Shown: positions 1 through 54,041 of the stretch, in pieces | Position numbering within the stretch: the stretch's first letter is position 1 | Layout of the letters: every line of letters starts with the position of its first letter | IMG/VR virus record: IMGVR_UViG_3300005914_000010 | Location: 1 to 54,041 of that record | Reading direction: 5' to 3' (one strand) | Origin: a virus | DNA: 54,041 nucleotides | The notes under the pieces: model-generated | Told to the model about the DNA's origin: nothing | Database searches by the model: none | Seen by the model: only the letters and a program-made list of their open reading frames with translations | Made by a program: the position numbers and the translations under genes

Positions 1-35
1 TTAGGCTGAATAGACACACACAAAGAGAAACTAAA

Positions 36-494
36 ATGAGTAAATTATCAAATTTCGAGAGAGAAAAAAGATACGTAGTTATAAAGCTAAAACACTTGAA
101 TGAAAAAGAAATTTTAAGTTTAGAGGGAAAGCTTGAGGCATTGAAAATACGAACAGTTGATTGTGTTGTTTACGAGTCGAAATGGCCTTGTGTTGATGCA
201 GTTTGGAAAATGGTGAAAAATTTAAGTGAAGGAAATTTCTTTAATCCTTTCGACAGGATTGCAGAGATTGAGGCTGAGAAAATGAGTAAATTATCAGAGT
301 TGAGAGAGAAACACGAATGCCAAGATCTTAAGATAATAGCAGATACAAATGGGCCATTCATAATTAATATTAAAGTTGAAATATTAAGTGAAGTCGTAGT
401 AGAATCCAAATCAATTGAATTCATAGAGGGTTACCTTGAAGGTTTCGAAGCAGCTGTAAATAGCATGTTACCTGCCCAGTGGGAAGGCGAATGA
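36..494 (+). CDS. Hypothetical early protein, 152 aa
   Basis: I do not recognise a family. The protein is charged, predicted largely helical in its first two thirds, with a beta-rich stretch around residues 115-135. The segment at residues 1-12 (MSKLS..REK) recurs around residues 83-93, in frame and also at DNA level (atgagtaaattatca at 36 and at 282). This is either an internal duplication or a second internal start. The ribosome binding site is weak (AAAGAGAAA). It is the first gene of the window, upstream of the RNA polymerase, so an early host-takeover role is possible but unsupported. Confidence 0.75.
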   Translation: MSKLSNFEREKRYVVIKLKHLNEKEILSLEGKLEALKIRTVDCVVYESKWPCVDAVWKMVKNLSEGNFFNPFDRIAEIEAEKMSKLSELREKHECQDLKIIADTNGPFIINIKVEILSEVVVESKSIEFIEGYLEGFEAAVNSMLPAQWEGE

Positions 495-588
495 AAGAAC
501 TAGTGTAGGAAGAGATAGAGAGGGGTAAGTTAGTTGTAAATTTAGTTAAAAAATTTTTTAGGTGGGCAAGTAGGGAGAGGGCCTGATA

Positions 589-675
589 ATGGATGTTGGA
601 AGAACAAAGTATCTTTTAATGAATTCCATGGACAATAACGTCCTAACCCACGATCGAGGAGATCAACATGACTAA
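589..675 (+). CDS. Possible 28-aa peptide
   Basis: A short frame begins at ATG 589 after GGGAGAGG with about 8 bases spacing, and overlaps the start of the next gene by 8 bases. Such an overlap would allow translational coupling to the 668 gene. There is no recognisable motif. It may equally be untranslated leader; the following gene has its own good ribosome binding site (GAGGAGATC). Confidence 0.25.
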   Translation: MDVGRTKYLLMNSMDNNVLTHDRGDQHD

Positions 676-1261
676 CACAACTACCTTCCTTATGAATAGC
701 GTTACAATGACTGAATTACAACATGCATTCGTTACTAGATGCTTAGCTAATAACATGATTAAGACTGTTATCACTGGTCAAGACCCTGTGTACACTAAGC
801 GCCTTGTTGATGTGTGTAGCGAGATAATACGCGATAACTTCCAAGACTATGCATTATTCGAGTGTGAAGAGGATAGTTACGAGAAGAATATAGATATTGA
901 CTATCTAGAAGATCATCAAGTAGAAGCGATGTATATTGGGTATGCTATGACTAAAGAAGAGTTCTTAGTTAAGTATACTAACTGTTTTGTACCAGAGAAC
1001 CCACCACAACCAACGGAGAATACCATGACTGAGAGAACTATGATGGAAATAACAACACCTAAGACTATAGCAGAGTTGAAAGAGATTGATGATAGAATGG
1101 GCTTTGGTAATCTTCAGGATAGCGACCTGATTGACCTCCAAGGTATAATGATAGCTAATATAGATAGTGAGACATGGGAGCACACTGACGAGTTACAAGA
1201 GCTGTTTGACAAAATACAGGATATAATTAACCTTAAATTCAACTCAGTAGAAGGGGCGTAA
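668..1261 (+). CDS. Hypothetical acidic early protein, 197 aa
   Basis: Unrecognised. Acidic, with a N-terminal half of helical segments and a linker rich in Thr/Pro/Met around residues 115-138, followed by an acidic helical domain (about residues 140-197). It lies 2 bases upstream of the RNA polymerase gene, so the two are almost certainly co-transcribed. The start ATG 668 follows GAGGAGATCAAC, a strong Shine-Dalgarno. The position suggests an early regulator or polymerase partner, but nothing in the sequence proves it. Confidence 0.8.
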   Translation: MTNTTTFLMNSVTMTELQHAFVTRCLANNMIKTVITGQDPVYTKRLVDVCSEIIRDNFQDYALFECEEDSYEKNIDIDYLEDHQVEAMYIGYAMTKEEFLVKYTNCFVPENPPQPTENTMTERTMMEITTPKTIAELKEIDDRMGFGNLQDSDLIDLQGIMIANIDSETWEHTDELQELFDKIQDIINLKFNSVEGA

Positions 1262-1263
1262 TC

Positions 1264-3393
1264 ATGACTAACTTAACCACAACCACAACATCTCGTGAAT
1301 TAACAACTATGTTCAAGTTTAAAGCAGAACAGGTATTAGATGAGTCTAAGATAATAGTTCAGAACATCGAGCATAAGTCAGCTGGCTTCATTGCTAAGCG
1401 TCTAGTAGCTGTTCTTGAGAAGAAAGGTCACCTAACACAGTTCGACCCAGAGGATATGAGTAATGAATACTTATATAGATGCGACTTTGATGTGAGAACT
1501 ATCGCCATGCTAGGTGTGCAGCTTAGTGGATTAATAGTCCACATAGATAAGCCTATGGATATTGATAAGATAGCAGATGGTACATTCGCTTATAAGATGT
1601 TCAGGAACATAGCGAGAGCTAACCGCACTATAGATGGAGTCTTTGATGAATGTTATGATAACAAGGCACATTGGGTTACTAAGGTTAGAAGAGGCCTGAA
1701 GTTAGCTATTGATGCCAATCTACTAGATGAAGAAGACGGCATGATAGTTAGATCTAAAGCCTACATATCAGGATGCATTAGTAGAAGAAGCATAGTACAT
1801 CAGACTTCACCTATCACTGACGACACTCGTCGTAAGGAACGTGTTAAGAACAAGATGCAGCCTCGTAAAGATGGCACATCTAGTAAGGTAAGAGAAGCTT
1901 TAGCTTTCATAGAAAGCCAAGGACAATCAGTAAACGTTAATCTACTAAATGTAGTGCAACAGTTTATGAAAGATAGTGTTGAATGTAACATACCTTATCC
2001 TGATGTTATACAAGACTCGCTACATGTTATTGAAGGGTGTCAAGAGCTGAGGAATGAGAATGTACTATATTCTGAGTACTTCCAAGACCTTAGAGGTAGA
2101 ATGTATCAGTTCGCACATGGTGGACCTAACCCACAATCTAGTGACTTAGCAAGAGCATTGTGTTACCATGTAGAGTCTAATATAGTACATAAGACTGATA
2201 CAGCATGTTATAGCTTATTCATGAATGAGATGACTAACGAGATAGCGAAGTGTGATTACGCTATGTTACCTCAAGTGATAACTTGGGTAGCTGAGAATCC
2301 ACTAGATGCTATAAAAGAATATTACCGTGTAGGTAGTGACCTTGGTGGAGTTAAGAAGTTCTGGACTTACTTGACACTATGTCAGGACTGGTTGAACTTC
2401 GAGACACAAGGCTTCACTGATTGTAGAATAGGCTTTGGGCCAGATGCTAAATGTTCAGGTGCACAGATACTAGCTATACTCGCTGGTTGTGAGACTATGG
2501 GAAAAGCTTGTGGATTGACTGATCAGGACAGAGGAGATGATCCATATGAGTTATCAACACAAGAAATAGTAAGATTACAACAGAGTTCTACTAGAGCTGA
2601 GTTCCGTGGAGCGTTGTTGCTAATGAGGGAAGAGATTAAGACTTGCTTTATGGCGATACAGTATGGTGGTGGTAGTGGAGTGTTAGCTGGTAGTAACGAG
2701 TTCATAATAGCAATGAACAGAATAGGTATTCCTAACCATATGAGAGATGAGTTCTGTAAGAAGATAGTTAAGAGAGGTATAATCAATGCCCTTGGTCCAA
2801 AGATCAATGCCCTGATAGAAGGTATGCAGGCAGCAGCAAAGCAGATGCAAGAAATGACTGGTAAAGACTACTTTGAGTATAAACATGTTGATGGCAACAC
2901 TTGCACTAAACGTGGTGAAGCTCAAGTTAGAATGACTGATAACCACTTCAAGATTAACTTTGGTGAAAGAGATAACGCTATTATCTTCGGAGCAACAGAA
3001 GAGAGTAGGGCAGGAGATACAGGTTGGAAGGTACAATCGCAGACTATAGATACTCTACAAAGAGCTAACTTTAGTTACTACTTCCCTGTTCACTTCATTC
3101 AAGGCCTTGATAGTGTTATAGCTAGAGAGATAGCTCTACAGGTTAAATCGAGAGGACTGAAAGGGTTTACTACGATTCATGACCAGTTTAGAGTATGCTT
3201 GAGAGATGCTCCTATAATGATGGAAGCGGTAGCAGATGCTTACAGAGTAGTATTCATACAGAATAACCCTATCAAGAAGCTTCAAGAACAAATGAGGGGA
3301 ATAGTGATAGAGACATTAAACCCACTTGAAGATACACTTCAGATAGTAACTGAGGCAGTACTTACTTCAGATAAAGCTTACTACTTCGAGTAG
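1264..3393 (+). CDS. Single-subunit (T7-type) DNA-directed RNA polymerase, 709 aa
   Basis: Transcribes phage genes from phage-specific promoters. Visible motifs match the T7 family in order. There is D-x-R-G-R at residues 275-279. The palm aspartate lies in PDAKCSG (D394, like T7 D537). The finger lysine and tyrosine are K459 and Y467, with the same 8-residue spacing as T7 K631/Y639. The second catalytic aspartate is in I-H-D-Q-F (D640, like T7 D812). At 709 residues it is clearly shorter than T7 polymerase (883), with the loss mainly before the DxRGR motif. The N-terminal promoter-binding and initiation region is therefore reduced or very diverged. It is followed by a hairpin and by a gene-free kilobase with a repeated 18-base motif that may be its promoters. 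Confidence 0.93.
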   Translation: MTNLTTTTTSRELTTMFKFKAEQVLDESKIIVQNIEHKSAGFIAKRLVAVLEKKGHLTQFDPEDMSNEYLYRCDFDVRTIAMLGVQLSGLIVHIDKPMDIDKIADGTFAYKMFRNIARANRTIDGVFDECYDNKAHWVTKVRRGLKLAIDANLLDEEDGMIVRSKAYISGCISRRSIVHQTSPITDDTRRKERVKNKMQPRKDGTSSKVREALAFIESQGQSVNVNLLNVVQQFMKDSVECNIPYPDVIQDSLHVIEGCQELRNENVLYSEYFQDLRGRMYQFAHGGPNPQSSDLARALCYHVESNIVHKTDTACYSLFMNEMTNEIAKCDYAMLPQVITWVAENPLDAIKEYYRVGSDLGGVKKFWTYLTLCQDWLNFETQGFTDCRIGFGPDAKCSGAQILAILAGCETMGKACGLTDQDRGDDPYELSTQEIVRLQQSSTRAEFRGALLLMREEIKTCFMAIQYGGGSGVLAGSNEFIIAMNRIGIPNHMRDEFCKKIVKRGIINALGPKINALIEGMQAAAKQMQEMTGKDYFEYKHVDGNTCTKRGEAQVRMTDNHFKINFGERDNAIIFGATEESRAGDTGWKVQSQTIDTLQRANFSYYFPVHFIQGLDSVIAREIALQVKSRGLKGFTTIHDQFRVCLRDAPIMMEAVADAYRVVFIQNNPIKKLQEQMRGIVIETLNPLEDTLQIVTEAVLTSDKAYYFE

Positions 3394-3442
3394 GCTCTTT
3401 TACAGCATCTTCTAACGAGGGTGCTGAATAAAGAGTAAGCCT
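3392..3442 (+). terminator. Large hairpin after RNA polymerase gene
   Basis: The stop codon of the polymerase runs into a bulged stem. AGG/CCT, then CTCTTT (3395-3400) with AAAGAG (3430-3435), then CAGCATC (3403-3409) with GGTGCTG (3420-3426), closing an apical loop near 3411-3418. There is no uridine tract, so it is more like an RNase III processing site or 3'-end stabiliser than a classic intrinsic terminator. Confidence 0.5.
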
Positions 3443-3862
3443 AATAACTATAACACGCGGGCACACTTATACGGGCTACGCACTAAGAGTCAGACAAGCT
3501 GACCAAAAGGCCGAACCGATTGGTAGACTACCGTCCACCGAAAGGTCTAGGTTTCTCCCATTGTTACTATATGCTGGAATTAGTGATTGGTACTATGTAC
3601 TGGTTTCAATCCATATTGTAATACCCATGTTATGGCCAGCAAGCTGTCCGAAAGGAAATCTAGGGATGTGCTTATTGTAACAGTTCACGTTTAGTGACAT
3701 TACACTCGTAAGTAATCTTCCATCCTGCGAGTAACTTCCCATGGTTAGGTCATACTTAGTTAGTAGGTTAGGCCACTATAGTCACACCCAGAATGAACAT
3801 TGTTTGGCTAAACCTTATAAGTTGGCAATGGAGCCACGGGTATGAATAGTGTCTACTAATTA

Positions 3863-4429
3863 AGTATGTCATGGGGTTACGTAATCATATGTATATTAAC
3901 TTGGCCCTAAGCGTGTATAACTAGGAAGTAGCAGATTCGATTGCTAAACACCTACACATTAGTATGTCATGTGGTTACACCATTATTTATTCATAGCATA
4001 TCATTGAGGACGAACTTGTTCGATCCGATATTAAGAGTAGAAACAAATAAAGTTCTATTCTTTAACCTACACGGTTGGTGACTCTTTGAGTATGTAATGG
4101 TGTAACAATTAACTGGAGAACCAGAATGAAGATAATAAATATTGTGGTGACGAAGATTAGTATGTCATAGGGTTACAGCGTTGAGTCGCAGACTCCCTAT
4201 GTCTTACTTTGGGTTGGCTTGTTAGTCTGAAAGAATAAGTTGGAGCAGAGCGACCCACGTACAAACTGTCAGAGAGCCATACCCACCATGAACTTGTGAT
4301 AGTATGTCCCATGGTAACAATAAAGTATGTAATATTGTCATGACACAGACCGATTAGTAACAACCTATTATATGTACTAGGGTTACGCTTTAAGTATGTC
4401 ATGGGTTATGTACCATAACATGGGGTAAC
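3863..4429 (+). promoter_or_regulatory. Cluster of about nine 18-base repeats, candidate phage promoters or iterons
   Basis: Directly repeated motif with consensus AGTATGTCATGGGGTTAC. Copies, allowing mismatches: 3863-3880, 3961-3978, 4089-4106, 4159-4176, 4301-4318, 4324-4341, about 4369-4386, 4393-4409 and a partial one at about 4414-4429. The last four are spaced 21-48 bases, the earlier ones 70-142. All point the same way as the genes. I did not see this motif in the other gene-poor stretches. The position beside the phage RNA polymerase gene suggests promoters for that enzyme; origin iterons or binding sites for an early regulator are alternatives. Confidence 0.6.
4126..4170 (+). CDS. 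Possible 14-aa leader peptide inside repeat region
   Basis: ATG 4126 follows CTGGAGAACCAGA, a ribosome binding site as good as those of real genes here. The frame stops after 14 codons inside a copy of the repeated motif (4159-4176). The short frame may be chance, but the well-placed Shine-Dalgarno makes a leader peptide conceivable. Confidence 0.2.
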   Translation: MKIINIVVTKISMS

Positions 4430-4494
4430 CTTATATTAGTTCACTTTTAAGTTATATGCTCTTTACATTTACTTAACAACCACAGGTAGAAATC

Positions 4495-4650
4495 ATGTCA
4501 AATATAACGAATAGTTTATGCTTCAAAGCTGAATGGATTAGCCCAGTCACTGGGAAGAAAGTAACAGCTTTACACTTCTCTAGTTTTACTGATCCAATTA
4601 GAGAGATACACAACAGACCTAAATTTGTAACCGTAAGGAAACGCTTCTAA
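4495..4650 (+). CDS. Small basic hypothetical protein, 51 aa
   Basis: Begins at ATG 4495 after CAGGTAGAAATC and ends with TAATG overlapping the next start by one base, a typical coupled arrangement. The product is basic with a helical C-terminus (KFVTVRKRF). No family is recognised. It is the first gene after the repeat cluster and so probably the first one read from it. Confidence 0.6.
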   Translation: MSNITNSLCFKAEWISPVTGKKVTALHFSSFTDPIREIHNRPKFVTVRKRF

Positions 4651-5060
4651 TGGAAGAATTCAGAATAGCAATTGTTGGTGGTAGAGATTTCAATGATTAC
4701 AATAGGCTGAAGAAGCTTGTGGCAAATCTATTGAGAAACAAAGCGGAAACACATAAGATCATAATTGTATGTGGAATGGCAAAAGGCGCTGATCTACTAG
4801 GTAAACAATTTGGTAACGAATGTGGCTACACTGTTGAAGAGTACCATGCTAAGTGGGAAGACTTAAATACGAGACCATTACGAATTAAAACTAATCTAAA
4901 TGGACAATATAATGCTCTAGCTGGACATAATCGTAACGCTGAAATGCGAGCAGCAGCAGACGCTGTTATAGCTTTCTGGGATGGCAAGTCAAGAGGCACT
5001 AGGGAAATGATTAATGCTTGCAAGAGTGAATCTATAACATTACGAGTTTATAATTATTAA
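4650..5060 (+). CDS. SLOG/YspA-like nucleotide-binding protein (DUF2493 type), 136 aa
   Basis: Shows the features of the small Rossmann-like SLOG family. There is an N-terminal beta strand and IVGGRDF (about residues 8-14), a central IIVCGMAKGADLLG (about 38-52), an AGHNRNAEMRAAADAVIAFWDG block (about 91-112) and SRGTREMI. In this family the GGR and GxAxGAD loops bind a nucleotide or related ligand. Phage copies are common but without an agreed function; roles in sensing nucleotide-derived signals or in conflict with host defence are hypotheses. The start overlaps the previous stop by one base. Confidence 0.8.
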   Translation: MEEFRIAIVGGRDFNDYNRLKKLVANLLRNKAETHKIIIVCGMAKGADLLGKQFGNECGYTVEEYHAKWEDLNTRPLRIKTNLNGQYNALAGHNRNAEMRAAADAVIAFWDGKSRGTREMINACKSESITLRVYNY

Positions 5061-5072
5061 CAGGAGAACCTT

Positions 5073-5516
5073 GTGACAATAGGTACACAAGACATGAAAG
5101 ACGTTGTAGCCCGAGCATTCAAAAAAGGTGTGATCGAAGGTAAGAGGTTGGCAACAATAGAGAAAGACTGTAGAGAGATAAGAATCATGACTAAATTAAA
5201 ACATTATAAGAACGAAGCTGGTGATTCAGTGAGTGAGTACGGGCCCTTTATATTCAATCAAGGCGACGAAGAACTCGAGAGTCTGAAATGGGGATTCGGG
5301 GATGGTTACGAACCAGATATACTATGTACAAATGTCTATTCTTTCTTAGGATGTTGTTTCCATTTGATGCAACAATGTGGTGGTAATCTTTATTACCAAG
5401 GCAAAGAAGTTAGAGCAGTGAATATAGAAGATACATGTGGCGCTGAACTCCAAGAAGAGTGTGAGATAAAGTTCGGTGAAATGAAATTAAAGATAAGCGA
5501 ACTACTTAACAGGTGA
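5073..5516 (+). CDS. Hypothetical protein, 147 aa
   Basis: Unrecognised. The start is taken as GTG 5073, placed 3 bases after CAGGAGAACC; ATG 5094 is an alternative that would lose 7 residues. There is a helical basic N-terminus and a central region with several cysteines (about residues 90-130), which need not bind metal. Followed by an AGGTGAACC ribosome binding site for the next gene, so part of the same early operon. Confidence 0.7.
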   Translation: MTIGTQDMKDVVARAFKKGVIEGKRLATIEKDCREIRIMTKLKHYKNEAGDSVSEYGPFIFNQGDEELESLKWGFGDGYEPDILCTNVYSFLGCCFHLMQQCGGNLYYQGKEVRAVNIEDTCGAELQEECEIKFGEMKLKISELLNR

Positions 5517-5521
5517 ACCTA

Positions 5522-5776
5522 ATGCCAAGAGATAAAAATTTTAAAATTGAAATAAACAAAATTGTAACAAAGAAGACGTCTCTAAAGGAAATAAAAATTG
5601 GAGACGTATTCGAACGAGAGGGTTCATTACATATGCGTACTCGAGTAAATGATTCCAACGAAGAGTATCTCATATGGGTGGTGAACTTGAACACTGGCAA
5701 TACATGGAGAACTGATGCTAACCAAAGTGTAATAGTAGTGAATAATGTGTTAATTAAATACGACAAAGAAGTCTAG
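5522..5776 (+). CDS. Hypothetical small beta-rich protein, 84 aa
   Basis: Start chosen at ATG 5522, which has AGGTGAACC directly upstream; a GTG at 5513 lies within that site and is less likely. The product begins with a basic stretch (about residues 2-24), then alternates short strands (IGDVFERE, LHMRTRV, EYLIWVVNL, SVIVVNN), like a small barrel or sheet. No family recognised. Last gene before a 500-base gene-free stretch. Confidence 0.65.
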   Translation: MPRDKNFKIEINKIVTKKTSLKEIKIGDVFEREGSLHMRTRVNDSNEEYLIWVVNLNTGNTWRTDANQSVIVVNNVLIKYDKEV

Positions 5777-6281
5777 CAAAGTTGGTAAAATAATTTGAAG
5801 ACTGTAAGTAACAAAAAGTAGCAAAGCTACTCAAAAAGAAATTGAAGAGATGACAGAAGTAGTGTTCCTACATCTCTTAAAAGGGCAGGCATGGCTCCTC
5901 TGAAAACAAACCATGTACGAATTCGCTGTGCAGACCCGAGGTCAGGCGGCAATCATGGATAGTCTACTACATGTAAAACTAGATCGCGCTTTTAATATCT
6001 GCGTAAAATATTAATCATCGTTAAGGTGCGATGTTAAATAAATCCCCAACCCTTAGTCTAGCTGGTTTAAAATCAAGACTCGTGTCGCGGTGGGCGTTAC
6101 GTTAAGCAACATCCCACCAACATATAGCTATATATGATTGCAAGTGATTTCTATATCTAGGGAGATAACCCTATACTGTGGTATCACAAAGTCATGAACT
6201 CAGAGAATGACAAATAGCTTAATCAATTTAATTAATTTAAACAAACTTAACTAATAGAACTTAATTGTTCGGAGAAATACC
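5777..6281 (+). other. 505-base non-coding stretch with several hairpins
   Basis: No supported gene. Hairpins seen: GTAGC-AAA-GCTAC near 5818-5830; AAGAGATG with CATCTCTT (about 5845-5878), with an inner GTAG/CTAC; GGTGGG with CCCACC (about 6089-6118); TAGGG with CCCTA (about 6158-6174). The last 80 bases are very AT-rich and end in the ribosome binding site of the 6282 gene. The 18-base motif of the 3.8-4.4 kb region is absent here. Likely a transcript end plus a new leader, possibly an RNA of its own. Confidence 0.6.
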
Positions 6282-6722
6282 ATGTCAAACAAGAAAGCAG
6301 TATTAAGTACTCCAGTAATCGCAGTAGAAACTGTAGCTGGTGAAGCAACTATAACACCTGTGGAAGCAACTGTTGCAGTTAAAACACAGCTGCCAAATGG
6401 CACACGTGGCGAAGCAGTATTCGCAACACAGCTTACTTCGTTAAACCGTCGTAACGAGAAAGACCCTCATTTCTTTGGTAGTGTAAAGATCGAAGGTTTA
6501 TGGTACCAATTGGCCACTTGGATTAACATTGCTAACAATGTTCAGAACTTGTCTACAGCATATGCACTTATGACTGAAGAGCAAGCTATCAGAGCCGAGA
6601 TTCGAGAAGAAGAGTTTCAGAAACAGCGTGCTGTTAGAGCTAACCCTCTCAGCATGCCACCTGTTAACCCTCTTGCAGAAGAAGGTGATAAGCCAGATCC
6701 AAACCCTGATTCACCTCTATAA
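6282..6722 (+). CDS. Hypothetical protein, 146 aa
   Basis: Good ribosome binding site (CGGAGAAATACC). There is a Val/Ala/Thr-rich N-terminus, a compact central segment (about residues 40-105) including FFGSVKIEGLWYQLATW, and a charged then proline-rich tail (PPVNPLAEEGDKPDPNPDSP). The flexible acidic tail recalls small phage DNA- or protein-binding accessory proteins, but I cannot assign a family. Stop and next start overlap (TAATG). Confidence 0.75.
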   Translation: MSNKKAVLSTPVIAVETVAGEATITPVEATVAVKTQLPNGTRGEAVFATQLTSLNRRNEKDPHFFGSVKIEGLWYQLATWINIANNVQNLSTAYALMTEEQAIRAEIREEEFQKQRAVRANPLSMPPVNPLAEEGDKPDPNPDSPL

Positions 6723-7000
6723 TGACTAATGAAGTGATTGGAGGCCTAGTACTACTAGGTCTCGCATTGATTGTTATCGCTAAGTTCTTCCTCATTGTTA
6801 ACAAAGAGGGCGAATACAGAGTGAGAATGGCTAACTCCATTGAAGATACTCCTATAGTTAGAGGTCAGCTACGCACAGCGTCTTGGTCTTGGTCAACTGG
6901 ATGGATTATTAGAGTGAAATGCTTTGATGGTACTAATGTATGGATTAGAGTTAAACCAGATGATGTGCGCAACTGTGCCAAGAAACGAAGTAATTTCTGA
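6722..7000 (+). CDS. Small single-pass membrane protein, 92 aa
   Basis: One hydrophobic helix at about residues 5-27 (VIGGLVLLGLALIVIAKFFLIV), followed by a basic soluble domain of about 60 residues. Its start overlaps the previous stop by one base. Early phage membrane proteins of this shape include superinfection-exclusion and membrane-anchoring factors, but there is no specific motif. Confidence 0.7.
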   Translation: MTNEVIGGLVLLGLALIVIAKFFLIVNKEGEYRVRMANSIEDTPIVRGQLRTASWSWSTGWIIRVKCFDGTNVWIRVKPDDVRNCAKKRSNF

Positions 7001-7011
7001 TTGCTGTTGCT

Positions 7012-7038
7012 AATAGGTATTCAGAACGAGTACCTATT
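7012..7038 (+). terminator. 8-bp hairpin after membrane protein gene
   Basis: AATAGGTA (7012-7019) pairs perfectly with TACCTATT (7031-7038) around an 11-base loop, and an outer TGATTG/CAATCA pair adds stability. There is no T tract, so it may be an RNA processing or stability element rather than a terminator. Confidence 0.45.
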
Positions 7039-7074
7039 GTTAAACAATCAACATAACACAACTAAGGAAGAAAA

Positions 7075-7230
7075 TTGACTAACTTAAAATTAACAGAAAA
7101 GCAAAAAGAGTTCCTTGCCTCTAAAAGTAAACTATCTTCTGGTAGTAATAATTTGAGATTCAAAGGAACAATAAAAACAAACTTCTATCTGAGGTCCTGT
7201 AGTGAACAATGCGCTGGAGCATTAGAATGA
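7075..7230 (+). CDS. Small hypothetical protein with TTG start, 51 aa
   Basis: The frame opens at TTG 7075 directly after AAGGAAGAAAA and runs to TGA 7228, overlapping the next start as ATGA. The product is basic and polar (begins TNLKLTEKQKEF). The ribosome binding site and overlapping stop support it, although the rare TTG start and short length leave doubt. Confidence 0.5.
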   Translation: MTNLKLTEKQKEFLASKSKLSSGSNNLRFKGTIKTNFYLRSCSEQCAGALE

Positions 7231-7544
7231 TTATGCGAAGACTGAAATTAGAAGCTAAACTATTGATTGCAGTAGCAACGATGTTATTGTTAACATTTTG
7301 CACTCAGCCAGCAGTGGCGGGATTAAAAGAAAATGCTCATTATCCTTCTTTAATTGATGCAAGAAGAGACGCTGTACGAATAGCTAATATAGTGTGTGCA
7401 GAACACAAGGAAAAAGAGGCTATTTACACTGCTTGTAAGAGAAGAGTATTAATGAATGACTATTCTTATTTGAGGACTAGCGAGGGGTATCTAGCGTGGC
7501 GGAGTATCACAAACTCTGAATCGGAAGCACGCGATACAAATTGA
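7227..7544 (+). CDS. Exported small protein with signal peptide, 105 aa
   Basis: Start chosen at ATG 7227, which overlaps the previous TGA and has GGAG 9 bases upstream; ATG 7209 is also in frame but lacks a ribosome binding site. Residues 3-9 are basic (RRLKLEAK), then a hydrophobic core LLIAVATMLLLTF and a cleavage-like AVA-G. The mature part is about 75 residues with two cysteines (in IVCAEH and YTACKRR) that could form a disulphide in the periplasm. Function unknown; periplasmic early proteins can act in exclusion or lysis inhibition. Confidence 0.65.
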   Translation: MIMRRLKLEAKLLIAVATMLLLTFCTQPAVAGLKENAHYPSLIDARRDAVRIANIVCAEHKEKEAIYTACKRRVLMNDYSYLRTSEGYLAWRSITNSESEARDTN

Positions 7545-7668
7545 CTGATGTTAGGGGTTAAACGAACCGCGAGCTTGAGGAGCACGTAAGGGCGTAGACG
7601 ACTGGTATACTCAATAGAGACCAGTTCCCCAAAATCGTCATAGAGACTCAAAAAGAACAGAGATTTGT

Positions 7669-7696
7669 ATTAACCCATTTTAACGAGTGGGTTAAT
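7669..7696 (+). terminator. 9-bp perfect hairpin
   Basis: ATTAACCCA (7669-7677) pairs with TGGGTTAAT (7688-7696) over a 10-base loop. It lies between the exported-protein gene and the next small gene; no T tract follows. A weaker hairpin, ACTGGT/ACCAGT, lies about 45 bases upstream. Likely a transcript-end or processing structure. Confidence 0.45.
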
Positions 7697-7733
7697 CCGA
7701 CAATACTGTCTTAACACCTTCAAGGTGAATAAA

Positions 7734-7934
7734 ATGAATATGAACATAGCAGCAACAGCAGCAGAAATGGGTATAACTACGAAAGTAGTGGAAAATGCCC
7801 AAGCAATGGGTATAGAAACACACAACATACCGTGCGCTTTCAACAACCCAAAATCAGCTGAGAATTTAAAAGCAGCTAAAATGAACCGTGGAATGACTAA
7901 GATACAGAATTTTATTAGTCGCTTCGAACCTTAA
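7734..7934 (+). CDS. Hypothetical small protein, 66 aa
   Basis: Start set at ATG 7734 with AAGGTG just upstream; a GTG 9 bases earlier lies inside that ribosome binding site. Residues 5-30 look like a helix-turn-helix-sized pair of helices (ATAAEMGITTKVVENAQAMG), but I cannot confirm DNA binding. No family assigned. Confidence 0.6.
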   Translation: MNMNIAATAAEMGITTKVVENAQAMGIETHNIPCAFNNPKSAENLKAAKMNRGMTKIQNFISRFEP

Positions 7935-7965
7935 CAATAAAATATTAGTACTGAGGAGTATTATT

Positions 7966-8112
7966 ATGAAACATACTACTTCTCAGGAAGTAAAATTACC
8001 TATGTCACGTTTTGTGCCTTCGGAACCCGCAAAAGAGTCACCTGAAACCATCGGGGATTCTATGCCTAAGGTAGATGAGCCGTTCGACGGTTACAGCTGC
8101 TCGGAGTATTAA
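7966..8112 (+). CDS. Small acidic hypothetical protein, 48 aa
   Basis: ATG 7966 follows CTGAGGAGTATTATT. The product is polar, rich in Pro, Ser and Glu, ends in SCSEY, and is probably unstructured. The next start lies 1 base after its stop, forming a run of three tiny genes. Confidence 0.55.
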   Translation: MKHTTSQEVKLPMSRFVPSEPAKESPETIGDSMPKVDEPFDGYSCSEY

Positions 8113-8113
8113 C

Positions 8114-8245
8114 ATGAAGATGAAACACGTATTAACAAAGAACGGTCGCGTAATATTTGAATCAATGAAGAAGATTGATGCGATCTTTGAACAACAGCGT
8201 TACAATAGAGGACAGCGGGTTCAATATCGTGCTGTTAAGATCTAA
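8114..8245 (+). CDS. Small basic hypothetical protein, 43 aa
   Basis: ATG 8114, with a CGGAG sequence about 8 bases upstream inside the previous gene. The product is strongly basic (MKMKHVLTKNGRVIFES, later RYNRGQRVQYRAVK). It could bind nucleic acid, but no fold is recognisable. Its TAA overlaps the next ATG (TAATG). Confidence 0.55.
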   Translation: MKMKHVLTKNGRVIFESMKKIDAIFEQQRYNRGQRVQYRAVKI

Positions 8246-8379
8246 TGCCTCGTCATGAGGATAACCACTACACCACTGAAGAGGTACCAATAGGGTACAC
8301 ACAGGGTGTCAGGTGGCATGGCTACGTGCCAATAGCAGTACTGGCAGCATTCGTGGTACTAAATTTAATATTTGGTTAA
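8245..8379 (+). CDS. Small tail-anchored membrane protein, 44 aa
   Basis: Coupled to the previous stop (TAATG). A polar N-terminal half is followed by a hydrophobic C-terminal helix (VPIAVLAAFVVLNLIFG). This is a one-span, C-terminally anchored topology. A role at the host membrane is inferred only from that helix. Confidence 0.55.
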   Translation: MPRHEDNHYTTEEVPIGYTQGVRWHGYVPIAVLAAFVVLNLIFG

Positions 8380-8400
8380 TTGAAATAATAGGGGAAGCAG

Positions 8401-9018
8401 ATGAGCAACATCTTAAAATTAAAAGAATTCTTGCAGTACATTGAAAGTAATAAAGTAACAAAGGTGTTACACAAAGAACCATCTAAATCAGGTAAAATTA
8501 AAGACATTGATTATGATAACAAAACAGTCACCATAGAGAGATCCTCAAGTGCTGGCAACAGTGTTATAAAAATTAAGACTTTACTAGACTGTTACCAGCT
8601 TGAATCTGGTATATACCCTGGTTATGTGAGATTAGAAAATGGTAGAAACTTAGAAGCAGGTATGCAAGTCATATACAATGCTCTGAATTTCCGTGGCAAG
8701 AGAGGCGTCGTGAATAGTTCGTTAGATAATGTAATCTACGTGCAATGGCCTAGTCTCGAATGCACGTACCAACATAATTGGGCTAACCGAAATCTACTTG
8801 TACGAGTGAAAACTCAAGAAGAGGAGAACATGGATATATACGCTGCATCTTTAAATAAAACTTTACTTCACTATATAGTAATTATGAGTGACGGTATGGT
8901 AGCTCAAAGCATTAGAGCTGAGAACGCTAGAGCAGCTGAAGCTGAAATAATGCCTATACTGACGATAACAGGTACCAGAGACGTAGACTATTTCCTCACC
9001 CTCGTAGTGCCTAAATAA
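8401..9018 (+). CDS. Hypothetical protein, 205 aa
   Basis: Good ribosome binding site (GGGGAAGCAG). The middle part resembles small SH3-like barrel proteins (segment ENGRNLEAGMQVIYNA, then RGKRGVVNSSLDNVIYVQW), the kind of KOW-like strand pattern that can bind RNA or protein, but this is a weak fold impression. A second domain follows at about residues 145-205. The next gene starts directly after its stop. Confidence 0.7.
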   Translation: MSNILKLKEFLQYIESNKVTKVLHKEPSKSGKIKDIDYDNKTVTIERSSSAGNSVIKIKTLLDCYQLESGIYPGYVRLENGRNLEAGMQVIYNALNFRGKRGVVNSSLDNVIYVQWPSLECTYQHNWANRNLLVRVKTQEEENMDIYAASLNKTLLHYIVIMSDGMVAQSIRAENARAAEAEIMPILTITGTRDVDYFLTLVVPK

Positions 9019-9714
9019 ATGGAATTCTCTGAAGACCAGTTGATAGTGCTTGAGATAATCAAGGGCTGGTTAGATGAGAATGACGCAGCTTATCTAGCCA
9101 AAGAAGACATTGTAGTACATTGGGGAAATCCCACAGGTGACATACAACAACAAGGTTGGGTGAAATATAGATGTAGTGAGATTGCCAACATAATAAGGGC
9201 TACCCTAGTACCAGTTGGAGTAATGCGTCACTGCACGACTGATATGCTTAAAGCTGCGTGTCAAGAAGAAGAGAGGACATACATATGTGGAGTCGAAGTA
9301 ACTGGAGACGTTAAGTCTCAATACTTTAATTACACTAAATATCGCAACCCTAAAGCTGAAACAGTTGAACACGAAATCGCTGTTCACTTAGTGGCTGAGT
9401 TACATGCACTTAGTGAGAATATAATCTGGAAAGATTTAGTATACATATTCGAGCAAGCGTTAAAATACTGTAAAGTAGACGTACCCAACGCTCAAAACAG
9501 AAACAATTTCCTGCGCTATGGCATAGCCAAGACAGACTTTGTTGAAAGAAGAGCTAACAAAAGCTATAACGGTCGCTACGTGCAGAAAGAGAACGGTAAA
9601 ATAGTGCAATATACTTGCCTAAAGTTACCTTATCGTTCAGGTCTTAAACGGGACTGGACAAAATCACAAATGAGAAACATTATCTTAAGAGCTGTAAAAG
9701 GCTTAAGAAAGTAA
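9019..9714 (+). CDS. Hypothetical protein, 231 aa
   Basis: Starts immediately after the previous stop without an obvious ribosome binding site of its own, suggesting translational coupling. Mixed alpha/beta, with a basic C-terminus (SGLKRDWTKSQMRNIILRAVKGLRK region). No catalytic motif recognised. Confidence 0.7.
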   Translation: MEFSEDQLIVLEIIKGWLDENDAAYLAKEDIVVHWGNPTGDIQQQGWVKYRCSEIANIIRATLVPVGVMRHCTTDMLKAACQEEERTYICGVEVTGDVKSQYFNYTKYRNPKAETVEHEIAVHLVAELHALSENIIWKDLVYIFEQALKYCKVDVPNAQNRNNFLRYGIAKTDFVERRANKSYNGRYVQKENGKIVQYTCLKLPYRSGLKRDWTKSQMRNIILRAVKGLRK

Positions 9715-9762
9715 TGACTCACAACCCAACGGCGATTATGCCATTACTTTTAGGAGACTTAA

Positions 9763-10203
9763 ATGTCTAAAATTCAAGCACAACAAGTATTCGTATGTAC
9801 AGATGGTTCACAACACGCAACAGAAGCAGCAGCTGAAGGCGCTCAATTTGCATTAGATAATGCTGAGATTATCGAAACCATTTCTGAATCATATGTAAAC
9901 ACAGCTACAGCACCAGGTGCTAAAGTTGCAGGCTTATCTGGCCGTACACGTGCATTCAACAAGAATGTTGCAGCTTCAGTTATCTCTTTCATCTTGGCTC
10001 AAGGTGGAACACTACCTGAAGACTTCGAAGAAATTCTTGCCTCTGATGAGTTACAAGAACGTCTAGATGCTGACCAAGCAAAAGCAGACGCTGCTAAAGC
10101 AAAAGCAGACGCTGCTAAAGCCGCTAAAGGTGAAGCAGTGGCTGAAGAAACTGCCGATGAAAATGAAGAAGCTTCTTCTGAAGATTTATTCAGCGAAGGC
10201 TAA
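9763..10203 (+). CDS. Hypothetical protein with acidic tail and AKADA repeats, 146 aa
   Basis: Strong ribosome binding site (AGGAGACTT). Residues 1-100 form a compact helical domain. Residues 105-122 are an Ala/Lys/Asp helix encoded by two perfect 21-base repeats. The last 25 residues are strongly acidic (Glu/Asp/Ser), ending SEDLFSEG. Codon usage is smoother and richer in GCT/GCA than its neighbours, suggesting high expression. Acidic-tailed proteins near replication genes often bind basic or DNA-handling partners; no family is recognised. Confidence 0.75.
   Translation: MSKIQAQQVFVCTDGSQHATEAAAEGAQFALDNAEIIETISESYVNTATAPGAKVAGLSGRTRAFNKNVAASVISFILAQGGTLPEDFEEILASDELQERLDADQAKADAAKAKADAAKAAKGEAVAEETADENEEASSEDLFSEG
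10078..10119 (+). repeat. Perfect 21-base tandem repeat, two copies
   Basis: Units at 10078-10098 and 10099-10119 are identical and in frame, each encoding AKADAAK, within the 9763 gene. A third, partial unit follows. This indicates recent slippage-type expansion. Confidence 0.9.
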
Positions 10204-10210
10204 TCATTGC

Positions 10211-10354
10211 GGCAGTAAGACGGCGGTCACCTAATGGTGGCTGCCAACTAGAGTTATTTAGGGTGGCGTGACTGATTGTGTTAGTCAAAGACATTTGTTC
10301 TCCTTGGATAAAATGTGCCTCGTGGTTGTGGTGTCACGCTACCACTAAATAACT
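10211..10354 (+). ncRNA. Strongly structured leader: small hairpin plus 21-bp stem
   Basis: A first hairpin pairs GGCAG (10211-10215) with CTGCC (10241-10245), with an inner CACC-TAAT-GGTG. A second element pairs AGTTATTTAG (10252-10261) perfectly with CTAAATAACT (10345-10354). It continues inwards for 11 more pairs, with one bulged A at 10344 and one G-U (10262-10272 with 10333-10343). The 60-base loop holds another ACATTT/AAATGT hairpin (10291-10316). It sits 27 bases upstream of the next gene start. An RNase III-type processing site or regulatory leader is likely. Confidence 0.6.
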
Positions 10355-10380
10355 TTACAACTTTGCAACTGGAGATTACC

Positions 10381-10746
10381 ATGCAATTAAACAAAACAAA
10401 ATTAGCAATACTATTAGCCTCATTCGATTCGAGTATCCAACCGTTATTCCCTGTTACAGATGATGCAGAAGCTGCGTTCAACGCAATGTTGCAAGCTGTT
10501 CCTGAAGAACACAGACAGTCTTTGAGTGCTGCCTACATGCAGATGCAGAATGTTCTATTTGTTAAAATGGGCGCTCTAACTCGTGAACTATTTAACGTGG
10601 ATATCAATGACCCACTGTTGACGTTACATTCACGTACAGCACGTGTAATCTTCGATGAGTATCATAACATTAAAGATGATCAAGAACCAGATGGGTCTTA
10701 CTGTCTTAGTCCAGACGAAGGTTCAACTGAAGAAGCAGGAAACTAA
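10381..10746 (+). CDS. Hypothetical protein, 121 aa
   Basis: Start set at ATG 10381 after CTGGAGATTACC; an upstream in-frame extension would run into the structured leader and is rejected. Mainly helical, with an acidic C-terminus (PDEGSTEEAGN). It lies 2 bases upstream of the primase-helicase gene and probably shares its transcript. Function unknown. Confidence 0.75.
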   Translation: MQLNKTKLAILLASFDSSIQPLFPVTDDAEAAFNAMLQAVPEEHRQSLSAAYMQMQNVLFVKMGALTRELFNVDINDPLLTLHSRTARVIFDEYHNIKDDQEPDGSYCLSPDEGSTEEAGN

Positions 10747-10748
10747 GC

Positions 10749-12500
10749 ATGGCCGGTCAATGTATCGAAAAGCTAGTACATGACCATCCTAAATGCTCAA
10801 GTGTAAACAAATCGTTACAGACATTCTTAAACGACGACGATACATTTAGTGGTTTTTGTTTCTCATGTGCTAGAAGAGTGCCAAACCCTTACGGCAACAA
10901 TCCACCAAAGCTGAGTGAAATTCATGTAAAGACTCCAGAAGAGATTGCTGAAGAGATACAAGAAGTTCGTGAGTGCGATAAATTCAGTATAATGCATCGA
11001 GACATAACACCTGAGAATTGGGCGTACTACGGGGTACGCATGATATTATCGTCGTACGATGGTACTACGCCCTATGCCTTAGGTCATCCTTTCACTAAAG
11101 ACGGTAAAATATGTGGTTTTAAGATCAAGTTACTTGGTCAGAAGACCATGTGGAATGTTGGTGATGTCAAAGGTGCTGACCTATATGGTTGGGAACGAGC
11201 TAAAAGAGTAGGCGGGGCTAATCTCTGGATAACAGAAGGTGAAGAAGACGCTATAGCTCTACGTCAGATAATGCGTACTCTAAATAAGGGTACTAAATAT
11301 GAGGATATGGATTATGCAGTTGTGTCTCTTCCATCAGGAACAAACAACGCAGCCGACGTCATTGGGCGAATGGCTGAAGATATTAGATCCAGATTTAAAA
11401 AAGTGGTGCTTGTCTTTGATGACGACGCTCCAGGAATCAAAGCGTCAAGGGAAGTTAGAAAGATTATGCCAGACGCAGAAGTCGCGAAACTCCCTGAAGT
11501 GGATGCAAATGCGTGTCTCACTGCTGGAAGGCTCAAAGCAACTAGAGATGCCGTTTTATTCAACTCAAAGAAACCCGTTAGTAACAACACCTTATCAGTT
11601 GACGACGTACTAGACGATATAATGAGTGACCCTGAATGGGGCGCTCCATATCCTTGGCAATCAATGACTAAGCTAACTTATGGTCAACGTAAGGGTGAAC
11701 TGATTTCTATCGGTGGTGGCACTGGGTGTGGTAAGACACTAATAGGCCACGAACTGGCAGCATTCAATGCTACTCAAAATGGATGGAGGTCACTATGTAT
11801 TATGATGGAGGAGACTCCTGCAGAAACATATAAAGCTATAGCTGGTAAGATAGATAATGTACCGTATCATGTACCTTTGGAAGAGGGGGCTAAGCCATAT
11901 GATAAGAGTCAGTTACGAAAGACTGTTATTCATTTGCGTGACTTTGTCACAGTATGGGATATTGCAACAATTGAAGACCCTGAGACTACTTGGGAACAAA
12001 TTACGCAAGTAATTAGAACAATGGGTAAAGACTTTGATTGTGTAATGATTGACAATGCAACAACATTATCTGAAGGTTTAAACATATCTGAGAAGAATGA
12101 GTTCATAGGTAAAGTAGCAGATGAGTTTGCTAAGTTAGCTAAGAAATTTGACTTCGAAGCCATAATGTTTAGTCACTTAAATGCTCCAGATAGAAGTGCT
12201 AAGTCACATGAAAATGGTGGTAAGGTGTTGGAGAGTCAGTTCACTGGTTCTAGAGCATTACAACGTTATTCACATATGATGATGGGCTTTGAACGTAATA
12301 AAATGGCAGTTGATCCTGACTGTTCTATTACTCGATTATTGAAGAACAGGAAGTTTGGTAAGACTGGTATGTATAAAACATATTACTCTCAAAAAACTGG
12401 TAGGCTTCAAGAAAGATCATGGGATGATGAGTTGTATAAGGACAAATCAGTTGGTGGTAAAGAACCAACAGGTAAAACCTTTACACCTATCAGACCTTAA
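10749..12500 (+). CDS. T7 gp4-type primase-helicase, 583 aa
   Basis: Bifunctional replication enzyme that unwinds DNA and makes primers. In order: an N-terminal zinc-binding-like segment with His/Cys residues (HDHPKC, then CFSC at about residue 38); a TOPRIM primase core with the catalytic glutamate in EGEED (residues 163-167) and acidic cluster DDD (224-226); a RecA-like hexameric helicase with Walker A GGGTGCGKT (322-330, K329), Walker B FDCVMIDN and a downstream FSHLNAP motif. Length matches T7 gp4 (566). It is separated by a 690-base gap from the polymerase group. Confidence 0.92.
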   Translation: MAGQCIEKLVHDHPKCSSVNKSLQTFLNDDDTFSGFCFSCARRVPNPYGNNPPKLSEIHVKTPEEIAEEIQEVRECDKFSIMHRDITPENWAYYGVRMILSSYDGTTPYALGHPFTKDGKICGFKIKLLGQKTMWNVGDVKGADLYGWERAKRVGGANLWITEGEEDAIALRQIMRTLNKGTKYEDMDYAVVSLPSGTNNAADVIGRMAEDIRSRFKKVVLVFDDDAPGIKASREVRKIMPDAEVAKLPEVDANACLTAGRLKATRDAVLFNSKKPVSNNTLSVDDVLDDIMSDPEWGAPYPWQSMTKLTYGQRKGELISIGGGTGCGKTLIGHELAAFNATQNGWRSLCIMMEETPAETYKAIAGKIDNVPYHVPLEEGAKPYDKSQLRKTVIHLRDFVTVWDIATIEDPETTWEQITQVIRTMGKDFDCVMIDNATTLSEGLNISEKNEFIGKVADEFAKLAKKFDFEAIMFSHLNAPDRSAKSHENGGKVLESQFTGSRALQRYSHMMMGFERNKMAVDPDCSITRLLKNRKFGKTGMYKTYYSQKTGRLQERSWDDELYKDKSVGGKEPTGKTFTPIRP

Positions 12501-13191
12501 AGTTGTAAAAGTATCTCGGGATCGCCACATACCAAAGAGATACCCCTTAATGAGCGGCCAGTTCGTGTGTGGAGGTGACATGCCCATTAAGGACAAAAAA
12601 TATCTCTTTGGATACGAGTATAAACTAATCCCGTGAAGTGCAACACGCAAACAACTGTCAATGATGAACGCTGACATAAACTAGCATCAAAGTCAATGTA
12701 AGACTATAAATACTCTCGCGTTTCCTCCAAGCGTATGAGGTAATGAGGGAAAACTGCAGCTATGCGGAACCCTTTGAAAAAGTAAATAGCTACACAAGCA
12801 GGATGGTAATCTGCAATCACAAAGTTTAATAATATACATTATCAAATAGAGTGACACTGGGAGGTGATTCATCTTAACGAGTTCTATGTCGTTGTAAAAC
12901 TATTTAGACATTGGTGCAGTAGCACTCGCTTAGCCCCGTAAGGGCTTTTAAATTATACAACTAACTTAGTCCGTGGCATCGCTACCTTGGGCAGTTAGAC
13001 GAACTCAGTAACGTCTAAAATAATATCTGAGGTTACTTTATGTGGTGATAGATGCGTAGGTTACGCTGGTGGTCGTAAAGCCATTACTCTGTTGATTACT
13101 CCTGCTCGTACGAGGGAGGCTATGTCTTGGGTCCAAGGTAGGTTAAACTCCTATCGCACTGCACCAAATTTAATAACTTAAGGAGAACCTT
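12501..13191 (+). other. 691-base non-coding stretch between helicase and polymerase genes
   Basis: No supported gene; short frames here lack ribosome binding sites. Structured elements: an intrinsic-terminator-like hairpin at 12932-12949, TTAGACG/CGTCTAA (12995-13018), AGTAAC/GTTACT just after, and the palindrome CTCGTACGAG at 13105-13114. AT-rich segments with near-palindromes (around 12826-12846) are also present. The position inside the replication block suggests an origin, a promoter region or a non-coding RNA; I cannot choose between them. Confidence 0.65.
12932..12949 (+). terminator. Intrinsic-terminator-like hairpin
   Basis: AGCCC (12932-12936) pairs with GGGCT (12942-12946) over a CGTAA loop, followed by TTTTA. 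The shape is right, but the stem is short and the T tract brief. Confidence 0.45.
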
Positions 13192-13413
13192 ATGATTGTC
13201 GATAAAATTGACTTCATGGTAGAAATAATTGATGCTAAAGACAATCGTAAAGAGGTGACCTCTGATCAGTTCTATGAAGTAGCAATAAAGAGAAACAACA
13301 CAGCTAAAAGAATTCCAATATTGATGCGAGAAATGGAAGCTCTGAGGGATGGTCAGACTCTACTAGGTGACGATATACACTTAATTGGAATGAAGATTAG
13401 GAGGTTACCATGA
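13192..13413 (+). CDS. Hypothetical small protein, 73 aa
   Basis: Very good ribosome binding site (AAGGAGAACC). Small, charged, mixed alpha/beta, no recognised family. Overlaps the next gene by 4 bases (ATGA), so it is the first gene of a coupled trio leading into the DNA polymerase. Confidence 0.7.
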   Translation: MIVDKIDFMVEIIDAKDNRKEVTSDQFYEVAIKRNNTAKRIPILMREMEALRDGQTLLGDDIHLIGMKIRRLP

Positions 13414-13694
13414 ACTTTTTATCAAAAACAATAAATAAATTTAGAAATGTGAGAAGAGAGCCATTATATAATCCAGACTTCATAAGAGACAAATATGAAA
13501 ATTGCAACCTACAGATAGTCAGAATAGGATTAGACAATTTTAATATTCTAGTAAATGCCAAATATATTTACGTAGACACTTGGATGAGTGGAGACACCTA
13601 CGCATGGTCGGCTAAAGGATTACAGGGTCCTATTGATATATTCGTTGAAAGATTTGGTGACAAAGTAATTATAACAAGGGACGATAGGCTATGA
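13410..13694 (+). CDS. Hypothetical small protein, 94 aa
   Basis: Preceded by AGGAGGTTACC, the strongest type of Shine-Dalgarno here, and overlapping both neighbours by 4 bases. A basic N-terminus is followed by strands and aromatic residues (YVDTWMSGDTYAWSAKG). Its tight coupling to the DNA polymerase suggests a replication accessory, but there is no motif to prove it. Confidence 0.7.
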   Translation: MNFLSKTINKFRNVRREPLYNPDFIRDKYENCNLQIVRIGLDNFNILVNAKYIYVDTWMSGDTYAWSAKGLQGPIDIFVERFGDKVIITRDDRL

Positions 13695-15739
13695 GACTAA
13701 ATGAAACACAGATGAGTATGTTCCCGACAAAAGTGCGCGACAGTGCCACTCTCTGGAGCTGTGACATCGAATCGACTGGTCTCCTTGAGCACCTTAATGA
13801 ACAGGGCGAAAGTGCCAGACTACACAACTTTGGAGCAAAGCAGGGCAACACAGAGATTCTCTTCTCTGCAGCCCACAACAGCCTTGACCACAGGGCATGC
13901 CCTGACATCAGACCGCTCTCAGAGTTACAGCAGTGGCTCACTGAGGGACACTCACTGGTCATGCACAATGGTATGGGCTATGACGGTGAGGCACTAAAAT
14001 TTTTTGGGTACGATGTTTCAAACAATTATATTGTTGATACAATGTATCTAGCTTGGTATCTAGAACCTAGACGTATGCGCTACGGCCTTGAATACTACGG
14101 TGAAGAATTTGGTATACCAAAGCCACCCATCATGGACTGGATAAATGGCCCACAGGAAGAATACAACAGACGTGTAATGCAAGATTGTCGTATTCAAGAG
14201 AAACTATGGGACAAATTGTGGAATATGTTGCTGACAATATATGGTAACGAAGTGGAGTCTTGGAGACTTATTGATTATCTAATGATCAAGTCAAAGCATC
14301 TTGTCAGTGCCCAAAGAACTAAATGGAAACTAAATATACCTAGCGCTGAAGAACTATCAGCAGAGTTACATGTAGACAAAGAAATTAGACATAAAGAACT
14401 AGTGGCAGTAATGCCTAAAGTGCCTTTATACAAAGATAAGAAACGCTGTGCTAAGCCATTTAAAGGCAACGGCAGTCTATCAAGTCATGGTATCAAGTGG
14501 GTTAGATTCTGTCTACAATACGGTATAGATTTCAATAGCATCGAAGAGTATAAGTGGCACGATGGATACAATGAAGGCAACCCCAATGCTCATGGACAAA
14601 TAAAAGAATGGTTATTTGACCTAGGTTGGCAACCAGAAACATTCGTATACAAAACGGAGTATGACGAGTATGGCAAACGTAAAGAAAGAAAGATTCCGCA
14701 AATCAATGTTAAAAACTCTGGAGGGCTGCTTGACCCAGATATTGTGCGTATGCTTGATGATCATATCCAGCTTAAGTTTCTGGAAGGTCTGGGGATTGTC
14801 AACCATAGGATTTCAATCGTTGATGGCTGGCTTCGGGATCACATAAATGGTTATTTGATTGCTGGTATCGGTGGACTGACAAACACTCTAAGACTTAAAC
14901 ATAGGGAAGTGGTGAATGTACCGTCTGATCGTGTTCCATATGGTTCAAGATTACGTGCATTATTAATTGCAGATGAAGGATACGTGTCACTAGGCAGTGA
15001 TTTATCGTCTTTAGAAGACAGATGCAAACATCATTATCAGATACCACTTGATCCTGAGTATGTTAAAGAGCAGAGTCACGCAGATTTTGACCCTCACCTA
15101 CTTATTGCTGGTTTGGCTGGTCTAGTATCAGATAAAGATATAGCAGAGTTTAAATTAGGTTTAAATGAAGACAACTCTCCAGTAGGGAAACTGAATAAAG
15201 ACCAATTTAAGCATATAAAGAAATCTGTTAGACCAAAAGGTAAAGCAACTAACTATGGATGTCAATATGGTGCAGGCGCTAAGAACATAAGCAGACAAGC
15301 TAAAGTATCATTTCAAGTAGCAGAACTATTACACGCAGCTTACTGGGAAGCAAACTGGTCTATTAAAGAGATTGCAGCCAGCACAGAAGTTAAGGCGGCA
15401 TGCGGTGAGAAGTGGCAACGTAATACTGTGAACGGGATATGGTATTGGTTAAAAGCTGAGAAAGACCGTTTCTCAACTCTATGTCAAGGTACAGGTTCCT
15501 TTGTATTTGACATGTGGTTAGAACAGGTATTCGTAATATGCCAAACAAGATGGAAAAGAGACCCTCAAGTCCATGCACAGTTCCACGACGAGTTCATTTT
15601 GAAATGTAAGTCTAATCTGAAAGACCTATGGTCTGAAGTAGTGATGACTGCTATTGCGCAAACAAATGGTTTACTTGGAATGAGAAGAGAAATGAATTGT
15701 GACGTGCAGTTCGGTGTAAGTTATGATCAGATTCATTAA
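13691..15739 (+). CDS. Family A (T7-type) DNA polymerase, 682 aa
   Basis: Replicative polymerase with proofreading exonuclease. The exonuclease motifs are DIEST (D25, E27), NGMGYD and the aspartate in MQDCRI. Polymerase motif A is GSDLSSLEDR (D437). Motif B is RPKGKATNYG (residues 514-523). Motif C is the palm H-D-E at 632-634. Length is close to T7 gp5 (704), and motif order is complete, so the gene looks intact. Start overlaps the previous gene as ATGA. Its 3' end is overlapped by 17 bases by an HNH endonuclease gene. Confidence 0.94.
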   Translation: MRLNETQMSMFPTKVRDSATLWSCDIESTGLLEHLNEQGESARLHNFGAKQGNTEILFSAAHNSLDHRACPDIRPLSELQQWLTEGHSLVMHNGMGYDGEALKFFGYDVSNNYIVDTMYLAWYLEPRRMRYGLEYYGEEFGIPKPPIMDWINGPQEEYNRRVMQDCRIQEKLWDKLWNMLLTIYGNEVESWRLIDYLMIKSKHLVSAQRTKWKLNIPSAEELSAELHVDKEIRHKELVAVMPKVPLYKDKKRCAKPFKGNGSLSSHGIKWVRFCLQYGIDFNSIEEYKWHDGYNEGNPNAHGQIKEWLFDLGWQPETFVYKTEYDEYGKRKERKIPQINVKNSGGLLDPDIVRMLDDHIQLKFLEGLGIVNHRISIVDGWLRDHINGYLIAGIGGLTNTLRLKHREVVNVPSDRVPYGSRLRALLIADEGYVSLGSDLSSLEDRCKHHYQIPLDPEYVKEQSHADFDPHLLIAGLAGLVSDKDIAEFKLGLNEDNSPVGKLNKDQFKHIKKSVRPKGKATNYGCQYGAGAKNISRQAKVSFQVAELLHAAYWEANWSIKEIAASTEVKAACGEKWQRNTVNGIWYWLKAEKDRFSTLCQGTGSFVFDMWLEQVFVICQTRWKRDPQVHAQFHDEFILKCKSNLKDLWSEVVMTAIAQTNGLLGMRREMNCDVQFGVSYDQIH

Positions 15740-16187
15740 TGTAATACGTAATAAATTTTACGACAGAGATGGAGTATTGTATACCAGAAGAGGTAATAAA
15801 CCTGCTGGTAGTATAGGCTCCGGTGGTTACTTGAACATTAGGGTTGATATTGACGGTAAAAGAAATAACTGGAAGGCCCATAGAGTCATGTGGTTATTAT
15901 ACAACGATTCAATACCTGATGTACTTGATCACATAGATAGAAATAAACTAAATAACGCTATCATAAACCTACGGGAATCAAACCCTGAGGAGAATGCCCG
16001 TAATAAAGGCGAGTATAGCAATAACACTTCTGGAATGTCAGGTGTCTCACCAAGAGGCAATGAATGGAGAGTACGTCATAATTGTAATCATATTGGTTAC
16101 TACGACACTTTTGAAGAAGCGTGTACAATAAAAACAATACCTTATGGAGAATTAAAGAATGTTTGCACAAGCAACGAAAACAGGTAA
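15723..16187 (+). CDS. Free-standing HNH homing endonuclease with AP2-like tail, 154 aa
   Basis: Contains the HNH signature: a histidine in WKAHRVMWLLY, then DHIDRNKLNNAIINLRE (HNH core with N and the usual D-H-I-D-x-N spacing), followed by an AP2-like DNA-binding segment (GMSGVSPRGNEWRV then GYYDTFEEA). Such endonucleases cut alleles lacking them and spread by repair. It is wedged between the DNA polymerase and the next gene, overlapping the first by 17 and the second by 29 bases. The C-terminus after EEAC diverges from the usual AP2 ending, so it may be truncated. Confidence 0.8.
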   Translation: MIRFINVIRNKFYDRDGVLYTRRGNKPAGSIGSGGYLNIRVDIDGKRNNWKAHRVMWLLYNDSIPDVLDHIDRNKLNNAIINLRESNPEENARNKGEYSNNTSGMSGVSPRGNEWRVRHNCNHIGYYDTFEEACTIKTIPYGELKNVCTSNENR

Positions 16188-16932
16188 CGGTGGAAGTGGA
16201 GTGAAGATGACTGGGAATATCCTAGATCCTGGCTCCTATCCTGCAAGAGTAGTACAAATAGTTGACCTAGGTATGCAACCTGGCTCATCAATTTATCCTG
16301 AACCTAAACTCAAAATGGAAATGCGTTTCGAACTACTAGACGAATTTATGGTAGACGAAGAGGGCAAAGAATTAGAGAGTAAGCCTCGCTGGTTTAGTTA
16401 CGAACTTACTTATAATGCTGATGGATATATGGGTGAACGCTCTAATATTTCTAAAGTATTTGAAGCCTTAGACGGATTTGATAAGCCTTTGCCAGAACTA
16501 CTTGGTAAAGCTTGCAATGTAGCAATTGCAAAGGGTGTCAAACAAGACGGTAAGACACCCAAGAATAAGATAACTGGTGTAGCAGCGATGCGTCAAAAGG
16601 ATGTAGATAAGTATAAAGATACACCGCTACAAAACCCTACCACTTACTTCTCTCTGATGACACCCGATATGGAAGTATGGAAGAAATTATCCAGCAAAGG
16701 TCAGTATTCGCAACAGAGCAAAATCAAAGCTAGCTTAGAGTTACATCTAACACCACTTGCTGCTTTACTTGCTACACTGAATGGCGAGAAACCTAAGGGA
16801 GAAGAAGATGGTGAACACGACCCAATTTTACAAAACGAAGATAGCACTAGTAGTGATACTGAATCTGGGACTACGCCAGATGAACCAGATGAACCAGGTA
16901 AAGTCGACGCAGCAGCAGACGTATTTGATTAA
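16159..16932 (+). CDS. Candidate single-stranded DNA-binding protein with acidic tail, 257 aa
   Basis: The beta-rich core (about residues 15-200) opens with GNILDPGSYPARVVQIVDLG, followed by strands KLKMEMRFELLDEF. The last 45 residues are Glu/Asp/Ser/Thr-rich and end in DVFD. A beta barrel plus an acidic C-terminal tail is the architecture of phage ssDNA-binding proteins such as T7 gp2.5. The position directly downstream of the polymerase fits. The assignment is by architecture and context, not by a diagnostic motif. The start overlaps the HNH gene; ATG 16159 has GGAGAATTAAAG upstream. Confidence 0.6.
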   Translation: MFAQATKTGNGGSGVKMTGNILDPGSYPARVVQIVDLGMQPGSSIYPEPKLKMEMRFELLDEFMVDEEGKELESKPRWFSYELTYNADGYMGERSNISKVFEALDGFDKPLPELLGKACNVAIAKGVKQDGKTPKNKITGVAAMRQKDVDKYKDTPLQNPTTYFSLMTPDMEVWKKLSSKGQYSQQSKIKASLELHLTPLAALLATLNGEKPKGEEDGEHDPILQNEDSTSSDTESGTTPDEPDEPGKVDAAADVFD

Positions 16933-16942
16933 GGATTGACTA

Positions 16943-17521
16943 ATGATTTTAGCAAGAGAGCTACTGAAGGAATTAAGAGATAGAAATATTCCAGCATGTG
17001 TTGCAGGTGGATATGTACGCGATATGATTCTAGGGCGAAAGCCTAAAGACATGGACGTAGTAGTATTCGGTGACCATGTCAATAGAAGAATTATTGATTG
17101 GCATGATGCTGCCACAATACTGACTGATGTAACTCATGAAGTACAAGAAGGCATATTAATAATTACAGACGAGAGAGGAATTGCGTCTTACCCTGTGGAT
17201 ATAATTCAACATTTATTCAAAGGTAAATACAAAGGAATGGATGTAGACTTAATATTCTACAAAGAAGTATACTTTAATGCTACAGCGGTAATCGACTCAT
17301 TCGACATGAGTATCAACCAAGGTTACATTACGGAAAAAGAATTTAAAGCTCCAGATGTAACAACATTAAAACTAAATAATTTAGCTCGTTGTACAGAAGC
17401 TAGAGTGGTAAAAGGTTACAATATGATAATGGATAATTATTGCAAGAATCATAACATATTGATACCTGGAGCTACCAATATGCATCCTACTCCTAAAGGA
17501 GTGACCCCATGCATGAAATGA
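16943..17521 (+). CDS. Nucleotidyltransferase of the CCA-adding/poly(A) polymerase type, 192 aa
   Basis: The N-terminus carries AGGYVRD (residues 21-27), then D-M-D at 36-38, the metal-binding pair of class II nucleotidyltransferases, and a third candidate in MDVDLIFY. At 192 residues it keeps the catalytic head and little of the RNA-binding body of a full tRNA nucleotidyltransferase (about 400). Substrate is unknown: an RNA 3' end, a protein or a nucleotide are all possible. Overlaps the exonuclease gene by 13 bases. Confidence 0.8.
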   Translation: MILARELLKELRDRNIPACVAGGYVRDMILGRKPKDMDVVVFGDHVNRRIIDWHDAATILTDVTHEVQEGILIITDERGIASYPVDIIQHLFKGKYKGMDVDLIFYKEVYFNATAVIDSFDMSINQGYITEKEFKAPDVTTLKLNNLARCTEARVVKGYNMIMDNYCKNHNILIPGATNMHPTPKGVTPCMK

Positions 17522-18543
17522 CCCCACCCGAAGAGTTCGACACTCTATTGTTAGATGGTGATCTGTTATTATTCTCAAGTTGCGCTGCTATTGAATATGG
17601 CAACGAACCTGAGAACGTGCAGTTCAACCAGATTGCTAATAATATGGATGCCCGTATTATGAACATGAAGCGAAGACTTGGTGCTAAACGTATAATTGTA
17701 TTGCTATCTGGTAAGAGGAACTTCAGATTTGTTGTTCAGCCTGACTACAAAGCGAACCGTAAAGATGCTTGGCGACCATTCAATCTTGCCAATGCTGTAG
17801 CATATATGGAGAATCAGTATGAGTGCATCAAAACAGATGGGCTAGAAGCTGATGACTATTGCGCTATACATGGGAGTGAAGATCCAAATAGTGAGTACGG
17901 TGTAACTGTAACATGCACTATTGATAAAGATATTCCTCAGATAAATGGTTGGCACTATAAGTGGGAGACTCAACACGCAGGTGAAAAGTTATTCCACGTT
18001 GGCGGTTATGGTAATCTAAACTGTCAAATTAAGTCAGGTAACAAGAAGAAAATTACTGGCGACGGTAGACGATTCTTCTTCTGGCAACTACTGACAGGTG
18101 ATCCAACAGATGGTATCATGGGTTGCGGCAAGCAGACACGAGGCGTGTATAAAACTGGTAAGAAAGCTGGTGAAGGATACACTAAGCGTGTGGGTGTAGG
18201 TGCTGTACAAGCTTACGAGTTATTACAATATGCACAGACCCCTGCTAAATGTCTACATATCGTTATGGAAGAATACAAGAAAGTATTCAAAGAACAATGG
18301 CAAAGTGAGCTCATTATGAACGGTAGATGTCTACACATGGTAGATACTATTAGTGAAGATGAGAATATGATTCGCCTGTGGACGTGGCATGAAGAAATAA
18401 ACGACAGGTTACTCGCTGCTGAATTTTTAGACCTGACTAAACAGAAAGTATCTGTTGAAACAGTGCTAAAGACATGCAATTATTGCATTGAACAATCATG
18501 GTTCAATATCGACAAACAAGAAATCTGTAGAATGGAGGGGTAG
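17509..18543 (+). CDS. 5'-3' exonuclease / flap nuclease (T7 gp6-like), 344 aa
   Basis: FEN/T7 exonuclease-like architecture. The first acidic motif is LLLDGDLLLF; then YKANRK (the arch lysine/arginine segment), GLEADDYCAI, CTIDKDIPQ and LTGDPTDGIMG, followed by a helix-hairpin-helix-like GVGAVQAYELL. It removes RNA primers and processes recombination ends, and in T7 also degrades host DNA for nucleotide reuse. Length is similar to T7 gp6 (300) with a C-terminal extension. Ribosome binding site AAAGGAG precedes ATG 17509. Confidence 0.88.
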   Translation: MHEMTPPEEFDTLLLDGDLLLFSSCAAIEYGNEPENVQFNQIANNMDARIMNMKRRLGAKRIIVLLSGKRNFRFVVQPDYKANRKDAWRPFNLANAVAYMENQYECIKTDGLEADDYCAIHGSEDPNSEYGVTVTCTIDKDIPQINGWHYKWETQHAGEKLFHVGGYGNLNCQIKSGNKKKITGDGRRFFFWQLLTGDPTDGIMGCGKQTRGVYKTGKKAGEGYTKRVGVGAVQAYELLQYAQTPAKCLHIVMEEYKKVFKEQWQSELIMNGRCLHMVDTISEDENMIRLWTWHEEINDRLLAAEFLDLTKQKVSVETVLKTCNYCIEQSWFNIDKQEICRMEG

Positions 18544-18545
18544 AT

Positions 18546-18788
18546 ATGTTTTTCGTAGTGCACCATCATATAGATCATGATAAATGTAAAGAAATAATAG
18601 CCTTCAGAACAAGGGTAGAATGCGAAGAAGCAATTGGAAATAACGAGTCTACTATCGTAATAGATGCTATAGTAAATTCCTATAATCCAGAAGATATGTT
18701 CAAATTGGGTGGCCTACTGGAGGGCGAAGCTATACCGATGCAACACATATTAAACTTAATAAAGGGACAAGATGTACGGGTGGTGTAA
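18546..18788 (+). CDS. Hypothetical small protein, 80 aa
   Basis: Good ribosome binding site (GGAGGGG). Begins with a strand MFFVVHHHIDHDKCKEII; the His-rich start (HHHIDHDKC) could bind a metal but no family is recognised. Overlaps the next gene by 17 bases. Confidence 0.65.
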   Translation: MFFVVHHHIDHDKCKEIIAFRTRVECEEAIGNNESTIVIDAIVNSYNPEDMFKLGGLLEGEAIPMQHILNLIKGQDVRVV

Positions 18789-19296
18789 GACAGATAAGAT
18801 GTTTGCTAAATGGCTCCAAGGAACTATACGTAAAACATTCTCGAAGCACCCAGCCAGACTAGCCCTGATAGAGAGAAAAAGGTATCAAGCGTTCAATAAA
18901 AATACTGGACGCAAATGCTACCACATAGATTGCGAGAAATGCAACACGTCGATACCTATGGGTAAAGGCGGTGGGACAATAGAAGTTAACCATAAGAACA
19001 CCGTTGGTGGTTTTAAGGATCTTGATGTAGAGAAATTTAAAATATTTGTGGTTAACTTACTACTGGTTAGGGAAGATGAATTAGAATTGTTATGCAGGAG
19101 ATGTCACGGTATAGTAACATATAGCGAGAGATCCGGAATGACAATTGAAGAATCAGCAATTGAGAAGAGAGTTATTAAATTCTGTTCACGACCAGCTGTT
19201 GAACAGAAGAGGCGATTAATTATCGCTGGTATGGAACCGGAAGCAACTGTAGCGAAACGACGTATACAGTTACGTAACTATTTAAGAAACAAATAA
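18772..19296 (+). CDS. HNH-type endonuclease with zinc-ribbon cysteines, 174 aa
   Basis: Has CYHIDCEKC (about residues 44-52), then EVNHKNTVGGF (HNH first histidine), then ELLCRRCHGIVTYSE (CxxCH, last HNH histidine with zinc cysteines). This is a complete HNH core with structural zinc. In T7-like replication blocks this position, after the exonuclease, often holds a junction-resolving or nicking endonuclease. A role in recombination or packaging-branch resolution is a reasonable inference. A homing role is less likely because there is no recognisable DNA-binding module. Confidence 0.75.
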   Translation: MYGWCKTDKMFAKWLQGTIRKTFSKHPARLALIERKRYQAFNKNTGRKCYHIDCEKCNTSIPMGKGGGTIEVNHKNTVGGFKDLDVEKFKIFVVNLLLVREDELELLCRRCHGIVTYSERSGMTIEESAIEKRVIKFCSRPAVEQKRRLIIAGMEPEATVAKRRIQLRNYLRNK

Positions 19297-19300
19297 ACAA

Positions 19301-19390
19301 TGCAGTGTCAGGTGAGGCATTCTATGACGTGGTATCGTTCACGGTAGGATTAGTATCGATACGCTGTGGGGCTCGAACCCCACCACTGCG
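19301..19390 (+). ncRNA. tRNA-like folded element, not a canonical tRNA
   Basis: A 7-bp outer helix pairs TGCAGTG (19301-19307) with CACTGCG (19384-19390, one G-U). Stacked directly on it is a T-arm-like hairpin, GTGGGG/CCCCAC, with loop CTCGAA (19366-19383). A third hairpin, CGTGG/TCACG (19328-19343), sits where an anticodon arm would be, with a GTATCGATAC palindrome after it like a long variable arm. Loop sizes (6 and 6) and lack of a proper D-arm argue against a functional tRNA. It lies in the gap before the 19413 gene. Confidence 0.45.
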
Positions 19391-19412
19391 CTTAACATCT
19401 AGGAGAACCAAG

Positions 19413-19742
19413 ATGACAAGTGAAACAAGATTAGGAATAATAGAACCATATGAACATCAATGTGGAAACATAGATAGAATAAAAGAATCTGTAAACGAAT
19501 CAGAAAAATTTTGCAAACAAGCGATACTTGCAATAGAGAGTCAGACTGTAATTCAGGCTAACAGAGAAGCATGCCACAGACTGAATGGAATAGAAGAAGA
19601 TATTGAAGAATTAAGAACTGCAATAGAACAAGTGCGTCAATGGGGCGAGCAGTGGAAAAGTCTAGCAAAAGAGTTAATAGACGAATTCAAACCAGAATTG
19701 CTAAAAGAAGAATTAGAATTTGACGATGATATACCCTTCTAA
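19413..19742 (+). CDS. Coiled-coil protein ending in the bacterial SSB tail, 109 aa
   Basis: Start set at ATG 19413 after AGGAGAACCAAG; a longer frame upstream runs through the structured element and is rejected. Residues 15-95 are heptad-like helices. The last residues are EFDDDIPF, matching the C-terminal peptide with which E. coli SSB (DFDDDIPF) recruits RecO, PriA, ExoI, the clamp-loader chi subunit and others. There is no sign of an OB fold. It may tether host SSB-interacting proteins to phage DNA or titrate them away. The recognition of the tail is strong, the function inferred. Confidence 0.75.
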   Translation: MTSETRLGIIEPYEHQCGNIDRIKESVNESEKFCKQAILAIESQTVIQANREACHRLNGIEEDIEELRTAIEQVRQWGEQWKSLAKELIDEFKPELLKEELEFDDDIPF

Positions 19743-19771
19743 ATTAATAAATAACATTTAAGAGAACTAAA

Positions 19772-20269
19772 ATGGACATAGAAAACATATTAGAAAGTGG
19801 TGGAGTAATGCGCTACCACGCAACACCCTGTATACCTAATCAGTCATTAGCAGATCATCAGTGGCGTGTTGGATTATTACTCAAGCATTTTTACCCGAAC
19901 ATGGGACCACATGTATTAGTAGCAGCATTGACACACGATAGCGCAGAGATGCAGACTGGGGATACACCCTCTTATGCAAAGAAAGCTGAGCCTGCTTTGA
20001 AGAGAATTCTGGACAAAATGGAAGATGAAATTGCAGCTGAATGGGGCATACTTTCCAACTTGAATATAACAGAAAAAATTGCTTTGAAGTACTGCGACGT
20101 AATAGAAGGCTTACTATATTGTCACAATCAAGTAATAAGTGGCAATAGAAAAGCAATAAAAGTATTTGATAATTGGGTTATTTACTATCATTCATTGAAT
20201 GTAGACGGTAGACACTTACATATCAAATTTGTAACTGAGAAAGCACTGGAGGTGGATGATGTTCGGTAA
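19772..20269 (+). CDS. HD-domain phosphohydrolase, YfbR-like 5'-deoxynucleotidase candidate, 165 aa
   Basis: Shows the HD metal-site pattern: SLADHQWRV (first His), then ALTHDSAE (HD pair at about residues 54-55, followed by SAE as in YfbR-like enzymes) and a distal aspartate in KYCDVIEG. YfbR-type enzymes dephosphorylate deoxynucleoside monophosphates, and phage homologues can act on dNTPs. The neighbours (ligase, kinase, ribonucleotide reductase) fit a role in dNTP pool control. No PurZ-like gene is present, so a DatZ-type role in Z-genome synthesis is not supported. Overlaps the ligase start by 14 bases. Confidence 0.75.
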   Translation: MDIENILESGGVMRYHATPCIPNQSLADHQWRVGLLLKHFYPNMGPHVLVAALTHDSAEMQTGDTPSYAKKAEPALKRILDKMEDEIAAEWGILSNLNITEKIALKYCDVIEGLLYCHNQVISGNRKAIKVFDNWVIYYHSLNVDGRHLHIKFVTEKALEVDDVR

Positions 20270-21155
20270 ACCAATGAAGGCCTTACATCTTCATTTAGAA
20301 GAAGATAAGAAGAAACCCAAGCATATGGGAGAAAACTACGCTGTCATGGAAAAATATGATGGTTGGTTTATGTATAACGACTGTATAGATGGAGAGTGGC
20401 AAGGTATACGGTCCAAAACAGGGCGTGTACTGCCTAGTATGGCTAAGTACTCAAAACTCTTTACAGAATTAGATTACCCCACTATAAACCTACGATTGAT
20501 ATTTGAAGCGGTCATACCCCAAGATGGCTCTCCACGTGGCTACATGGTATTCGAAGATTGTAACGGTAAGTTCAATCAGCAGAAATACACACTACAGAAT
20601 GTCCATCTAAAAGTGCATGACGTACTATTAGAAGGTCGCAACCCAGCGTTCGGGAATCGATGGAACACACTTTATAAGTTATTCCAAAGATGGACGCGTA
20701 CAGATGCAGTTGAATGGTTACATCAAGTGCAAATTCTGGATCGTTCTAGTCACAAAGAAGATTGGATGAACCAATACAATTATATTATAGAAAACAAAGG
20801 TGAAGGGATAATACTCAAGCGCATAGAAGGCCGGTACGAAGCAGGTAAACGCAACTTTAACTTGATGAAAATTAAATGCGAACTAACTCTAGACTTACTA
20901 GTAGTAGGAATCGTAGAAGGCAAAGGCAAGTATGCTGGCACTCTAGGGAACCTTGTAGTGAAAGACAAGAACGGTGTGTTGAACAACATATCTGGAATGT
21001 CGGACCAACAGAGAATGCTATGGTACGCGACACCAAGTTTAATAGTGAACCAGATAGTTGAAGCAAAAGCAATGAAGCGTTACCCTGATGGTAGACTACG
21101 TGAAGGACGTTTCAAGGCAGTACGTCACGATAAGAATATTGGAGATATCGACTGA
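20256..21155 (+). CDS. ATP-dependent DNA ligase, 299 aa
   Basis: Seals nicks using ATP. Motif I EKYDGW places the adenylated lysine at K33. Motif IV is GEGIILKR (residues 182-189) and motif V LMKIK (203-207). An OB-like domain follows, starting LDLLVVGIVEGKGKYAG with GRLREGRFKAVR near the end. Size is typical of small phage ligases (T7: 359). Start is either ATG 20256 or 20259, both after CTGGAGGTGG. Confidence 0.92.
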   Translation: MMFGKPMKALHLHLEEDKKKPKHMGENYAVMEKYDGWFMYNDCIDGEWQGIRSKTGRVLPSMAKYSKLFTELDYPTINLRLIFEAVIPQDGSPRGYMVFEDCNGKFNQQKYTLQNVHLKVHDVLLEGRNPAFGNRWNTLYKLFQRWTRTDAVEWLHQVQILDRSSHKEDWMNQYNYIIENKGEGIILKRIEGRYEAGKRNFNLMKIKCELTLDLLVVGIVEGKGKYAGTLGNLVVKDKNGVLNNISGMSDQQRMLWYATPSLIVNQIVEAKAMKRYPDGRLREGRFKAVRHDKNIGDID

Positions 21156-21748
21156 TGAGAATTAGGACAATAGCAGTATTACTTAATGGACCACCTGGAA
21201 TTGGGAAAGATACTCTGGCGGATGGACTAATGGAAATAGATAGTTCTATTAAGAAAATGGAATACAAGAGGGGTCTTAGAGTAGCAACTGCAAAACGTTA
21301 TTTTGTTGACCAAGAGATAGCTGACTTCTTATTCGCACACAGAAGATTAAAAGATAGAGAGAGCCGCCTATTTGGGTGTAGCCCTAGAGCTGCCCTAATA
21401 GAGACAGATACTTACTTAAAGAATAAACATGGCCACTCTATGGTAGGAAAATGGGCTGCGAAAGCAGTGGCATTAGAGATACAAAACGGACATAAATATT
21501 TTGTATTCTCAGACTCTGGATTCTTGCCTGAAGCAGAAATGGTGGCATTGGAAGTGGATTTCTTAGTAGTAGTAAACTTATTACACAAGGATTTTAACTT
21601 CAATGGTGACTCAAGAAACTATATAAAAATGAATGGTATAAATTCTTGTACAGTTCAATTCCATAGAACAGATGAACAGATAGACCTAGATGTCAAAAGA
21701 TTGAACGGTTTAATTAGCGATGCCCTATGGGAGAATCGTAATACATAA
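21155..21748 (+). CDS. P-loop kinase, deoxynucleoside monophosphate kinase-like, 197 aa
   Basis: Walker A is GPPGIGKDT (residues 12-20). SPRAALIETDTYLKNKHG in the middle and IALEIQ/YFVFSDSGF strands fit phage dNMP-kinase-like folds (T4 gp1 group). It would phosphorylate dNMPs released by the exonuclease or made from host DNA. Substrate specificity cannot be read from the sequence. Start overlaps the ligase stop (TGATG). Confidence 0.7.
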   Translation: MRIRTIAVLLNGPPGIGKDTLADGLMEIDSSIKKMEYKRGLRVATAKRYFVDQEIADFLFAHRRLKDRESRLFGCSPRAALIETDTYLKNKHGHSMVGKWAAKAVALEIQNGHKYFVFSDSGFLPEAEMVALEVDFLVVVNLLHKDFNFNGDSRNYIKMNGINSCTVQFHRTDEQIDLDVKRLNGLISDALWENRNT

Positions 21749-21757
21749 GGGTAATAA

Positions 21758-22789
21758 ATGAGAAATTTTAGCGAACAAATACAAGAAAAAGTACTTAGGT
21801 GTAATATACTGACCCCAGTTGAGGGTCATATAGTTGACTATCCTCACTACGGTGAAATAGCCGACAAACAGTTTAGTATCTTATGGCCATGGGATGAGCC
21901 GAAAGTCGAGAATGATATTCAAGATCTTAAAGTCAATATGACTGGTTCTGAATATTTTGCAACGACATTTCAACTGAAATTATTCAACAAGTACGAGCAA
22001 GTTGCAGGCCAAGATTACTGGACTGGGAAGTTCATGGAGATGTTCCCTAGACCAGAGATGCAGAGAATGGCTGCACTAAATGGAGCTGTTGAACTGAATT
22101 CCCATGAACCTTTTTATGACCAAGTAAACACTGTATTACATTTGGATACTCCAGAATTTTACGAGAGCTGGAAACAATCAGAGATTCTAGTTGAGCGAAT
22201 GAAATTCATAGGTAAATACGTAGGGCATTCGAACTACTTATTATCCACTGGGGCTTTTACATTTGTAGAAGGCGCTATACTATACACATCATTTGGTTAC
22301 CTAAAACACTTCCAAGCTGAAGAGTACGGTAAGAATCTAATTGTAAACACATGTCGTGGCATAAATCAATCAACGGCAGATGAAAATATTCATGCGATTG
22401 GTAGCGCAATGGCTTTCAGAGATTTAATGCATGAGTCAAAACTTAATGAAGAAGAGACGAAATACATTGAAAATAAAATGCGGGAAATCGCACTGGAAGT
22501 ATACAGGCATGAAGAAGCAATAGTAGAAATAATGTACTCCGAGGGTGAAATACCCCGTCTAAACCGAGATAGCCTTAAAGACTTTGCTAAACATAGATGT
22601 AACATATGTCTTAATATGTTGGGATTTGGACCAGTATTTGATGAAAGCGAGTGTGACACCACTATAGCATCATGGTTCTACAAAAATATAAACAGTGTAC
22701 AACTTCATGATTTCTTCACTGCGCATGGGTCTGAATATAACGGGCACTGGGACAGAAAGAAGTTCGGGAAAGTTTGGGAAATTAAATAA
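21758..22789 (+). CDS. nrdB: Ribonucleotide reductase small (beta) subunit, class I, 343 aa
   Basis: Houses the radical cofactor that starts ribonucleotide reduction in NrdA. Candidate metal ligands: E80 in KYEQVAG (aligns with E. coli D84), E112 and H116 (E-x3-H instead of the usual E-x2-H), E171 in FVEGAILYTSF, and E209/H212 in DENIH. Y120 (HEPFY) aligns with the radical tyrosine Y122. The unusual E-x3-H spacing is worth checking by alignment. The stop overlaps the start of the alpha subunit gene, giving a coupled pair. Confidence 0.9.
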   Translation: MRNFSEQIQEKVLRCNILTPVEGHIVDYPHYGEIADKQFSILWPWDEPKVENDIQDLKVNMTGSEYFATTFQLKLFNKYEQVAGQDYWTGKFMEMFPRPEMQRMAALNGAVELNSHEPFYDQVNTVLHLDTPEFYESWKQSEILVERMKFIGKYVGHSNYLLSTGAFTFVEGAILYTSFGYLKHFQAEEYGKNLIVNTCRGINQSTADENIHAIGSAMAFRDLMHESKLNEEETKYIENKMREIALEVYRHEEAIVEIMYSEGEIPRLNRDSLKDFAKHRCNICLNMLGFGPVFDESECDTTIASWFYKNINSVQLHDFFTAHGSEYNGHWDRKKFGKVWEIK

Positions 22790-24489
22790 TGAAAGAAGAG
22801 AAGTCATCATTCGAGAAGATGAGTGCACGTAGGAAAGAACTAGTGGAACTAGGAGAAGTACCAGATTGGTATACTACTCAAGGGTTACAAATGTTCGAAA
22901 AGAAATATTCTTACAATAACGAAACAGTCAAAGGTGCATTCAAAAGAATATCTAACGCCATAGGTGAACACTACACACCAGACAAGGAGCTTGCTAAGTT
23001 AAAGTTTATGCGTCTGTTATGGAAAGGTAACTTAGGGCCTTCTACACCGGTGATGGCTAACTCTGGAACAGAGAGAGGCCAGACAGTATCTTGTGCTGGT
23101 AGTTATATGGAAGATAGTATACATGGCTTCTACAGTGCTCACCTAGAAAACGCAGTACTGTCACAAGAAGGCTACGGTACAAGCTCTTACATGGGTGACA
23201 TACGACCGAGAGGTAGTCTAATAAGCCGTGGAGGTAAAGCCTCTGGATCTGTACCAATATTCCAAGATGCTATACGAGTGGCAAGCACTGTGTCACAAGG
23301 TGGGGTGAGGCGAGGCCAATGGGCTGGTTACACTGATATGGGTCATGGTGACTTTTGGGAGCTGCAAGGCTACGTACAGAAGAACTCATCTGAGGCCAAC
23401 ATTGGGTATAACTTCACCGACGAGTTTATAGAGTTGTTGAAACAAGATGACCCTGAAGCTGTTAAACGTTGGGATGAATGGTTATTCACTAGATGTAAGA
23501 CTGGCAAAGGTTATATGTGGAAACCTGACACTGCCAACCGAAGAACAACTCAAGCCATAAAGAACTCCGGCATACCGATCAAAGGTTCCAATCTATGTGT
23601 AGAGATAGCGTTACCACAAGACTGTCTACATACATTCACATGTGTGATCAGTAGTTTAAATCTTGCTAACTGGGATAACTTTGATGACGACACAATATAC
23701 TGGGCACTAATATTTCTAGATTGTGTAGTATCGGATATGCTAGAGCAAGCTAAAGGTGTTAGAGGTATGGAGAACGCTGTAAGATTCACTGAAAAGGCTA
23801 GAGCACTTGGGCTAGGTGTAATGGGTTACCATACTTACTTACAGAAGAAAATGATAGCCTTTGAATCATTCGAAGCGCATATGTTAAACATGCAGATATT
23901 TAAGAAGATACAATCAGAATCTGAGAGAGCAAGCAGAGATCTAGCAGCGCTATTAGGGGAACCTGAATGGTGTAAAGGGCTAGGTGTACGTAACTCTACT
24001 TGGACAACAATACCACCTACAATGAGTAGTGCTTTACTGTGTGGCTCTGTATCTCAAGGCATTGAACCTATAGTAGCAAACGCATTCAATCAGAATACAG
24101 CTGCTGGTGAAATGACTAGGATGAACCCTGAATTAATACGTGTATTAAAGCAAAAAGGTGAATACAATCTTGAACTGATGGATGACATAGCAATCAACCA
24201 TAGCGGCTCTGTACAACACTTAGAATTCTTAGATGACAATGAGAAGGCAATATTTAAAACTGCTTTTGAAATAGATCAGATGGCAGTCTTAAGAAAAGCA
24301 AGTGCTAGATCACCCTTCATATGTCAATGGCAATCATTGAACTTATTCTTCAGTGCCGATGAAGATGAAGAATACATCGCTGAAATACACAAGACTGCGT
24401 TACTAGACGAAAAGATACTAGGTTTATATTACCTGAGATCTGAACGTGGGGTTAAAGCCTCGAAGAATTCCTGTGTAGCATGTGAATAA
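22789..24489 (+). CDS. nrdA: Ribonucleotide reductase large (alpha) subunit, class I, 566 aa
   Basis: Catalyses reduction of ribonucleotides to deoxyribonucleotides. The active-site loop N268-L-C270-V-E272 is intact; partner cysteines are C102 (VSCAGSY) and C285 (FTCVISSLNLA). PTMSSALLCGS is present. Radical-transfer tyrosines Y547-Y548 and a C-terminal C562-V-A-C565 pair for re-reduction are visible. At 566 residues it is shorter than E. coli NrdA (761): the N-terminal ATP-cone is missing, as often in phages, so dATP feedback inhibition is probably absent. No phage thioredoxin or glutaredoxin is seen; host reductants are likely used. Confidence 0.93.
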   Translation: MKEEKSSFEKMSARRKELVELGEVPDWYTTQGLQMFEKKYSYNNETVKGAFKRISNAIGEHYTPDKELAKLKFMRLLWKGNLGPSTPVMANSGTERGQTVSCAGSYMEDSIHGFYSAHLENAVLSQEGYGTSSYMGDIRPRGSLISRGGKASGSVPIFQDAIRVASTVSQGGVRRGQWAGYTDMGHGDFWELQGYVQKNSSEANIGYNFTDEFIELLKQDDPEAVKRWDEWLFTRCKTGKGYMWKPDTANRRTTQAIKNSGIPIKGSNLCVEIALPQDCLHTFTCVISSLNLANWDNFDDDTIYWALIFLDCVVSDMLEQAKGVRGMENAVRFTEKARALGLGVMGYHTYLQKKMIAFESFEAHMLNMQIFKKIQSESERASRDLAALLGEPEWCKGLGVRNSTWTTIPPTMSSALLCGSVSQGIEPIVANAFNQNTAAGEMTRMNPELIRVLKQKGEYNLELMDDIAINHSGSVQHLEFLDDNEKAIFKTAFEIDQMAVLRKASARSPFICQWQSLNLFFSADEDEEYIAEIHKTALLDEKILGLYYLRSERGVKASKNSCVACE

Positions 24490-24498
24490 GGAGAAATC

Positions 24499-24963
24499 AT
24501 GTCTGAACAATGGAAGGTAATGAAGAATGGCAGATTTAGTGTATCTTCAAAGGGTAAAGTCTATAACTGGATGAAAGATAGATTTGTGATACAATGGCAA
24601 TCCAACGGATATAACAGAGTATCGCTACAGATAGAAGTTAACAAGAGGAAAAAATATTCTGTTGCTAGACTAGTAGCACTGGCCTTCTTACCTAATCCAT
24701 TGAAACTGAAAACAGTCGATCACATAAACGGAATAAGAAATGATAACCGTATTGAGAATTTACAATGGCTATCCCGTGGTGACAATGTTATAAAAGAGCA
24801 AGCAGGGTATTATTCATTAGTAGATCCTAAAGGTAGAACCATTGAGATATTTAATATGGAGGAGTTCTGTAGAAATAATAATCTTGATTCTGCTAATATA
24901 CATAGAGTGATGAAGAGCAGGCAAACTCATCATAGAGGGTGGACTAAATGTCAGAATATATAG
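24499..24963 (+). CDS. Free-standing NUMOD4-HNH homing endonuclease, 154 aa
   Basis: The N-terminal NUMOD4-like segment (residues 1-35) is followed by HNH residues around KTVDHINGIRNDNRIENLQWLSRGDNV and a C-terminal NUMOD-type helix-turn-helix (IFNMEEFCRNNNLDSANIHRVMKS). These modules define phage homing endonucleases. It lies between the ribonucleotide reductase and terminase genes and overlaps the terminase start by 16 bases. The gene next to it carries an intron, so it could also act on the intron-free terminase site. Ribosome binding site AGGAG. Confidence 0.85.
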   Translation: MSEQWKVMKNGRFSVSSKGKVYNWMKDRFVIQWQSNGYNRVSLQIEVNKRKKYSVARLVALAFLPNPLKLKTVDHINGIRNDNRIENLQWLSRGDNVIKEQAGYYSLVDPKGRTIEIFNMEEFCRNNNLDSANIHRVMKSRQTHHRGWTKCQNI

Positions 24964-25838
24964 ACGAACAGTATGACAAGTTCTTAACAAACTGTATGAT
25001 ACAGAATTACGGGGACTTGTTGAAGGTAAGCAGATCTAGAGGCATAAATAGGACTCTCCCATTATTGAGAAATTACTTAATTGGGAATAATAAAGTAAGG
25101 GAAGAATACCTTTTCGCAATAAGAAGCGAGATGGAAGGTCAGAATATACTTGACCACAAGGTCTTGAATTCAATCATTGATGCACAGTTGAAATCTTTCA
25201 CCGAGGGTGAGAAGAAGAATAACAAGATGTACTCCGATGAGATAAAGAAAATCATAACTGAAGGTGACGCTGAAAAGAATGCAGATGGTACCGTAAGGGT
25301 AGCCAACTCAGACAAGAAAGCTCCATCATTAGTAGATAAAATTATCAAAGACCCTCTACTCGTGGATTATACTAAAGTAACAACCGAAGATGCTAACGCT
25401 GTTCGGGATATACTTATGAATGATAAAGACGGTTTTGAACAGTTTAGTAAATGGTGCTTCCAGATTCAAATGAATTTTAAATTCCAGCATCAAGACTTTC
25501 ATTCAGTCATATTCGAGTTCTGTCAGAAAATAGTGCATGGAGAAATAGACAGAGGTATTGTAACGATACCACCGCGACACTCAAAGACGCAAATACTATC
25601 TATATTCTTACCATTGTATTCGTTCTGTTATAATCCAACAAGTCATAATATTATCACATCCTATGCTGATGATGTTGTTCAAGAATCTAGTGGCTATATC
25701 AGGCAAGTGATGACTGATAACTTATTTCAGAAGATATTTCCAACTGTGAGAATTGATCCAAATAAGCGTTCACTAGAACGTTGGGGAACAACCAAAGCGG
25801 GTGTAATGCATGCAGTGCCAACTGGCGGTAAAATGACT
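24948..25838 (+). CDS. terL: Terminase large subunit, exon 1 (residues 1-297)
   Basis: The ATPase motor that packages DNA. Exon 1 includes a long N-terminal extension (about residues 1-170) that may stand in for a separate small subunit. Then come the ATPase Walker A-like loop IPPRHSKTQ (about residues 205-213) and an intervening core ending in AVPTGGKMT. The last codon before the intron (ACT, 25836-25838) is exactly at a codon boundary. Read-through would add only seven residues before a stop, so splicing with exon 2 (from 26742) is needed for a working enzyme. Confidence 0.88.
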
Positions 25839-26741
25839 CAACCTTCGGGTCATTTAAAACTTACTTAATTCGGTGAATCTCTCAACACGTAGTGGTGGAG
25901 ACAATACCGAGCTAGGATTCTTTATACGATTATCGAAACCGAGTGTAACGACTATCCCGCAAGGGAGTAAGGCTCAAGTGAGCTTGAAACAGTAAGATTA
26001 GTATGAATCTAATAAGATATAGTCTAATCTTCATAGAAATATGGAGGCTTTATGCTTAAATACAATATAATAAATACGGGTGACATCTTGGAGAATAATC
26101 AAGGTGTAGAGTTGATAGTGTTAGAAATAAAAAGAGCACCAAAAAGGTGTGTAATAGAATTTACTAAAACTAAGACTAAAAAAGAAGTGGCCTTTCAACA
26201 CTTGAGATATGGGAAAGCTAAAGACCCCTATCATAAAGTACGATACGGAGTAGCGTGTTTAGGTAACCCACCGAAATACGCTGTAGAAGATTATAGGCGC
26301 TGGGATAATATGATTGAAAGATGTTATAACGAGCGTGGGCAATACACGAGTTACGAAGGAGCGACTGTCTGTGAGAGATGGTTGTGCTTCGAATACTTCC
26401 TTGAAGATTTGAAAAATATGAATGGTTATGGATTACCCAATAGACATTTAGATAAAGACCTCAAATCTCACAAGAAAATATATAGCTTGGAGAACTGTCA
26501 ATTAATAAATAATCAAGAAAACTCAAGTCATGGAAAGTTCCAAGAACAGCATCAATGGGTAGCAACCAGTGGAGGAGGTACAGTTATAAAAGCTGCAACA
26601 TCCTCAGAGTTAGGAAGATTACTACAATGTGCTGCAAGTACCATTAGGCAGAAAATGACTGATGGCTACTTAGTAAAAGGTTCTTGGAAAATAACACAAG
26701 CATAAACAGTCAAGAGTCACGAACTTGATTTAATATAAATG
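25839..26741 (+). mobile_element. Group I intron interrupting the terminase gene, 903 bases
   Basis: P1 is visible: exon AAATGAC (25831-25837) pairs with GTCATTT (25849-25855), and the exon's last T (25838) pairs with G25848, the conserved U-G at the 5' splice site. P4 pairs TCGGT (25870-25874) with ACCGA (25906-25910). P7 pairs GACTAT (25950-25955) with ATAGTC (26019-26024), in a conserved AAGATATAGTC context. The intron ends in G26741. Joining 25838 to 26742 restores the terminase consensus (GGKMT-GKGAGLL) in frame. It carries an endonuclease gene at 26052-26705, so it is a mobile intron. Confidence 0.9.
26052..26705 (+). CDS. Intron-encoded homing endonuclease, 217 aa
   Basis: Lies inside the terminase group I intron. 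The central block YRRWDNMIERCYNE, then ATVCERWLCFEYFLEDL, then HLDKDLKSHKKIYSLENCQLINNQEN is the HNH-related pattern of phage intron endonucleases (LDKDL for the H/N core). A C-terminal helix-turn-helix (LGRLLQCAASTIRQKMTDGYLVKG) would bind the target. It cuts intronless terminase genes so that the intron copies itself. Ribosome binding site ATGGAGG. Confidence 0.8.
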   Translation: MLKYNIINTGDILENNQGVELIVLEIKRAPKRCVIEFTKTKTKKEVAFQHLRYGKAKDPYHKVRYGVACLGNPPKYAVEDYRRWDNMIERCYNERGQYTSYEGATVCERWLCFEYFLEDLKNMNGYGLPNRHLDKDLKSHKKIYSLENCQLINNQENSSHGKFQEQHQWVATSGGGTVIKAATSSELGRLLQCAASTIRQKMTDGYLVKGSWKITQA

Positions 26742-27863
26742 GGAAAAGGGGCAGGGTTACTATCTACTGAATACGCAGGTGTATTTGTAGTAGACGATGC
26801 AATAAAACCCAAAGACGCGTATTCTAATACGATACGAGCAGAAATAAATGACCGTTTCGATAACACTTTTCAATCGCGTTTAGCGAACGATGGAGTTGTA
26901 CAAGATGACAACGGTAATTTGATAGAATGTCCTAGAACACCTATGGTTATAATAATGCAGAGAGTGCATGATGAAGATCTAGTTGGACATATACTAAGAG
27001 GTGGCAGTTCAGATGAATACGTTTGGCTTAATATACCAGGAGTAGTCACGCCAGATTGTGGTACCAAGAAATGGTACGATACTCTTATTAAAGGTCAGGC
27101 CTACACTCATGCAATACCTTATTTGTATGACTTAAAACGTGAAGAACCACTGTCTGCCTTATGGCCAAGCCGTAAAAGCTTGCAATCTCTTTTAAGAATG
27201 AAAGAGTCCAATCCATACACTTTTAATTCACAGTATCTCGGAGATCCAACCGCTAAAGGTACAGGTCTCGTGGACGGTGATTGGTGGGTTGAATACGAAG
27301 AATTAGATAAAGCGAATATAAAGCGTACTTTCATGACGGCTGATACAGCGTCAACGAAGCAAGATTATTCCGATTACTCCATAGTTTGCCTATGGGGAAT
27401 TACTAGGGATAATAAGCTTATCTTAATAGATATTATAATAGGGAAGTGGGAGACACCAGAATTGAAAATAGAATTGATTAAATTCTGGAAGAAACACACG
27501 GATAATTTTGATGTCAATTTCCCCTTGTTATTGCCTACGGCATTATACATGGAGGATAAATCAAGTGGACAGTTCTTAAACCAACAGTTTGCTAGAGATG
27601 GCGCGATCAGAGTTCTACCAATTCCCAAAGATAAGAGCTCAGGGGATAAAGTCGCTAGATTCCTTAATACTGTACCTTATTGGGCACAGGAAAGAATATT
27701 AATGCCAGCAGAACATAAGCATAAAGCCCACATAATGCGGGAAACATTGAATATGACAGGCCTCGGCAGCGGTACAGGACACGATGATTTCATCGACAAT
27801 GTATCGGACGCTGTAGTAGTTGCATTTAGTGCTCCCTCAGCAAATTATGATTTATGGGCATAG
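26742..27863 (+). CDS. terL: Terminase large subunit, exon 2 (residues 298-670)
   Basis: Continues the motor after splicing. It starts GKGAGLLSTEYAG, then Walker B VFVVDDAI with its acidic pair, and a C-terminal RNase H-like nuclease domain with the aspartate in FMTADTAST, a second acidic residue in ALYMEDKSSGQ and a third in GHDDFIDNVSDA. All expected catalytic acids are visible, so the spliced protein of about 670 residues looks functional. ATG at 26739 straddles the splice site and would not give a complete enzyme on its own. Confidence 0.88.
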   Translation, partial: GKGAGLLSTEYAGVFVVDDAIKPKDAYSNTIRAEINDRFDNTFQSRLANDGVVQDDNGNLIECPRTPMVIIMQRVHDEDLVGHILRGGSSDEYVWLNIPGVVTPDCGTKKWYDTLIKGQAYTHAIPYLYDLKREEPLSALWPSRKSLQSLLRMKESNPYTFNSQYLGDPTAKGTGLVDGDWWVEYEELDKANIKRTFMTADTASTKQDYSDYSIVCLWGITRDNKLILIDIIIGKWETPELKIELIKFWKKHTDNFDVNFPLLLPTALYMEDKSSGQFLNQQFARDGAIRVLPIPKDKSSGDKVARFLNTVPYWAQERILMPAEHKHKAHIMRETLNMTGLGSGTGHDDFIDNVSDAVVVAFSAPSANYDLWA

Positions 27864-27877
27864 GAGAACAATAATAT

Positions 27878-28060
27878 ATGGCTATTAAGACAAGATTAGA
27901 CAAACGTTCCGAAGGGAACAGTGAGCTAATAATTGTAGACACAGAAACAGGTGCGGTAGTCGCTAAAATATCTGCAGTTAGCAATAAAATTGAGTTAGAG
28001 ATAACCACTGTTTCAGGCTTACATATCGAGAAACCTAACGGTTACTCAAGCAAACGCTAG
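27878..28060 (+). CDS. Hypothetical small protein, 60 aa
   Basis: Between terminase and portal. Beta-strand-rich (ELIIVDTETGAVVAKISAV, IELEITTVSGLHIEK). Small proteins of this sort near terminase genes are common but uncharacterised. It has a superficial CsrA-like strand pattern, but without a diagnostic CsrA motif I do not call it so. Ribosome binding site TAGGAGAAC. Confidence 0.65.
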   Translation: MAIKTRLDKRSEGNSELIIVDTETGAVVAKISAVSNKIELEITTVSGLHIEKPNGYSSKR

Positions 28061-28069
28061 GAGACTTAG

Positions 28070-29380
28070 ATGTCTGAATCCTACAAAGATAGAGTAGAGA
28101 AATTCACAGGATTGAAGGATGGTTTAGAGAATGTAATGACAGGATTAGGTGGGGAGAATGATAAAAGCTCCTCTAATAGTTGGGTCAATACGGGTAAGAA
28201 TAAAGATCACCCGCAGTTAACTGCCCGGTATCGCGAAGATTGGATTGCACAAAAAGTATGTAACATAATACCCCAAGATATGACTCGTGAATGGAGAATG
28301 ATAGATACCGAAGAAGGCGTACAGGCAGATAAAGAATTCAATGTCCGTGGTATGTTTCGTGATGCACAGAAATGGGCAAGAGTATATGGTACTTCATGCA
28401 TACTACTAGATCTAAAAGGGACAGGTGATATTTCTAAGCCTCTGAATCTCAAAAGATTAAAACCAAATTGCATACGCACTTTGCAAGTAGTGGATAGAAC
28501 TAGACTGTTTCCTGTAGGGGAAGTAGACTATAATCCATTGAGCCCCAACTATGGCAACCCACAAACTTATATACTTGGTGGTAGTTCACAGCGTATTCAT
28601 TCCAGTAGAATACTAAGATTTGAAGGCACAGAACTAACTAGATATGAGCAATGGCGAAACCAATGGTATTCAGATTCTGTACTGATACCGCTAATGACCA
28701 CTATGGATAACTTCCATGTAGCAGCTCAATCAGCATCTGCTCTTACGCAAGAAGCGTGTGCAGATGTAGTCACAGTGGAAGGTCTACAGAATATACTGAC
28801 AAATCCTACTGGCGAACAAGCTATGATGAAGCGGTTCAGAATCATGAAACAAATGAAGTCTGTCCACAACATTATATTGCTAGATAGCACGGAAGCGTAT
28901 GATACGAAAACGTTATCTCTCAGTGGTGTAAAAGACCTTATCTGGGAATATCTTAGAGTAGTAGCAGCAGCAGTTGGAGTACCAGCAACAAGATTTCTAT
29001 CAGCAAGTCCTGATGGTATGAATGCTACAGGGGAATCAGATCTTAACAATTACATAGATATGCTGAAAGGGCATCAGGTGGCTCAATTCGACCCACGATT
29101 GAAAGTAATTGATAAGATATTACAAGCGCACTACGATATCCCTCCATGGGAATACGAGTGGAACTGTATATTTCCTGAATCAGAAATACAAAAGACTGAA
29201 AGAGAAAAGACATTAGCTGAAACACTTCAGATACTTGTCAACACATTTATTATAAGCGCTGATGAAGCAAAAGAAATCTTGAGATCGAAACAGACTTATA
29301 AGGGCGTAGACTTAAGTGCTAAAGCACCAACTCCGCCGCCAGAAACAAAACCAAACGGAGACTCAAATGCAAAGAAATAG
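28070..29380 (+). CDS. Portal protein (DUF1073 type), 436 aa
   Basis: The dodecameric channel through which DNA enters the head. The sequence fits the DUF1073 portal family: an N-terminal segment (RYREDWIAQKVCNIIPQDMTREWR), a central crown region (RTLQVVDRTRLFPVGEVDYNP) and GIKDLIW-like helices with AAAVGVPATRFLSASPDGMNATGESDLNNY, typical of this family. It sits immediately after terminase, as expected. The last 14 bases overlap the next gene. Confidence 0.88.
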   Translation: MSESYKDRVEKFTGLKDGLENVMTGLGGENDKSSSNSWVNTGKNKDHPQLTARYREDWIAQKVCNIIPQDMTREWRMIDTEEGVQADKEFNVRGMFRDAQKWARVYGTSCILLDLKGTGDISKPLNLKRLKPNCIRTLQVVDRTRLFPVGEVDYNPLSPNYGNPQTYILGGSSQRIHSSRILRFEGTELTRYEQWRNQWYSDSVLIPLMTTMDNFHVAAQSASALTQEACADVVTVEGLQNILTNPTGEQAMMKRFRIMKQMKSVHNIILLDSTEAYDTKTLSLSGVKDLIWEYLRVVAAAVGVPATRFLSASPDGMNATGESDLNNYIDMLKGHQVAQFDPRLKVIDKILQAHYDIPPWEYEWNCIFPESEIQKTEREKTLAETLQILVNTFIISADEAKEILRSKQTYKGVDLSAKAPTPPPETKPNGDSNAKK

Positions 29381-30467
29381 TGCATTAGTGAAATTCTGTG
29401 ATGAAGCAGAAACAATTGGTCTGTACGACTTTGCTTTAGACTTACCTACACAACGTAAGTTTAAAGATAGTGGTCAGATGGTTGCGCCAGCTACAATTGC
29501 TCGCACAGGTATTATGCAATATCGCGCAGGGCAATGTGGCGCTTTATTTGCAGACCGTGATCCTAACTCAACAGTTAGTATCATGACAGAAGCCGCTGAT
29601 TTATTTTGCAAGGATTCAATTGCATCTTATCACTCAGCCCCAATTACAATTGAACACCCACCTTCAGATGTTACTGCAGGCAATTCGAAAGAATTCCAAA
29701 AAGGACATATTGACGGAGTACCATTTGCAGATGAAGCAGAAGGTATGTTGGCAGCAAGTATTGTACTAAGTGATAGCGATGCTATTAACATTGTGGAAGC
29801 TGGCACATCGCAATTATCTTCTGGGCACTCCTGTGTTCTAGTAATGGCCGATGCTGGAGCAGACTACGATGCTAAGAAGACCATGATACGTGCTAATCAC
29901 GTTGCTATTGTAGCCCGTGGTAGAGCAGGTAATGCTGAAATAGCAGACGCAGCTGATGCAGAAACTGCTGAAACTAAATTGGCAGACGCTGAATCAAGAT
30001 TGGTATTAAAAGATGGAGAGTTGTCAATTATCACAGCCCAATTAGATGCTTCGAAAGAAGATCTAGAAAAGGCTCGTAGCAAGTTAGCAGACTCAGAAGT
30101 TAGATTCAAAGACGAAGTTGAAAGTGCTGTAAAGGCAAAGCTAGCATTCCTAGCAATTGCAAGTAAATTTACAGATACTGATCTAGTTGGTATGAATGAG
30201 AAAGAAGCAAAACTTCTTATACTCAAAGACAGCTTGAAGAAAGACTTCTCAAGTAAAGATAAAGTCTACATTGATGCACGATTCGACGCATTCCTTGATT
30301 CCAAATTGGAAGAAGAAGACGACGACAATAATTCAATTGCAGCGATATTAGCAGACGATGCAAAGAATAAAGAGAAACTGGTAGATACAGAAGTACCTGC
30401 AGAAAATAGTAAAGCGCGTCAGAAGATGATTGACCGCAATTCAAACAAAACAAAGAAGGAATATTAA
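29367..30467 (+). CDS. Prohead protease/scaffold-like protein (DUF2213 type), 366 aa
   Basis: Start set at ATG 29367 with CGGAG upstream. The N-terminal domain (about residues 1-190) resembles the DUF2213 group: HSAPITIEHPPSDVT, then GTSQLSSGHSC, which could supply a catalytic His and Ser. The C-terminal half (about 190-330) is a long Ala/Glu/Lys coiled coil, the scaffold-like part. Such fusions are thought to shape the procapsid and then be cleaved. The position between portal and capsid supports this. Confidence 0.8.
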   Translation: MQRNSALVKFCDEAETIGLYDFALDLPTQRKFKDSGQMVAPATIARTGIMQYRAGQCGALFADRDPNSTVSIMTEAADLFCKDSIASYHSAPITIEHPPSDVTAGNSKEFQKGHIDGVPFADEAEGMLAASIVLSDSDAINIVEAGTSQLSSGHSCVLVMADAGADYDAKKTMIRANHVAIVARGRAGNAEIADAADAETAETKLADAESRLVLKDGELSIITAQLDASKEDLEKARSKLADSEVRFKDEVESAVKAKLAFLAIASKFTDTDLVGMNEKEAKLLILKDSLKKDFSSKDKVYIDARFDAFLDSKLEEEDDDNNSIAAILADDAKNKEKLVDTEVPAENSKARQKMIDRNSNKTKKEY

Positions 30468-30470
30468 TAT

Positions 30471-30965
30471 ATGCCAGTTCAAACTTCATATAGTCTTTAC
30501 ACTCGCGACGCGGTCGTTGGTGCGTTATACGGCATCACTCTTACAAACTCTGTACGTCACTCTGGCGTAAACATTGGTTCAGCTGCAATTAGCTTTGGTC
30601 TTGGAGTTAAGAATGTTGCTGGCTTAGGCAACGATCGTCAAGTAGAGCTTGGCTCAGGCGCATTTGTAGACGGCATCTCAATGCGTCAAATCGACAAGCA
30701 AATGAACGTTGTTCCAGGTACTGGAGCTATTGCTTACCAAAAAAACGAAGTAGTTGGCATCCTAAAAGATGGTTATATCAACGTGTTACTACAAGCAGGA
30801 GCCGCAGCTGTCAAAGGCGCAGCTGCATTCGTGCACGCTACTAATGGCACATTCGCTGCTGACGCAACTGGTACTCATGTATCAACTACTAATGTGACTT
30901 TCGAGTCAACTGGCGTAGCTGGTGATATCGTAGTAGTAAACATCACACGCTCTTTACAAGCATAA
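30471..30965 (+). CDS. Capsid decoration/cement protein candidate, 164 aa
   Basis: Ala/Gly/Val-rich, beta-strand-dominated, with no catalytic motif. It is encoded just upstream of the major capsid gene with a good ribosome binding site and highly expressed-gene codon usage. This is the usual site and character of structural cement proteins that stabilise the expanded head. Called from position and composition, not from a specific motif. Confidence 0.7.
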   Translation: MPVQTSYSLYTRDAVVGALYGITLTNSVRHSGVNIGSAAISFGLGVKNVAGLGNDRQVELGSGAFVDGISMRQIDKQMNVVPGTGAIAYQKNEVVGILKDGYINVLLQAGAAAVKGAAAFVHATNGTFAADATGTHVSTTNVTFESTGVAGDIVVVNITRSLQA

Positions 30966-30977
30966 TTAGGGAATAAC

Positions 30978-32027
30978 ATGAAAAGATTAGTTAAATTTAA
31001 AGACAGTAAAGGCGTAGTACAAGAAGTAGAGTTGCGTGCAGACATTGCCAAGCTAGTGGATAGCACTGCGTCAATGAATGATGACGATGGTTTGTTCTTC
31101 CAGCGTCAGCTTGAGGCCATTGAAGCCCAAACATATGACGTCCTATACCCGCATCTTGAAGCACGTGATTGCTTTATTACAAACACATACGGTGGCGCTG
31201 GTGCAAGATCACTTACGTACCGTTCATACGATCGAATCGGTAAAGCTCAGGTAATCAATGCCCGCGCAACTGATCTACCTAAGTCTGACATCTCTGGTAA
31301 AGAATATTCAATTGGTGTAGTGTCAATTGGTGTTGCTTATGACTATGATATCGATGAAGTAGCTGCTGCTGCAATGACAGGTATGCCTCTTGAAGCTCGT
31401 AAGGCTATGGCTGCACGTGCTGGCTATGAAGAGTTTATCAACCAAACTTCTTGGTTCGGTGATGCGACTTCTAACCTACAAGGTTTCTTCTCAGAAGCTA
31501 ATGCTGTAGCTCGTGCTAAAGTAGCAACTGGTGTTGGTGGTTTCCTATGGTCTCAGAAAACTCCCGATGAAATCCTAGCGGATCTTAACGAAGCGTGCTC
31601 TCAAATGTTCGCTGGTACAAAGAAAATTCATCGCCCTGCACAACTATGGTTAGGCGTAGCACAATGGAACTACATCCGTAGTACCCCTCGTTCAAACGTT
31701 TCAGACACAACTATCTTAAACTATTGGCTACAGAACAATGAGTTCATCACTGACAGAAGTAGCGTCAAGATGTTGAACATGCTTGACACCGCGATAACTA
31801 CTGCAGAAACTGCAGGCGATAGTGAGCCTCTAACTGACGGTGTGTTTATCATAATTAATGACAAGACACCAGACGGTCAAGAGACTGTACGTATGCGTGA
31901 ACCTTTACCACTTCAATTCTTGCCAGTACAGTTACATGGCTTAGTATACGAAGTGCCAGGACGTGGCCGCTTCGCAGGCGTAGAAGTAACTTATCCACGC
32001 GCAATGGATATCTTCTACGGCGTGTAA
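30978..32027 (+). CDS. Major capsid protein (DUF2184 type), 349 aa
   Basis: HK97-fold capsid subunit. Segments typical of the DUF2184 capsid group: FFQRQLEAIEAQTYDVLYPHLEARDC, ARSLTYRSYDRIGKAQVI, a central region ending DEVAAAAMTGMPLEARKA, and the C-terminal QFLPVQLHGLVYEVPGRGRFAGVEVTYPRAM. It has the strongest translation signals of the region and is followed by a hairpin at 32041. High expression is expected. Confidence 0.9.
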   Translation: MKRLVKFKDSKGVVQEVELRADIAKLVDSTASMNDDDGLFFQRQLEAIEAQTYDVLYPHLEARDCFITNTYGGAGARSLTYRSYDRIGKAQVINARATDLPKSDISGKEYSIGVVSIGVAYDYDIDEVAAAAMTGMPLEARKAMAARAGYEEFINQTSWFGDATSNLQGFFSEANAVARAKVATGVGGFLWSQKTPDEILADLNEACSQMFAGTKKIHRPAQLWLGVAQWNYIRSTPRSNVSDTTILNYWLQNNEFITDRSSVKMLNMLDTAITTAETAGDSEPLTDGVFIIINDKTPDGQETVRMREPLPLQFLPVQLHGLVYEVPGRGRFAGVEVTYPRAMDIFYGV

Positions 32028-32040
32028 ACAATCTTTATGG

Positions 32041-32056
32041 GGGAGTACGAACTCCC
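32041..32056 (+). terminator. Hairpin after major capsid gene
   Basis: GGGAGT (32041-32046) pairs with ACTCCC (32051-32056) over an ACGA tetraloop, followed by TCTCATT. It may reduce read-through or stabilise the abundant capsid mRNA. Confidence 0.5.
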
Positions 32057-32074
32057 TCTCATTAGGAGAATCAA

Positions 32075-32563
32075 ATGCAATTAAAGAATAATATGTCTCG
32101 ACCTTTCAAGGCAGTAATTAATACAAACCCAGATGCAACTGTTGATAAAATGAGTGTAGATGGAGAAGTGATTGGCAAAAAGCCAGCCATGCGTATACTA
32201 AAAACAATCCATATAGGCGCTGGTGCCACAGCAGAAATTGATGATTCAGACTGGCATATCCTATGGGATAGCAGAGGTCAAGGTGCAGGTGGGATTGAAG
32301 AAACAATCGAAGAGCACCATAAAATAAAAGATCAAGATGGCAAGCCTTTAGCTGTGAAGAGAAAAGAAGTGATCACAACAAAGACTATCTTTAATTATCG
32401 CAATATGGTTAGTAATAAATCTATTGAAATAGTTGAAAAGGCTCAGCCGAAACAAACATCTGAACAACAAATCAAAATGATTAGGGAAACTCTTGGTCTC
32501 AAAGATTGGAAACCAAAAGATTCAGAAGACTTAGAAGAGATGTTCAATAAAGTTATAGGCTAA
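32075..32563 (+). CDS. Hypothetical head-region protein, 162 aa
   Basis: Unrecognised in detail. Beta-rich N-terminus (residues 1-75) with a Lys/Glu-rich helical C-terminus (from about residue 120). Between major capsid and the DUF4054 connector, so probably a head completion or decoration factor. Good ribosome binding site (AGGAGAATC). Confidence 0.65.
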   Translation: MQLKNNMSRPFKAVINTNPDATVDKMSVDGEVIGKKPAMRILKTIHIGAGATAEIDDSDWHILWDSRGQGAGGIEETIEEHHKIKDQDGKPLAVKRKEVITTKTIFNYRNMVSNKSIEIVEKAQPKQTSEQQIKMIRETLGLKDWKPKDSEDLEEMFNKVIG

Positions 32564-32566
32564 ACT

Positions 32567-32932
32567 ATGGTAACATTTGCAACATGGGTAATTCGTTACC
32601 CGCAATTTGCTGAAATCTTAGAAGAAGTCTTTGATATATTTAAAGAAGATGCTAACATAGAGATGGGTACCGATGAGAGTCGTTGGTACGACACATACAA
32701 TGTAGCTCAATCAGCGCTAATTGCCCACGGTGTTGCTATGTACAATAGTTATAAAACTGGAGATGATACCCCACTCCAGCCTATACGTACAAAAGAAGTC
32801 GATGATGTTATGGTTGAGTTCGCTGTATCGAGAGATATGCAGAACAATCTTGATCCTCTATTGTCAACTACTTATGGGCAACAATATCTTAAGTGGCGAC
32901 GGCAAGCATTTGCTGGTCCAAGGATGCCTTAA
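32567..32932 (+). CDS. Head-tail connector (DUF4054 type), 121 aa
   Basis: Begins FATWVIRYPQFAE, the F-x-x-x-YPQFA signature of DUF4054 head-tail adaptors, and ends YGQQYLKWRRQAFAGPRM, also typical. It is helical throughout, like gp6/gp16-type adaptors that sit under the portal. Overlaps the next gene start by one base. Confidence 0.8.
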   Translation: MVTFATWVIRYPQFAEILEEVFDIFKEDANIEMGTDESRWYDTYNVAQSALIAHGVAMYNSYKTGDDTPLQPIRTKEVDDVMVEFAVSRDMQNNLDPLLSTTYGQQYLKWRRQAFAGPRMP

Positions 32933-33315
32933 TGATTAGTATGCATGAAGCATTTAGTAGCCAGACTACTACTACAGTAGCATTACGAAGATATACTGAA
33001 GGTGAATGGAACGTAGATAACGTATGGTCAGGGGAAGGGTATGAAGCCCCTGTTGATATATCTGCAACTCCAATACCAATAGGCGAAAGACAAACTGGTA
33101 CGCACGGGGAGAACTTACTCCCAAATACAACAGGCGAGCGCACACCTGCTTCAATGAAATTTACATCTAGAACAGAATTAAACCTAAAAGATATATTAAT
33201 TTATAGAGGGTTATTTTACAAGATGACTAGAAAAGGTGATTTCAATGCAGCTGGTTACTTCACTGCTGTGGGGATATCGTACAGCACCTTCGAATTAGCT
33301 TTTGGGGGTGGATAA
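32932..33315 (+). CDS. Head closure / neck protein candidate, 127 aa
   Basis: Start set at ATG 32932 (TAATG overlap); a longer upstream frame inside the connector gene lacks a ribosome binding site. Beta-rich, with the segment DILIYRGLFYKMTRKGDFNAAGYFTAVG, which is typical of small head-closure proteins. Function assigned by gene order between adaptor and neck terminator. Confidence 0.65.
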   Translation: MISMHEAFSSQTTTTVALRRYTEGEWNVDNVWSGEGYEAPVDISATPIPIGERQTGTHGENLLPNTTGERTPASMKFTSRTELNLKDILIYRGLFYKMTRKGDFNAAGYFTAVGISYSTFELAFGGG

Positions 33316-33836
33316 TGACGGATATCGATGTATCTAAAATGATGAAGTTGGTAGACCTAGCTTTAAATAAGCCAGGATATACTTACCCAATGCAACTAAA
33401 TGCTAGAAAGCCTGATATTCCTTTTGCGAGTGTTATGAAGATAAAAGAGCATAATCCAGGACAGGATAAAGTTGAAACTGTAGAAGTAGAAGGTGTAATA
33501 ACCACTACGACTGTTGGGGTAAGATTAATACAATTCAAAGTACTGTTCACTGAAGGTGATGAAGAACAATCAAGATTCATAACTAGTTTTAGGCGACAGG
33601 CTATATTAGATTTTATGGCATCAGAAGACTTAGCTATAATGGCTCACTTCCCTGCTGACAATGAAAATCTAACATTGGAAACCAACTGGGAAGTCAGAGA
33701 TGGCGTATTAGTAACGTGCATGGTTAGAAGAACATACACTCACGAAGAGCAAATAATAGAAGAATCAGAAATTACAGGAACATACAACGAGGGTGAAACC
33801 TCAATTGATATGGTAATACATTCTTCTATAAAATAA
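33315..33836 (+). CDS. Neck/tail terminator protein candidate, 173 aa
   Basis: The pattern YPMQLNARKPDIPFASVMKI and, later, RRTYTHEEQIIEESEITG resembles phage neck terminator proteins (gp12-like, LIC_12616 group). These cap the tail tube and join it to the head. It lies directly upstream of the sheath. Overlaps the previous gene by one base. Confidence 0.7.
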   Translation: MTDIDVSKMMKLVDLALNKPGYTYPMQLNARKPDIPFASVMKIKEHNPGQDKVETVEVEGVITTTTVGVRLIQFKVLFTEGDEEQSRFITSFRRQAILDFMASEDLAIMAHFPADNENLTLETNWEVRDGVLVTCMVRRTYTHEEQIIEESEITGTYNEGETSIDMVIHSSIK

Positions 33837-33850
33837 TTTAAGGAATTTAA

Positions 33851-35266
33851 ATGAGTATACCTATTTCTCATGTAGTAAGTGTCAATATCTCATTGTCGCC
33901 TACTGCAATCCCACTTAGAGGTTTCGGTCAACTAGCAATGGTTACTGACGAAACACCTGAAGTGGCTGGAGGCTTTAATGTAATTGAACGTATTCGTACG
34001 TATGGTTCGTTAGCCGCTGTCAATGTAGACTTCTTGACAGGTACTGAAGTATCTAACGCTGCGACATCTTACTATGCCCAAAAAGCAGAACTATTTTCTG
34101 TAGTATTAGCTTCGGATAGCGTAACAGCTGGTAAGTTAATCGGTGGACCAACTGATACTTTCGCGAATATTAAATTGATAACCACCGGAACACTAGATAT
34201 AACAGTAGACGGTGTACTGGACGAAATCACTGGGCTAGACTTTAGCGCAGCAGCTGATGAGGATGCTGTAGCAGTTATACTATCAACTGCACTTACAGAT
34301 GCCACTTGCTTATACGTTGGTACAATCTTTGAAATCACGTCTGACACAACTGGAGTAACTTCAACAGTAAGCTTCCCCTCAATCAGTGATGCTGCGACAG
34401 CATTAGGATTAGTGGTAGGCGCTTCAACTGAAGATGGCCTAGGCATTGAAACTCCTGCGGAAGCTTTAGCAGCTGCATACGCAATAACTAGAGACTTCTA
34501 TGGCGTAGTACTAAACCGTAAATGGCGTGATGATGATGCTAGTATAGACGTAGCGACATGGGTCGAAGCAAGTGAACGAGTATTCTTCAACACTTCCAAT
34601 AACCCTAGCAGCTTAACCTCTAGCACTAATCACATCATTGCAGACCTAAAAGCTATGACATTAGATCGTACCTTATCCTCTTACAGTTCTACACCTGCTG
34701 AATACCCTTCAGCCTCTGTTGCTGGCAGAGCATTCATTGTCAACTTTGAAGGTACTAATACTACCATTACGTTGAACTTGAAACAAGGTCCAACCATCAC
34801 TGTTGAAGATATGACTTTAAACCAGAAGTTAAATCTTGAGTCACATAACGGTAACGCTTTCGTTGTAATAACAGGTGTGAACGTTTACTCAGACTCCCGC
34901 ATGTCAAGTGCTAAATGGTTTGACTCTATTCACGGTACGGATTGGTTAGTAAACCGTGCTGAGACAGATGTATTCAATGTGAAGTTTCAATCTAATACTA
35001 AGATACCTTACACAGATGCTGGTGTTACAGTGTTGTATCAGGCCTTAGAAGGTGCATTACGACAGAGTGTAACAAATGGTTTAGTTGCACCTGGCAATGA
35101 TTTGGAAGGTAACTTCATGCCATTAGGTTATGAAATAACTGTTATTCCAGTCTCACAGGTTAGCCCTGCGGACAAAACGAACCGTATTTATCGTGGTCTA
35201 AGCTTCAAAGCTGCAGGTGCCAATGCCATTCATGGTAGTGTTATCTCTGGCGATTTTAACGGTTAA
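33851..35266 (+). CDS. Contractile tail sheath protein (DUF3383 type), 471 aa
   Basis: Long sheath subunit: the N-terminus MSIPISHVVSVNISL is the typical DUF3383 opening. A central variable domain, then ANNPSSLTSS-like helices and the C-terminal half ending in FKAAGANAIHGSVISGDFNG. It forms the contractile outer tube. Together with the tube gene it makes the tail myovirus-type, at odds with the podovirus-like replication genes. Confidence 0.87.
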   Translation: MSIPISHVVSVNISLSPTAIPLRGFGQLAMVTDETPEVAGGFNVIERIRTYGSLAAVNVDFLTGTEVSNAATSYYAQKAELFSVVLASDSVTAGKLIGGPTDTFANIKLITTGTLDITVDGVLDEITGLDFSAAADEDAVAVILSTALTDATCLYVGTIFEITSDTTGVTSTVSFPSISDAATALGLVVGASTEDGLGIETPAEALAAAYAITRDFYGVVLNRKWRDDDASIDVATWVEASERVFFNTSNNPSSLTSSTNHIIADLKAMTLDRTLSSYSSTPAEYPSASVAGRAFIVNFEGTNTTITLNLKQGPTITVEDMTLNQKLNLESHNGNAFVVITGVNVYSDSRMSSAKWFDSIHGTDWLVNRAETDVFNVKFQSNTKIPYTDAGVTVLYQALEGALRQSVTNGLVAPGNDLEGNFMPLGYEITVIPVSQVSPADKTNRIYRGLSFKAAGANAIHGSVISGDFNG

Positions 35267-35277
35267 GGAATAAGTAA

Positions 35278-35733
35278 ATGAAACAGTATAGTTTTTATAA
35301 CGTAGACTTATTAGTCGACGGTGTCACAATGGATGGTTATTCAGATAGCGCTGCAATCATAACCGCATCTCGTGCTGCTCCACAACATGGCAAGGTGATG
35401 GATGCGCGTGGTAAGATGGTAACAATAACATCTGCTGATAAATCAGGTGTAGTTACATTTGATCTATTACAAACATCTGATAGTAACACATTTATGCAAA
35501 CCTTAGCTTTAGCGTCTCATGATGCTGGAACTTCTGGTGCATCAGATGTGTTCCTACCTGTTCAAGTAATGTTGAATGACAAGATGGGTAAGACAGTAGT
35601 AACAGGTGTTAATGGTTTCATTACCATGCAACCTGGTATTGTCCGTGGTACTGGTATAGCAACCAATACTTGGGTAATGGAATTCGAACAGATATGGATC
35701 CTTCGTGGTCTATCTGAAACTGTAGGCGTATAA
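35278..35733 (+). CDS. Tail tube protein (DUF3277 type), 151 aa
   Basis: Contains YNVDLLVDGVTMDGYSDSAAII and GKMVTITSADKSGVVTFDLLQTSDSN, as in inner-tube proteins found next to DUF3383 sheaths. It polymerises inside the sheath. Length and context fit. Good ribosome binding site. Confidence 0.82.
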   Translation: MKQYSFYNVDLLVDGVTMDGYSDSAAIITASRAAPQHGKVMDARGKMVTITSADKSGVVTFDLLQTSDSNTFMQTLALASHDAGTSGASDVFLPVQVMLNDKMGKTVVTGVNGFITMQPGIVRGTGIATNTWVMEFEQIWILRGLSETVGV

Positions 35734-35748
35734 TTTAGGAGAAGTTAG

Positions 35749-36153
35749 ATGGCAGCTAAAGATATAACTGGGATTATCAATGAAAAACCCGTGTTTGTCA
35801 AACAGTGGCCTGCTACCAAAGCCTTAGAGAATCTTAGTAAAGCTCTTTCAACATTCGGTCCTAGGATTGGTCCGTTTGTTGAAGGTAACTTTCTAATGGG
35901 TGACATAGTCTCCCTCTTAGATACCTCGGAAAGCGAAGTAGTAGTATCATTATTAAAAGAATTTGTATCTTCTGCAAGAATGGATGGTATAGAAGTAACA
36001 CCAGTACTGTTCGATAAGTACTATACAGGTGATTTATTATTTGTATTCAAAATATTCTCGTTCGTTTGTGAAGTGCAGTACAAAGATTTTTTCGAGCAAG
36101 GGCAGCGTCTAAAAGAAACCCGCCCAGAGCAAACTCAGAAGACGAAGAATTAG
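35749..36153 (+). CDS. Tail assembly chaperone, short (unshifted) product, 134 aa
   Basis: Helical protein in the place of the tail assembly chaperone (between tube and tape measure). It reads to TAG 36151. The frame directly -1 to it carries a convincing coding extension, so this is the short member of a G/GT-type pair. The slippery heptamer TTTTTTC lies 20 codons before the stop. Confidence 0.8.
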   Translation: MAAKDITGIINEKPVFVKQWPATKALENLSKALSTFGPRIGPFVEGNFLMGDIVSLLDTSESEVVVSLLKEFVSSARMDGIEVTPVLFDKYYTGDLLFVFKIFSFVCEVQYKDFFEQGQRLKETRPEQTQKTKN

Positions 36154-36356
36154 ATCCTCTGGAAATAAAACCACTTGGCCTTCAAGAATTATTTCCGAAT
36201 ATAGATTTCTATTTGTATCGACCAATGATTGAAGAGCCGAGATTATGCGATCTACATCAATTACAAGACGGCACTTATAGTCTATATGACTTGTATATGT
36301 TTCATGAGTTACTAGACTTGAGGGAGCATATAAAAGAATCTAACAAGAAGGTTTAA
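35749..36356 (+). CDS. Tail assembly chaperone, -1 frameshift product, about 202 aa
   Basis: If ribosomes slip by -1 at TTTTTTC (36087-36093), translation continues in the other frame to TAA 36354. The extension includes EDEELDPLEIKPLGLQELF and RPMIEEPRLCDLHQLQDG, a well-formed protein segment with no start codon or ribosome binding site of its own. That frame is open from 36072, so the shift must occur between 36072 and 36153. Such a long/short pair, needed in a fixed ratio to load the tape measure, is known in many phages. Confidence 0.75.
36087..36093 (+). promoter_or_regulatory. -1 programmed frameshift slippery site
   Basis: T-TTT-TTC in the chaperone reading frame matches the X-XXY-YYZ rule with all-U pairing retained after slipping. 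It is the only such heptamer in the overlap window of the two frames. Confidence 0.7.
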
Positions 36357-36359
36357 ATT

Positions 36360-39300
36360 ATGTCGACAAACAAAGGAACACTAACTTTAGGTGGTGGAAG
36401 AAGTAGAAAACCTAGAGTTAAGAAAATGCCAGAGTGGTTAGATAACCCTACTAAAAAATATGGCTACAGTAGTACAGATTCTAATACGCCACAACAAGAT
36501 AGAAGTAGAAGCTTAAGTTCAGGCTCCGGCGTAAATTCAGGTTTCTTTGGAGAAGATGATAAAGAGCTATCCCAAATGGGATGGCACTCTGATTCAGTTA
36601 TCGAAACATTTAACTCAACTACACCAGAACAAATAGCCGCTAGTAGAATATCAGGTGGTGGGCCAAGTGCAATACAATCATTTATATCTAATGCTGCAGA
36701 AGCTAAGAAGCTATTGGCATCAGGTATAAGCCCAATTTCATTACAGCATAGTAATATACCCTCTGAGAAATTAGCTTACATGGCTAACTACGCAGGACTA
36801 GATATAGGGAAAGTATCAAGAGAGGTAGCTGCAGGAGCTAATAGAAGCTGGCCTAGTAGTGAAATGAATAATCCTGATAATGACAAAGATAGTGATACAC
36901 CAGAGCAAGACTTCAATAAGGCACTAACTCAAGCTCAGATTAACGGGACGGAGTATAGAGAGAAAGGCTTCAATAGATCTGTGAAAGGAGAAACCATAGG
37001 TGGTATAGATCAACCATCTATTAAGTCACCCACAGATTATATGTTATCGACCTTCGGAGCTATGACTATATCTAAGGATATAGGTAAGCAACAAGTAGGT
37101 GCTCCTGATTCCATATCAATGGGGCTACAGGAGAAATATGATAAAAAGGTTGCCAACTCAACTAGAGCGTTAGCGAACCTTGCTGACTTATATCTACCAA
37201 AAGGCTCAGGTAGGGGATTGCAAAATGAAGTCATTACCGCGTTAGGCCAAATACTACCTCAAAGTATATCGAACGTAGGCTTCAACATGGCTGGTAACCC
37301 TGACGCACAGATACCGTGGTCAAGCGCTTTACCCATGGCTAATCAATTAGCTGTGTCTAAATCAACTTTAAGCATAATGAATAACCCTACGGTTAACTAC
37401 GCTAACAGACCTGGAATAAATGCTAGCATAAAGAATGTGAAGCATCTATTCAATACTTCAAATGAAGGTGGTCTATCAAGAAAAAGAAGTACCGACTACT
37501 TTGCAGCGAAATATATGGCTGATGAATTAGCAGCAGGTGGTATGGATGTTAGACATACTGTTCTAAGTCAAAATTCGAGTAGAGACCATATGTATGAGTT
37601 CAGAGTAACAACTGACATACGTGAACAAATGAAACAAGGTATGGAGTTGTTAGGTATGAATTCAGAAGATATGAGAGACCCAAAGAAAGTAAAACTACTA
37701 AAAGAGACTATAGAGTCAGGATTAGATAGTGATAAAGCTATAGTTGCAAGTGCCAAGGCATCAACAAATGCTAGAACGAATGTAGCTCACACAATGGAAG
37801 AACAAATGGCCGCTAGTCAAATGGCGCATAGGTCTTTCGTTGCAGCGCGTGAACAAGAAAAGATAATGACCCAGAGTGCTCTCAACTCAGAGATGGTAGC
37901 CAAACCTGACAGTCAACAGTCAAACAGACTATTGACCCTATCTGAGAAACTAGATGCTGCTATAAATTCGCCAGTATCCAGAATAAATAGTATAAACTCG
38001 ATGTTTGGAAGAGACGTCGACGGCAAATATAGGACACCCTTAACACCTATTGAGAATAGTTCAATACAATCTCTGACTGGTAATATGCCTCCATCAGGCG
38101 GACCAAATCCGCATTCTAGACCTCCTAGAGTAGGAGGCGGTACTAAAAATACACCATCGATAGGGAGAGAGGGTACATCGTTATTATCACCAGCTGATGC
38201 ATTGGCAAAGTACCAAAAGAACAATCCCCATATGACAGGATTCGTTGGTGATGGTAAGAATGCTTACGGTGAAGTGGATGAAGGCCAACATGCACTATGG
38301 CAAGCCGCTAGGAAAGGAAAACTATCTTCTTCTATAGCTGCTGGCATGGCGGGTGAACTATCTGCAGATACAGATAAAGCGATTAGTAAGGTTATAAGGT
38401 CAGGCCTCGGTATAAAAGAGAAAGACTTCGATGGAAACTCTTTTACAGAATCAGGCAACAAATTAGAACCTTTGGCACTAGATTGGTATAGACGTACTCG
38501 TGACTCTTCGACCTTTGAAACTGGACATATGGAAAACAGAAACATGCCAGGGCAATCAACTACCCCTGATGCAATGGCAGATGGTGGACGACGAGCAGTA
38601 GAAGTTAAGTCTAGAGATAGTCTTATGGATCCCAACAATCTAAAAGATAGTGAACTAAAAGCTTTTAGAAAGTACAATATGCAGATGCAACATCAGATGT
38701 ATATTACAGACAATGCAAGTGCTGATCTAGTTCAAGTCAGAAGGGGGAGTGGCAATAAGAACCAACTCTTCAACATGACTGGTAACGACAAAGAAAACTT
38801 TCGTTCAGATACTGTAAGTCGTGACCAAGAACTAATTGGTAGAATGTCACCTGTATGGAACAGAGTTGGAGCTAACGCTGAGAAGATAGCGGGCCTTGGC
38901 AAGAAAGAACAGGACGCTTTAGCTAAAGCTGTTGAAACAGGTAACATAAAATCTTTCGAGAAATTGTCTGCTAAGCACGGTCTAGATGATGCAGTCGTTG
39001 GTGGCGCATTAACTAAAGCTGGTGGCGGTGGAGGTGGGAGTGGCGGTGACGGAAAAGACTTAATAGACACTATTGGTGCTCAACATGGGCCAACCTCTTT
39101 TACTGGCGTTGCTAAAACTGCATTATCCAGAACAAGAACCGGCCGTGGTCTCAATGTAGCTAGCATAATAGCTGGCATAGCATGGGACGGAGCCAAATCT
39201 CTAAACGACACTAACCTTAACACGGCTTTCCAAGCAAAATCCTCTGGAATGTCAGAAGATATGTGGATAGGCCAAAGAAAAAGATTGGCAGGGAGTGGTT

Positions 39301-39998
39301 ATCAGACTGGTGCTCAAGCAGCCCAAGATATAAAATCTCTTGGATTGGCCACAGGCGGAATGAGCTTAGGATTCACTGAAGGCGCTGAACGTATTGTAGG
39401 AGGTACAAGAGGTTTAATAAACTTCAACGATCTAGGTACATATGAAGGCGACGCAGCAGGATTGATGGCTAAATTTAAAGAGAAAGCGGCTATAAGATTC
39501 GGTACTGGGGAAGATGCTTTAAGAAAAACAGCTGCTATGGCTGAACAGTCTGGACTTAACGGACTAGTAGCAACAGAGCAAAATGATGATGACTTAAAGA
39601 ACATGAATGAAGCCTTCCTGAGAATGGATTCTAATCTAAAGAAACTGGCTAAGAGTGCTGGTGAAGGATTCGGGGATAGTATAGCTTCCATAGCAGATAG
39701 TGCTGCTTGGTTAGTAGGCTTGTTTGGTGGAGATGTAGGTGGAGATGGCCCAGAGACAGTTCTGAGCAATACTTCTAGTGGTAAATTATCAGCTAGGTTA
39801 AATGGGATAAGTGACGCGGATATAACTAAATACAAGAACATGAGTCAAGAAGCGTCAAAACTAACAGAACAAGAGAATAAAGCCAAAAACGCTGAAGTCA
39901 CTATCAAATTAACTAGTGAGGCTAAGAGATTATTCTTACTAGATAACGACGGTAGAGCCAACTCAACTGAGGCATACGGTAACAACAATGGGTGGTAG
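36360..39998 (+). CDS. Tape-measure-position protein with embedded YqaJ-like PD-(D/E)XK nuclease domain, 1212 aa
   Basis: The longest gene of the tail block, directly after the chaperone, where the tape measure lies. Residues 1-640 are low-complexity, polar and helical. Residues about 645-830 carry a PD-(D/E)XK nuclease pattern of the YqaJ type. E703 lies in GNKLEPLALDWY, D737 in TTPDAMADGG, E748-V-K750 in RRAVEVKSRD, and Q775/Q777/Q779 in YNMQMQHQMYIT. Then a Gly-rich linker (about 895-905) and a helical C-terminus with few strongly hydrophobic segments. Nuclease motifs inside a tail length-determining or ejected protein are unusual. The C-terminal half could enter the host with DNA. Confidence 0.8.
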   Translation: MSTNKGTLTLGGGRSRKPRVKKMPEWLDNPTKKYGYSSTDSNTPQQDRSRSLSSGSGVNSGFFGEDDKELSQMGWHSDSVIETFNSTTPEQIAASRISGGGPSAIQSFISNAAEAKKLLASGISPISLQHSNIPSEKLAYMANYAGLDIGKVSREVAAGANRSWPSSEMNNPDNDKDSDTPEQDFNKALTQAQINGTEYREKGFNRSVKGETIGGIDQPSIKSPTDYMLSTFGAMTISKDIGKQQVGAPDSISMGLQEKYDKKVANSTRALANLADLYLPKGSGRGLQNEVITALGQILPQSISNVGFNMAGNPDAQIPWSSALPMANQLAVSKSTLSIMNNPTVNYANRPGINASIKNVKHLFNTSNEGGLSRKRSTDYFAAKYMADELAAGGMDVRHTVLSQNSSRDHMYEFRVTTDIREQMKQGMELLGMNSEDMRDPKKVKLLKETIESGLDSDKAIVASAKASTNARTNVAHTMEEQMAASQMAHRSFVAAREQEKIMTQSALNSEMVAKPDSQQSNRLLTLSEKLDAAINSPVSRINSINSMFGRDVDGKYRTPLTPIENSSIQSLTGNMPPSGGPNPHSRPPRVGGGTKNTPSIGREGTSLLSPADALAKYQKNNPHMTGFVGDGKNAYGEVDEGQHALWQAARKGKLSSSIAAGMAGELSADTDKAISKVIRSGLGIKEKDFDGNSFTESGNKLEPLALDWYRRTRDSSTFETGHMENRNMPGQSTTPDAMADGGRRAVEVKSRDSLMDPNNLKDSELKAFRKYNMQMQHQMYITDNASADLVQVRRGSGNKNQLFNMTGNDKENFRSDTVSRDQELIGRMSPVWNRVGANAEKIAGLGKKEQDALAKAVETGNIKSFEKLSAKHGLDDAVVGGALTKAGGGGGGSGGDGKDLIDTIGAQHGPTSFTGVAKTALSRTRTGRGLNVASIIAGIAWDGAKSLNDTNLNTAFQAKSSGMSEDMWIGQRKRLAGSGYQTGAQAAQDIKSLGLATGGMSLGFTEGAERIVGGTRGLINFNDLGTYEGDAAGLMAKFKEKAAIRFGTGEDALRKTAAMAEQSGLNGLVATEQNDDDLKNMNEAFLRMDSNLKKLAKSAGEGFGDSIASIADSAAWLVGLFGGDVGGDGPETVLSNTSSGKLSARLNGISDADITKYKNMSQEASKLTEQENKAKNAEVTIKLTSEAKRLFLLDNDGRANSTEAYGNNNGW

Positions 39999-40001
39999 AG
40001 T

Positions 40002-41093
40002 ATGTATAAACGAAGAATAAAATTAGTTGCTACAGACTTCGTCACGAAGGAAGAATTATTCTCTACAGCAGAGCATAGAATTTCATTCTCAGTCGATGTC
40101 AATATCGCCCAAGGTATGTCTAATGCAACTGTCATAATATACAATCTATCTGATGATGAGACAAAAGATCTAACCAGAGCAGACTTAGAACCTATAGGTG
40201 ATAATGACGCAACAAATAATAGAACACTGAATAAAATACGTATTCAGTTATTTGCTGGTTACGAAGACGATATAGACGGTGAACTGAGTGGTGCCCAATT
40301 GATGATAGAGGGGTTTGTAATGAACTCCACTACTGTTAAAAAGCTACCTAGTAGACTAACCTATCTGTATATAATTGCTTATGGTAGTAACATACTTATA
40401 AACAAATACGAGTCCTTCACTGTGAAAGATAGTGACAAGTTCACACTGCAAGATGTAATAACCAAGATAGGTGTATCTGCAGGTTATGATAAGGAAGCAA
40501 TAGACTTTGACTCAGTGGACCCAGTATTCTTAGGCGAGAAAACCATAGAGCATCTCAGAGGCAAGACTTTTCAGAATGATGAGAGAGGAATGTTTAAAGT
40601 CTTAGATGAACTAGCTAATGAATTCCAATTCTCATGGAGCATAAGAGCTAAGGGTATAGGAATATACCCTATCTTGAAAGATACTAAAATTGATTCACAT
40701 GAATTCGGATACTTACAGAAGAACGGCACTGCCTTAGTAATTGACCCTATCAGAGTTAAAGGAACACCCATAGCAGGCATGGCTACATTGGAAATAGAAT
40801 ACGCGTTAGATGCAACACTATTCCCAGGAACAGTTATAGATGTAGGTGAGATTCAAGGTAACAGTTATAACGACTCCTTACCTTCTAAAGGATTAATAGA
40901 CTACACTGCTGTAGGTAAGCCTGTATTCTACTCTGATGACGTAGCGAGATACGCTGTATTCCAGAAGTATATGTTATGGAGAGTAATACATAAAGGTGAT
41001 ACGCATGGAGACCAATGGAGTTCAACATTGGTTTGTAAAGTACCATCAGCAGGATACACAGCAGATGGGGAACTTAATGTCAAGACTAAATGA
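40002..41093 (+). CDS. Baseplate hub-type protein, 363 aa
   Basis: Beta-rich protein with the opening KRRIKLVATDF and ISFSVDVNIAQGMSNATVIIYNLSD, resembling the hub proteins that cap contractile tail tubes in this gene order (tape measure, hub, Dit-like, spike). No enzymatic motif. Its end is overlapped by 17 bases by the next gene. Confidence 0.7.
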   Translation: MYKRRIKLVATDFVTKEELFSTAEHRISFSVDVNIAQGMSNATVIIYNLSDDETKDLTRADLEPIGDNDATNNRTLNKIRIQLFAGYEDDIDGELSGAQLMIEGFVMNSTTVKKLPSRLTYLYIIAYGSNILINKYESFTVKDSDKFTLQDVITKIGVSAGYDKEAIDFDSVDPVFLGEKTIEHLRGKTFQNDERGMFKVLDELANEFQFSWSIRAKGIGIYPILKDTKIDSHEFGYLQKNGTALVIDPIRVKGTPIAGMATLEIEYALDATLFPGTVIDVGEIQGNSYNDSLPSKGLIDYTAVGKPVFYSDDVARYAVFQKYMLWRVIHKGDTHGDQWSSTLVCKVPSAGYTADGELNVKTK

Positions 41094-41784
41094 ATGTTTA
41101 ATAATATGGGAGACTGTATTAGGGAAAGGCGATTGGAATGCTTTAGCATTTGATGGTGTCAGAATGGAATCCCATACGGGGGAGAACATAGTAACCTCTT
41201 ACCCTGTATCTACTGGCTTCAATGTCAGTGATCATACTATAAGACAGAACTCTAAGATACAATTAGATGCTATAATATCAAGTGTCAGTATGCCATCAGC
41301 CACACTTAGGCAAGGTTACGATGCAGCCTTCACTACCCTATGTAACGCTGCAGCTGCTGTGACTGGTGGTACACCTACTGACTTAAGTGGTGCAAACCTA
41401 TTTGGTAGATTGAAATATGACAATGATAATATTAAATTATTAGAAAACAGTCCTATAGATGACTTCCTAAATGCTACTATAAATAACTTAACTGCGCAAG
41501 TATCACTAGAGAAAGTGCAAAGAGCCTTCAGCGAAGTAGTAGACCTCACTCGTAGCGGCACTATAGTTCATCTGTTGACGATGCGTGGAATGTACGTCAA
41601 CTGCGTGATACGTAATTACGGTGTATCAAACGATGTGAGCAATTCTTATAGTTTACCCATATCGTTAAGCATAGAACAGTTAGTTGTAGTAAGCAACCTT
41701 CAAAGAGGCAATGTACTTTCAGCTACCAGTGATAGCAACGGTGCTGGTGTATTAGATGATCTAGTTAAAGTGTGGGGTATATAA
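41077..41784 (+). CDS. Dit-like baseplate protein candidate, 235 aa
   Basis: Start set at ATG 41077 with GGGGA upstream; a longer upstream frame lies inside the hub gene. It contains GDWNALAFDGVRMESHTGENIVTSYPV, the pattern of N-terminal Dit-like domains (a loop GENIVTSYPV is common), with a helical insert and a beta C-terminus. It organises the baseplate around the tube. Stop overlaps the next ATG. Confidence 0.7.
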   Translation: MSRLNECLIIWETVLGKGDWNALAFDGVRMESHTGENIVTSYPVSTGFNVSDHTIRQNSKIQLDAIISSVSMPSATLRQGYDAAFTTLCNAAAAVTGGTPTDLSGANLFGRLKYDNDNIKLLENSPIDDFLNATINNLTAQVSLEKVQRAFSEVVDLTRSGTIVHLLTMRGMYVNCVIRNYGVSNDVSNSYSLPISLSIEQLVVVSNLQRGNVLSATSDSNGAGVLDDLVKVWGI

Positions 41785-42137
41785 TGGCTTCAACAAAAGA
41801 AGAATTCTTAGCACTTGATCATAAGTTAGTTCCGTTCAGTGCAAGATTTAATACGCAATTTCTATACGAAAGTATAACTTATACCCTTGGTAAAATATAT
41901 TTCAATGAATCAATTGGCTGTCTAATGACTTCCTTGACATGGAGAATTGATACAACAAATTACTCTGTGTATGGGATAGCGATACAAACAGGAGTCAATA
42001 TAGTGAAACAACATGACACTAAATTACCCTCCTTAGTCGCAGTAAACTTAAACGATCGAGGTGCAAACGTAACCGAGATAACAGATTTGAGAATGTATAT
42101 CATTCTGGAATTTGATAGTAACTTCCTAGGAGCTTAA
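41784..42137 (+). CDS. Hypothetical baseplate protein, 117 aa
   Basis: Start at ATG 41784 in a TAATG overlap; the GTG at 41772 is in frame but lies within the previous gene. Beta-rich protein of unknown family, located between Dit-like and spike genes, so likely a small wedge or hub component. Confidence 0.7.
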   Translation: MASTKEEFLALDHKLVPFSARFNTQFLYESITYTLGKIYFNESIGCLMTSLTWRIDTTNYSVYGIAIQTGVNIVKQHDTKLPSLVAVNLNDRGANVTEITDLRMYIILEFDSNFLGA

Positions 42138-43121
42138 ATGAACGAGGCCATGACAAACATGATTGGAAAGATAGTTGAATTCTTTCCAGACACTCAAACT
42201 GCTACAATTCAACTTCTTATGAGTAAGATTATACCCACCGAGCAGTCGAATTTCAATTCAACAACTGTAGCAGAGCTTGTCGATGTGCCATGTCAGTTCT
42301 TAAAAGTTTCTAATTTCTCTATAACAGCTCCTGTGAAAGCGGGAGATATAGCTTTAGTAACCTTCACTAAGCATGGTATAACTCACTGGTTATATAAAGA
42401 TTTAGAAGTGTACCGTGTAGACCAAGGTAGACCTGAACCTGCTGCATTAAGAAGATACAGTATCCAAGACTCAATTGCGTACGTAGGATTGAGCAATATG
42501 GTCAACCCTATAGAGAACTTCAATTCAGATAACTTAGAAATAAGGAACGCGGATGGGTCGCAGAAGATGACACTGAAGCCAACAGGCGAAATAGATATAG
42601 AGACTATCAAATACGATAAGCCTAATCTACCTGATGCTGGTGCTGTGAAACAATCTGGCTCTATTATAAGTATCAGTAAGGAAGGGACTTATAGTTCCAG
42701 TGTAACGGAATATGATGGTGAAGCTATAAAAACTAGTGTCACAATTGAAAGCGACATTACAGGTAGTATGAAGATAAACTCTCTGTTAACTGAGACGAAC
42801 CAATCGGTAGAGATAGATACATCTAAAGCTATCACTATCATGACAGGGCAATCTACGTTGACATTAAACTTTGATGGCACCGTAAACATACTAGCAGAGA
42901 CCAAAGTGAATATAACATCACCAGATGTTGAATTGACAGGTAATCTTATAGTAGGCGGGACTGCCACAATAGAGGGGAACGTAAGGACAGAAGGCAGAGT
43001 GAGTGCTAAGGTAGATTTAAGTTCAGATACATCTGGAAGTTACAATGTCCATACACACAGACCTGGTACCCTTATAGATTCACACGCAGCACCTGTTACA
43101 GGATTAACTGGAATTATATAG
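42138..43121 (+). CDS. Membrane-piercing baseplate spike (Gp138/gpV type), 327 aa
   Basis: The N-terminal OB-like domain (about residues 5-110, MIGKIVEFFPDTQTATIQ, then VPCQFLKVSNFSITAPVKAGDIALVTF) matches the Gp138 N-terminal family. The middle has repeating beta strands of a triple beta-helix. The C-terminus has YNVHTHRPGTLIDSHAAPVTG, including an H-T-H motif near the tip, as in spikes that bind iron at the apex. It penetrates the outer membrane on contraction. Confidence 0.82.
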   Translation: MNEAMTNMIGKIVEFFPDTQTATIQLLMSKIIPTEQSNFNSTTVAELVDVPCQFLKVSNFSITAPVKAGDIALVTFTKHGITHWLYKDLEVYRVDQGRPEPAALRRYSIQDSIAYVGLSNMVNPIENFNSDNLEIRNADGSQKMTLKPTGEIDIETIKYDKPNLPDAGAVKQSGSIISISKEGTYSSSVTEYDGEAIKTSVTIESDITGSMKINSLLTETNQSVEIDTSKAITIMTGQSTLTLNFDGTVNILAETKVNITSPDVELTGNLIVGGTATIEGNVRTEGRVSAKVDLSSDTSGSYNVHTHRPGTLIDSHAAPVTGLTGII

Positions 43122-43475
43122 ATGTCAAACTTAAAATTAGATTCAGACCATGATATAATCATAGGCAGAGGTATTACTAGAATAGGTGGCATGAGTGATG
43201 AGTACATTATACAGCTAGTTAAATGCAGATTATTATTCACATTAGGTTCTTGGGAGCTAGATACGAACCTTGGAATACCTTGGTTGCAAGAACTATTAGT
43301 AAAGAATGTTGACAACTCCTTGTTTCACGGCATATTAAATGATGCTATATCAGAGACACCTGGAGTCCTGAAGGTCGATACCCTATCTCTACAGAGAGAC
43401 AATGTAACACGCAAGATGGAAGTGAGATTCAGAGCTACAACAATAAATAAAACAACAATAAGCGCGGAGGTATAA
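43122..43475 (+). CDS. Baseplate wedge protein (gp25-like), 117 aa
   Basis: Follows the spike gene directly. Pattern DIIIGRGITRIGG, then LFTLGSWELDTNLGIPWLQELL and a conserved-looking LKVDTLSLQRD fits the small gp25/W-type wedge proteins that connect hub and sheath. Confidence 0.75.
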   Translation: MSNLKLDSDHDIIIGRGITRIGGMSDEYIIQLVKCRLLFTLGSWELDTNLGIPWLQELLVKNVDNSLFHGILNDAISETPGVLKVDTLSLQRDNVTRKMEVRFRATTINKTTISAEV

Positions 43476-43476
43476 A

Positions 43477-44619
43477 ATGGCAGGAGTAACTATCAATGGT
43501 TTTGTCTCTAAAACAAGAGACGAACTAGTAAACGAACTAAATCTTAGCCTTAAGACTGCCTTCGGAGAACAATTTGATGTATCGCCAGAAGGACCAGACG
43601 GTCAGATAATTGGCATAATGGCAGACTTCATGGCTACACAATGGCAAATGGCAGAAGACGCTTTTAACAGTTACAACCCAGCTACAAGCTCAGGTGTATC
43701 ATTAGATAACGCGGTTAGACTAAACGATATAATTCGTATTGCAGATAAGCCTACCGAAGTGACAGTGCAGCTGTCAGCCTCAAATGGTGCCTTCGATGGT
43801 ACGGTTATAGCAGCAGGTTCTATAGTATCCACGGCAGACGGAATTGAATTCACAACTAATAATGCTGTTGTATTGCCAGGAGAGACAATTGCTACATCAA
43901 CTACATTAGGCGCAATCATAATAAACGCGAATGAAGTAACAGTTGTTGTAACTGAGATAACTGGTTGGGACGAATGCGATAATACCAATGCTGGTACTGT
44001 TGGCATAGTACTTGAAACAGATACAGAATTGAGATCAAGAAGGGAAAGATCGATAGTAAGAACAGGTAGAGATTCCCTCGAAGCTATTGAATCAGCTATA
44101 ATAGACTTGGGGGTGGAATCAGTTCTAATAGTAGACAATGATACTGCTGCCGAAGTAGATGGTGTACCTGCTAACTCTTTCTTAACTGTAGTAAACGGTG
44201 GTTTATTACAAGAGATCGGTCAAAGAATATTTGAGAATAAGCCTCTCGGTACTCTAGCATTTGGAGATAACATAGTAATAGTAATTGATTCTAGAGGTAC
44301 CCCTCATAATATAGGTGTGTCTAGGCCTACTGTCATAGAAATTGACATCGAACTGTCTATGGCAAAATCAGTAGGTGCAGTAAACGATGCTAACGATCTA
44401 GTCAAACAGGCTATGATAGACCACATCAATGGACTCAATATGGGTGACAACGTTGTCTGGTCAAAACTATTTGCTCCTGCTAACTCAATTGCAAATATGA
44501 TTGCTACAGATATACGTGTTGCTAAACTGGGAGATTCCCTTGATAGGGTTACTGTCCCTATGGCCAACATACAAAAACCCAACTTGCTACTTGTTAATAT
44601 TAATCTAATAGAGGTCTAA
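43477..44619 (+). CDS. Baseplate J-like protein, 380 aa
   Basis: Matches the gpJ/gp6 wedge family: N-terminal TRDELVNELNLSLKTAFGEQFDVSPEGPDGQIIGIMADF (family hallmark region), central strand-rich domain and CDNTNAGTVGIVLETDTELRSRRERSIVRTGRDSLEAIESAIIDL, also typical. It builds the baseplate wedge ring. Good ribosome binding site (GCGGAGG). Confidence 0.88.
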   Translation: MAGVTINGFVSKTRDELVNELNLSLKTAFGEQFDVSPEGPDGQIIGIMADFMATQWQMAEDAFNSYNPATSSGVSLDNAVRLNDIIRIADKPTEVTVQLSASNGAFDGTVIAAGSIVSTADGIEFTTNNAVVLPGETIATSTTLGAIIINANEVTVVVTEITGWDECDNTNAGTVGIVLETDTELRSRRERSIVRTGRDSLEAIESAIIDLGVESVLIVDNDTAAEVDGVPANSFLTVVNGGLLQEIGQRIFENKPLGTLAFGDNIVIVIDSRGTPHNIGVSRPTVIEIDIELSMAKSVGAVNDANDLVKQAMIDHINGLNMGDNVVWSKLFAPANSIANMIATDIRVAKLGDSLDRVTVPMANIQKPNLLLVNINLIEV

Positions 44620-44620
44620 A

Positions 44621-45235
44621 ATGATAGAAAGACCACTAACTAAATTACTGAAAATATTAGTACCCCAGTATAACAACTCCGTTAACCTAATAGCCTATCT
44701 AACAATATTATCAGAAGTGCAAGAAGAGATTCATATTGCACTAGAAGACTCAAAGACTGAGAGGTATCTTGTTAACGCAGCAGGTGCCCAGTTAGATGTT
44801 ATAGGTATAATAGTAGGATTGGAACGAGGCGCAGCCAACACTCTAGTAAACAACTTCTTTGGATTTGAAGGTGTACTAGGTGGTGGTACCTTTGGAACTG
44901 AGGGCAACCCCAGCACAGGTGAACTGTTTAGATCAGAGATAACAGAACTGTATAGCAAAGTGACCTTAGACGACGATAGTTACAGAGGTCACCTTGAGGG
45001 TAAAATACTTATAAACTTCAAAGGTCTCACTATAGAAACTATTATAAGATTCATTGAGAACGTCTTCGGCATAACTGAAGTAGAAGTAACAGAGGGTATA
45101 AAGAAATTCAACTTGAACTTCCCCACCACCTTAAGCACAGCTACGAAAGTGTTACTGACAACACCAGGATTCATTCCGAAACCTCTGGGAACTATCATGA
45201 CATTCTCTGACGATAACGGACAATTTACAGGATAA
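44621..45235 (+). CDS. Baseplate wedge protein (DUF2612/gpI-like), 204 aa
   Basis: The start RPLTKLLKILVPQYN and YLVNAAGAQLDVIGIIVGLERG are the typical opening of DUF2612-type tail proteins that follow gpJ. A short Gly-rich variable loop at about residues 80-105 is present. It connects wedge and fibres. Confidence 0.78.
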   Translation: MIERPLTKLLKILVPQYNNSVNLIAYLTILSEVQEEIHIALEDSKTERYLVNAAGAQLDVIGIIVGLERGAANTLVNNFFGFEGVLGGGTFGTEGNPSTGELFRSEITELYSKVTLDDDSYRGHLEGKILINFKGLTIETIIRFIENVFGITEVEVTEGIKKFNLNFPTTLSTATKVLLTTPGFIPKPLGTIMTFSDDNGQFTG

Positions 45236-45239
45236 GAAA

Positions 45240-45734
45240 ATGGCAATATTAAAATTCGCTAGCTGGGCAATTCAAAATATAGCAGATATAGGCAACGGAG
45301 ATCCCAACAAAACAGATCCAGGCGACCCTAAAATAGCTGCTGGTTTTGAAATTGAGAAACCAAAAGTACAAACAATGAACTGGATACTAGGGCAGTTAGG
45401 TCTCTATTCCAAAGCAAATAATCAACGAGCGATTCAAGCTTCAGGTTACGTTGCAAGTCCAGGTCAAGATATAGCTGTAGACAACTCTGCAGGTGCCGTG
45501 ACAGGATCGTTACCAACAGACCCATTAGACGGGCAATGGGTAATATTCGCTGCACTAGAAGGAAGCCCTTTCAGTGACAATGCTGTAACAGTAAGCGGTA
45601 ATGGTAATGACATAATGGAAGTAGGAGTAACAGATATAAACCTTGATATTGATTCAGGTGTATATAGGTTTACTTGGAATGATACAGATACATTATGGAA
45701 ACTGTCTTACACTGAAACAATAGGAGAAGTATAA
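45240..45734 (+). CDS. Tail fibre/collar-associated hypothetical protein, 164 aa
   Basis: N-terminal helix-containing segment (ILKFASWAIQNIADIGNGDP) then beta-rich part with SGNGNDIMEVGVTDINLDIDSGVYRFTWND, resembling fibre-shaft or fibre-tip adaptor sheets found downstream of baseplate genes. Stop overlaps the next start by one base. Confidence 0.6.
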   Translation: MAILKFASWAIQNIADIGNGDPNKTDPGDPKIAAGFEIEKPKVQTMNWILGQLGLYSKANNQRAIQASGYVASPGQDIAVDNSAGAVTGSLPTDPLDGQWVIFAALEGSPFSDNAVTVSGNGNDIMEVGVTDINLDIDSGVYRFTWNDTDTLWKLSYTETIGEV

Positions 45735-47011
45735 TGGCGACAGAAAATGCAAGTAAGTATATTAAATTAAGGCCAAGACAGCCGACCATACCTACTAATG
45801 TAAGTCCTACCGATGGTCAATCTACATCAAGCACACCTACGCTGGTGTCATCGGCATTCGATACAAACGAAGTGGAAGGTGAACTCCACCTAAGCTCAGT
45901 ATGGCGCATTGCCACTGATATAGGTATGACAACTATAATCCACGATAGCGGAATTGTATTGGATTTAGAATCGTATATAGTACCTATACAATTAGATGGT
46001 AGCACCATATACTATTTCGATGTAAGTCATATAGGAGCAAGAGGCGGTAAATCAACAAAGTCTAGTGCAACTAGTTTTGAAACCGTAGGCGAAATATCTG
46101 CTTTATTTAATACTCAGGAGTACACTGGAAATTCTGCAGTGCAAGCAATAACCACTGGATTTGACATGACGGACGAAGGATTCATGTTCTTCTGGAGGAC
46201 TGCTATAGCGAGCTATGTAGACTTTGTATTTACACAATTTGGGTTGTATAGAGTCCAGAGGATGTTTGTAAATTCAGGTGGGCAAACATTGCAGCCTGAG
46301 GGTGTAACTGGTTATAATGCCACAGGATTCGATCTAGGGGGTGGTACAGAATTAAATTCATCTGGCAATACAATGTCACTAGTCGCAGGAAAAAGATCAA
46401 AACTATTCTGTGATGTACTGAAGTGGACAGGAGACGGGCAAACTTCAAGAGCTATACCTCATATATTAGAAACTGATGTAGGATTTATGGTTAACATTAT
46501 AAATAGTACGAACACTGGTCATAACGTAACTCCTACTTGGTTCGCTGGTATGCCGGCAGACGAAATATTAGGCAGAACAGGAATAGTGACAGATACAGGC
46601 ACTTGGGGTAATACTCTACCAACATCAACTGATATATACTGCGGCACTGGCGGTGTTTATGATACTAACAATAATGGAGTTGAATACACAGCATTAATAT
46701 TTTCAAATAATTCACCATTGCAGGTAGAAGTTGGCGAATATACGGGGACTGGATTAGCCTCAGAAAAGATACTAACCTCTGGCCCTCCAGGATTCTTATG
46801 GATATTTGGTGAATCAAGTCTATCCACTCTACACAGTAAGGAGGTAGGTATTACAAAAAGTAAATTAATGCTTAATAATAGTGCTAGCGGATTAGTGTCT
46901 ACACAATTAGAATCATTTGATAGCGACGGGTTCACATTAACCGACCACCCTAATGTTAATACGGATGGTGTATTGTATAGATACCTATCCATACCTGATC
47001 CAAATCTATAG
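45734..47011 (+). CDS. Receptor-binding/tail fibre candidate, 425 aa
   Basis: N-terminal segment with PTNVSPTDGQSTSSTPTL is FN3-like. The rest is beta-rich, with a DUF7483-like region (FMFFWRTAIAS, then TGDGQTSRAIPHILETDVGFMVNII). Such proteins commonly decorate the fibre tip and bind surface sugars or proteins. There is no enzymatic motif. Called from order and composition. Confidence 0.65.
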   Translation: MATENASKYIKLRPRQPTIPTNVSPTDGQSTSSTPTLVSSAFDTNEVEGELHLSSVWRIATDIGMTTIIHDSGIVLDLESYIVPIQLDGSTIYYFDVSHIGARGGKSTKSSATSFETVGEISALFNTQEYTGNSAVQAITTGFDMTDEGFMFFWRTAIASYVDFVFTQFGLYRVQRMFVNSGGQTLQPEGVTGYNATGFDLGGGTELNSSGNTMSLVAGKRSKLFCDVLKWTGDGQTSRAIPHILETDVGFMVNIINSTNTGHNVTPTWFAGMPADEILGRTGIVTDTGTWGNTLPTSTDIYCGTGGVYDTNNNGVEYTALIFSNNSPLQVEVGEYTGTGLASEKILTSGPPGFLWIFGESSLSTLHSKEVGITKSKLMLNNSASGLVSTQLESFDSDGFTLTDHPNVNTDGVLYRYLSIPDPNL

Positions 47012-47019
47012 GAACTACT

Positions 47020-47532
47020 ATGAAAGCCATAATTAGAAATAACAGAGTAGTGGATAGGGTGCAGAATAGTAGCACACATGCGAATGCGTTACCTATAAAT
47101 ATAAACTGGTCAATACCCGTACCTAGAATAATGTACCATGCCACAAACTACGTACATGAGATACTTGACTACGAAGTAAATGAAACGCGCAAAGTGGAAC
47201 CCTACCCTGTAGAACACTGCAAAGATGTAATCAAAGAAGAACTGAGAGTACAAAGAGTCGTAGGCCTAAACGCTGGATTTGAATACGATGGTGACGAGTT
47301 TCACTCTGATAGTGACAGCTTAACAATGATTAAATTGTTACCTGATTCAGTACCTGCCTTTAAGCATAAGAATGGTTGGGTACCTCTACCAGATACTACC
47401 GATATTAAGTTAGCAGTGGATGACCATGTGCAAGGTTGGTACGGTTGGGAAGTAACTAAATCCATGGAAGTAAATGCGTTAACAACATTTGACGAACTAG
47501 TAGAGTACTATAATGTTCTCACTGAGCAATAA
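47020..47532 (+). CDS. Tail fibre-associated protein with DUF4376-like end, 170 aa
   Basis: Unrecognised N-terminal part; the C-terminal 70 residues (HKNGWVPLPDTTDIKLAVDDHVQGWYGWEVTKS, then TTFDELVEYY) resemble the small domain that ends many fibre-linked proteins or fibre-assembly chaperones. Sits between a fibre gene and the endolysin, overlapping the latter by 20 bases. Confidence 0.55.
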   Translation: MKAIIRNNRVVDRVQNSSTHANALPININWSIPVPRIMYHATNYVHEILDYEVNETRKVEPYPVEHCKDVIKEELRVQRVVGLNAGFEYDGDEFHSDSDSLTMIKLLPDSVPAFKHKNGWVPLPDTTDIKLAVDDHVQGWYGWEVTKSMEVNALTTFDELVEYYNVLTEQ

Positions 47533-47929
47533 CTCTCAGAAGAATAGAGAAGGTGTTGACCCTAAGTTAATTGAAATTAGTGAATTAGCTATAACTCTGA
47601 CTCTTGTTGACTTTGGTCATGGCTTGGACTCTGGTAAGCGGATTGCTAGCCAGCAATTTGGTTTATATAGATTGAATAAGAGTCTGTGCGATGGTTACAA
47701 GATAATTAGTAATCATCAAACAGGGAAAGCATTAGATTTCTACGCCTACGTAGACGGCAAAGCCTCTTGGGACGAGCATCATTTAGCTATGGTAGCTTGT
47801 GCGTTCTTCCAAGCAGCTGCTATACTAGGTTACAAAATAAGATGGGGTGGATTGTGGAAAGCAGGAAACCCTGAGAAGAAAAATGGTATTCCATATGGAT
47901 GGGATTGCCCACACATTGAATTGATATAG
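47513..47929 (+). CDS. Endolysin, M15-type (L-Ala-D-Glu) peptidase, 138 aa
   Basis: Zinc peptidase that cuts peptidoglycan stem peptides. Zinc-site motif SNHQTGKALD (H68, D75) and DCPHIEL (D131, H134) match the M15C endolysins such as T5's. At 138 residues it is a single-domain enzyme without a signal peptide, so it needs a holin or other route to the periplasm; no convincing canonical holin is visible nearby. Confidence 0.88.
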   Translation: MFSLSNNSQKNREGVDPKLIEISELAITLTLVDFGHGLDSGKRIASQQFGLYRLNKSLCDGYKIISNHQTGKALDFYAYVDGKASWDEHHLAMVACAFFQAAAILGYKIRWGGLWKAGNPEKKNGIPYGWDCPHIELI

Positions 47930-47937
47930 GAACAGAT

Positions 47938-48201
47938 ATGAAACTTAAAAGAATTTTACTTGTCGTGTTAGCCACTACAATGATGAGCAGCTGCTCTGCC
48001 TTAGTTAGCTATGCTAGCGAAGCCTTAAAAGAAATGCAAGATACAAATAGATATGAAGAAATTCGTGACTCTGTTTCAGTATTATGCGAAACCAAGAACT
48101 ACGGTATGTTCGTAGACAGATTTGGTAAAGAGACAGTTGACAAATGGATGACTGAAACTTGCAGTCCCGTAACAAGAACAACTGAAGATCCGGTGTTATA
48201 A
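47938..48201 (+). CDS. Small lipoprotein, outer-membrane spanin candidate, 87 aa
   Basis: Basic start KLKR, hydrophobic ILLVVLATTMM and lipobox-like MSSC (C19). The mature part is about 68 residues with two further cysteines. Its location just after the endolysin makes an o-spanin role plausible, although it is not proline-rich like Rz1. The lipobox is imperfect (Met at -3). Confidence 0.6.
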   Translation: MKLKRILLVVLATTMMSSCSALVSYASEALKEMQDTNRYEEIRDSVSVLCETKNYGMFVDRFGKETVDKWMTETCSPVTRTTEDPVL

Positions 48202-48202
48202 T

Positions 48203-48604
48203 ATGGAACTTCAAAGACTCTTAAAAGCACAAGAGTTGGCTATTAAGGGCGTGTTATACGCTCCTAAAAGTTTCCTCTTGGCAACAGAACAGCAGCTGAT
48301 AAACATGTGCAACGGATGTGGGGCAGCTGATTCTTCATTCAGACCACCCAAGAGAGTATACGGGACTCTAATAGTGTATGCCTGTATTATCCACGACTGG
48401 ATGTATGGTGTAGGATGCACGACGGAGGACAAAGTAGAAGCTGATGAAGTATTCCATGATAATATGGGTATACTGATCGAACGTGATAGTGTAAAATGGT
48501 ACAAACCAACAGCACTACAACATCGCAGAGCACTTAAATATTACTTAGGTGTGAAATACGGTGGAAGCGCAGCCTTTTGGGCCGGAAAACATAGACCAAT
48601 CTAA
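48203..48604 (+). CDS. DUF1353/PLA2-like protein, 133 aa
   Basis: Contains CNGCGA (C36, C39), then ACIIHDWMYGVG (C61, H64, D65, Y68) and D81/H85 in EADEVFHDNM. CxxHDxxxY is shared by phospholipase A2-type sites and by the DUF1353 phage family, which is frequent in lysis modules. The C-terminal YYLGVKYGGSAAFW fits DUF1353 too. A membrane-lipid enzyme would be useful for lysis, but the family has no settled activity. Confidence 0.6.
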   Translation: MELQRLLKAQELAIKGVLYAPKSFLLATEQQLINMCNGCGAADSSFRPPKRVYGTLIVYACIIHDWMYGVGCTTEDKVEADEVFHDNMGILIERDSVKWYKPTALQHRRALKYYLGVKYGGSAAFWAGKHRPI

Positions 48605-48615
48605 ATGAGACGAAT

Positions 48616-48963
48616 ATGAATTTATCAAAATGGAAAGACGACTTTTGTCTTAGAGTAAGATTAAATAAGATTTACATATGCCCTGCTGCTATTAGATTTA
48701 TTAACAACCCCATGTCTGCTGGAAGTAAAAAGAAATATGTTAGAGGTGTATGCTCCTTTCTAAGGGCACAAGGTCTACCAAAAGAGCTTGAGAAATTTGA
48801 GCATTTGTTTGTAGAAAAGATGACTGAAGTAGTTGTAGAAGTAACTCCTGAAGTAACTCCTGAAGTAACTCCTGAAGTAACTCCTGAAGTAATTCCTGAA
48901 GTAACTCCTGAAGTAACTCCTGAAGTAACTGAAGAAAAGACTACCGAAGACGAAGAAGATTAA
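48616..48963 (+). CDS. Hypothetical protein with EVTP repeats, 115 aa
   Basis: An N-terminal globular segment (about residues 1-72), then EVTPEVTP... tandem repeats and an acidic end (TTEDEED). The repeat part is encoded by seven 12-base units. Such Pro/Glu/Thr repeats form rigid, extended spacers, as in TonB-like proteins. Function unknown; it sits in the lysis region. Confidence 0.7.
   Translation: MNLSKWKDDFCLRVRLNKIYICPAAIRFINNPMSAGSKKKYVRGVCSFLRAQGLPKELEKFEHLFVEKMTEVVVEVTPEVTPEVTPEVTPEVIPEVTPEVTPEVTEEKTTEDEED
48838..48921 (+). repeat. Seven 12-base tandem repeats (GAAGTAACTCCT)
   Basis: Units at 48838, 48850, 48862, 48874, 48886 (one C-to-T change, giving EVIP), 48898 and 48910, with a partial eighth. 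In frame, so copy number varies the protein length in steps of four residues. Confidence 0.95.
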
Positions 48964-48965
48964 TC

Positions 48966-49298
48966 ATGTTTAAAATGGATACTCATACTAAGCAGATATT
49001 TCTATCTGGTATTTTCGTATATGTGACCACAGTATCAGGATTGGTGTTCAACTATAGTGTAATGCAAGAAAATCATAGTGTGCGAATAGATAAACTAGAA
49101 ATAGCCTCCATTCAATCAGGCGTCCTACTAAAGAGTTTAGCAGCAGACATGGGGCAACTACGGACAAAGAGTGCCTCAGTCGAAGTAATGCTGGACACTC
49201 TGAACAAATCCGTGGTACAATTAAGCAAAACAACTATAGAGTTGGGGAAGATAGCTGCAAGGCTAGATGAACGCTCTAGAAATAACAAAGCTGTTTAG
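48966..49298 (+). CDS. Membrane-anchored coiled-coil protein, inner-membrane spanin candidate, 110 aa
   Basis: Residues about 9-30 (IFLSGIFVYVTTVSGLVFNYSV) form a transmembrane helix, and residues 37-105 a long heptad-like coiled coil in the periplasm. This is the shape of Rz-type i-spanins, which pair with a lipoprotein such as that at 47938. Usual spanin genes overlap or adjoin; here they are separated by two genes, so the pairing is tentative. A holin role is an alternative. Confidence 0.6.
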   Translation: MFKMDTHTKQIFLSGIFVYVTTVSGLVFNYSVMQENHSVRIDKLEIASIQSGVLLKSLAADMGQLRTKSASVEVMLDTLNKSVVQLSKTTIELGKIAARLDERSRNNKAV

Positions 49299-49314
49299 AC
49301 AGTTAGGAGTACAA

Positions 49315-49512
49315 ATGAATTTAAAAACACATAGTGTCTACTCAGAAGTCACAATCGATGAACATAATATATTTACTATAAAATTACTTAACGGTGGCGG
49401 TGTGGTAAAGTTCGAAGATATGGGCGCGGGTAAAGATAGAGCAGATGCAAGAAAGCGTATTGCTGCAATTATAGAGAAAGAAGAACCCAAATACGTTAAG
49501 GGGAAAGTGTAA
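49315..49512 (+). CDS. Small hypothetical protein, 65 aa
   Basis: Start set at ATG 49315 because of TTAGGAGTACAA just upstream; an in-frame ATG at 49267 lies within the previous gene. Short mixed alpha/beta protein, basic C-terminus. Stop overlaps the next start (TAATG). No family. Confidence 0.65.
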   Translation: MNLKTHSVYSEVTIDEHNIFTIKLLNGGGVVKFEDMGAGKDRADARKRIAAIIEKEEPKYVKGKV

Positions 49513-49922
49513 TGGCACTAGAATTCGCAGACACATTAGCAAACGCAAGGGCTGATAGTATAACAAGTGCTAGAGACGATGCTACAGGCGCAGGCAAGAT
49601 ACGTGTGTATAGTGGAGTACGGCCTTCAAAGGGAGGAGCTGCTACAACACTGTTAGCAGAATTACTATTTTCAACGACTTCAGCCCCAGCTGCATCTGTA
49701 GGCGTGCTCACAGCTAGCTCTATAACAGGTGATCCGAGCGCAGACGCATCAGGCGAAGCTACTTGGTTCCGTGAAGTAGACGGTGACAATGTATTCATTA
49801 TGGATGGCGGCGTGGGTTTAGCAGCCTCCTCCACTGTAGATTTAGTACTAAACGATGTAAACATAGTAACAGGTCAACCAGTGAGCATAACTTCATATGT
49901 GAATACTGAAGGCAACCTTTAA
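49512..49922 (+). CDS. Structural accessory protein, probably fibre or virion, 136 aa
   Basis: Ala/Ser/Gly-rich. Pattern KIRVYSGVRPSKGGAATTLLAELLF, then GEATWFREVDGDNVFIMDGGVG and VDLVLNDVNIVTGQPVSITSY resembles a widespread, uncharacterised phage beta-sandwich family found with adhesion genes. The location before the large repeat protein supports a virion-surface role. Confidence 0.6.
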   Translation: MALEFADTLANARADSITSARDDATGAGKIRVYSGVRPSKGGAATTLLAELLFSTTSAPAASVGVLTASSITGDPSADASGEATWFREVDGDNVFIMDGGVGLAASSTVDLVLNDVNIVTGQPVSITSYVNTEGNL

Positions 49923-49930
49923 ATAAGTAT

Positions 49931-49946
49931 CGCCTAGCAATAGGCG
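49931..49946 (+). terminator. GNRA-capped hairpin
   Basis: CGCCTA pairs with TAGGCG around a GCAA tetraloop. It lies in the gap after the 49512 gene and before the ribosome binding site of the next. No T tract; likely a stability or processing element. Confidence 0.5.
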
Positions 49947-49967
49947 GTAAACAAAAACGGAGTTAAT

Positions 49968-50603
49968 ATGTCATTTACAAATTTTCTATTAACAGCTAAT
50001 GCGAACAACGAAACTGCATTATTAGAAGCTCGTAACTATTTTCAACTAGGACGAATCAATAAAAATGACTTGGCAAACCACGATGCCACATTTGATGTTG
50101 AAACAATCATGGACGCAACATTAGCGCTTGAAATTACAGCAGAATTAAGAAAAACAGTTCGAGTATTCCGCAAAATAATCAACGGTTTGTTAGATGACCC
50201 TAGTGTTGGCGATCCTGTTACTCAAGCTGCGTTGACTGGTCTTGTTGCTGTTGATGACGAGGTATGTGGATACACTCAGACAATGCGAGACCATTTAGAG
50301 GGGTTGAGTAAAACGTATCCATGGGCTAATAAAACGCTACAGGATGTAATGATTATTCGTAACAATGTACCACAAACAACAGTTGAAGAAAGCGAAAACT
50401 TCGTGACAATAAACGTCATGTCGGATTGCGAGTTGCACAATCCACGATTAATGGCAACTAACCCTCGCACTAATAAAACTGTAAGAATTAATAATTTCAG
50501 AGGGGTAGAAAAAGCTGGCTTATATGATTGTGTAGTGCCTAGAGAAAATCGTGATTGGGTTTTATCAGTAGATGATTTCTACGGTGTGATTGAGGCAGTT
50601 TAA
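49968..50603 (+). CDS. Hypothetical protein, 211 aa
   Basis: Unrecognised. A helical N-terminal two thirds with DVETIMDATLALEITAELRKTVRVFRKIINGLLDD, and a beta C-terminal third including VTINVMSDCELHNPR. Good ribosome binding site (CGGAG). It precedes the large repeat protein by 2 bases, so may be its partner or chaperone. Confidence 0.65.
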   Translation: MSFTNFLLTANANNETALLEARNYFQLGRINKNDLANHDATFDVETIMDATLALEITAELRKTVRVFRKIINGLLDDPSVGDPVTQAALTGLVAVDDEVCGYTQTMRDHLEGLSKTYPWANKTLQDVMIIRNNVPQTTVEESENFVTINVMSDCELHNPRLMATNPRTNKTVRINNFRGVEKAGLYDCVVPRENRDWVLSVDDFYGVIEAV

Positions 50604-50605
50604 AG

Positions 50606-53026
50606 ATGGATTACTCCTTATTTTTTGACGGGTCCGGGTCCCTCGGTATTTCGGGGGTTAAATTACATACCAAGAGTTTTCTTACCAATTTCGAGTACGA
50701 ACTAACCGCTTTCTTTGGAAATACTGGTTATGATAAATTAACTATTGTAGGTAAAAACTTTAGTAGTAATGGTTTCATAAGCCTAACTCCCACAGCTTGC
50801 GCTATAAAACATGGTAACAAACTCGGCACCATTGTTACCATTCCTATTACCCTTAGTTTTAATGACACTACACAAGTCATTAAAATAACTAGAAACGGTA
50901 GCAACTATACAGTTCTCAGTGATGGCGTTTCAATCGGTTCTAAAACAGCCTCACCATCGAATAATGAAAATTTACTAGACCGTATAGGTTCATCTGGATT
51001 TTCAGACAACAGCGACGGCAACAGAATACAAAGACTGATATACCGCGAGGGTTCACCATTAGTAGATGTCCACGACTGGGATGCTAGTTCTAGTGGCGGT
51101 ACGGGTACTACGATTACCGACTCAATTGGTGGCAATACCGCAACTCAGATAGGTACATGGCCAGCAGATGATAGCGAGTGGTATTTAGAAGGAGGGGCAG
51201 CCGTTCCTGTCGGAGTCCCGTCAATCGGTACGATCACAAAAACCGAGACAACCGCTTCAATCCCTTGGACTTACACAGATGGCGACGAAACCGGTTTTGA
51301 ATATCGACTAGATGCAGGGACTATTATAGATGCAGGGACAAGCCCATTATCATTAACAGGGCTGACAGCCAGCACTTCGTACGATGTTGAAATTAGGGCG
51401 TATAACGCAACTGGTGATGGTAGTTGGTCGAGTGTTACAGCGTTTACTACTGAAGATGCGGCAGTGGTTACAGAGGGTAACTTAGCAGTACAAATGGTAA
51501 GTAATACGGTATCTGCGATTGGTATAATAGGCCAAGCCGTGACAGGTCAACTGGATAAGTCATTAGATATAAATGAGCTTAACTCAGACGGTATAATAGG
51601 CCAGTCTATATTAGGGGGCCTAGACGGGTTACTTGAATCAGATAACTTATTTTCTCAAGGGGAAATAGGTCAAGCGATATCGGGATCTCTCAGTGAGTTA
51701 CTAAACAGCAGCTCTTTAACATCAGTGGGTGTTATAGGAAGTGATATAGTAGGTGTGCTAAGTGGGCAGATAAGTAATAGTACCCTTATAGCAGGGGGTT
51801 CCATTGGACAAGCTATAGTAGGGGCACTAAGTAGACAACTTGATATCAATATATCAAATATAGATGGAACCGTAGGGTCGGCAATACTGGGTTCTATGAA
51901 TGTAGAATTCGATGACACTATATTGATATCTGACGGTACTATTGGTCAGGCTATAGCAGGCTCTATAAGTGAATTATTAGAAGACAATACATCTTCTATA
52001 TCAGGAGTTGTAGGTCAAGCTATTACTGGAGCATTGAACAAACTATTAGATAATAGTACTCTTACTTCGAGTGGAATTATAGGCCAAGCCATAACAGGTG
52101 CTCTAAATGAATTACTAACAAGTAACAAATTAACGGCAAGTGGTGTTATAGGTCAAGCAATAGTAGGCTCGTTGAGTGAGCTACTAGAAGATAATAATCC
52201 ATCCATAGCTGGGGTTGTAGGTGAAGCTATAGTTGCAACACTAAATGCCCAACTAGATGGTGATACTATAGATGCCAATGGTGTCATAGGGCAAGCAATA
52301 CTAGGAGCGTTAAGTGAACAACTAGACGTAAATACACTTAGCTCAACTGGTGTAGTAGGCAACGCCATTGCAGGCTCTTTAAGCATACAATTAGATGATA
52401 CTATATTGTTAGCTGACGGTATAATAGGCCAAGCAATAAATGCTACCTTGAATGCAAACAACGCTGATAATAAATCTACTATAATTGGGACTATTGGACA
52501 AGCAATATTAGGAGCATTAAGTGAACAACTCGATGTAGATATACTTAGTGCCACTGGTACTATAGGTAGTGACATTGCTGGTTCACTTAGTATTAAATTA
52601 GATAACAACATATTATTAGCGAATGGAGTGATAGGTCAAGCAATAATTGCTACTCTAAATACTACAAATGCTGATAATACATCTGTTATAATTGGGACTA
52701 TTGGGCAAGCTATTGCAGGTACTTTGGAAATAGATGCAGAAGATGTTAACCTAGAAGCACTTGGTGTTACAGGAATAATATCTGGAAGTGTCAATATCCA
52801 GCTAGAAGATGGTACATTATTATCCGCTGGCTTCTTAGGCTTGATAACTGTAGGCTGTAATGATATATCAATAAGTTTCGAATTTGTAAACCCTGATATA
52901 AATATTGACGCTGGGCAACTAATAAGTTTCGAATTTGTAAACCCTGATATAAATATTGACGCTGGGCAACTAATAAGCAACAAAGAAGAAGCAGACATAA
53001 ATATAGGAGATGTACTATGCGTTTAA
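50606..53026 (+). CDS. Large virion-surface repeat protein with FN3-like domain, 806 aa
   Basis: Residues 1-200 are beta-rich, LamG/jelly-roll-like, with segments such as YRIYREGSPLVDVHDWDASSSG. Residues about 205-290 resemble a fibronectin III domain (TTASIPWTYTDGDETGFEYRLDAG, then LTASTSYDVEIRAYN). From residue 306, nineteen 23-residue repeats (G-x-IGQAI-x-G-x-L pattern) run to about 742. A perfect 17-residue duplication lies near the C-terminus (ISFEFVNPDINID). Repeats of this type could build a stacked beta-solenoid or fibre shaft; the repeats end in a short C-terminal tail, not a known fibre knob. Confidence 0.78.
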   Translation: MDYSLFFDGSGSLGISGVKLHTKSFLTNFEYELTAFFGNTGYDKLTIVGKNFSSNGFISLTPTACAIKHGNKLGTIVTIPITLSFNDTTQVIKITRNGSNYTVLSDGVSIGSKTASPSNNENLLDRIGSSGFSDNSDGNRIQRLIYREGSPLVDVHDWDASSSGGTGTTITDSIGGNTATQIGTWPADDSEWYLEGGAAVPVGVPSIGTITKTETTASIPWTYTDGDETGFEYRLDAGTIIDAGTSPLSLTGLTASTSYDVEIRAYNATGDGSWSSVTAFTTEDAAVVTEGNLAVQMVSNTVSAIGIIGQAVTGQLDKSLDINELNSDGIIGQSILGGLDGLLESDNLFSQGEIGQAISGSLSELLNSSSLTSVGVIGSDIVGVLSGQISNSTLIAGGSIGQAIVGALSRQLDINISNIDGTVGSAILGSMNVEFDDTILISDGTIGQAIAGSISELLEDNTSSISGVVGQAITGALNKLLDNSTLTSSGIIGQAITGALNELLTSNKLTASGVIGQAIVGSLSELLEDNNPSIAGVVGEAIVATLNAQLDGDTIDANGVIGQAILGALSEQLDVNTLSSTGVVGNAIAGSLSIQLDDTILLADGIIGQAINATLNANNADNKSTIIGTIGQAILGALSEQLDVDILSATGTIGSDIAGSLSIKLDNNILLANGVIGQAIIATLNTTNADNTSVIIGTIGQAIAGTLEIDAEDVNLEALGVTGIISGSVNIQLEDGTLLSAGFLGLITVGCNDISISFEFVNPDINIDAGQLISFEFVNPDINIDAGQLISNKEEADINIGDVLCV
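51521..52831 (+). repeat. Nineteen in-frame 69-base (23-residue) diverged tandem repeats
   Basis: Consensus around GVIGQAI-x-GAL-x-x-L-x-x-x-x-L-x-x. Copies 1-13 and 15-18 are clear; copies 6, 14 and 19 are most diverged. Repeat units differ considerably in DNA, so the array is old and under selection, unlike the perfect 51-base duplication downstream. Confidence 0.9.
52871..52972 (+). repeat. Perfect 51-base tandem duplication
   Basis: Units 52871-52921 and 52922-52972 are identical and keep the frame; each encodes ISFEFVNPDINIDAGQL. Perfect identity implies a very recent duplication (or an assembly-relevant slippage). Confidence 0.95.
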
Positions 53027-53328
53027 GAGAATATGGTAACTTCTTAAGAGTGAACTTGAGTGAAGCAATAATCTTAGCTGACACTACAATGGAACTATAT
53101 TCCCCAAAAGGGGATGTAATGGTAATAGGTATCGCTGATGGTCTTTCGATAGGGCAAGTAGATATAGAGATAGACTCAACTAGCACTTTCAATTCTGGGG
53201 AATACCTAGAATATGAAATACCTGAAGGTAAGTTTACAGTACCAGGTGGATGGTATCTAAAAGTTATAATAAAGGATACTGAAAGCTTAAGGTCATCCGG
53301 TGCATTAGCATTTTCGATAATAGGGTAA
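53017..53328 (+). CDS. Hypothetical small beta protein, 103 aa
   Basis: Starts 10 bases before the end of the previous gene (ATAGGAGATGTACT upstream). Strand-rich (TTMELYSPKGDVMVIGIAD, then EYLEYEIPEGKFTVPGGWYLKVIIK), resembling small phage structural domains. Likely travels with the repeat protein. Confidence 0.65.
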   Translation: MRLREYGNFLRVNLSEAIILADTTMELYSPKGDVMVIGIADGLSIGQVDIEIDSTSTFNSGEYLEYEIPEGKFTVPGGWYLKVIIKDTESLRSSGALAFSIIG

Positions 53329-53329
53329 T

Positions 53330-53668
53330 ATGAATACTTTTCATAAATATAACGCCTTTGTTACGAGAGTAGTAGATGGGGACACCATAGATGCTACTGT
53401 AGACTTAGGCTTCAAAATAAAGATGGATGTAAGATTCCGAATGATAGGTTACGATGCACCTGAAACTTACAGGCCTACCAGCCCAGAAGAGAAAGAAGCA
53501 GGTCTACTAGCTACAGCTGCCCTAAAGACTATGATTGAACACAAAGAAGTAATCATACAATCTGATAAGTTTGGTAAATACAGATACTTAGGCACTGTCT
53601 TCAGCTTAGACAACCTTGAGTTATCTGTGAACGACAAAATGATTAGACTTGGGCACGTAAAGCCGTAA
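53330..53668 (+). CDS. Staphylococcal-nuclease-like (TNase) protein, 112 aa
   Basis: Carries VVDGDTID (calcium-binding aspartate region), RFRMIGYDAPET (catalytic Arg and Asp) and DKFGKYRYLG, typical of SNase-fold nucleases. At 112 residues it is a bare single domain, a little shorter than usual (about 130-150), and ends soon after the last strand. It may be non-secreted. Phage SNase genes are seen in late regions, role unclear. Confidence 0.8.
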   Translation: MNTFHKYNAFVTRVVDGDTIDATVDLGFKIKMDVRFRMIGYDAPETYRPTSPEEKEAGLLATAALKTMIEHKEVIIQSDKFGKYRYLGTVFSLDNLELSVNDKMIRLGHVKP

Positions 53669-53926
53669 CAGAGTACACCACTCTCCCACTTTTTGAGGTC
53701 GCGCATACAATGGCTTGGCTTTCATATAGTGACAGAGAGTGGGCCGCTGTAGCCCATACAAGGCAAGGGCTGCGAGACGCCCAGAGCTGACCTCTATGGG
53801 CCACTTTTTAATGCATTACGATGGTCTAAAATGTGTTAAAAAGTGTGTCATTTGGACACTGATGTTGCAGTATCACATCAAAAATAACAGAAACTGAAAT
53901 AAATACTTCAAAACTTAGGAAATTCG
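53669..53926 (+). other. 258-base structured non-coding region with terminator-like end
   Basis: Several helices are possible: CCACTCTC (53678-53685) with GAGAGTGG (53735-53742), GAGGTC (53695-53700) with GACCTC (53789-53794), GCCCAT (53752-53757) with ATGGGC (53796-53801), and an inner GGGC/GCCC (53767-53782). The first two and the second and third cross each other, so they cannot all form together as a simple fold. A CACTTTTTA tract follows the third helix at 53802-53810, terminator-like. Confidence 0.6.
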
Positions 53927-54041
53927 ATGCAAATGGAAATAAGTATTAAACCTAATATTTACACCTTAAGATTATTCTACGAAGGTACTTATGAAAATAG
54001 AGACAAAATAGGATTCATTTGTACTTTAATAACATTAGATA
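53927..54041 (+). CDS. Start of an unidentified gene, cut by window edge
   Basis: ATG 53927 follows TTAGGAAATTCG, and the frame is open for 38 codons to the window end (MQMEISIKPNIYTLRLF...). An in-frame ATG at 53933 is also possible. Too short to assign. It comes after the terminator-like region, so it begins a new transcription unit. Confidence 0.55.
   Translation, partial: MQMEISIKPNIYTLRLFYEGTYENRDKIGFICTLITLD

Follow-up and report, generated by a model that had tools for sequence, protein, structure and literature searches.

Behind the single-subunit RNA polymerase gene of the phage studied here lies a family of short, same-direction repeats, and arrays of the same class stand in the corresponding place in Chaseviridae. 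Across the family, the hexamer cores of these arrays are quantised at about 11.6 bp from core to core, which is new in this analysis. The array is probably a phased protein-binding array and not a set of independent promoters, because independent promoters need no ~11.6-bp phase. Among the functions that such an array could serve, we tentatively favour a replication origin.

The polymerase gene and the affiliation of the phage

The window, that is, the whole stretch of DNA analysed, is a single metagenomic virus record of 54,041 b. Its polymerase gene is as follows.

1264–3393, + strand: T7-fold single-subunit RNA polymerase gene, 709 aa (phrog_414, Pfam RNA_pol, AlphaFold2/Foldseek)

The predicted structure of the polymerase is of T7 type. 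Specifically, the protein matches the profiles phrog_414 (E 7.6e-68) and Pfam RNA_pol (1.1e-6), and its AlphaFold2 model (pLDDT 84) has T7 RNAP as its best Foldseek matches (E 1.5e-18); by sequence, the match to T7 RNAP is weak (E 0.0024). The nearest polymerase overall is that of the metagenomic relative L047 (52–54% identity). Identity to the 28 best named relatives is 43.7–46.7%, and the nearest named polymerases (about 44–47%) are those of Nefertitivirinae and related Aeromonas phages, which places the phage, by polymerase sequence, among the relatives of Chaseviridae. As in that family, a genome of 52–56 kb (54,041 b in the window) carries single-subunit RNA polymerase, portal, terminase and replication genes. 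Chaseviridae have a myovirus particle and terminal repeats of ~3 kb. The ICTV profile of the family states that the promoters of the polymerase have not been identified (PMC12842549). SppYZU05 (L010) was excluded from the polymerase alignments because of a stop in its frame. A code in which one residue of a polymerase loop would account for the difference between Shewanella and Aeromonas phages, considered on the alignment, is not claimed because a single lineage change underlies it.

The large terminase gene of the window is interrupted (24948–27863). Its N part (24948–25868) and C part (26739–27863) both match terminase families, an HNH endonuclease gene (26052–26705) lies between them, and another HNH gene (24499–24963) lies just ahead. 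The interruption looks like an intron-type insertion; a search of it with Rfam gave no intron match.

Repeat copies in the window

The motif family predicted from the letters of the window is real and is not due to chance. As predicted, its copies run in one direction in a gene-free gap behind the polymerase gene, with seven cores on the + strand and none on the − strand. The gap and its sites are as follows.

3394–4494, + strand: non-coding gap from the polymerase gene to the first downstream gene, seat of the array (ORF list; similar gap in relatives)
3863–3880, + strand: array copy 1, AGTATGTCATGGGGTTAC (mismatch search, matrix)
3961–3978, + strand: array copy 2, AGTATGTCATGTGGTTAC (mismatch search, matrix)
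4089–4106, + strand: array copy 3, AGTATGTAATGGTGTAAC (mismatch search, matrix)
4159–4176, + strand: array copy 4, AGTATGTCATAGGGTTAC (mismatch search, matrix)
4301–4318, + strand: array copy 5, AGTATGTCCCATGGTAAC (matrix; top site for the L047 matrix)
4324–4341, + strand: array copy 6, AGTATGTAATATTGTCAT (matrix; 23 bp from copy 5)
4369–4386, + strand: array copy 7, TATATGTACTAGGGTTAC, with the degenerate core ATATGT (45 bp from copy 6, 24 bp to copy 8)
4393–4410, + strand: array copy 8, AGTATGTCATGGGTTATG (matrix)
4412–4429, + strand: weak half-site, ACCATAACATGGGGTAAC (matrix score 10.7; membership uncertain)

A search with AGTATGTCATGGGGTTAC at up to three mismatches finds four matches in 54,041 b, all on the + strand (3863, 3961, 4089 and 4159), where 0.02 are expected in shuffles and none of 100 shuffles holds four. 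The core AGTATGT occurs seven times on the + strand of the gap and never on its − strand, and four times on each strand in the remainder of the window. A matrix made from the window copies gives eight sites in the gap with scores of 14.3–26.3 (3863, 3961, 4089, 4159, 4301, 4324, 4369 and 4393) and a single site outside it (53842, score 14.1). The absence of the motif from the rest of the window therefore holds in this position-matrix scan save for that one site, while the count of about nine copies has to be lowered to seven clear copies and a degenerate one, plus the weak half-site of uncertain membership.

As a check on circularity, a second matrix was made from the five copies of L047 only. 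Its five best + strand matches in the window are 4301, 3961, 3863, 4159 and 4089, and nothing else on either strand attains 13.4, the lowest score of those five. With this matrix, copies 4393 (11.5) and 4324 (8.8) cannot be told from chance sites by score.

Two further sites in the window resemble the motif. The isolated site AGTGTGTCATTTGGACAC at 53842–53859 scores like the weakest array copy and could lie within the terminal repeat, if the genome runs on into position 1. A 12-bp tandem repeat, GAAGTAACTCCT, present in 7.8 copies inside a coding region (48838–48930), weakly resembles the array matrix (scores 7–10).

Arrays in related phages

In named phages of both subfamilies and in metagenomic contigs, largely non-coding DNA of ~0.9–1.8 kb follows the polymerase gene, with a small gene or two inside it in some relatives. 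In all 10 whole genomes examined, a hexamer of the form GNRTG[AT] is highly over-represented in this gap, on the + strand only. The counts (+:−) are 7:0 for GTATGT in the window; 7:0 for GTATGA in each of VPs20, pAh6-C and ZPAH14 and 6:0 in BUCT696; 8:0 and 9:0 for GTGTGA in the Shewanella phages Spp001 and MSO-5; and 14:0, 14:1 and 9:0 for GCATGT in Myduc, MLP1 and PP101. AT-rich repeats outscore the array hexamer in the gaps of VPs20 and pAh6-C. Cores are present at 5:0 in L047, at 7–8:0 in five Aeromonas/Vibrio-type gaps, and at 6–14 on the + strand versus 0–1 on the − strand in twelve Cleopatravirinae gaps.

Among distant contigs, L070–L072 (29% identity) have TTGAAT and GAATCA as top hexamers, with GAATC at 10–15 : 1–2, and L074 (31%) has TTGTAT and GTATCT (6:1). 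No convincing array of this class was found behind the polymerases of L075 and L076 (25–30% polymerase identity), and in L052 and L069 the DNA behind the polymerase is too short for a judgement. L076, a 30% polymerase relative, sits on a contig assigned to an Ekhidna MAG, possibly a phage contig binned with the Ekhidna genome.

The spelling of the hexamer differs by lineage (GTATGT, GTATGA, GTGTGA, GCATGT, GAATCA and GTATCT), and the class GNRTSW, drawn up after these spellings had been seen, fits them all. Co-variation with the polymerase in related phages, which the original prediction had set as its own test, is borne out, in that the array spelling changes with the polymerase lineage.

Outside the gap, the core hexamer is nearly absent from non-coding DNA in the 10 genomes. 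Exceptions are found in the ZPAH14 and BUCT696 records, at one end of which part of the gap recurs; at a single similar site in each of pAh6-C (4543) and ZPAH14 (37295); and in Spp001, MSO-5 and Myduc, with one or two sites. Outside copies are strand-biased in pAh6-C (12:3), ZPAH14 (18:5) and BUCT696 (17:4) and lie mostly inside reading frames. With rare exceptions, array copies precede no other genes in the genomes scanned.

The first ~500 nt of the Nefertitivirinae gaps (L005–L011) contain many short hairpins like GGCTCTTCGAGCC, with shared stretches ahead of the array. This start of the gap is possibly a structured RNA; Rfam gave no match to the hairpin region in the loci searched.

Phasing, partner half-site and conservation of the cores

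The 87 core-core distances of 8–65 bp in 17 gaps fit a period of 11.6 bp best (R 0.61, a value that none of 3000 random sets reached), where the hexamers were picked from the same gaps by abundance and not by spacing, and the spacing had been noticed by eye before the test. This count leaves out GJ1, MLP1, MSO-5, L048, L053, L064, L068 and L072, which are near-duplicates or short pieces. With distances counted once per clade, R is 0.56 (n=66, again 0 of 3000 random sets). The distances cluster at 10–14, 21–26, 34–38, about 47 and 55–60 bp, and the fraction at 15–20 or 27–33 bp is 0.00 versus 0.20. Among other repeated hexamers of these gaps, 1 of 1962 sets attains this R. Taken clade by clade, Cleopatravirinae peak at 11.6 bp (R 0.70), Nefertitivirinae at 12.0 bp (0.58) and the distant set at 11.2 bp (0.85). 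In the window itself, phasing is seen only in the last four cores (4302, 4325, 4370 and 4394; 23, 45 and 24 bp apart), and the first four stand at intervals of 98, 128 and 70 bp.

Many cores are followed by a partner half-site, GT[ATG]AC. It is found at +12 in 6 of the 12 cores of the window and L047, where 0.15 would be expected at any one offset, and at +12 or +13 in 33 of the 93 cores of Cleopatravirinae, where the expectation for one offset is 0.68. The partner is less clear in Nefertitivirinae and absent at +12 in the distant clades.

In two of five groups, the core columns exceed the rest of the gap in conservation at the 1/1000 level; the values are 0.88 vs 0.64 in Escherichia and 1.00 vs 0.74 in Vibrio-type gaps. 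Conservation is weak or suggestive in the Shewanella and Erwinia groups, where 65 and 61 of 1000 random sets are equally good, and the core columns of pAh6-C/BUCT696 have no excess conservation (441 of 1000).

A separate dispersed motif in Cleopatravirinae

Cleopatravirinae carry a second motif, RCATTAGTTGRAWGTGAA, dispersed on the + strand ahead of genes that include the RNA polymerase gene (L013, L014, L012 and others). In PP101, copies precede the polymerase gene (by 41 bp), the single-strand-binding-protein gene (81 bp), orf26 (25 bp), orf31 (75 bp) and the baseplate hub gene (39 bp); one further copy is in the gap, and others are in long intergenic or coding DNA. The matrix for this motif was trained on matches in PP101, MLP1 and Myduc, so the counts in these three genomes (13–15 on the + strand vs 0–1 on the − strand) are not independent. 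Five loci outside the training set, which are still relatives, have 15 on the + strand vs 1 on the − strand (GJ1 4/0, Y2 2/0, 4HA13 2/0, L064 3/1 and L068 4/0).

The putative phage promoters 1 and 2 deposited for phiEcoM-GJ1 (EF460875) are this motif; both contain TTAGTTGSATGTGAA and lie in the same gap behind the polymerase gene. Eight "consensus promotor sequences" are reported for PP101 (PMC6989608). These promoters come from the same phage family as the array, and the GJ1 pair even from the same gap, but that pair belongs to the RCATTAGTTGRAWGTGAA motif, dispersed genome-wide before genes in Cleopatravirinae, whereas the array there consists of phased GCATGT. Judged by its placement, the dispersed motif is a better promoter candidate for Cleopatravirinae than the array, and if it is a promoter, the neighbouring array needs another explanation.

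The dispersed motif was not found in the non-coding DNA of the window, L047 or Nefertitivirinae, and the array is therefore the only promoter candidate found in the window and Nefertitivirinae. No replacement motif is shared by the regions upstream of their polymerase genes. De novo motif and k-mer searches of other intergenic DNA, with sets that included stray unannotated coding DNA, turned up nothing convincing except in Cleopatravirinae, and a sigma-70 scan gave fewer matches than in shuffles. An element, GGATGTTG / GGATGTTGRRGA, upstream of the polymerase operon is common to the window (590) and L047 (2470) only.

Alternative functions of the array

Each copy could be a T7-type promoter, with a specificity hexamer, a few melted bases and a start at G, so that the array would be one strong rightward entry for the whole genome. 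A cognate single-subunit polymerase of predicted T7 fold is present, the copies point along the gene direction directly behind its gene in 10 of 10 whole genomes, the spelling shifts with the polymerase lineage, and in the window, dispersed copies and the Cleopatravirinae motif are both lacking, which leaves it with no other known promoter candidate. A T7-type promoter is roughly 23 bp long, but core spacings go down to 10–14 bp; T7-type sets consist of independent sites in no fixed phase, dispersed before genes, but the cores are phased at ~11.6 bp and copies ahead of later genes are almost lacking. The motif is unlike T7 promoters, as had been predicted, and Cleopatravirinae have their separate motif 25–81 bp ahead of genes. 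Promoter function was dropped as our first choice after the dispersed motif and the phasing had been found, and it now seems rather unlikely. A role in packaging is unlikely too. Here, terminase (the small subunit or an equivalent) would bind repeats on either side of the cut by which the long direct terminal repeat receives its right end. In all five Cleopatravirinae with computed or annotated ends, this right end precedes the main cluster, whose first core follows at 67–102 bp (PM1, 2665 to 2755; Y2, 2608 to 2675; and, with ends from PhageTerm notes, Myduc, 3202 to 3304; 4HA13, 3120 to 3195; and Mangalitsa, 3234 to 3318), in ZPAH14 it lies 45 bp ahead of a core (3373 to 3418), and cores are present on both sides of the cut. 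This nearness fits packaging at least as well as replication. However, because the ends are homologous, they make perhaps two independent cases, and at about ten cores per kb some core is likely to be close to a repeat end. The array moreover extends over 0.5–1.2 kb, and no small terminase gene was recognised. Among known packaging sites, SPP1 pac has three sets of direct repeats, but the DNA-binding domain of SF6 is reported to have little preference for pac repeats (PMC4737164). On the hexamers of P1 pac, the literature yielded no usable information. For PYps23T, a phage of this group, a sequenced repeat of 2,339 bp is reported (PMC8762354).

The array could also be bound by another phage regulator or a centromere-like complex, with no role in replication start or packaging. 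The parC/ParR and tubC/TubR centromeres look alike, in that a helical assembly of protein binds their blocks of direct repeats (PMC5016525). They serve plasmid partition, however, and no partition gene was seen among the 20 window proteins searched, nor do virulent phages have an obvious need for partition, which makes this function improbable. We consider it very improbable that the array acts at the RNA level, with the transcribed gap forming a structured RNA or repeated protein-binding motifs. Two segments of the window fold better than shuffles (3855–4440, z −2.69; 3394–3860, z −2.05), and the consensus fold of 14 Cleopatravirinae array parts (−40 kcal/mol), some of them from loci taken for ST32, flopper and SSEM1 that were used for this fold only, beats column-shuffled controls (−3.5) but falls far short of the mean for single sequences (−269); the gap matches no Rfam family, and such folding lends weak support.

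A possible replication origin

Of the three functions originally put forward, namely promoter, origin iterons and regulator site, origin iterons fit best, while the promoter has lost ground with the ~11.6-bp phasing, the scarcity of copies elsewhere and the dispersed motif. We rank the origin first because direct repeats in ~12-bp steps with AT-rich DNA at the genome end recall iteron origins and phi29 p6; a promoter cluster comes second and a packaging site third. Taken as an iteron-like protein-binding array, the locus would most readily serve as a replication origin, which we hold with less than even confidence.

Like iteron origins, the locus has several direct repeats in one orientation with helical phasing (in the window, in the last four cores only). 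The AT-richness of the gap varies. In 5 of 10 genomes (VPs20, pAh6-C, Spp001, MSO-5 and PP101), its lowest-GC 40-mer is among the 1–3 lowest places genome-wide, and in VPs20 it is the most AT-rich 40-mer of the genome (1/40 GC). The signal is moderate in ZPAH14 (4 places as low), weak in MLP1 (7) and BUCT696 (7), and not exceptional in Myduc (21) and the window (41). GC skew is uninformative as to an origin.

In the proposed mechanism, the repeats would form an iteron-like cis array of same-direction hexamer half-sites (GTATGT in the window, often with GTNAC 12 bp on), set across the family at multiples of ~11.6 bp. A phage-encoded DNA-binding protein may bind these half-sites cooperatively, side by side, and the bound protein would wrap or unwind the array DNA. 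The complex could then open neighbouring AT-rich DNA and start genome replication at the left end, adjoining the boundary of the long terminal repeat. If the array is such an origin or binding array, the change of hexamer between lineages would reflect co-evolution with the binding protein and not with the RNA polymerase.

Several known systems resemble the array in part. The primary origin of T7 consists of two ordinary promoters, phi1.1A/B, and an AT-rich stretch behind gene 1, at the left of the genome. In common with the array, it directly follows the RNA polymerase gene in the left part of the genome, but it has no phased repeat array. Plasmid iteron origins (RepE, TrfA and pi) have direct repeats in one direction, about two helical turns apart, often beside AT-rich DNA. 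Their iterons are long, near-identical and at a fixed 21–23 bp, whereas the array has hexamer cores at multiples of 11.6 bp, and no Rep gene was recognised near it. In spacing, the array resembles the complex of phi29 p6, a protein that touches DNA with one monomer per 12 bp (per 11 bp in GA-1), favours the ends of the genome and assists the start of replication, as reported in PMC10899789. However, p6 is guided by the bendability of DNA, and replication of phi29 is primed by a protein, whereas the array has clear sequence repeats.

Within the literature covered by our search, including the 4HA13, ST32, Tiny and PYps23T papers, the array and its phasing are undescribed; the founding paper of phiEcoM-GJ1, outside that search, may mention repeats. 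No description of a Chaseviridae replication origin was met in the literature examined.

More broadly, and more doubtfully, Chaseviridae and more distant phages may carry a new origin/terminus locus, in which a GNRTSW hexamer in one-way steps of ~11.6 bp would seat a filament of a phage protein. The filament would keep DNA at the boundary of the terminal repeat underwound and initiate replication, and the hexamer and its protein would drift together. Two things that are easily merged are now separated, namely a dispersed, promoter-like motif in Cleopatravirinae and a phased array unlike a promoter. In culturable relatives, footprinting, 5'-end mapping and origin tests can be aimed at the array, a target that is short and precise, and the differences in spelling between lineages are natural swap experiments with which the protein that reads the array may be found.

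Follow-up and report, generated by a model that had tools for sequence, protein, structure and literature searches.

To our knowledge, the enzymes known in phage tape measures cut the cell wall, as exemplified by peptidoglycan-cleaving tape measures with an SLT domain. A DNase domain fused to a different tail protein is found in BtI1, whose baseplate hub carries a staphylococcal nuclease domain (PMC2147016), and T4 gp4 is a virion-associated nuclease with a restriction-enzyme fold that is required for packaging (PMC7824862). Enzymes of the lambda Exo type require 5'-phosphorylated ends of linear duplex DNA, and mutation of lambda Exo has probed residues of both its active site (E85, D119 and K131) and its 5'-phosphate pocket (W24 and R28) (PMC7496540).

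Here, we analyzed a 54-kb stretch of viral DNA (hereafter the window), in which a 1212-aa protein in the tape-measure position (36360-39998, plus strand) carries a PD-(D/E)XK nuclease of the lambda Exo/YqaJ type, as confirmed by profile searches and the predicted fold. The domain has the fold, active site and 5'-phosphate pocket of lambda Exo and LHK-Exo (PF09588) but, unlike these enzymes, sits in a 1212-aa tail protein with no adjoining annealase gene and lacks the lambda Exo residues R45 and K49. Its neighbors are tail genes, unlike those of a two-component (exonuclease plus annealase) recombinase, and since no single-strand annealing gene adjoins it, we classed the domain as a lambda Exo homologue rather than as part of such a system. 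It shares with enzymatic tape measures the placement of a catalytic domain in that protein, whereas its substrate would be DNA instead of the cell wall. It also resembles the BtI1 hub (PMC2147016) in joining a DNase domain to a tail protein, but fold and host protein differ, and the BtI1 fusion is a single case of unclear role whereas the trait described here is family-wide in Chaseviridae. Gene, position and domain order are the same in the PHROG 149 'exonuclease' proteins of Nefertitivirinae (Pahsextavirus, Yushanvirus and Vibrio phage VPs20) and in the PHROG 19855 tape measures of Cleopatravirinae, the sister subfamily with the SLT form, whose C-terminal SLT domain has no equivalent in the window protein. 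With respect to these Chaseviridae members, the window protein represents a divergent lineage.

Genomic context of the tape-measure position

Chaseviridae were recognized by a myophage genome of ~50-56 kb, an early T7-type RNA polymerase gene and a conserved tail module. The window shows all three, with the polymerase at 1264-3393 (PHROG 414) and a tail module ordered as in LA93P1 and ST32, and on gene content it is a Chaseviridae-type myophage genome. It also encodes DNA polymerase A, a primase-helicase, the major capsid protein, ribonucleotide reductase, a dNMP kinase and, as a separate gene at 17509-18543, a PHROG 107 exonuclease. Direct terminal repeats were looked for and are absent from the window contig.

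The tail genes all lie on the plus strand. The tail sheath (33851-35266; PHROG 205, E 6.5e-98) is followed by the tail tube protein (35278-35733), assigned from its position and its match to PHROG 280 virion structural protein (E 1.2e-34), and whose equivalent in 4HA13 is named tail tube protein. Next comes the zero frame of the tail assembly chaperone (35749-36153; PHROG 11820, E 1.3e-38), within which an in-phase slippery heptamer, T_TTT_TTC (36087-36093), opens onto a -1 frame extension (36087-36356, stop codon at 36354-36356). This layout suggests programmed frameshifting of the chaperone, whose -1 frame would end at 36356, just upstream of the ATG of the tape-measure gene at 36360. The baseplate hub (40002-41093; PHROG 196, E 5.3e-28) closes the series, and in the window ORF list 36360-39998 is the sole long gene between chaperone and hub. 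The placement of this gene after the tail assembly chaperone, as given in the preliminary description, was thus borne out, and orthologues occupy the same position across Chaseviridae.

Further features of the protein bear on its identity as a tape measure. Its chaperone-to-hub position is that of a tape measure, and the orthologue is labeled as such in the 4HA13, PP101 and Mangalitsa records, while no tape-measure profile in Pfam or PHROGs matched the 1212-aa protein. No typical transmembrane helix rose above a simple threshold in Chaseviridae tape measures, and one region did so in a metagenomic relative (L055). Myophage tape measures may be without transmembrane segments. Chaseviridae tails measure 110-130 nm (PMC8472413), which at 0.15 nm per helical residue corresponds, as a rough estimate, to ~730-870 rod residues and would therefore leave room for a non-rod nuclease and its linkers, a rough consistency only.

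Fold and active site of the embedded nuclease

Pfam placed the YqaJ family (PF09588) at residues 647-784 (38298-38711; E 9.9e-14, 52.3 bits against a cut-off of 22), and the 1212-aa protein matched both PHROG 149 'exonuclease', a long family (E 2.9e-83), and PHROG 434 RecE-like exonuclease (E 2.8e-15). A PDB search with the single sequence (P0001) was too weak, and strong matches emerged only with a profile of 18 orthologues, namely to LHK-Exo (3syy, E 8e-26) and lambda Exo (1avq, E 6e-11). AlphaFold2, run with 20 sequences, returned a nuclease fold for residues 607-880 (38178-38999) with a pLDDT of 91.8 and a pTM of 0.89. The best structure match of this model was DNA-bound lambda Exo (3sm4; Z 17.6 over 200 residues, 3.3 Å), and LHK-Exo scored similarly (Z 17.4). 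Together, these searches upheld the earlier proposal of a YqaJ-like nuclease embedded mid-protein.

In a model of 1200 residues (pLDDT 54 overall, with low confidence outside the nuclease), this is the sole confident mixed alpha/beta domain. It is parted from helical regions by two linkers predicted to be disordered (pLDDT <50), one upstream at residues 510-605 (37887-38174) and a glycine-rich one downstream at residues 877-967 (38988-39260) that contains GGGGGGSGGDG. As modeled, the nuclease resembles a piece of tethered cargo.

The catalytic residues had been numbered correctly in the preliminary description and match lambda Exo active-site positions: E703 (38466-38468) corresponds to E85, D737 (38568-38570) to D119, and E748-V-K750 (38601-38609) to E129-x-K131, while in the helix motif Q775-H-Q-H-Q-M780 (38682-38699), Q775 corresponds to Q157, and Q775, Q777 and M780 are invariant in the family alignment. 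In addition, W647 and R651 (38298-38312) correspond to W24 and R28 of the 5'-phosphate pocket (PMC7496540). The equivalents of W647, R651, E703, D737, E748, K750 and Q775 are invariant in all 21 tape-measure-position domains, down to ~20% domain identity, and in 13/13 free-standing exonucleases, so that the expected conservation of the acidic and lysine residues was found. An 18-sequence alignment has just 12 invariant columns among 155 domain positions, and these include every one of the six lambda Exo residues (W24, R28, E85, D119, E129 and K131) (P = 5e-8, a simple count that ignores relatedness). Indeed, the nuclease domain ranks among the best-conserved parts of the 1212-aa protein. Profile match, fold and conservation rule out a chance motif, and the embedded domain probably retains activity as an end-specific nuclease. 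R45 and K49, two lambda Exo channel residues associated with how the ring handles DNA, have no clear counterpart in the embedded domains, which makes ring-type processivity doubtful, and the quaternary form of the embedded nuclease may differ from the lambda Exo ring.

Distribution among Chaseviridae and divergent lineages

Full-length homologues occur in Nefertitivirinae phages of Aeromonas, Shewanella and Vibrio, with 27-33% identity between the window protein and the named members, and the closest distinct relative is a metagenomic contig (48% identity). The same nuclease sits in the tape measures of Cleopatravirinae that infect E. coli, Erwinia and Pectobacterium (ST32, 4HA13, Y2, GJ1, PP101, Faunus and others), although these proteins share only 17-18% full-length identity with the window protein. 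That of Y2 was detected by PHROGs and missed by Pfam. A C-terminal SLT transglycosylase was found in 3/3 Cleopatravirinae tape measures scanned. Two further metagenomic lineages (L037/L055 and L039/L048-L054) encode a protein of 1190-1270 residues with the nuclease mid-protein, and the divergent contigs L037 and L039 keep the sheath-tube-chaperone-hub order wherever they show that region. A tblastn search with query P0003 returned 276 records, including low-identity Mycobacterium and Arthrobacter phages, which may reflect the SLT domain.

Every examined relative of the tape-measure-position protein carries the nuclease. A contig-specific fusion or an assembly error is ruled out by the same architecture in phage isolates of Aeromonas, Shewanella, Vibrio, E. 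coli, Erwinia and Pectobacterium. Gene calls are split in pAh6-C and Spp001, reflecting interrupted frames in those two records; the relatives are intact. As judged from these sequences, the nuclease-bearing tape measure is not peculiar to the window phage, and the fusion is an old, family-wide trait that spans both Chaseviridae subfamilies and the two divergent metagenomic lineages. The embedded domains all lie on one side of a branch (89/81) in a 34-domain tree, which, given its long branches, would only tentatively fit a single acquisition. Several of the free-standing relatives adjoin annealases in recombination modules.

Presence of an orthologue in virions

LC-MS/MS of CsCl-purified 4HA13 particles placed the tail tape measure protein second in a top-twelve list (PMC9699118). 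We traced the listed protein (gi 1735348880) to QEM43042.1 by following the gi run from the major capsid protein (1735348871, QEM43033.1). QEM43042.1 is the protein scanned here at L005:8684-12298, and it holds both the YqaJ and SLT domains. The preliminary description had proposed delivery of the nuclease into the host with the genome; the virion detection of the 4HA13 orthologue lends weight to this proposal, in which the nuclease would also have to enter the cytosol. With a complete and apparently functional nuclease in this protein and in every relative examined, it is probable that virions bring an enzyme for the processing of DNA ends into the cell together with the genome. Labeling of lambda gpH by TurboID-ManZ indicates that a tape measure can get as far as the inner membrane when DNA is injected (PMC13190303).

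Possible roles of the nuclease

The reading that we favor, albeit tentatively, is that the 36360-39998 product is a Chaseviridae-type tape-measure/ejection protein whose nuclease, once ejected alongside the genome, resects DNA ends, most plausibly the phage's own, for annealing of the terminal repeats. In this scheme, the nuclease, tethered mid-protein by flexible linkers, would leave the tail together with the DNA at ejection and act as a 5'-to-3' exonuclease on 5'-phosphorylated duplex ends. Its target would be the end of the entering phage genome, since the enzyme needs a 5'-phosphate end and this is the sole one that a tape measure is certain to meet. The genomes of Chaseviridae end in long direct repeats (PMC8472413), of 3120 bp in 4HA13 (PMC9699118), and 5' strand resection would therefore expose complementary 3' strands for annealing, whereupon the genome could circularize or recombine ahead of phage gene expression. 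We counted in favor of end resection the fold, the invariant catalytic set, the tape-measure position, the occurrence in both subfamilies and the 4HA13 virion detection, together with the long terminal repeats, the free relatives beside annealases and the location of lambda gpH at the inner membrane.

Other observations count against end resection. A PHROGs scan of ~30 window ORFs recognized no Bet/RecT/Erf-type annealase, so that an annealing partner is either missing or unrecognized. A 257-aa protein encoded at 16159-16932 was considered as a single-strand-binding partner and set aside, PDB and Pfam searches having returned no match for it. Several folded copies of the nuclease would crowd the tail tube, and the missing R45/K49 counterparts, the lack of a typical transmembrane helix and the poor 1200-residue model also weigh on the negative side. 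That the protein amounts to a recombination exonuclease built into the tail, with delivery and end resection as one step that readies the genome before phage gene expression, is conceivable but doubtful. A conserved DNA exonuclease in the tape measure would mean that the processing of DNA ends may be a task of the ejection apparatus itself, which bears on the fate of injected phage genome ends, on their encounter with RecBCD-type defenses and on the role of the tape measure once inside.

Alternatively, the ejected nuclease could serve as a scavenger or weapon that degrades linear DNA in the host, be it the broken chromosome or the DNA of competing phages, for nucleotides or exclusion. The conserved active site and the 4HA13 virion detection (PMC9699118) agree with such a role as well, as do the ribonucleotide reductase and dNMP kinase genes, from which nucleotide supply appears to matter to this phage. 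However, a lambda-Exo-type start requires a DNA end with a 5' phosphate (PMC7496540) and the W647/R651 pocket is conserved, which makes intact circular host DNA a poor target, so that the attack on host or competing DNA that had been suggested at first is improbable where this DNA is intact and circular. Moreover, few copies would be delivered per virion and the phage already has its PHROG 107 exonuclease, and we consider a scavenging or offensive role unlikely.

Decidedly unlikely is a clamp that, in or above the tail, binds the genome's leading end to keep it aligned for ejection, with cutting rare or unneeded. The tape measure adjoins the leading DNA end, and the invariant 5'-phosphate pocket would suit this function, but a pure clamp is not expected to retain the metal ligands and K750, and D737, E748 and K750 are constant in 21/21 proteins. 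We regard as still less probable a nuclease that acts at the assembly stage, trimming or resolving DNA where head and tail meet as the particle matures, for which T4 gp4 sets a precedent (PMC7824862). An obstacle to this role is access to DNA, gained only once head and tail join, because the tape measure is assembled in the tail earlier. The low-confidence linkers that flank the domain could betray an accidental insertion, retained as a spacer or folding unit. Nonetheless, the inactive structural recruit once proposed is highly improbable because every catalytic and pocket residue is invariant across the 21 proteins.

The least probable reading of all, that some other virion protein fills the tape-measure slot, could appeal to the want of a typical transmembrane helix, of one continuous rod in the model and of a tape-measure profile match, but is opposed by the lack of any alternative long gene between chaperone and hub, by the name given to the orthologue in three records, and by a length that, with ~800 residues assumed in the rod, roughly matches a tail of 110-130 nm (PMC8472413).

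The domain itself is already in databases as an exonuclease and is not an undiscovered one. No paper linking the nuclease to the tape measure or to ejection was found in the literature searched, which covered few subscription journals. The connection is hidden because public records file the gene under differing names, that is, 'tail fiber', 'exonuclease', 'endonuclease', 'putative endonuclease', 'yqaJ' or 'hypothetical protein'.

Tape-measure genes in related phages

In the Chaseviridae subfamily Cleopatravirinae (records L005, L006, and L007), the tape measure combines two enzymes in one protein, with an SLT transglycosylase accompanying the YqaJ-type nuclease; no SLT match was found in either the window protein or LA93P1. 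GenBank entries for two phages, Spp001 of Shewanella and pAh6-C of Aeromonas, show a tape-measure gene spread over two or three frames, with the break falling within the nuclease domain in Spp001. Since the tape-measure genes of relatives are unbroken, these frame breaks are possibly sequence errors. A nuclease-bearing tape measure and a Chaseviridae-like tail module are also combined in two sets of metagenomic myophage contigs (L037/L055 and L039/L048-L054), which had no full-length relative in the phage collection and possibly represent new groups at the family level.

Other features of the window

Two ORFs assigned by eye from the sequence (24948-25868 and 26739-27863) apparently make up a split terminase large subunit spanning 24948-27863. 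This arrangement, together with an unrelated intervening 217-aa ORF (26052-26705) and an HNH-like ORF just upstream of the pair (24499-24963), makes the gene look as if interrupted by a homing element or intron. A small 115-aa ORF located downstream of the endolysin gene contains a 12-bp tandem repeat (48800-48955) coding for a (PEVT)n tail. An 806-aa protein rich in ~23-residue repeats of the IGQAI/GALNELL type with 69-base periodicity (50606-53026) is probably a tail fibre or adhesin. Past the tail genes and close to the contig end lies a 112-aa staphylococcal-nuclease homologue (53330-53668; Pfam SNase, PHROG 452 endonuclease).
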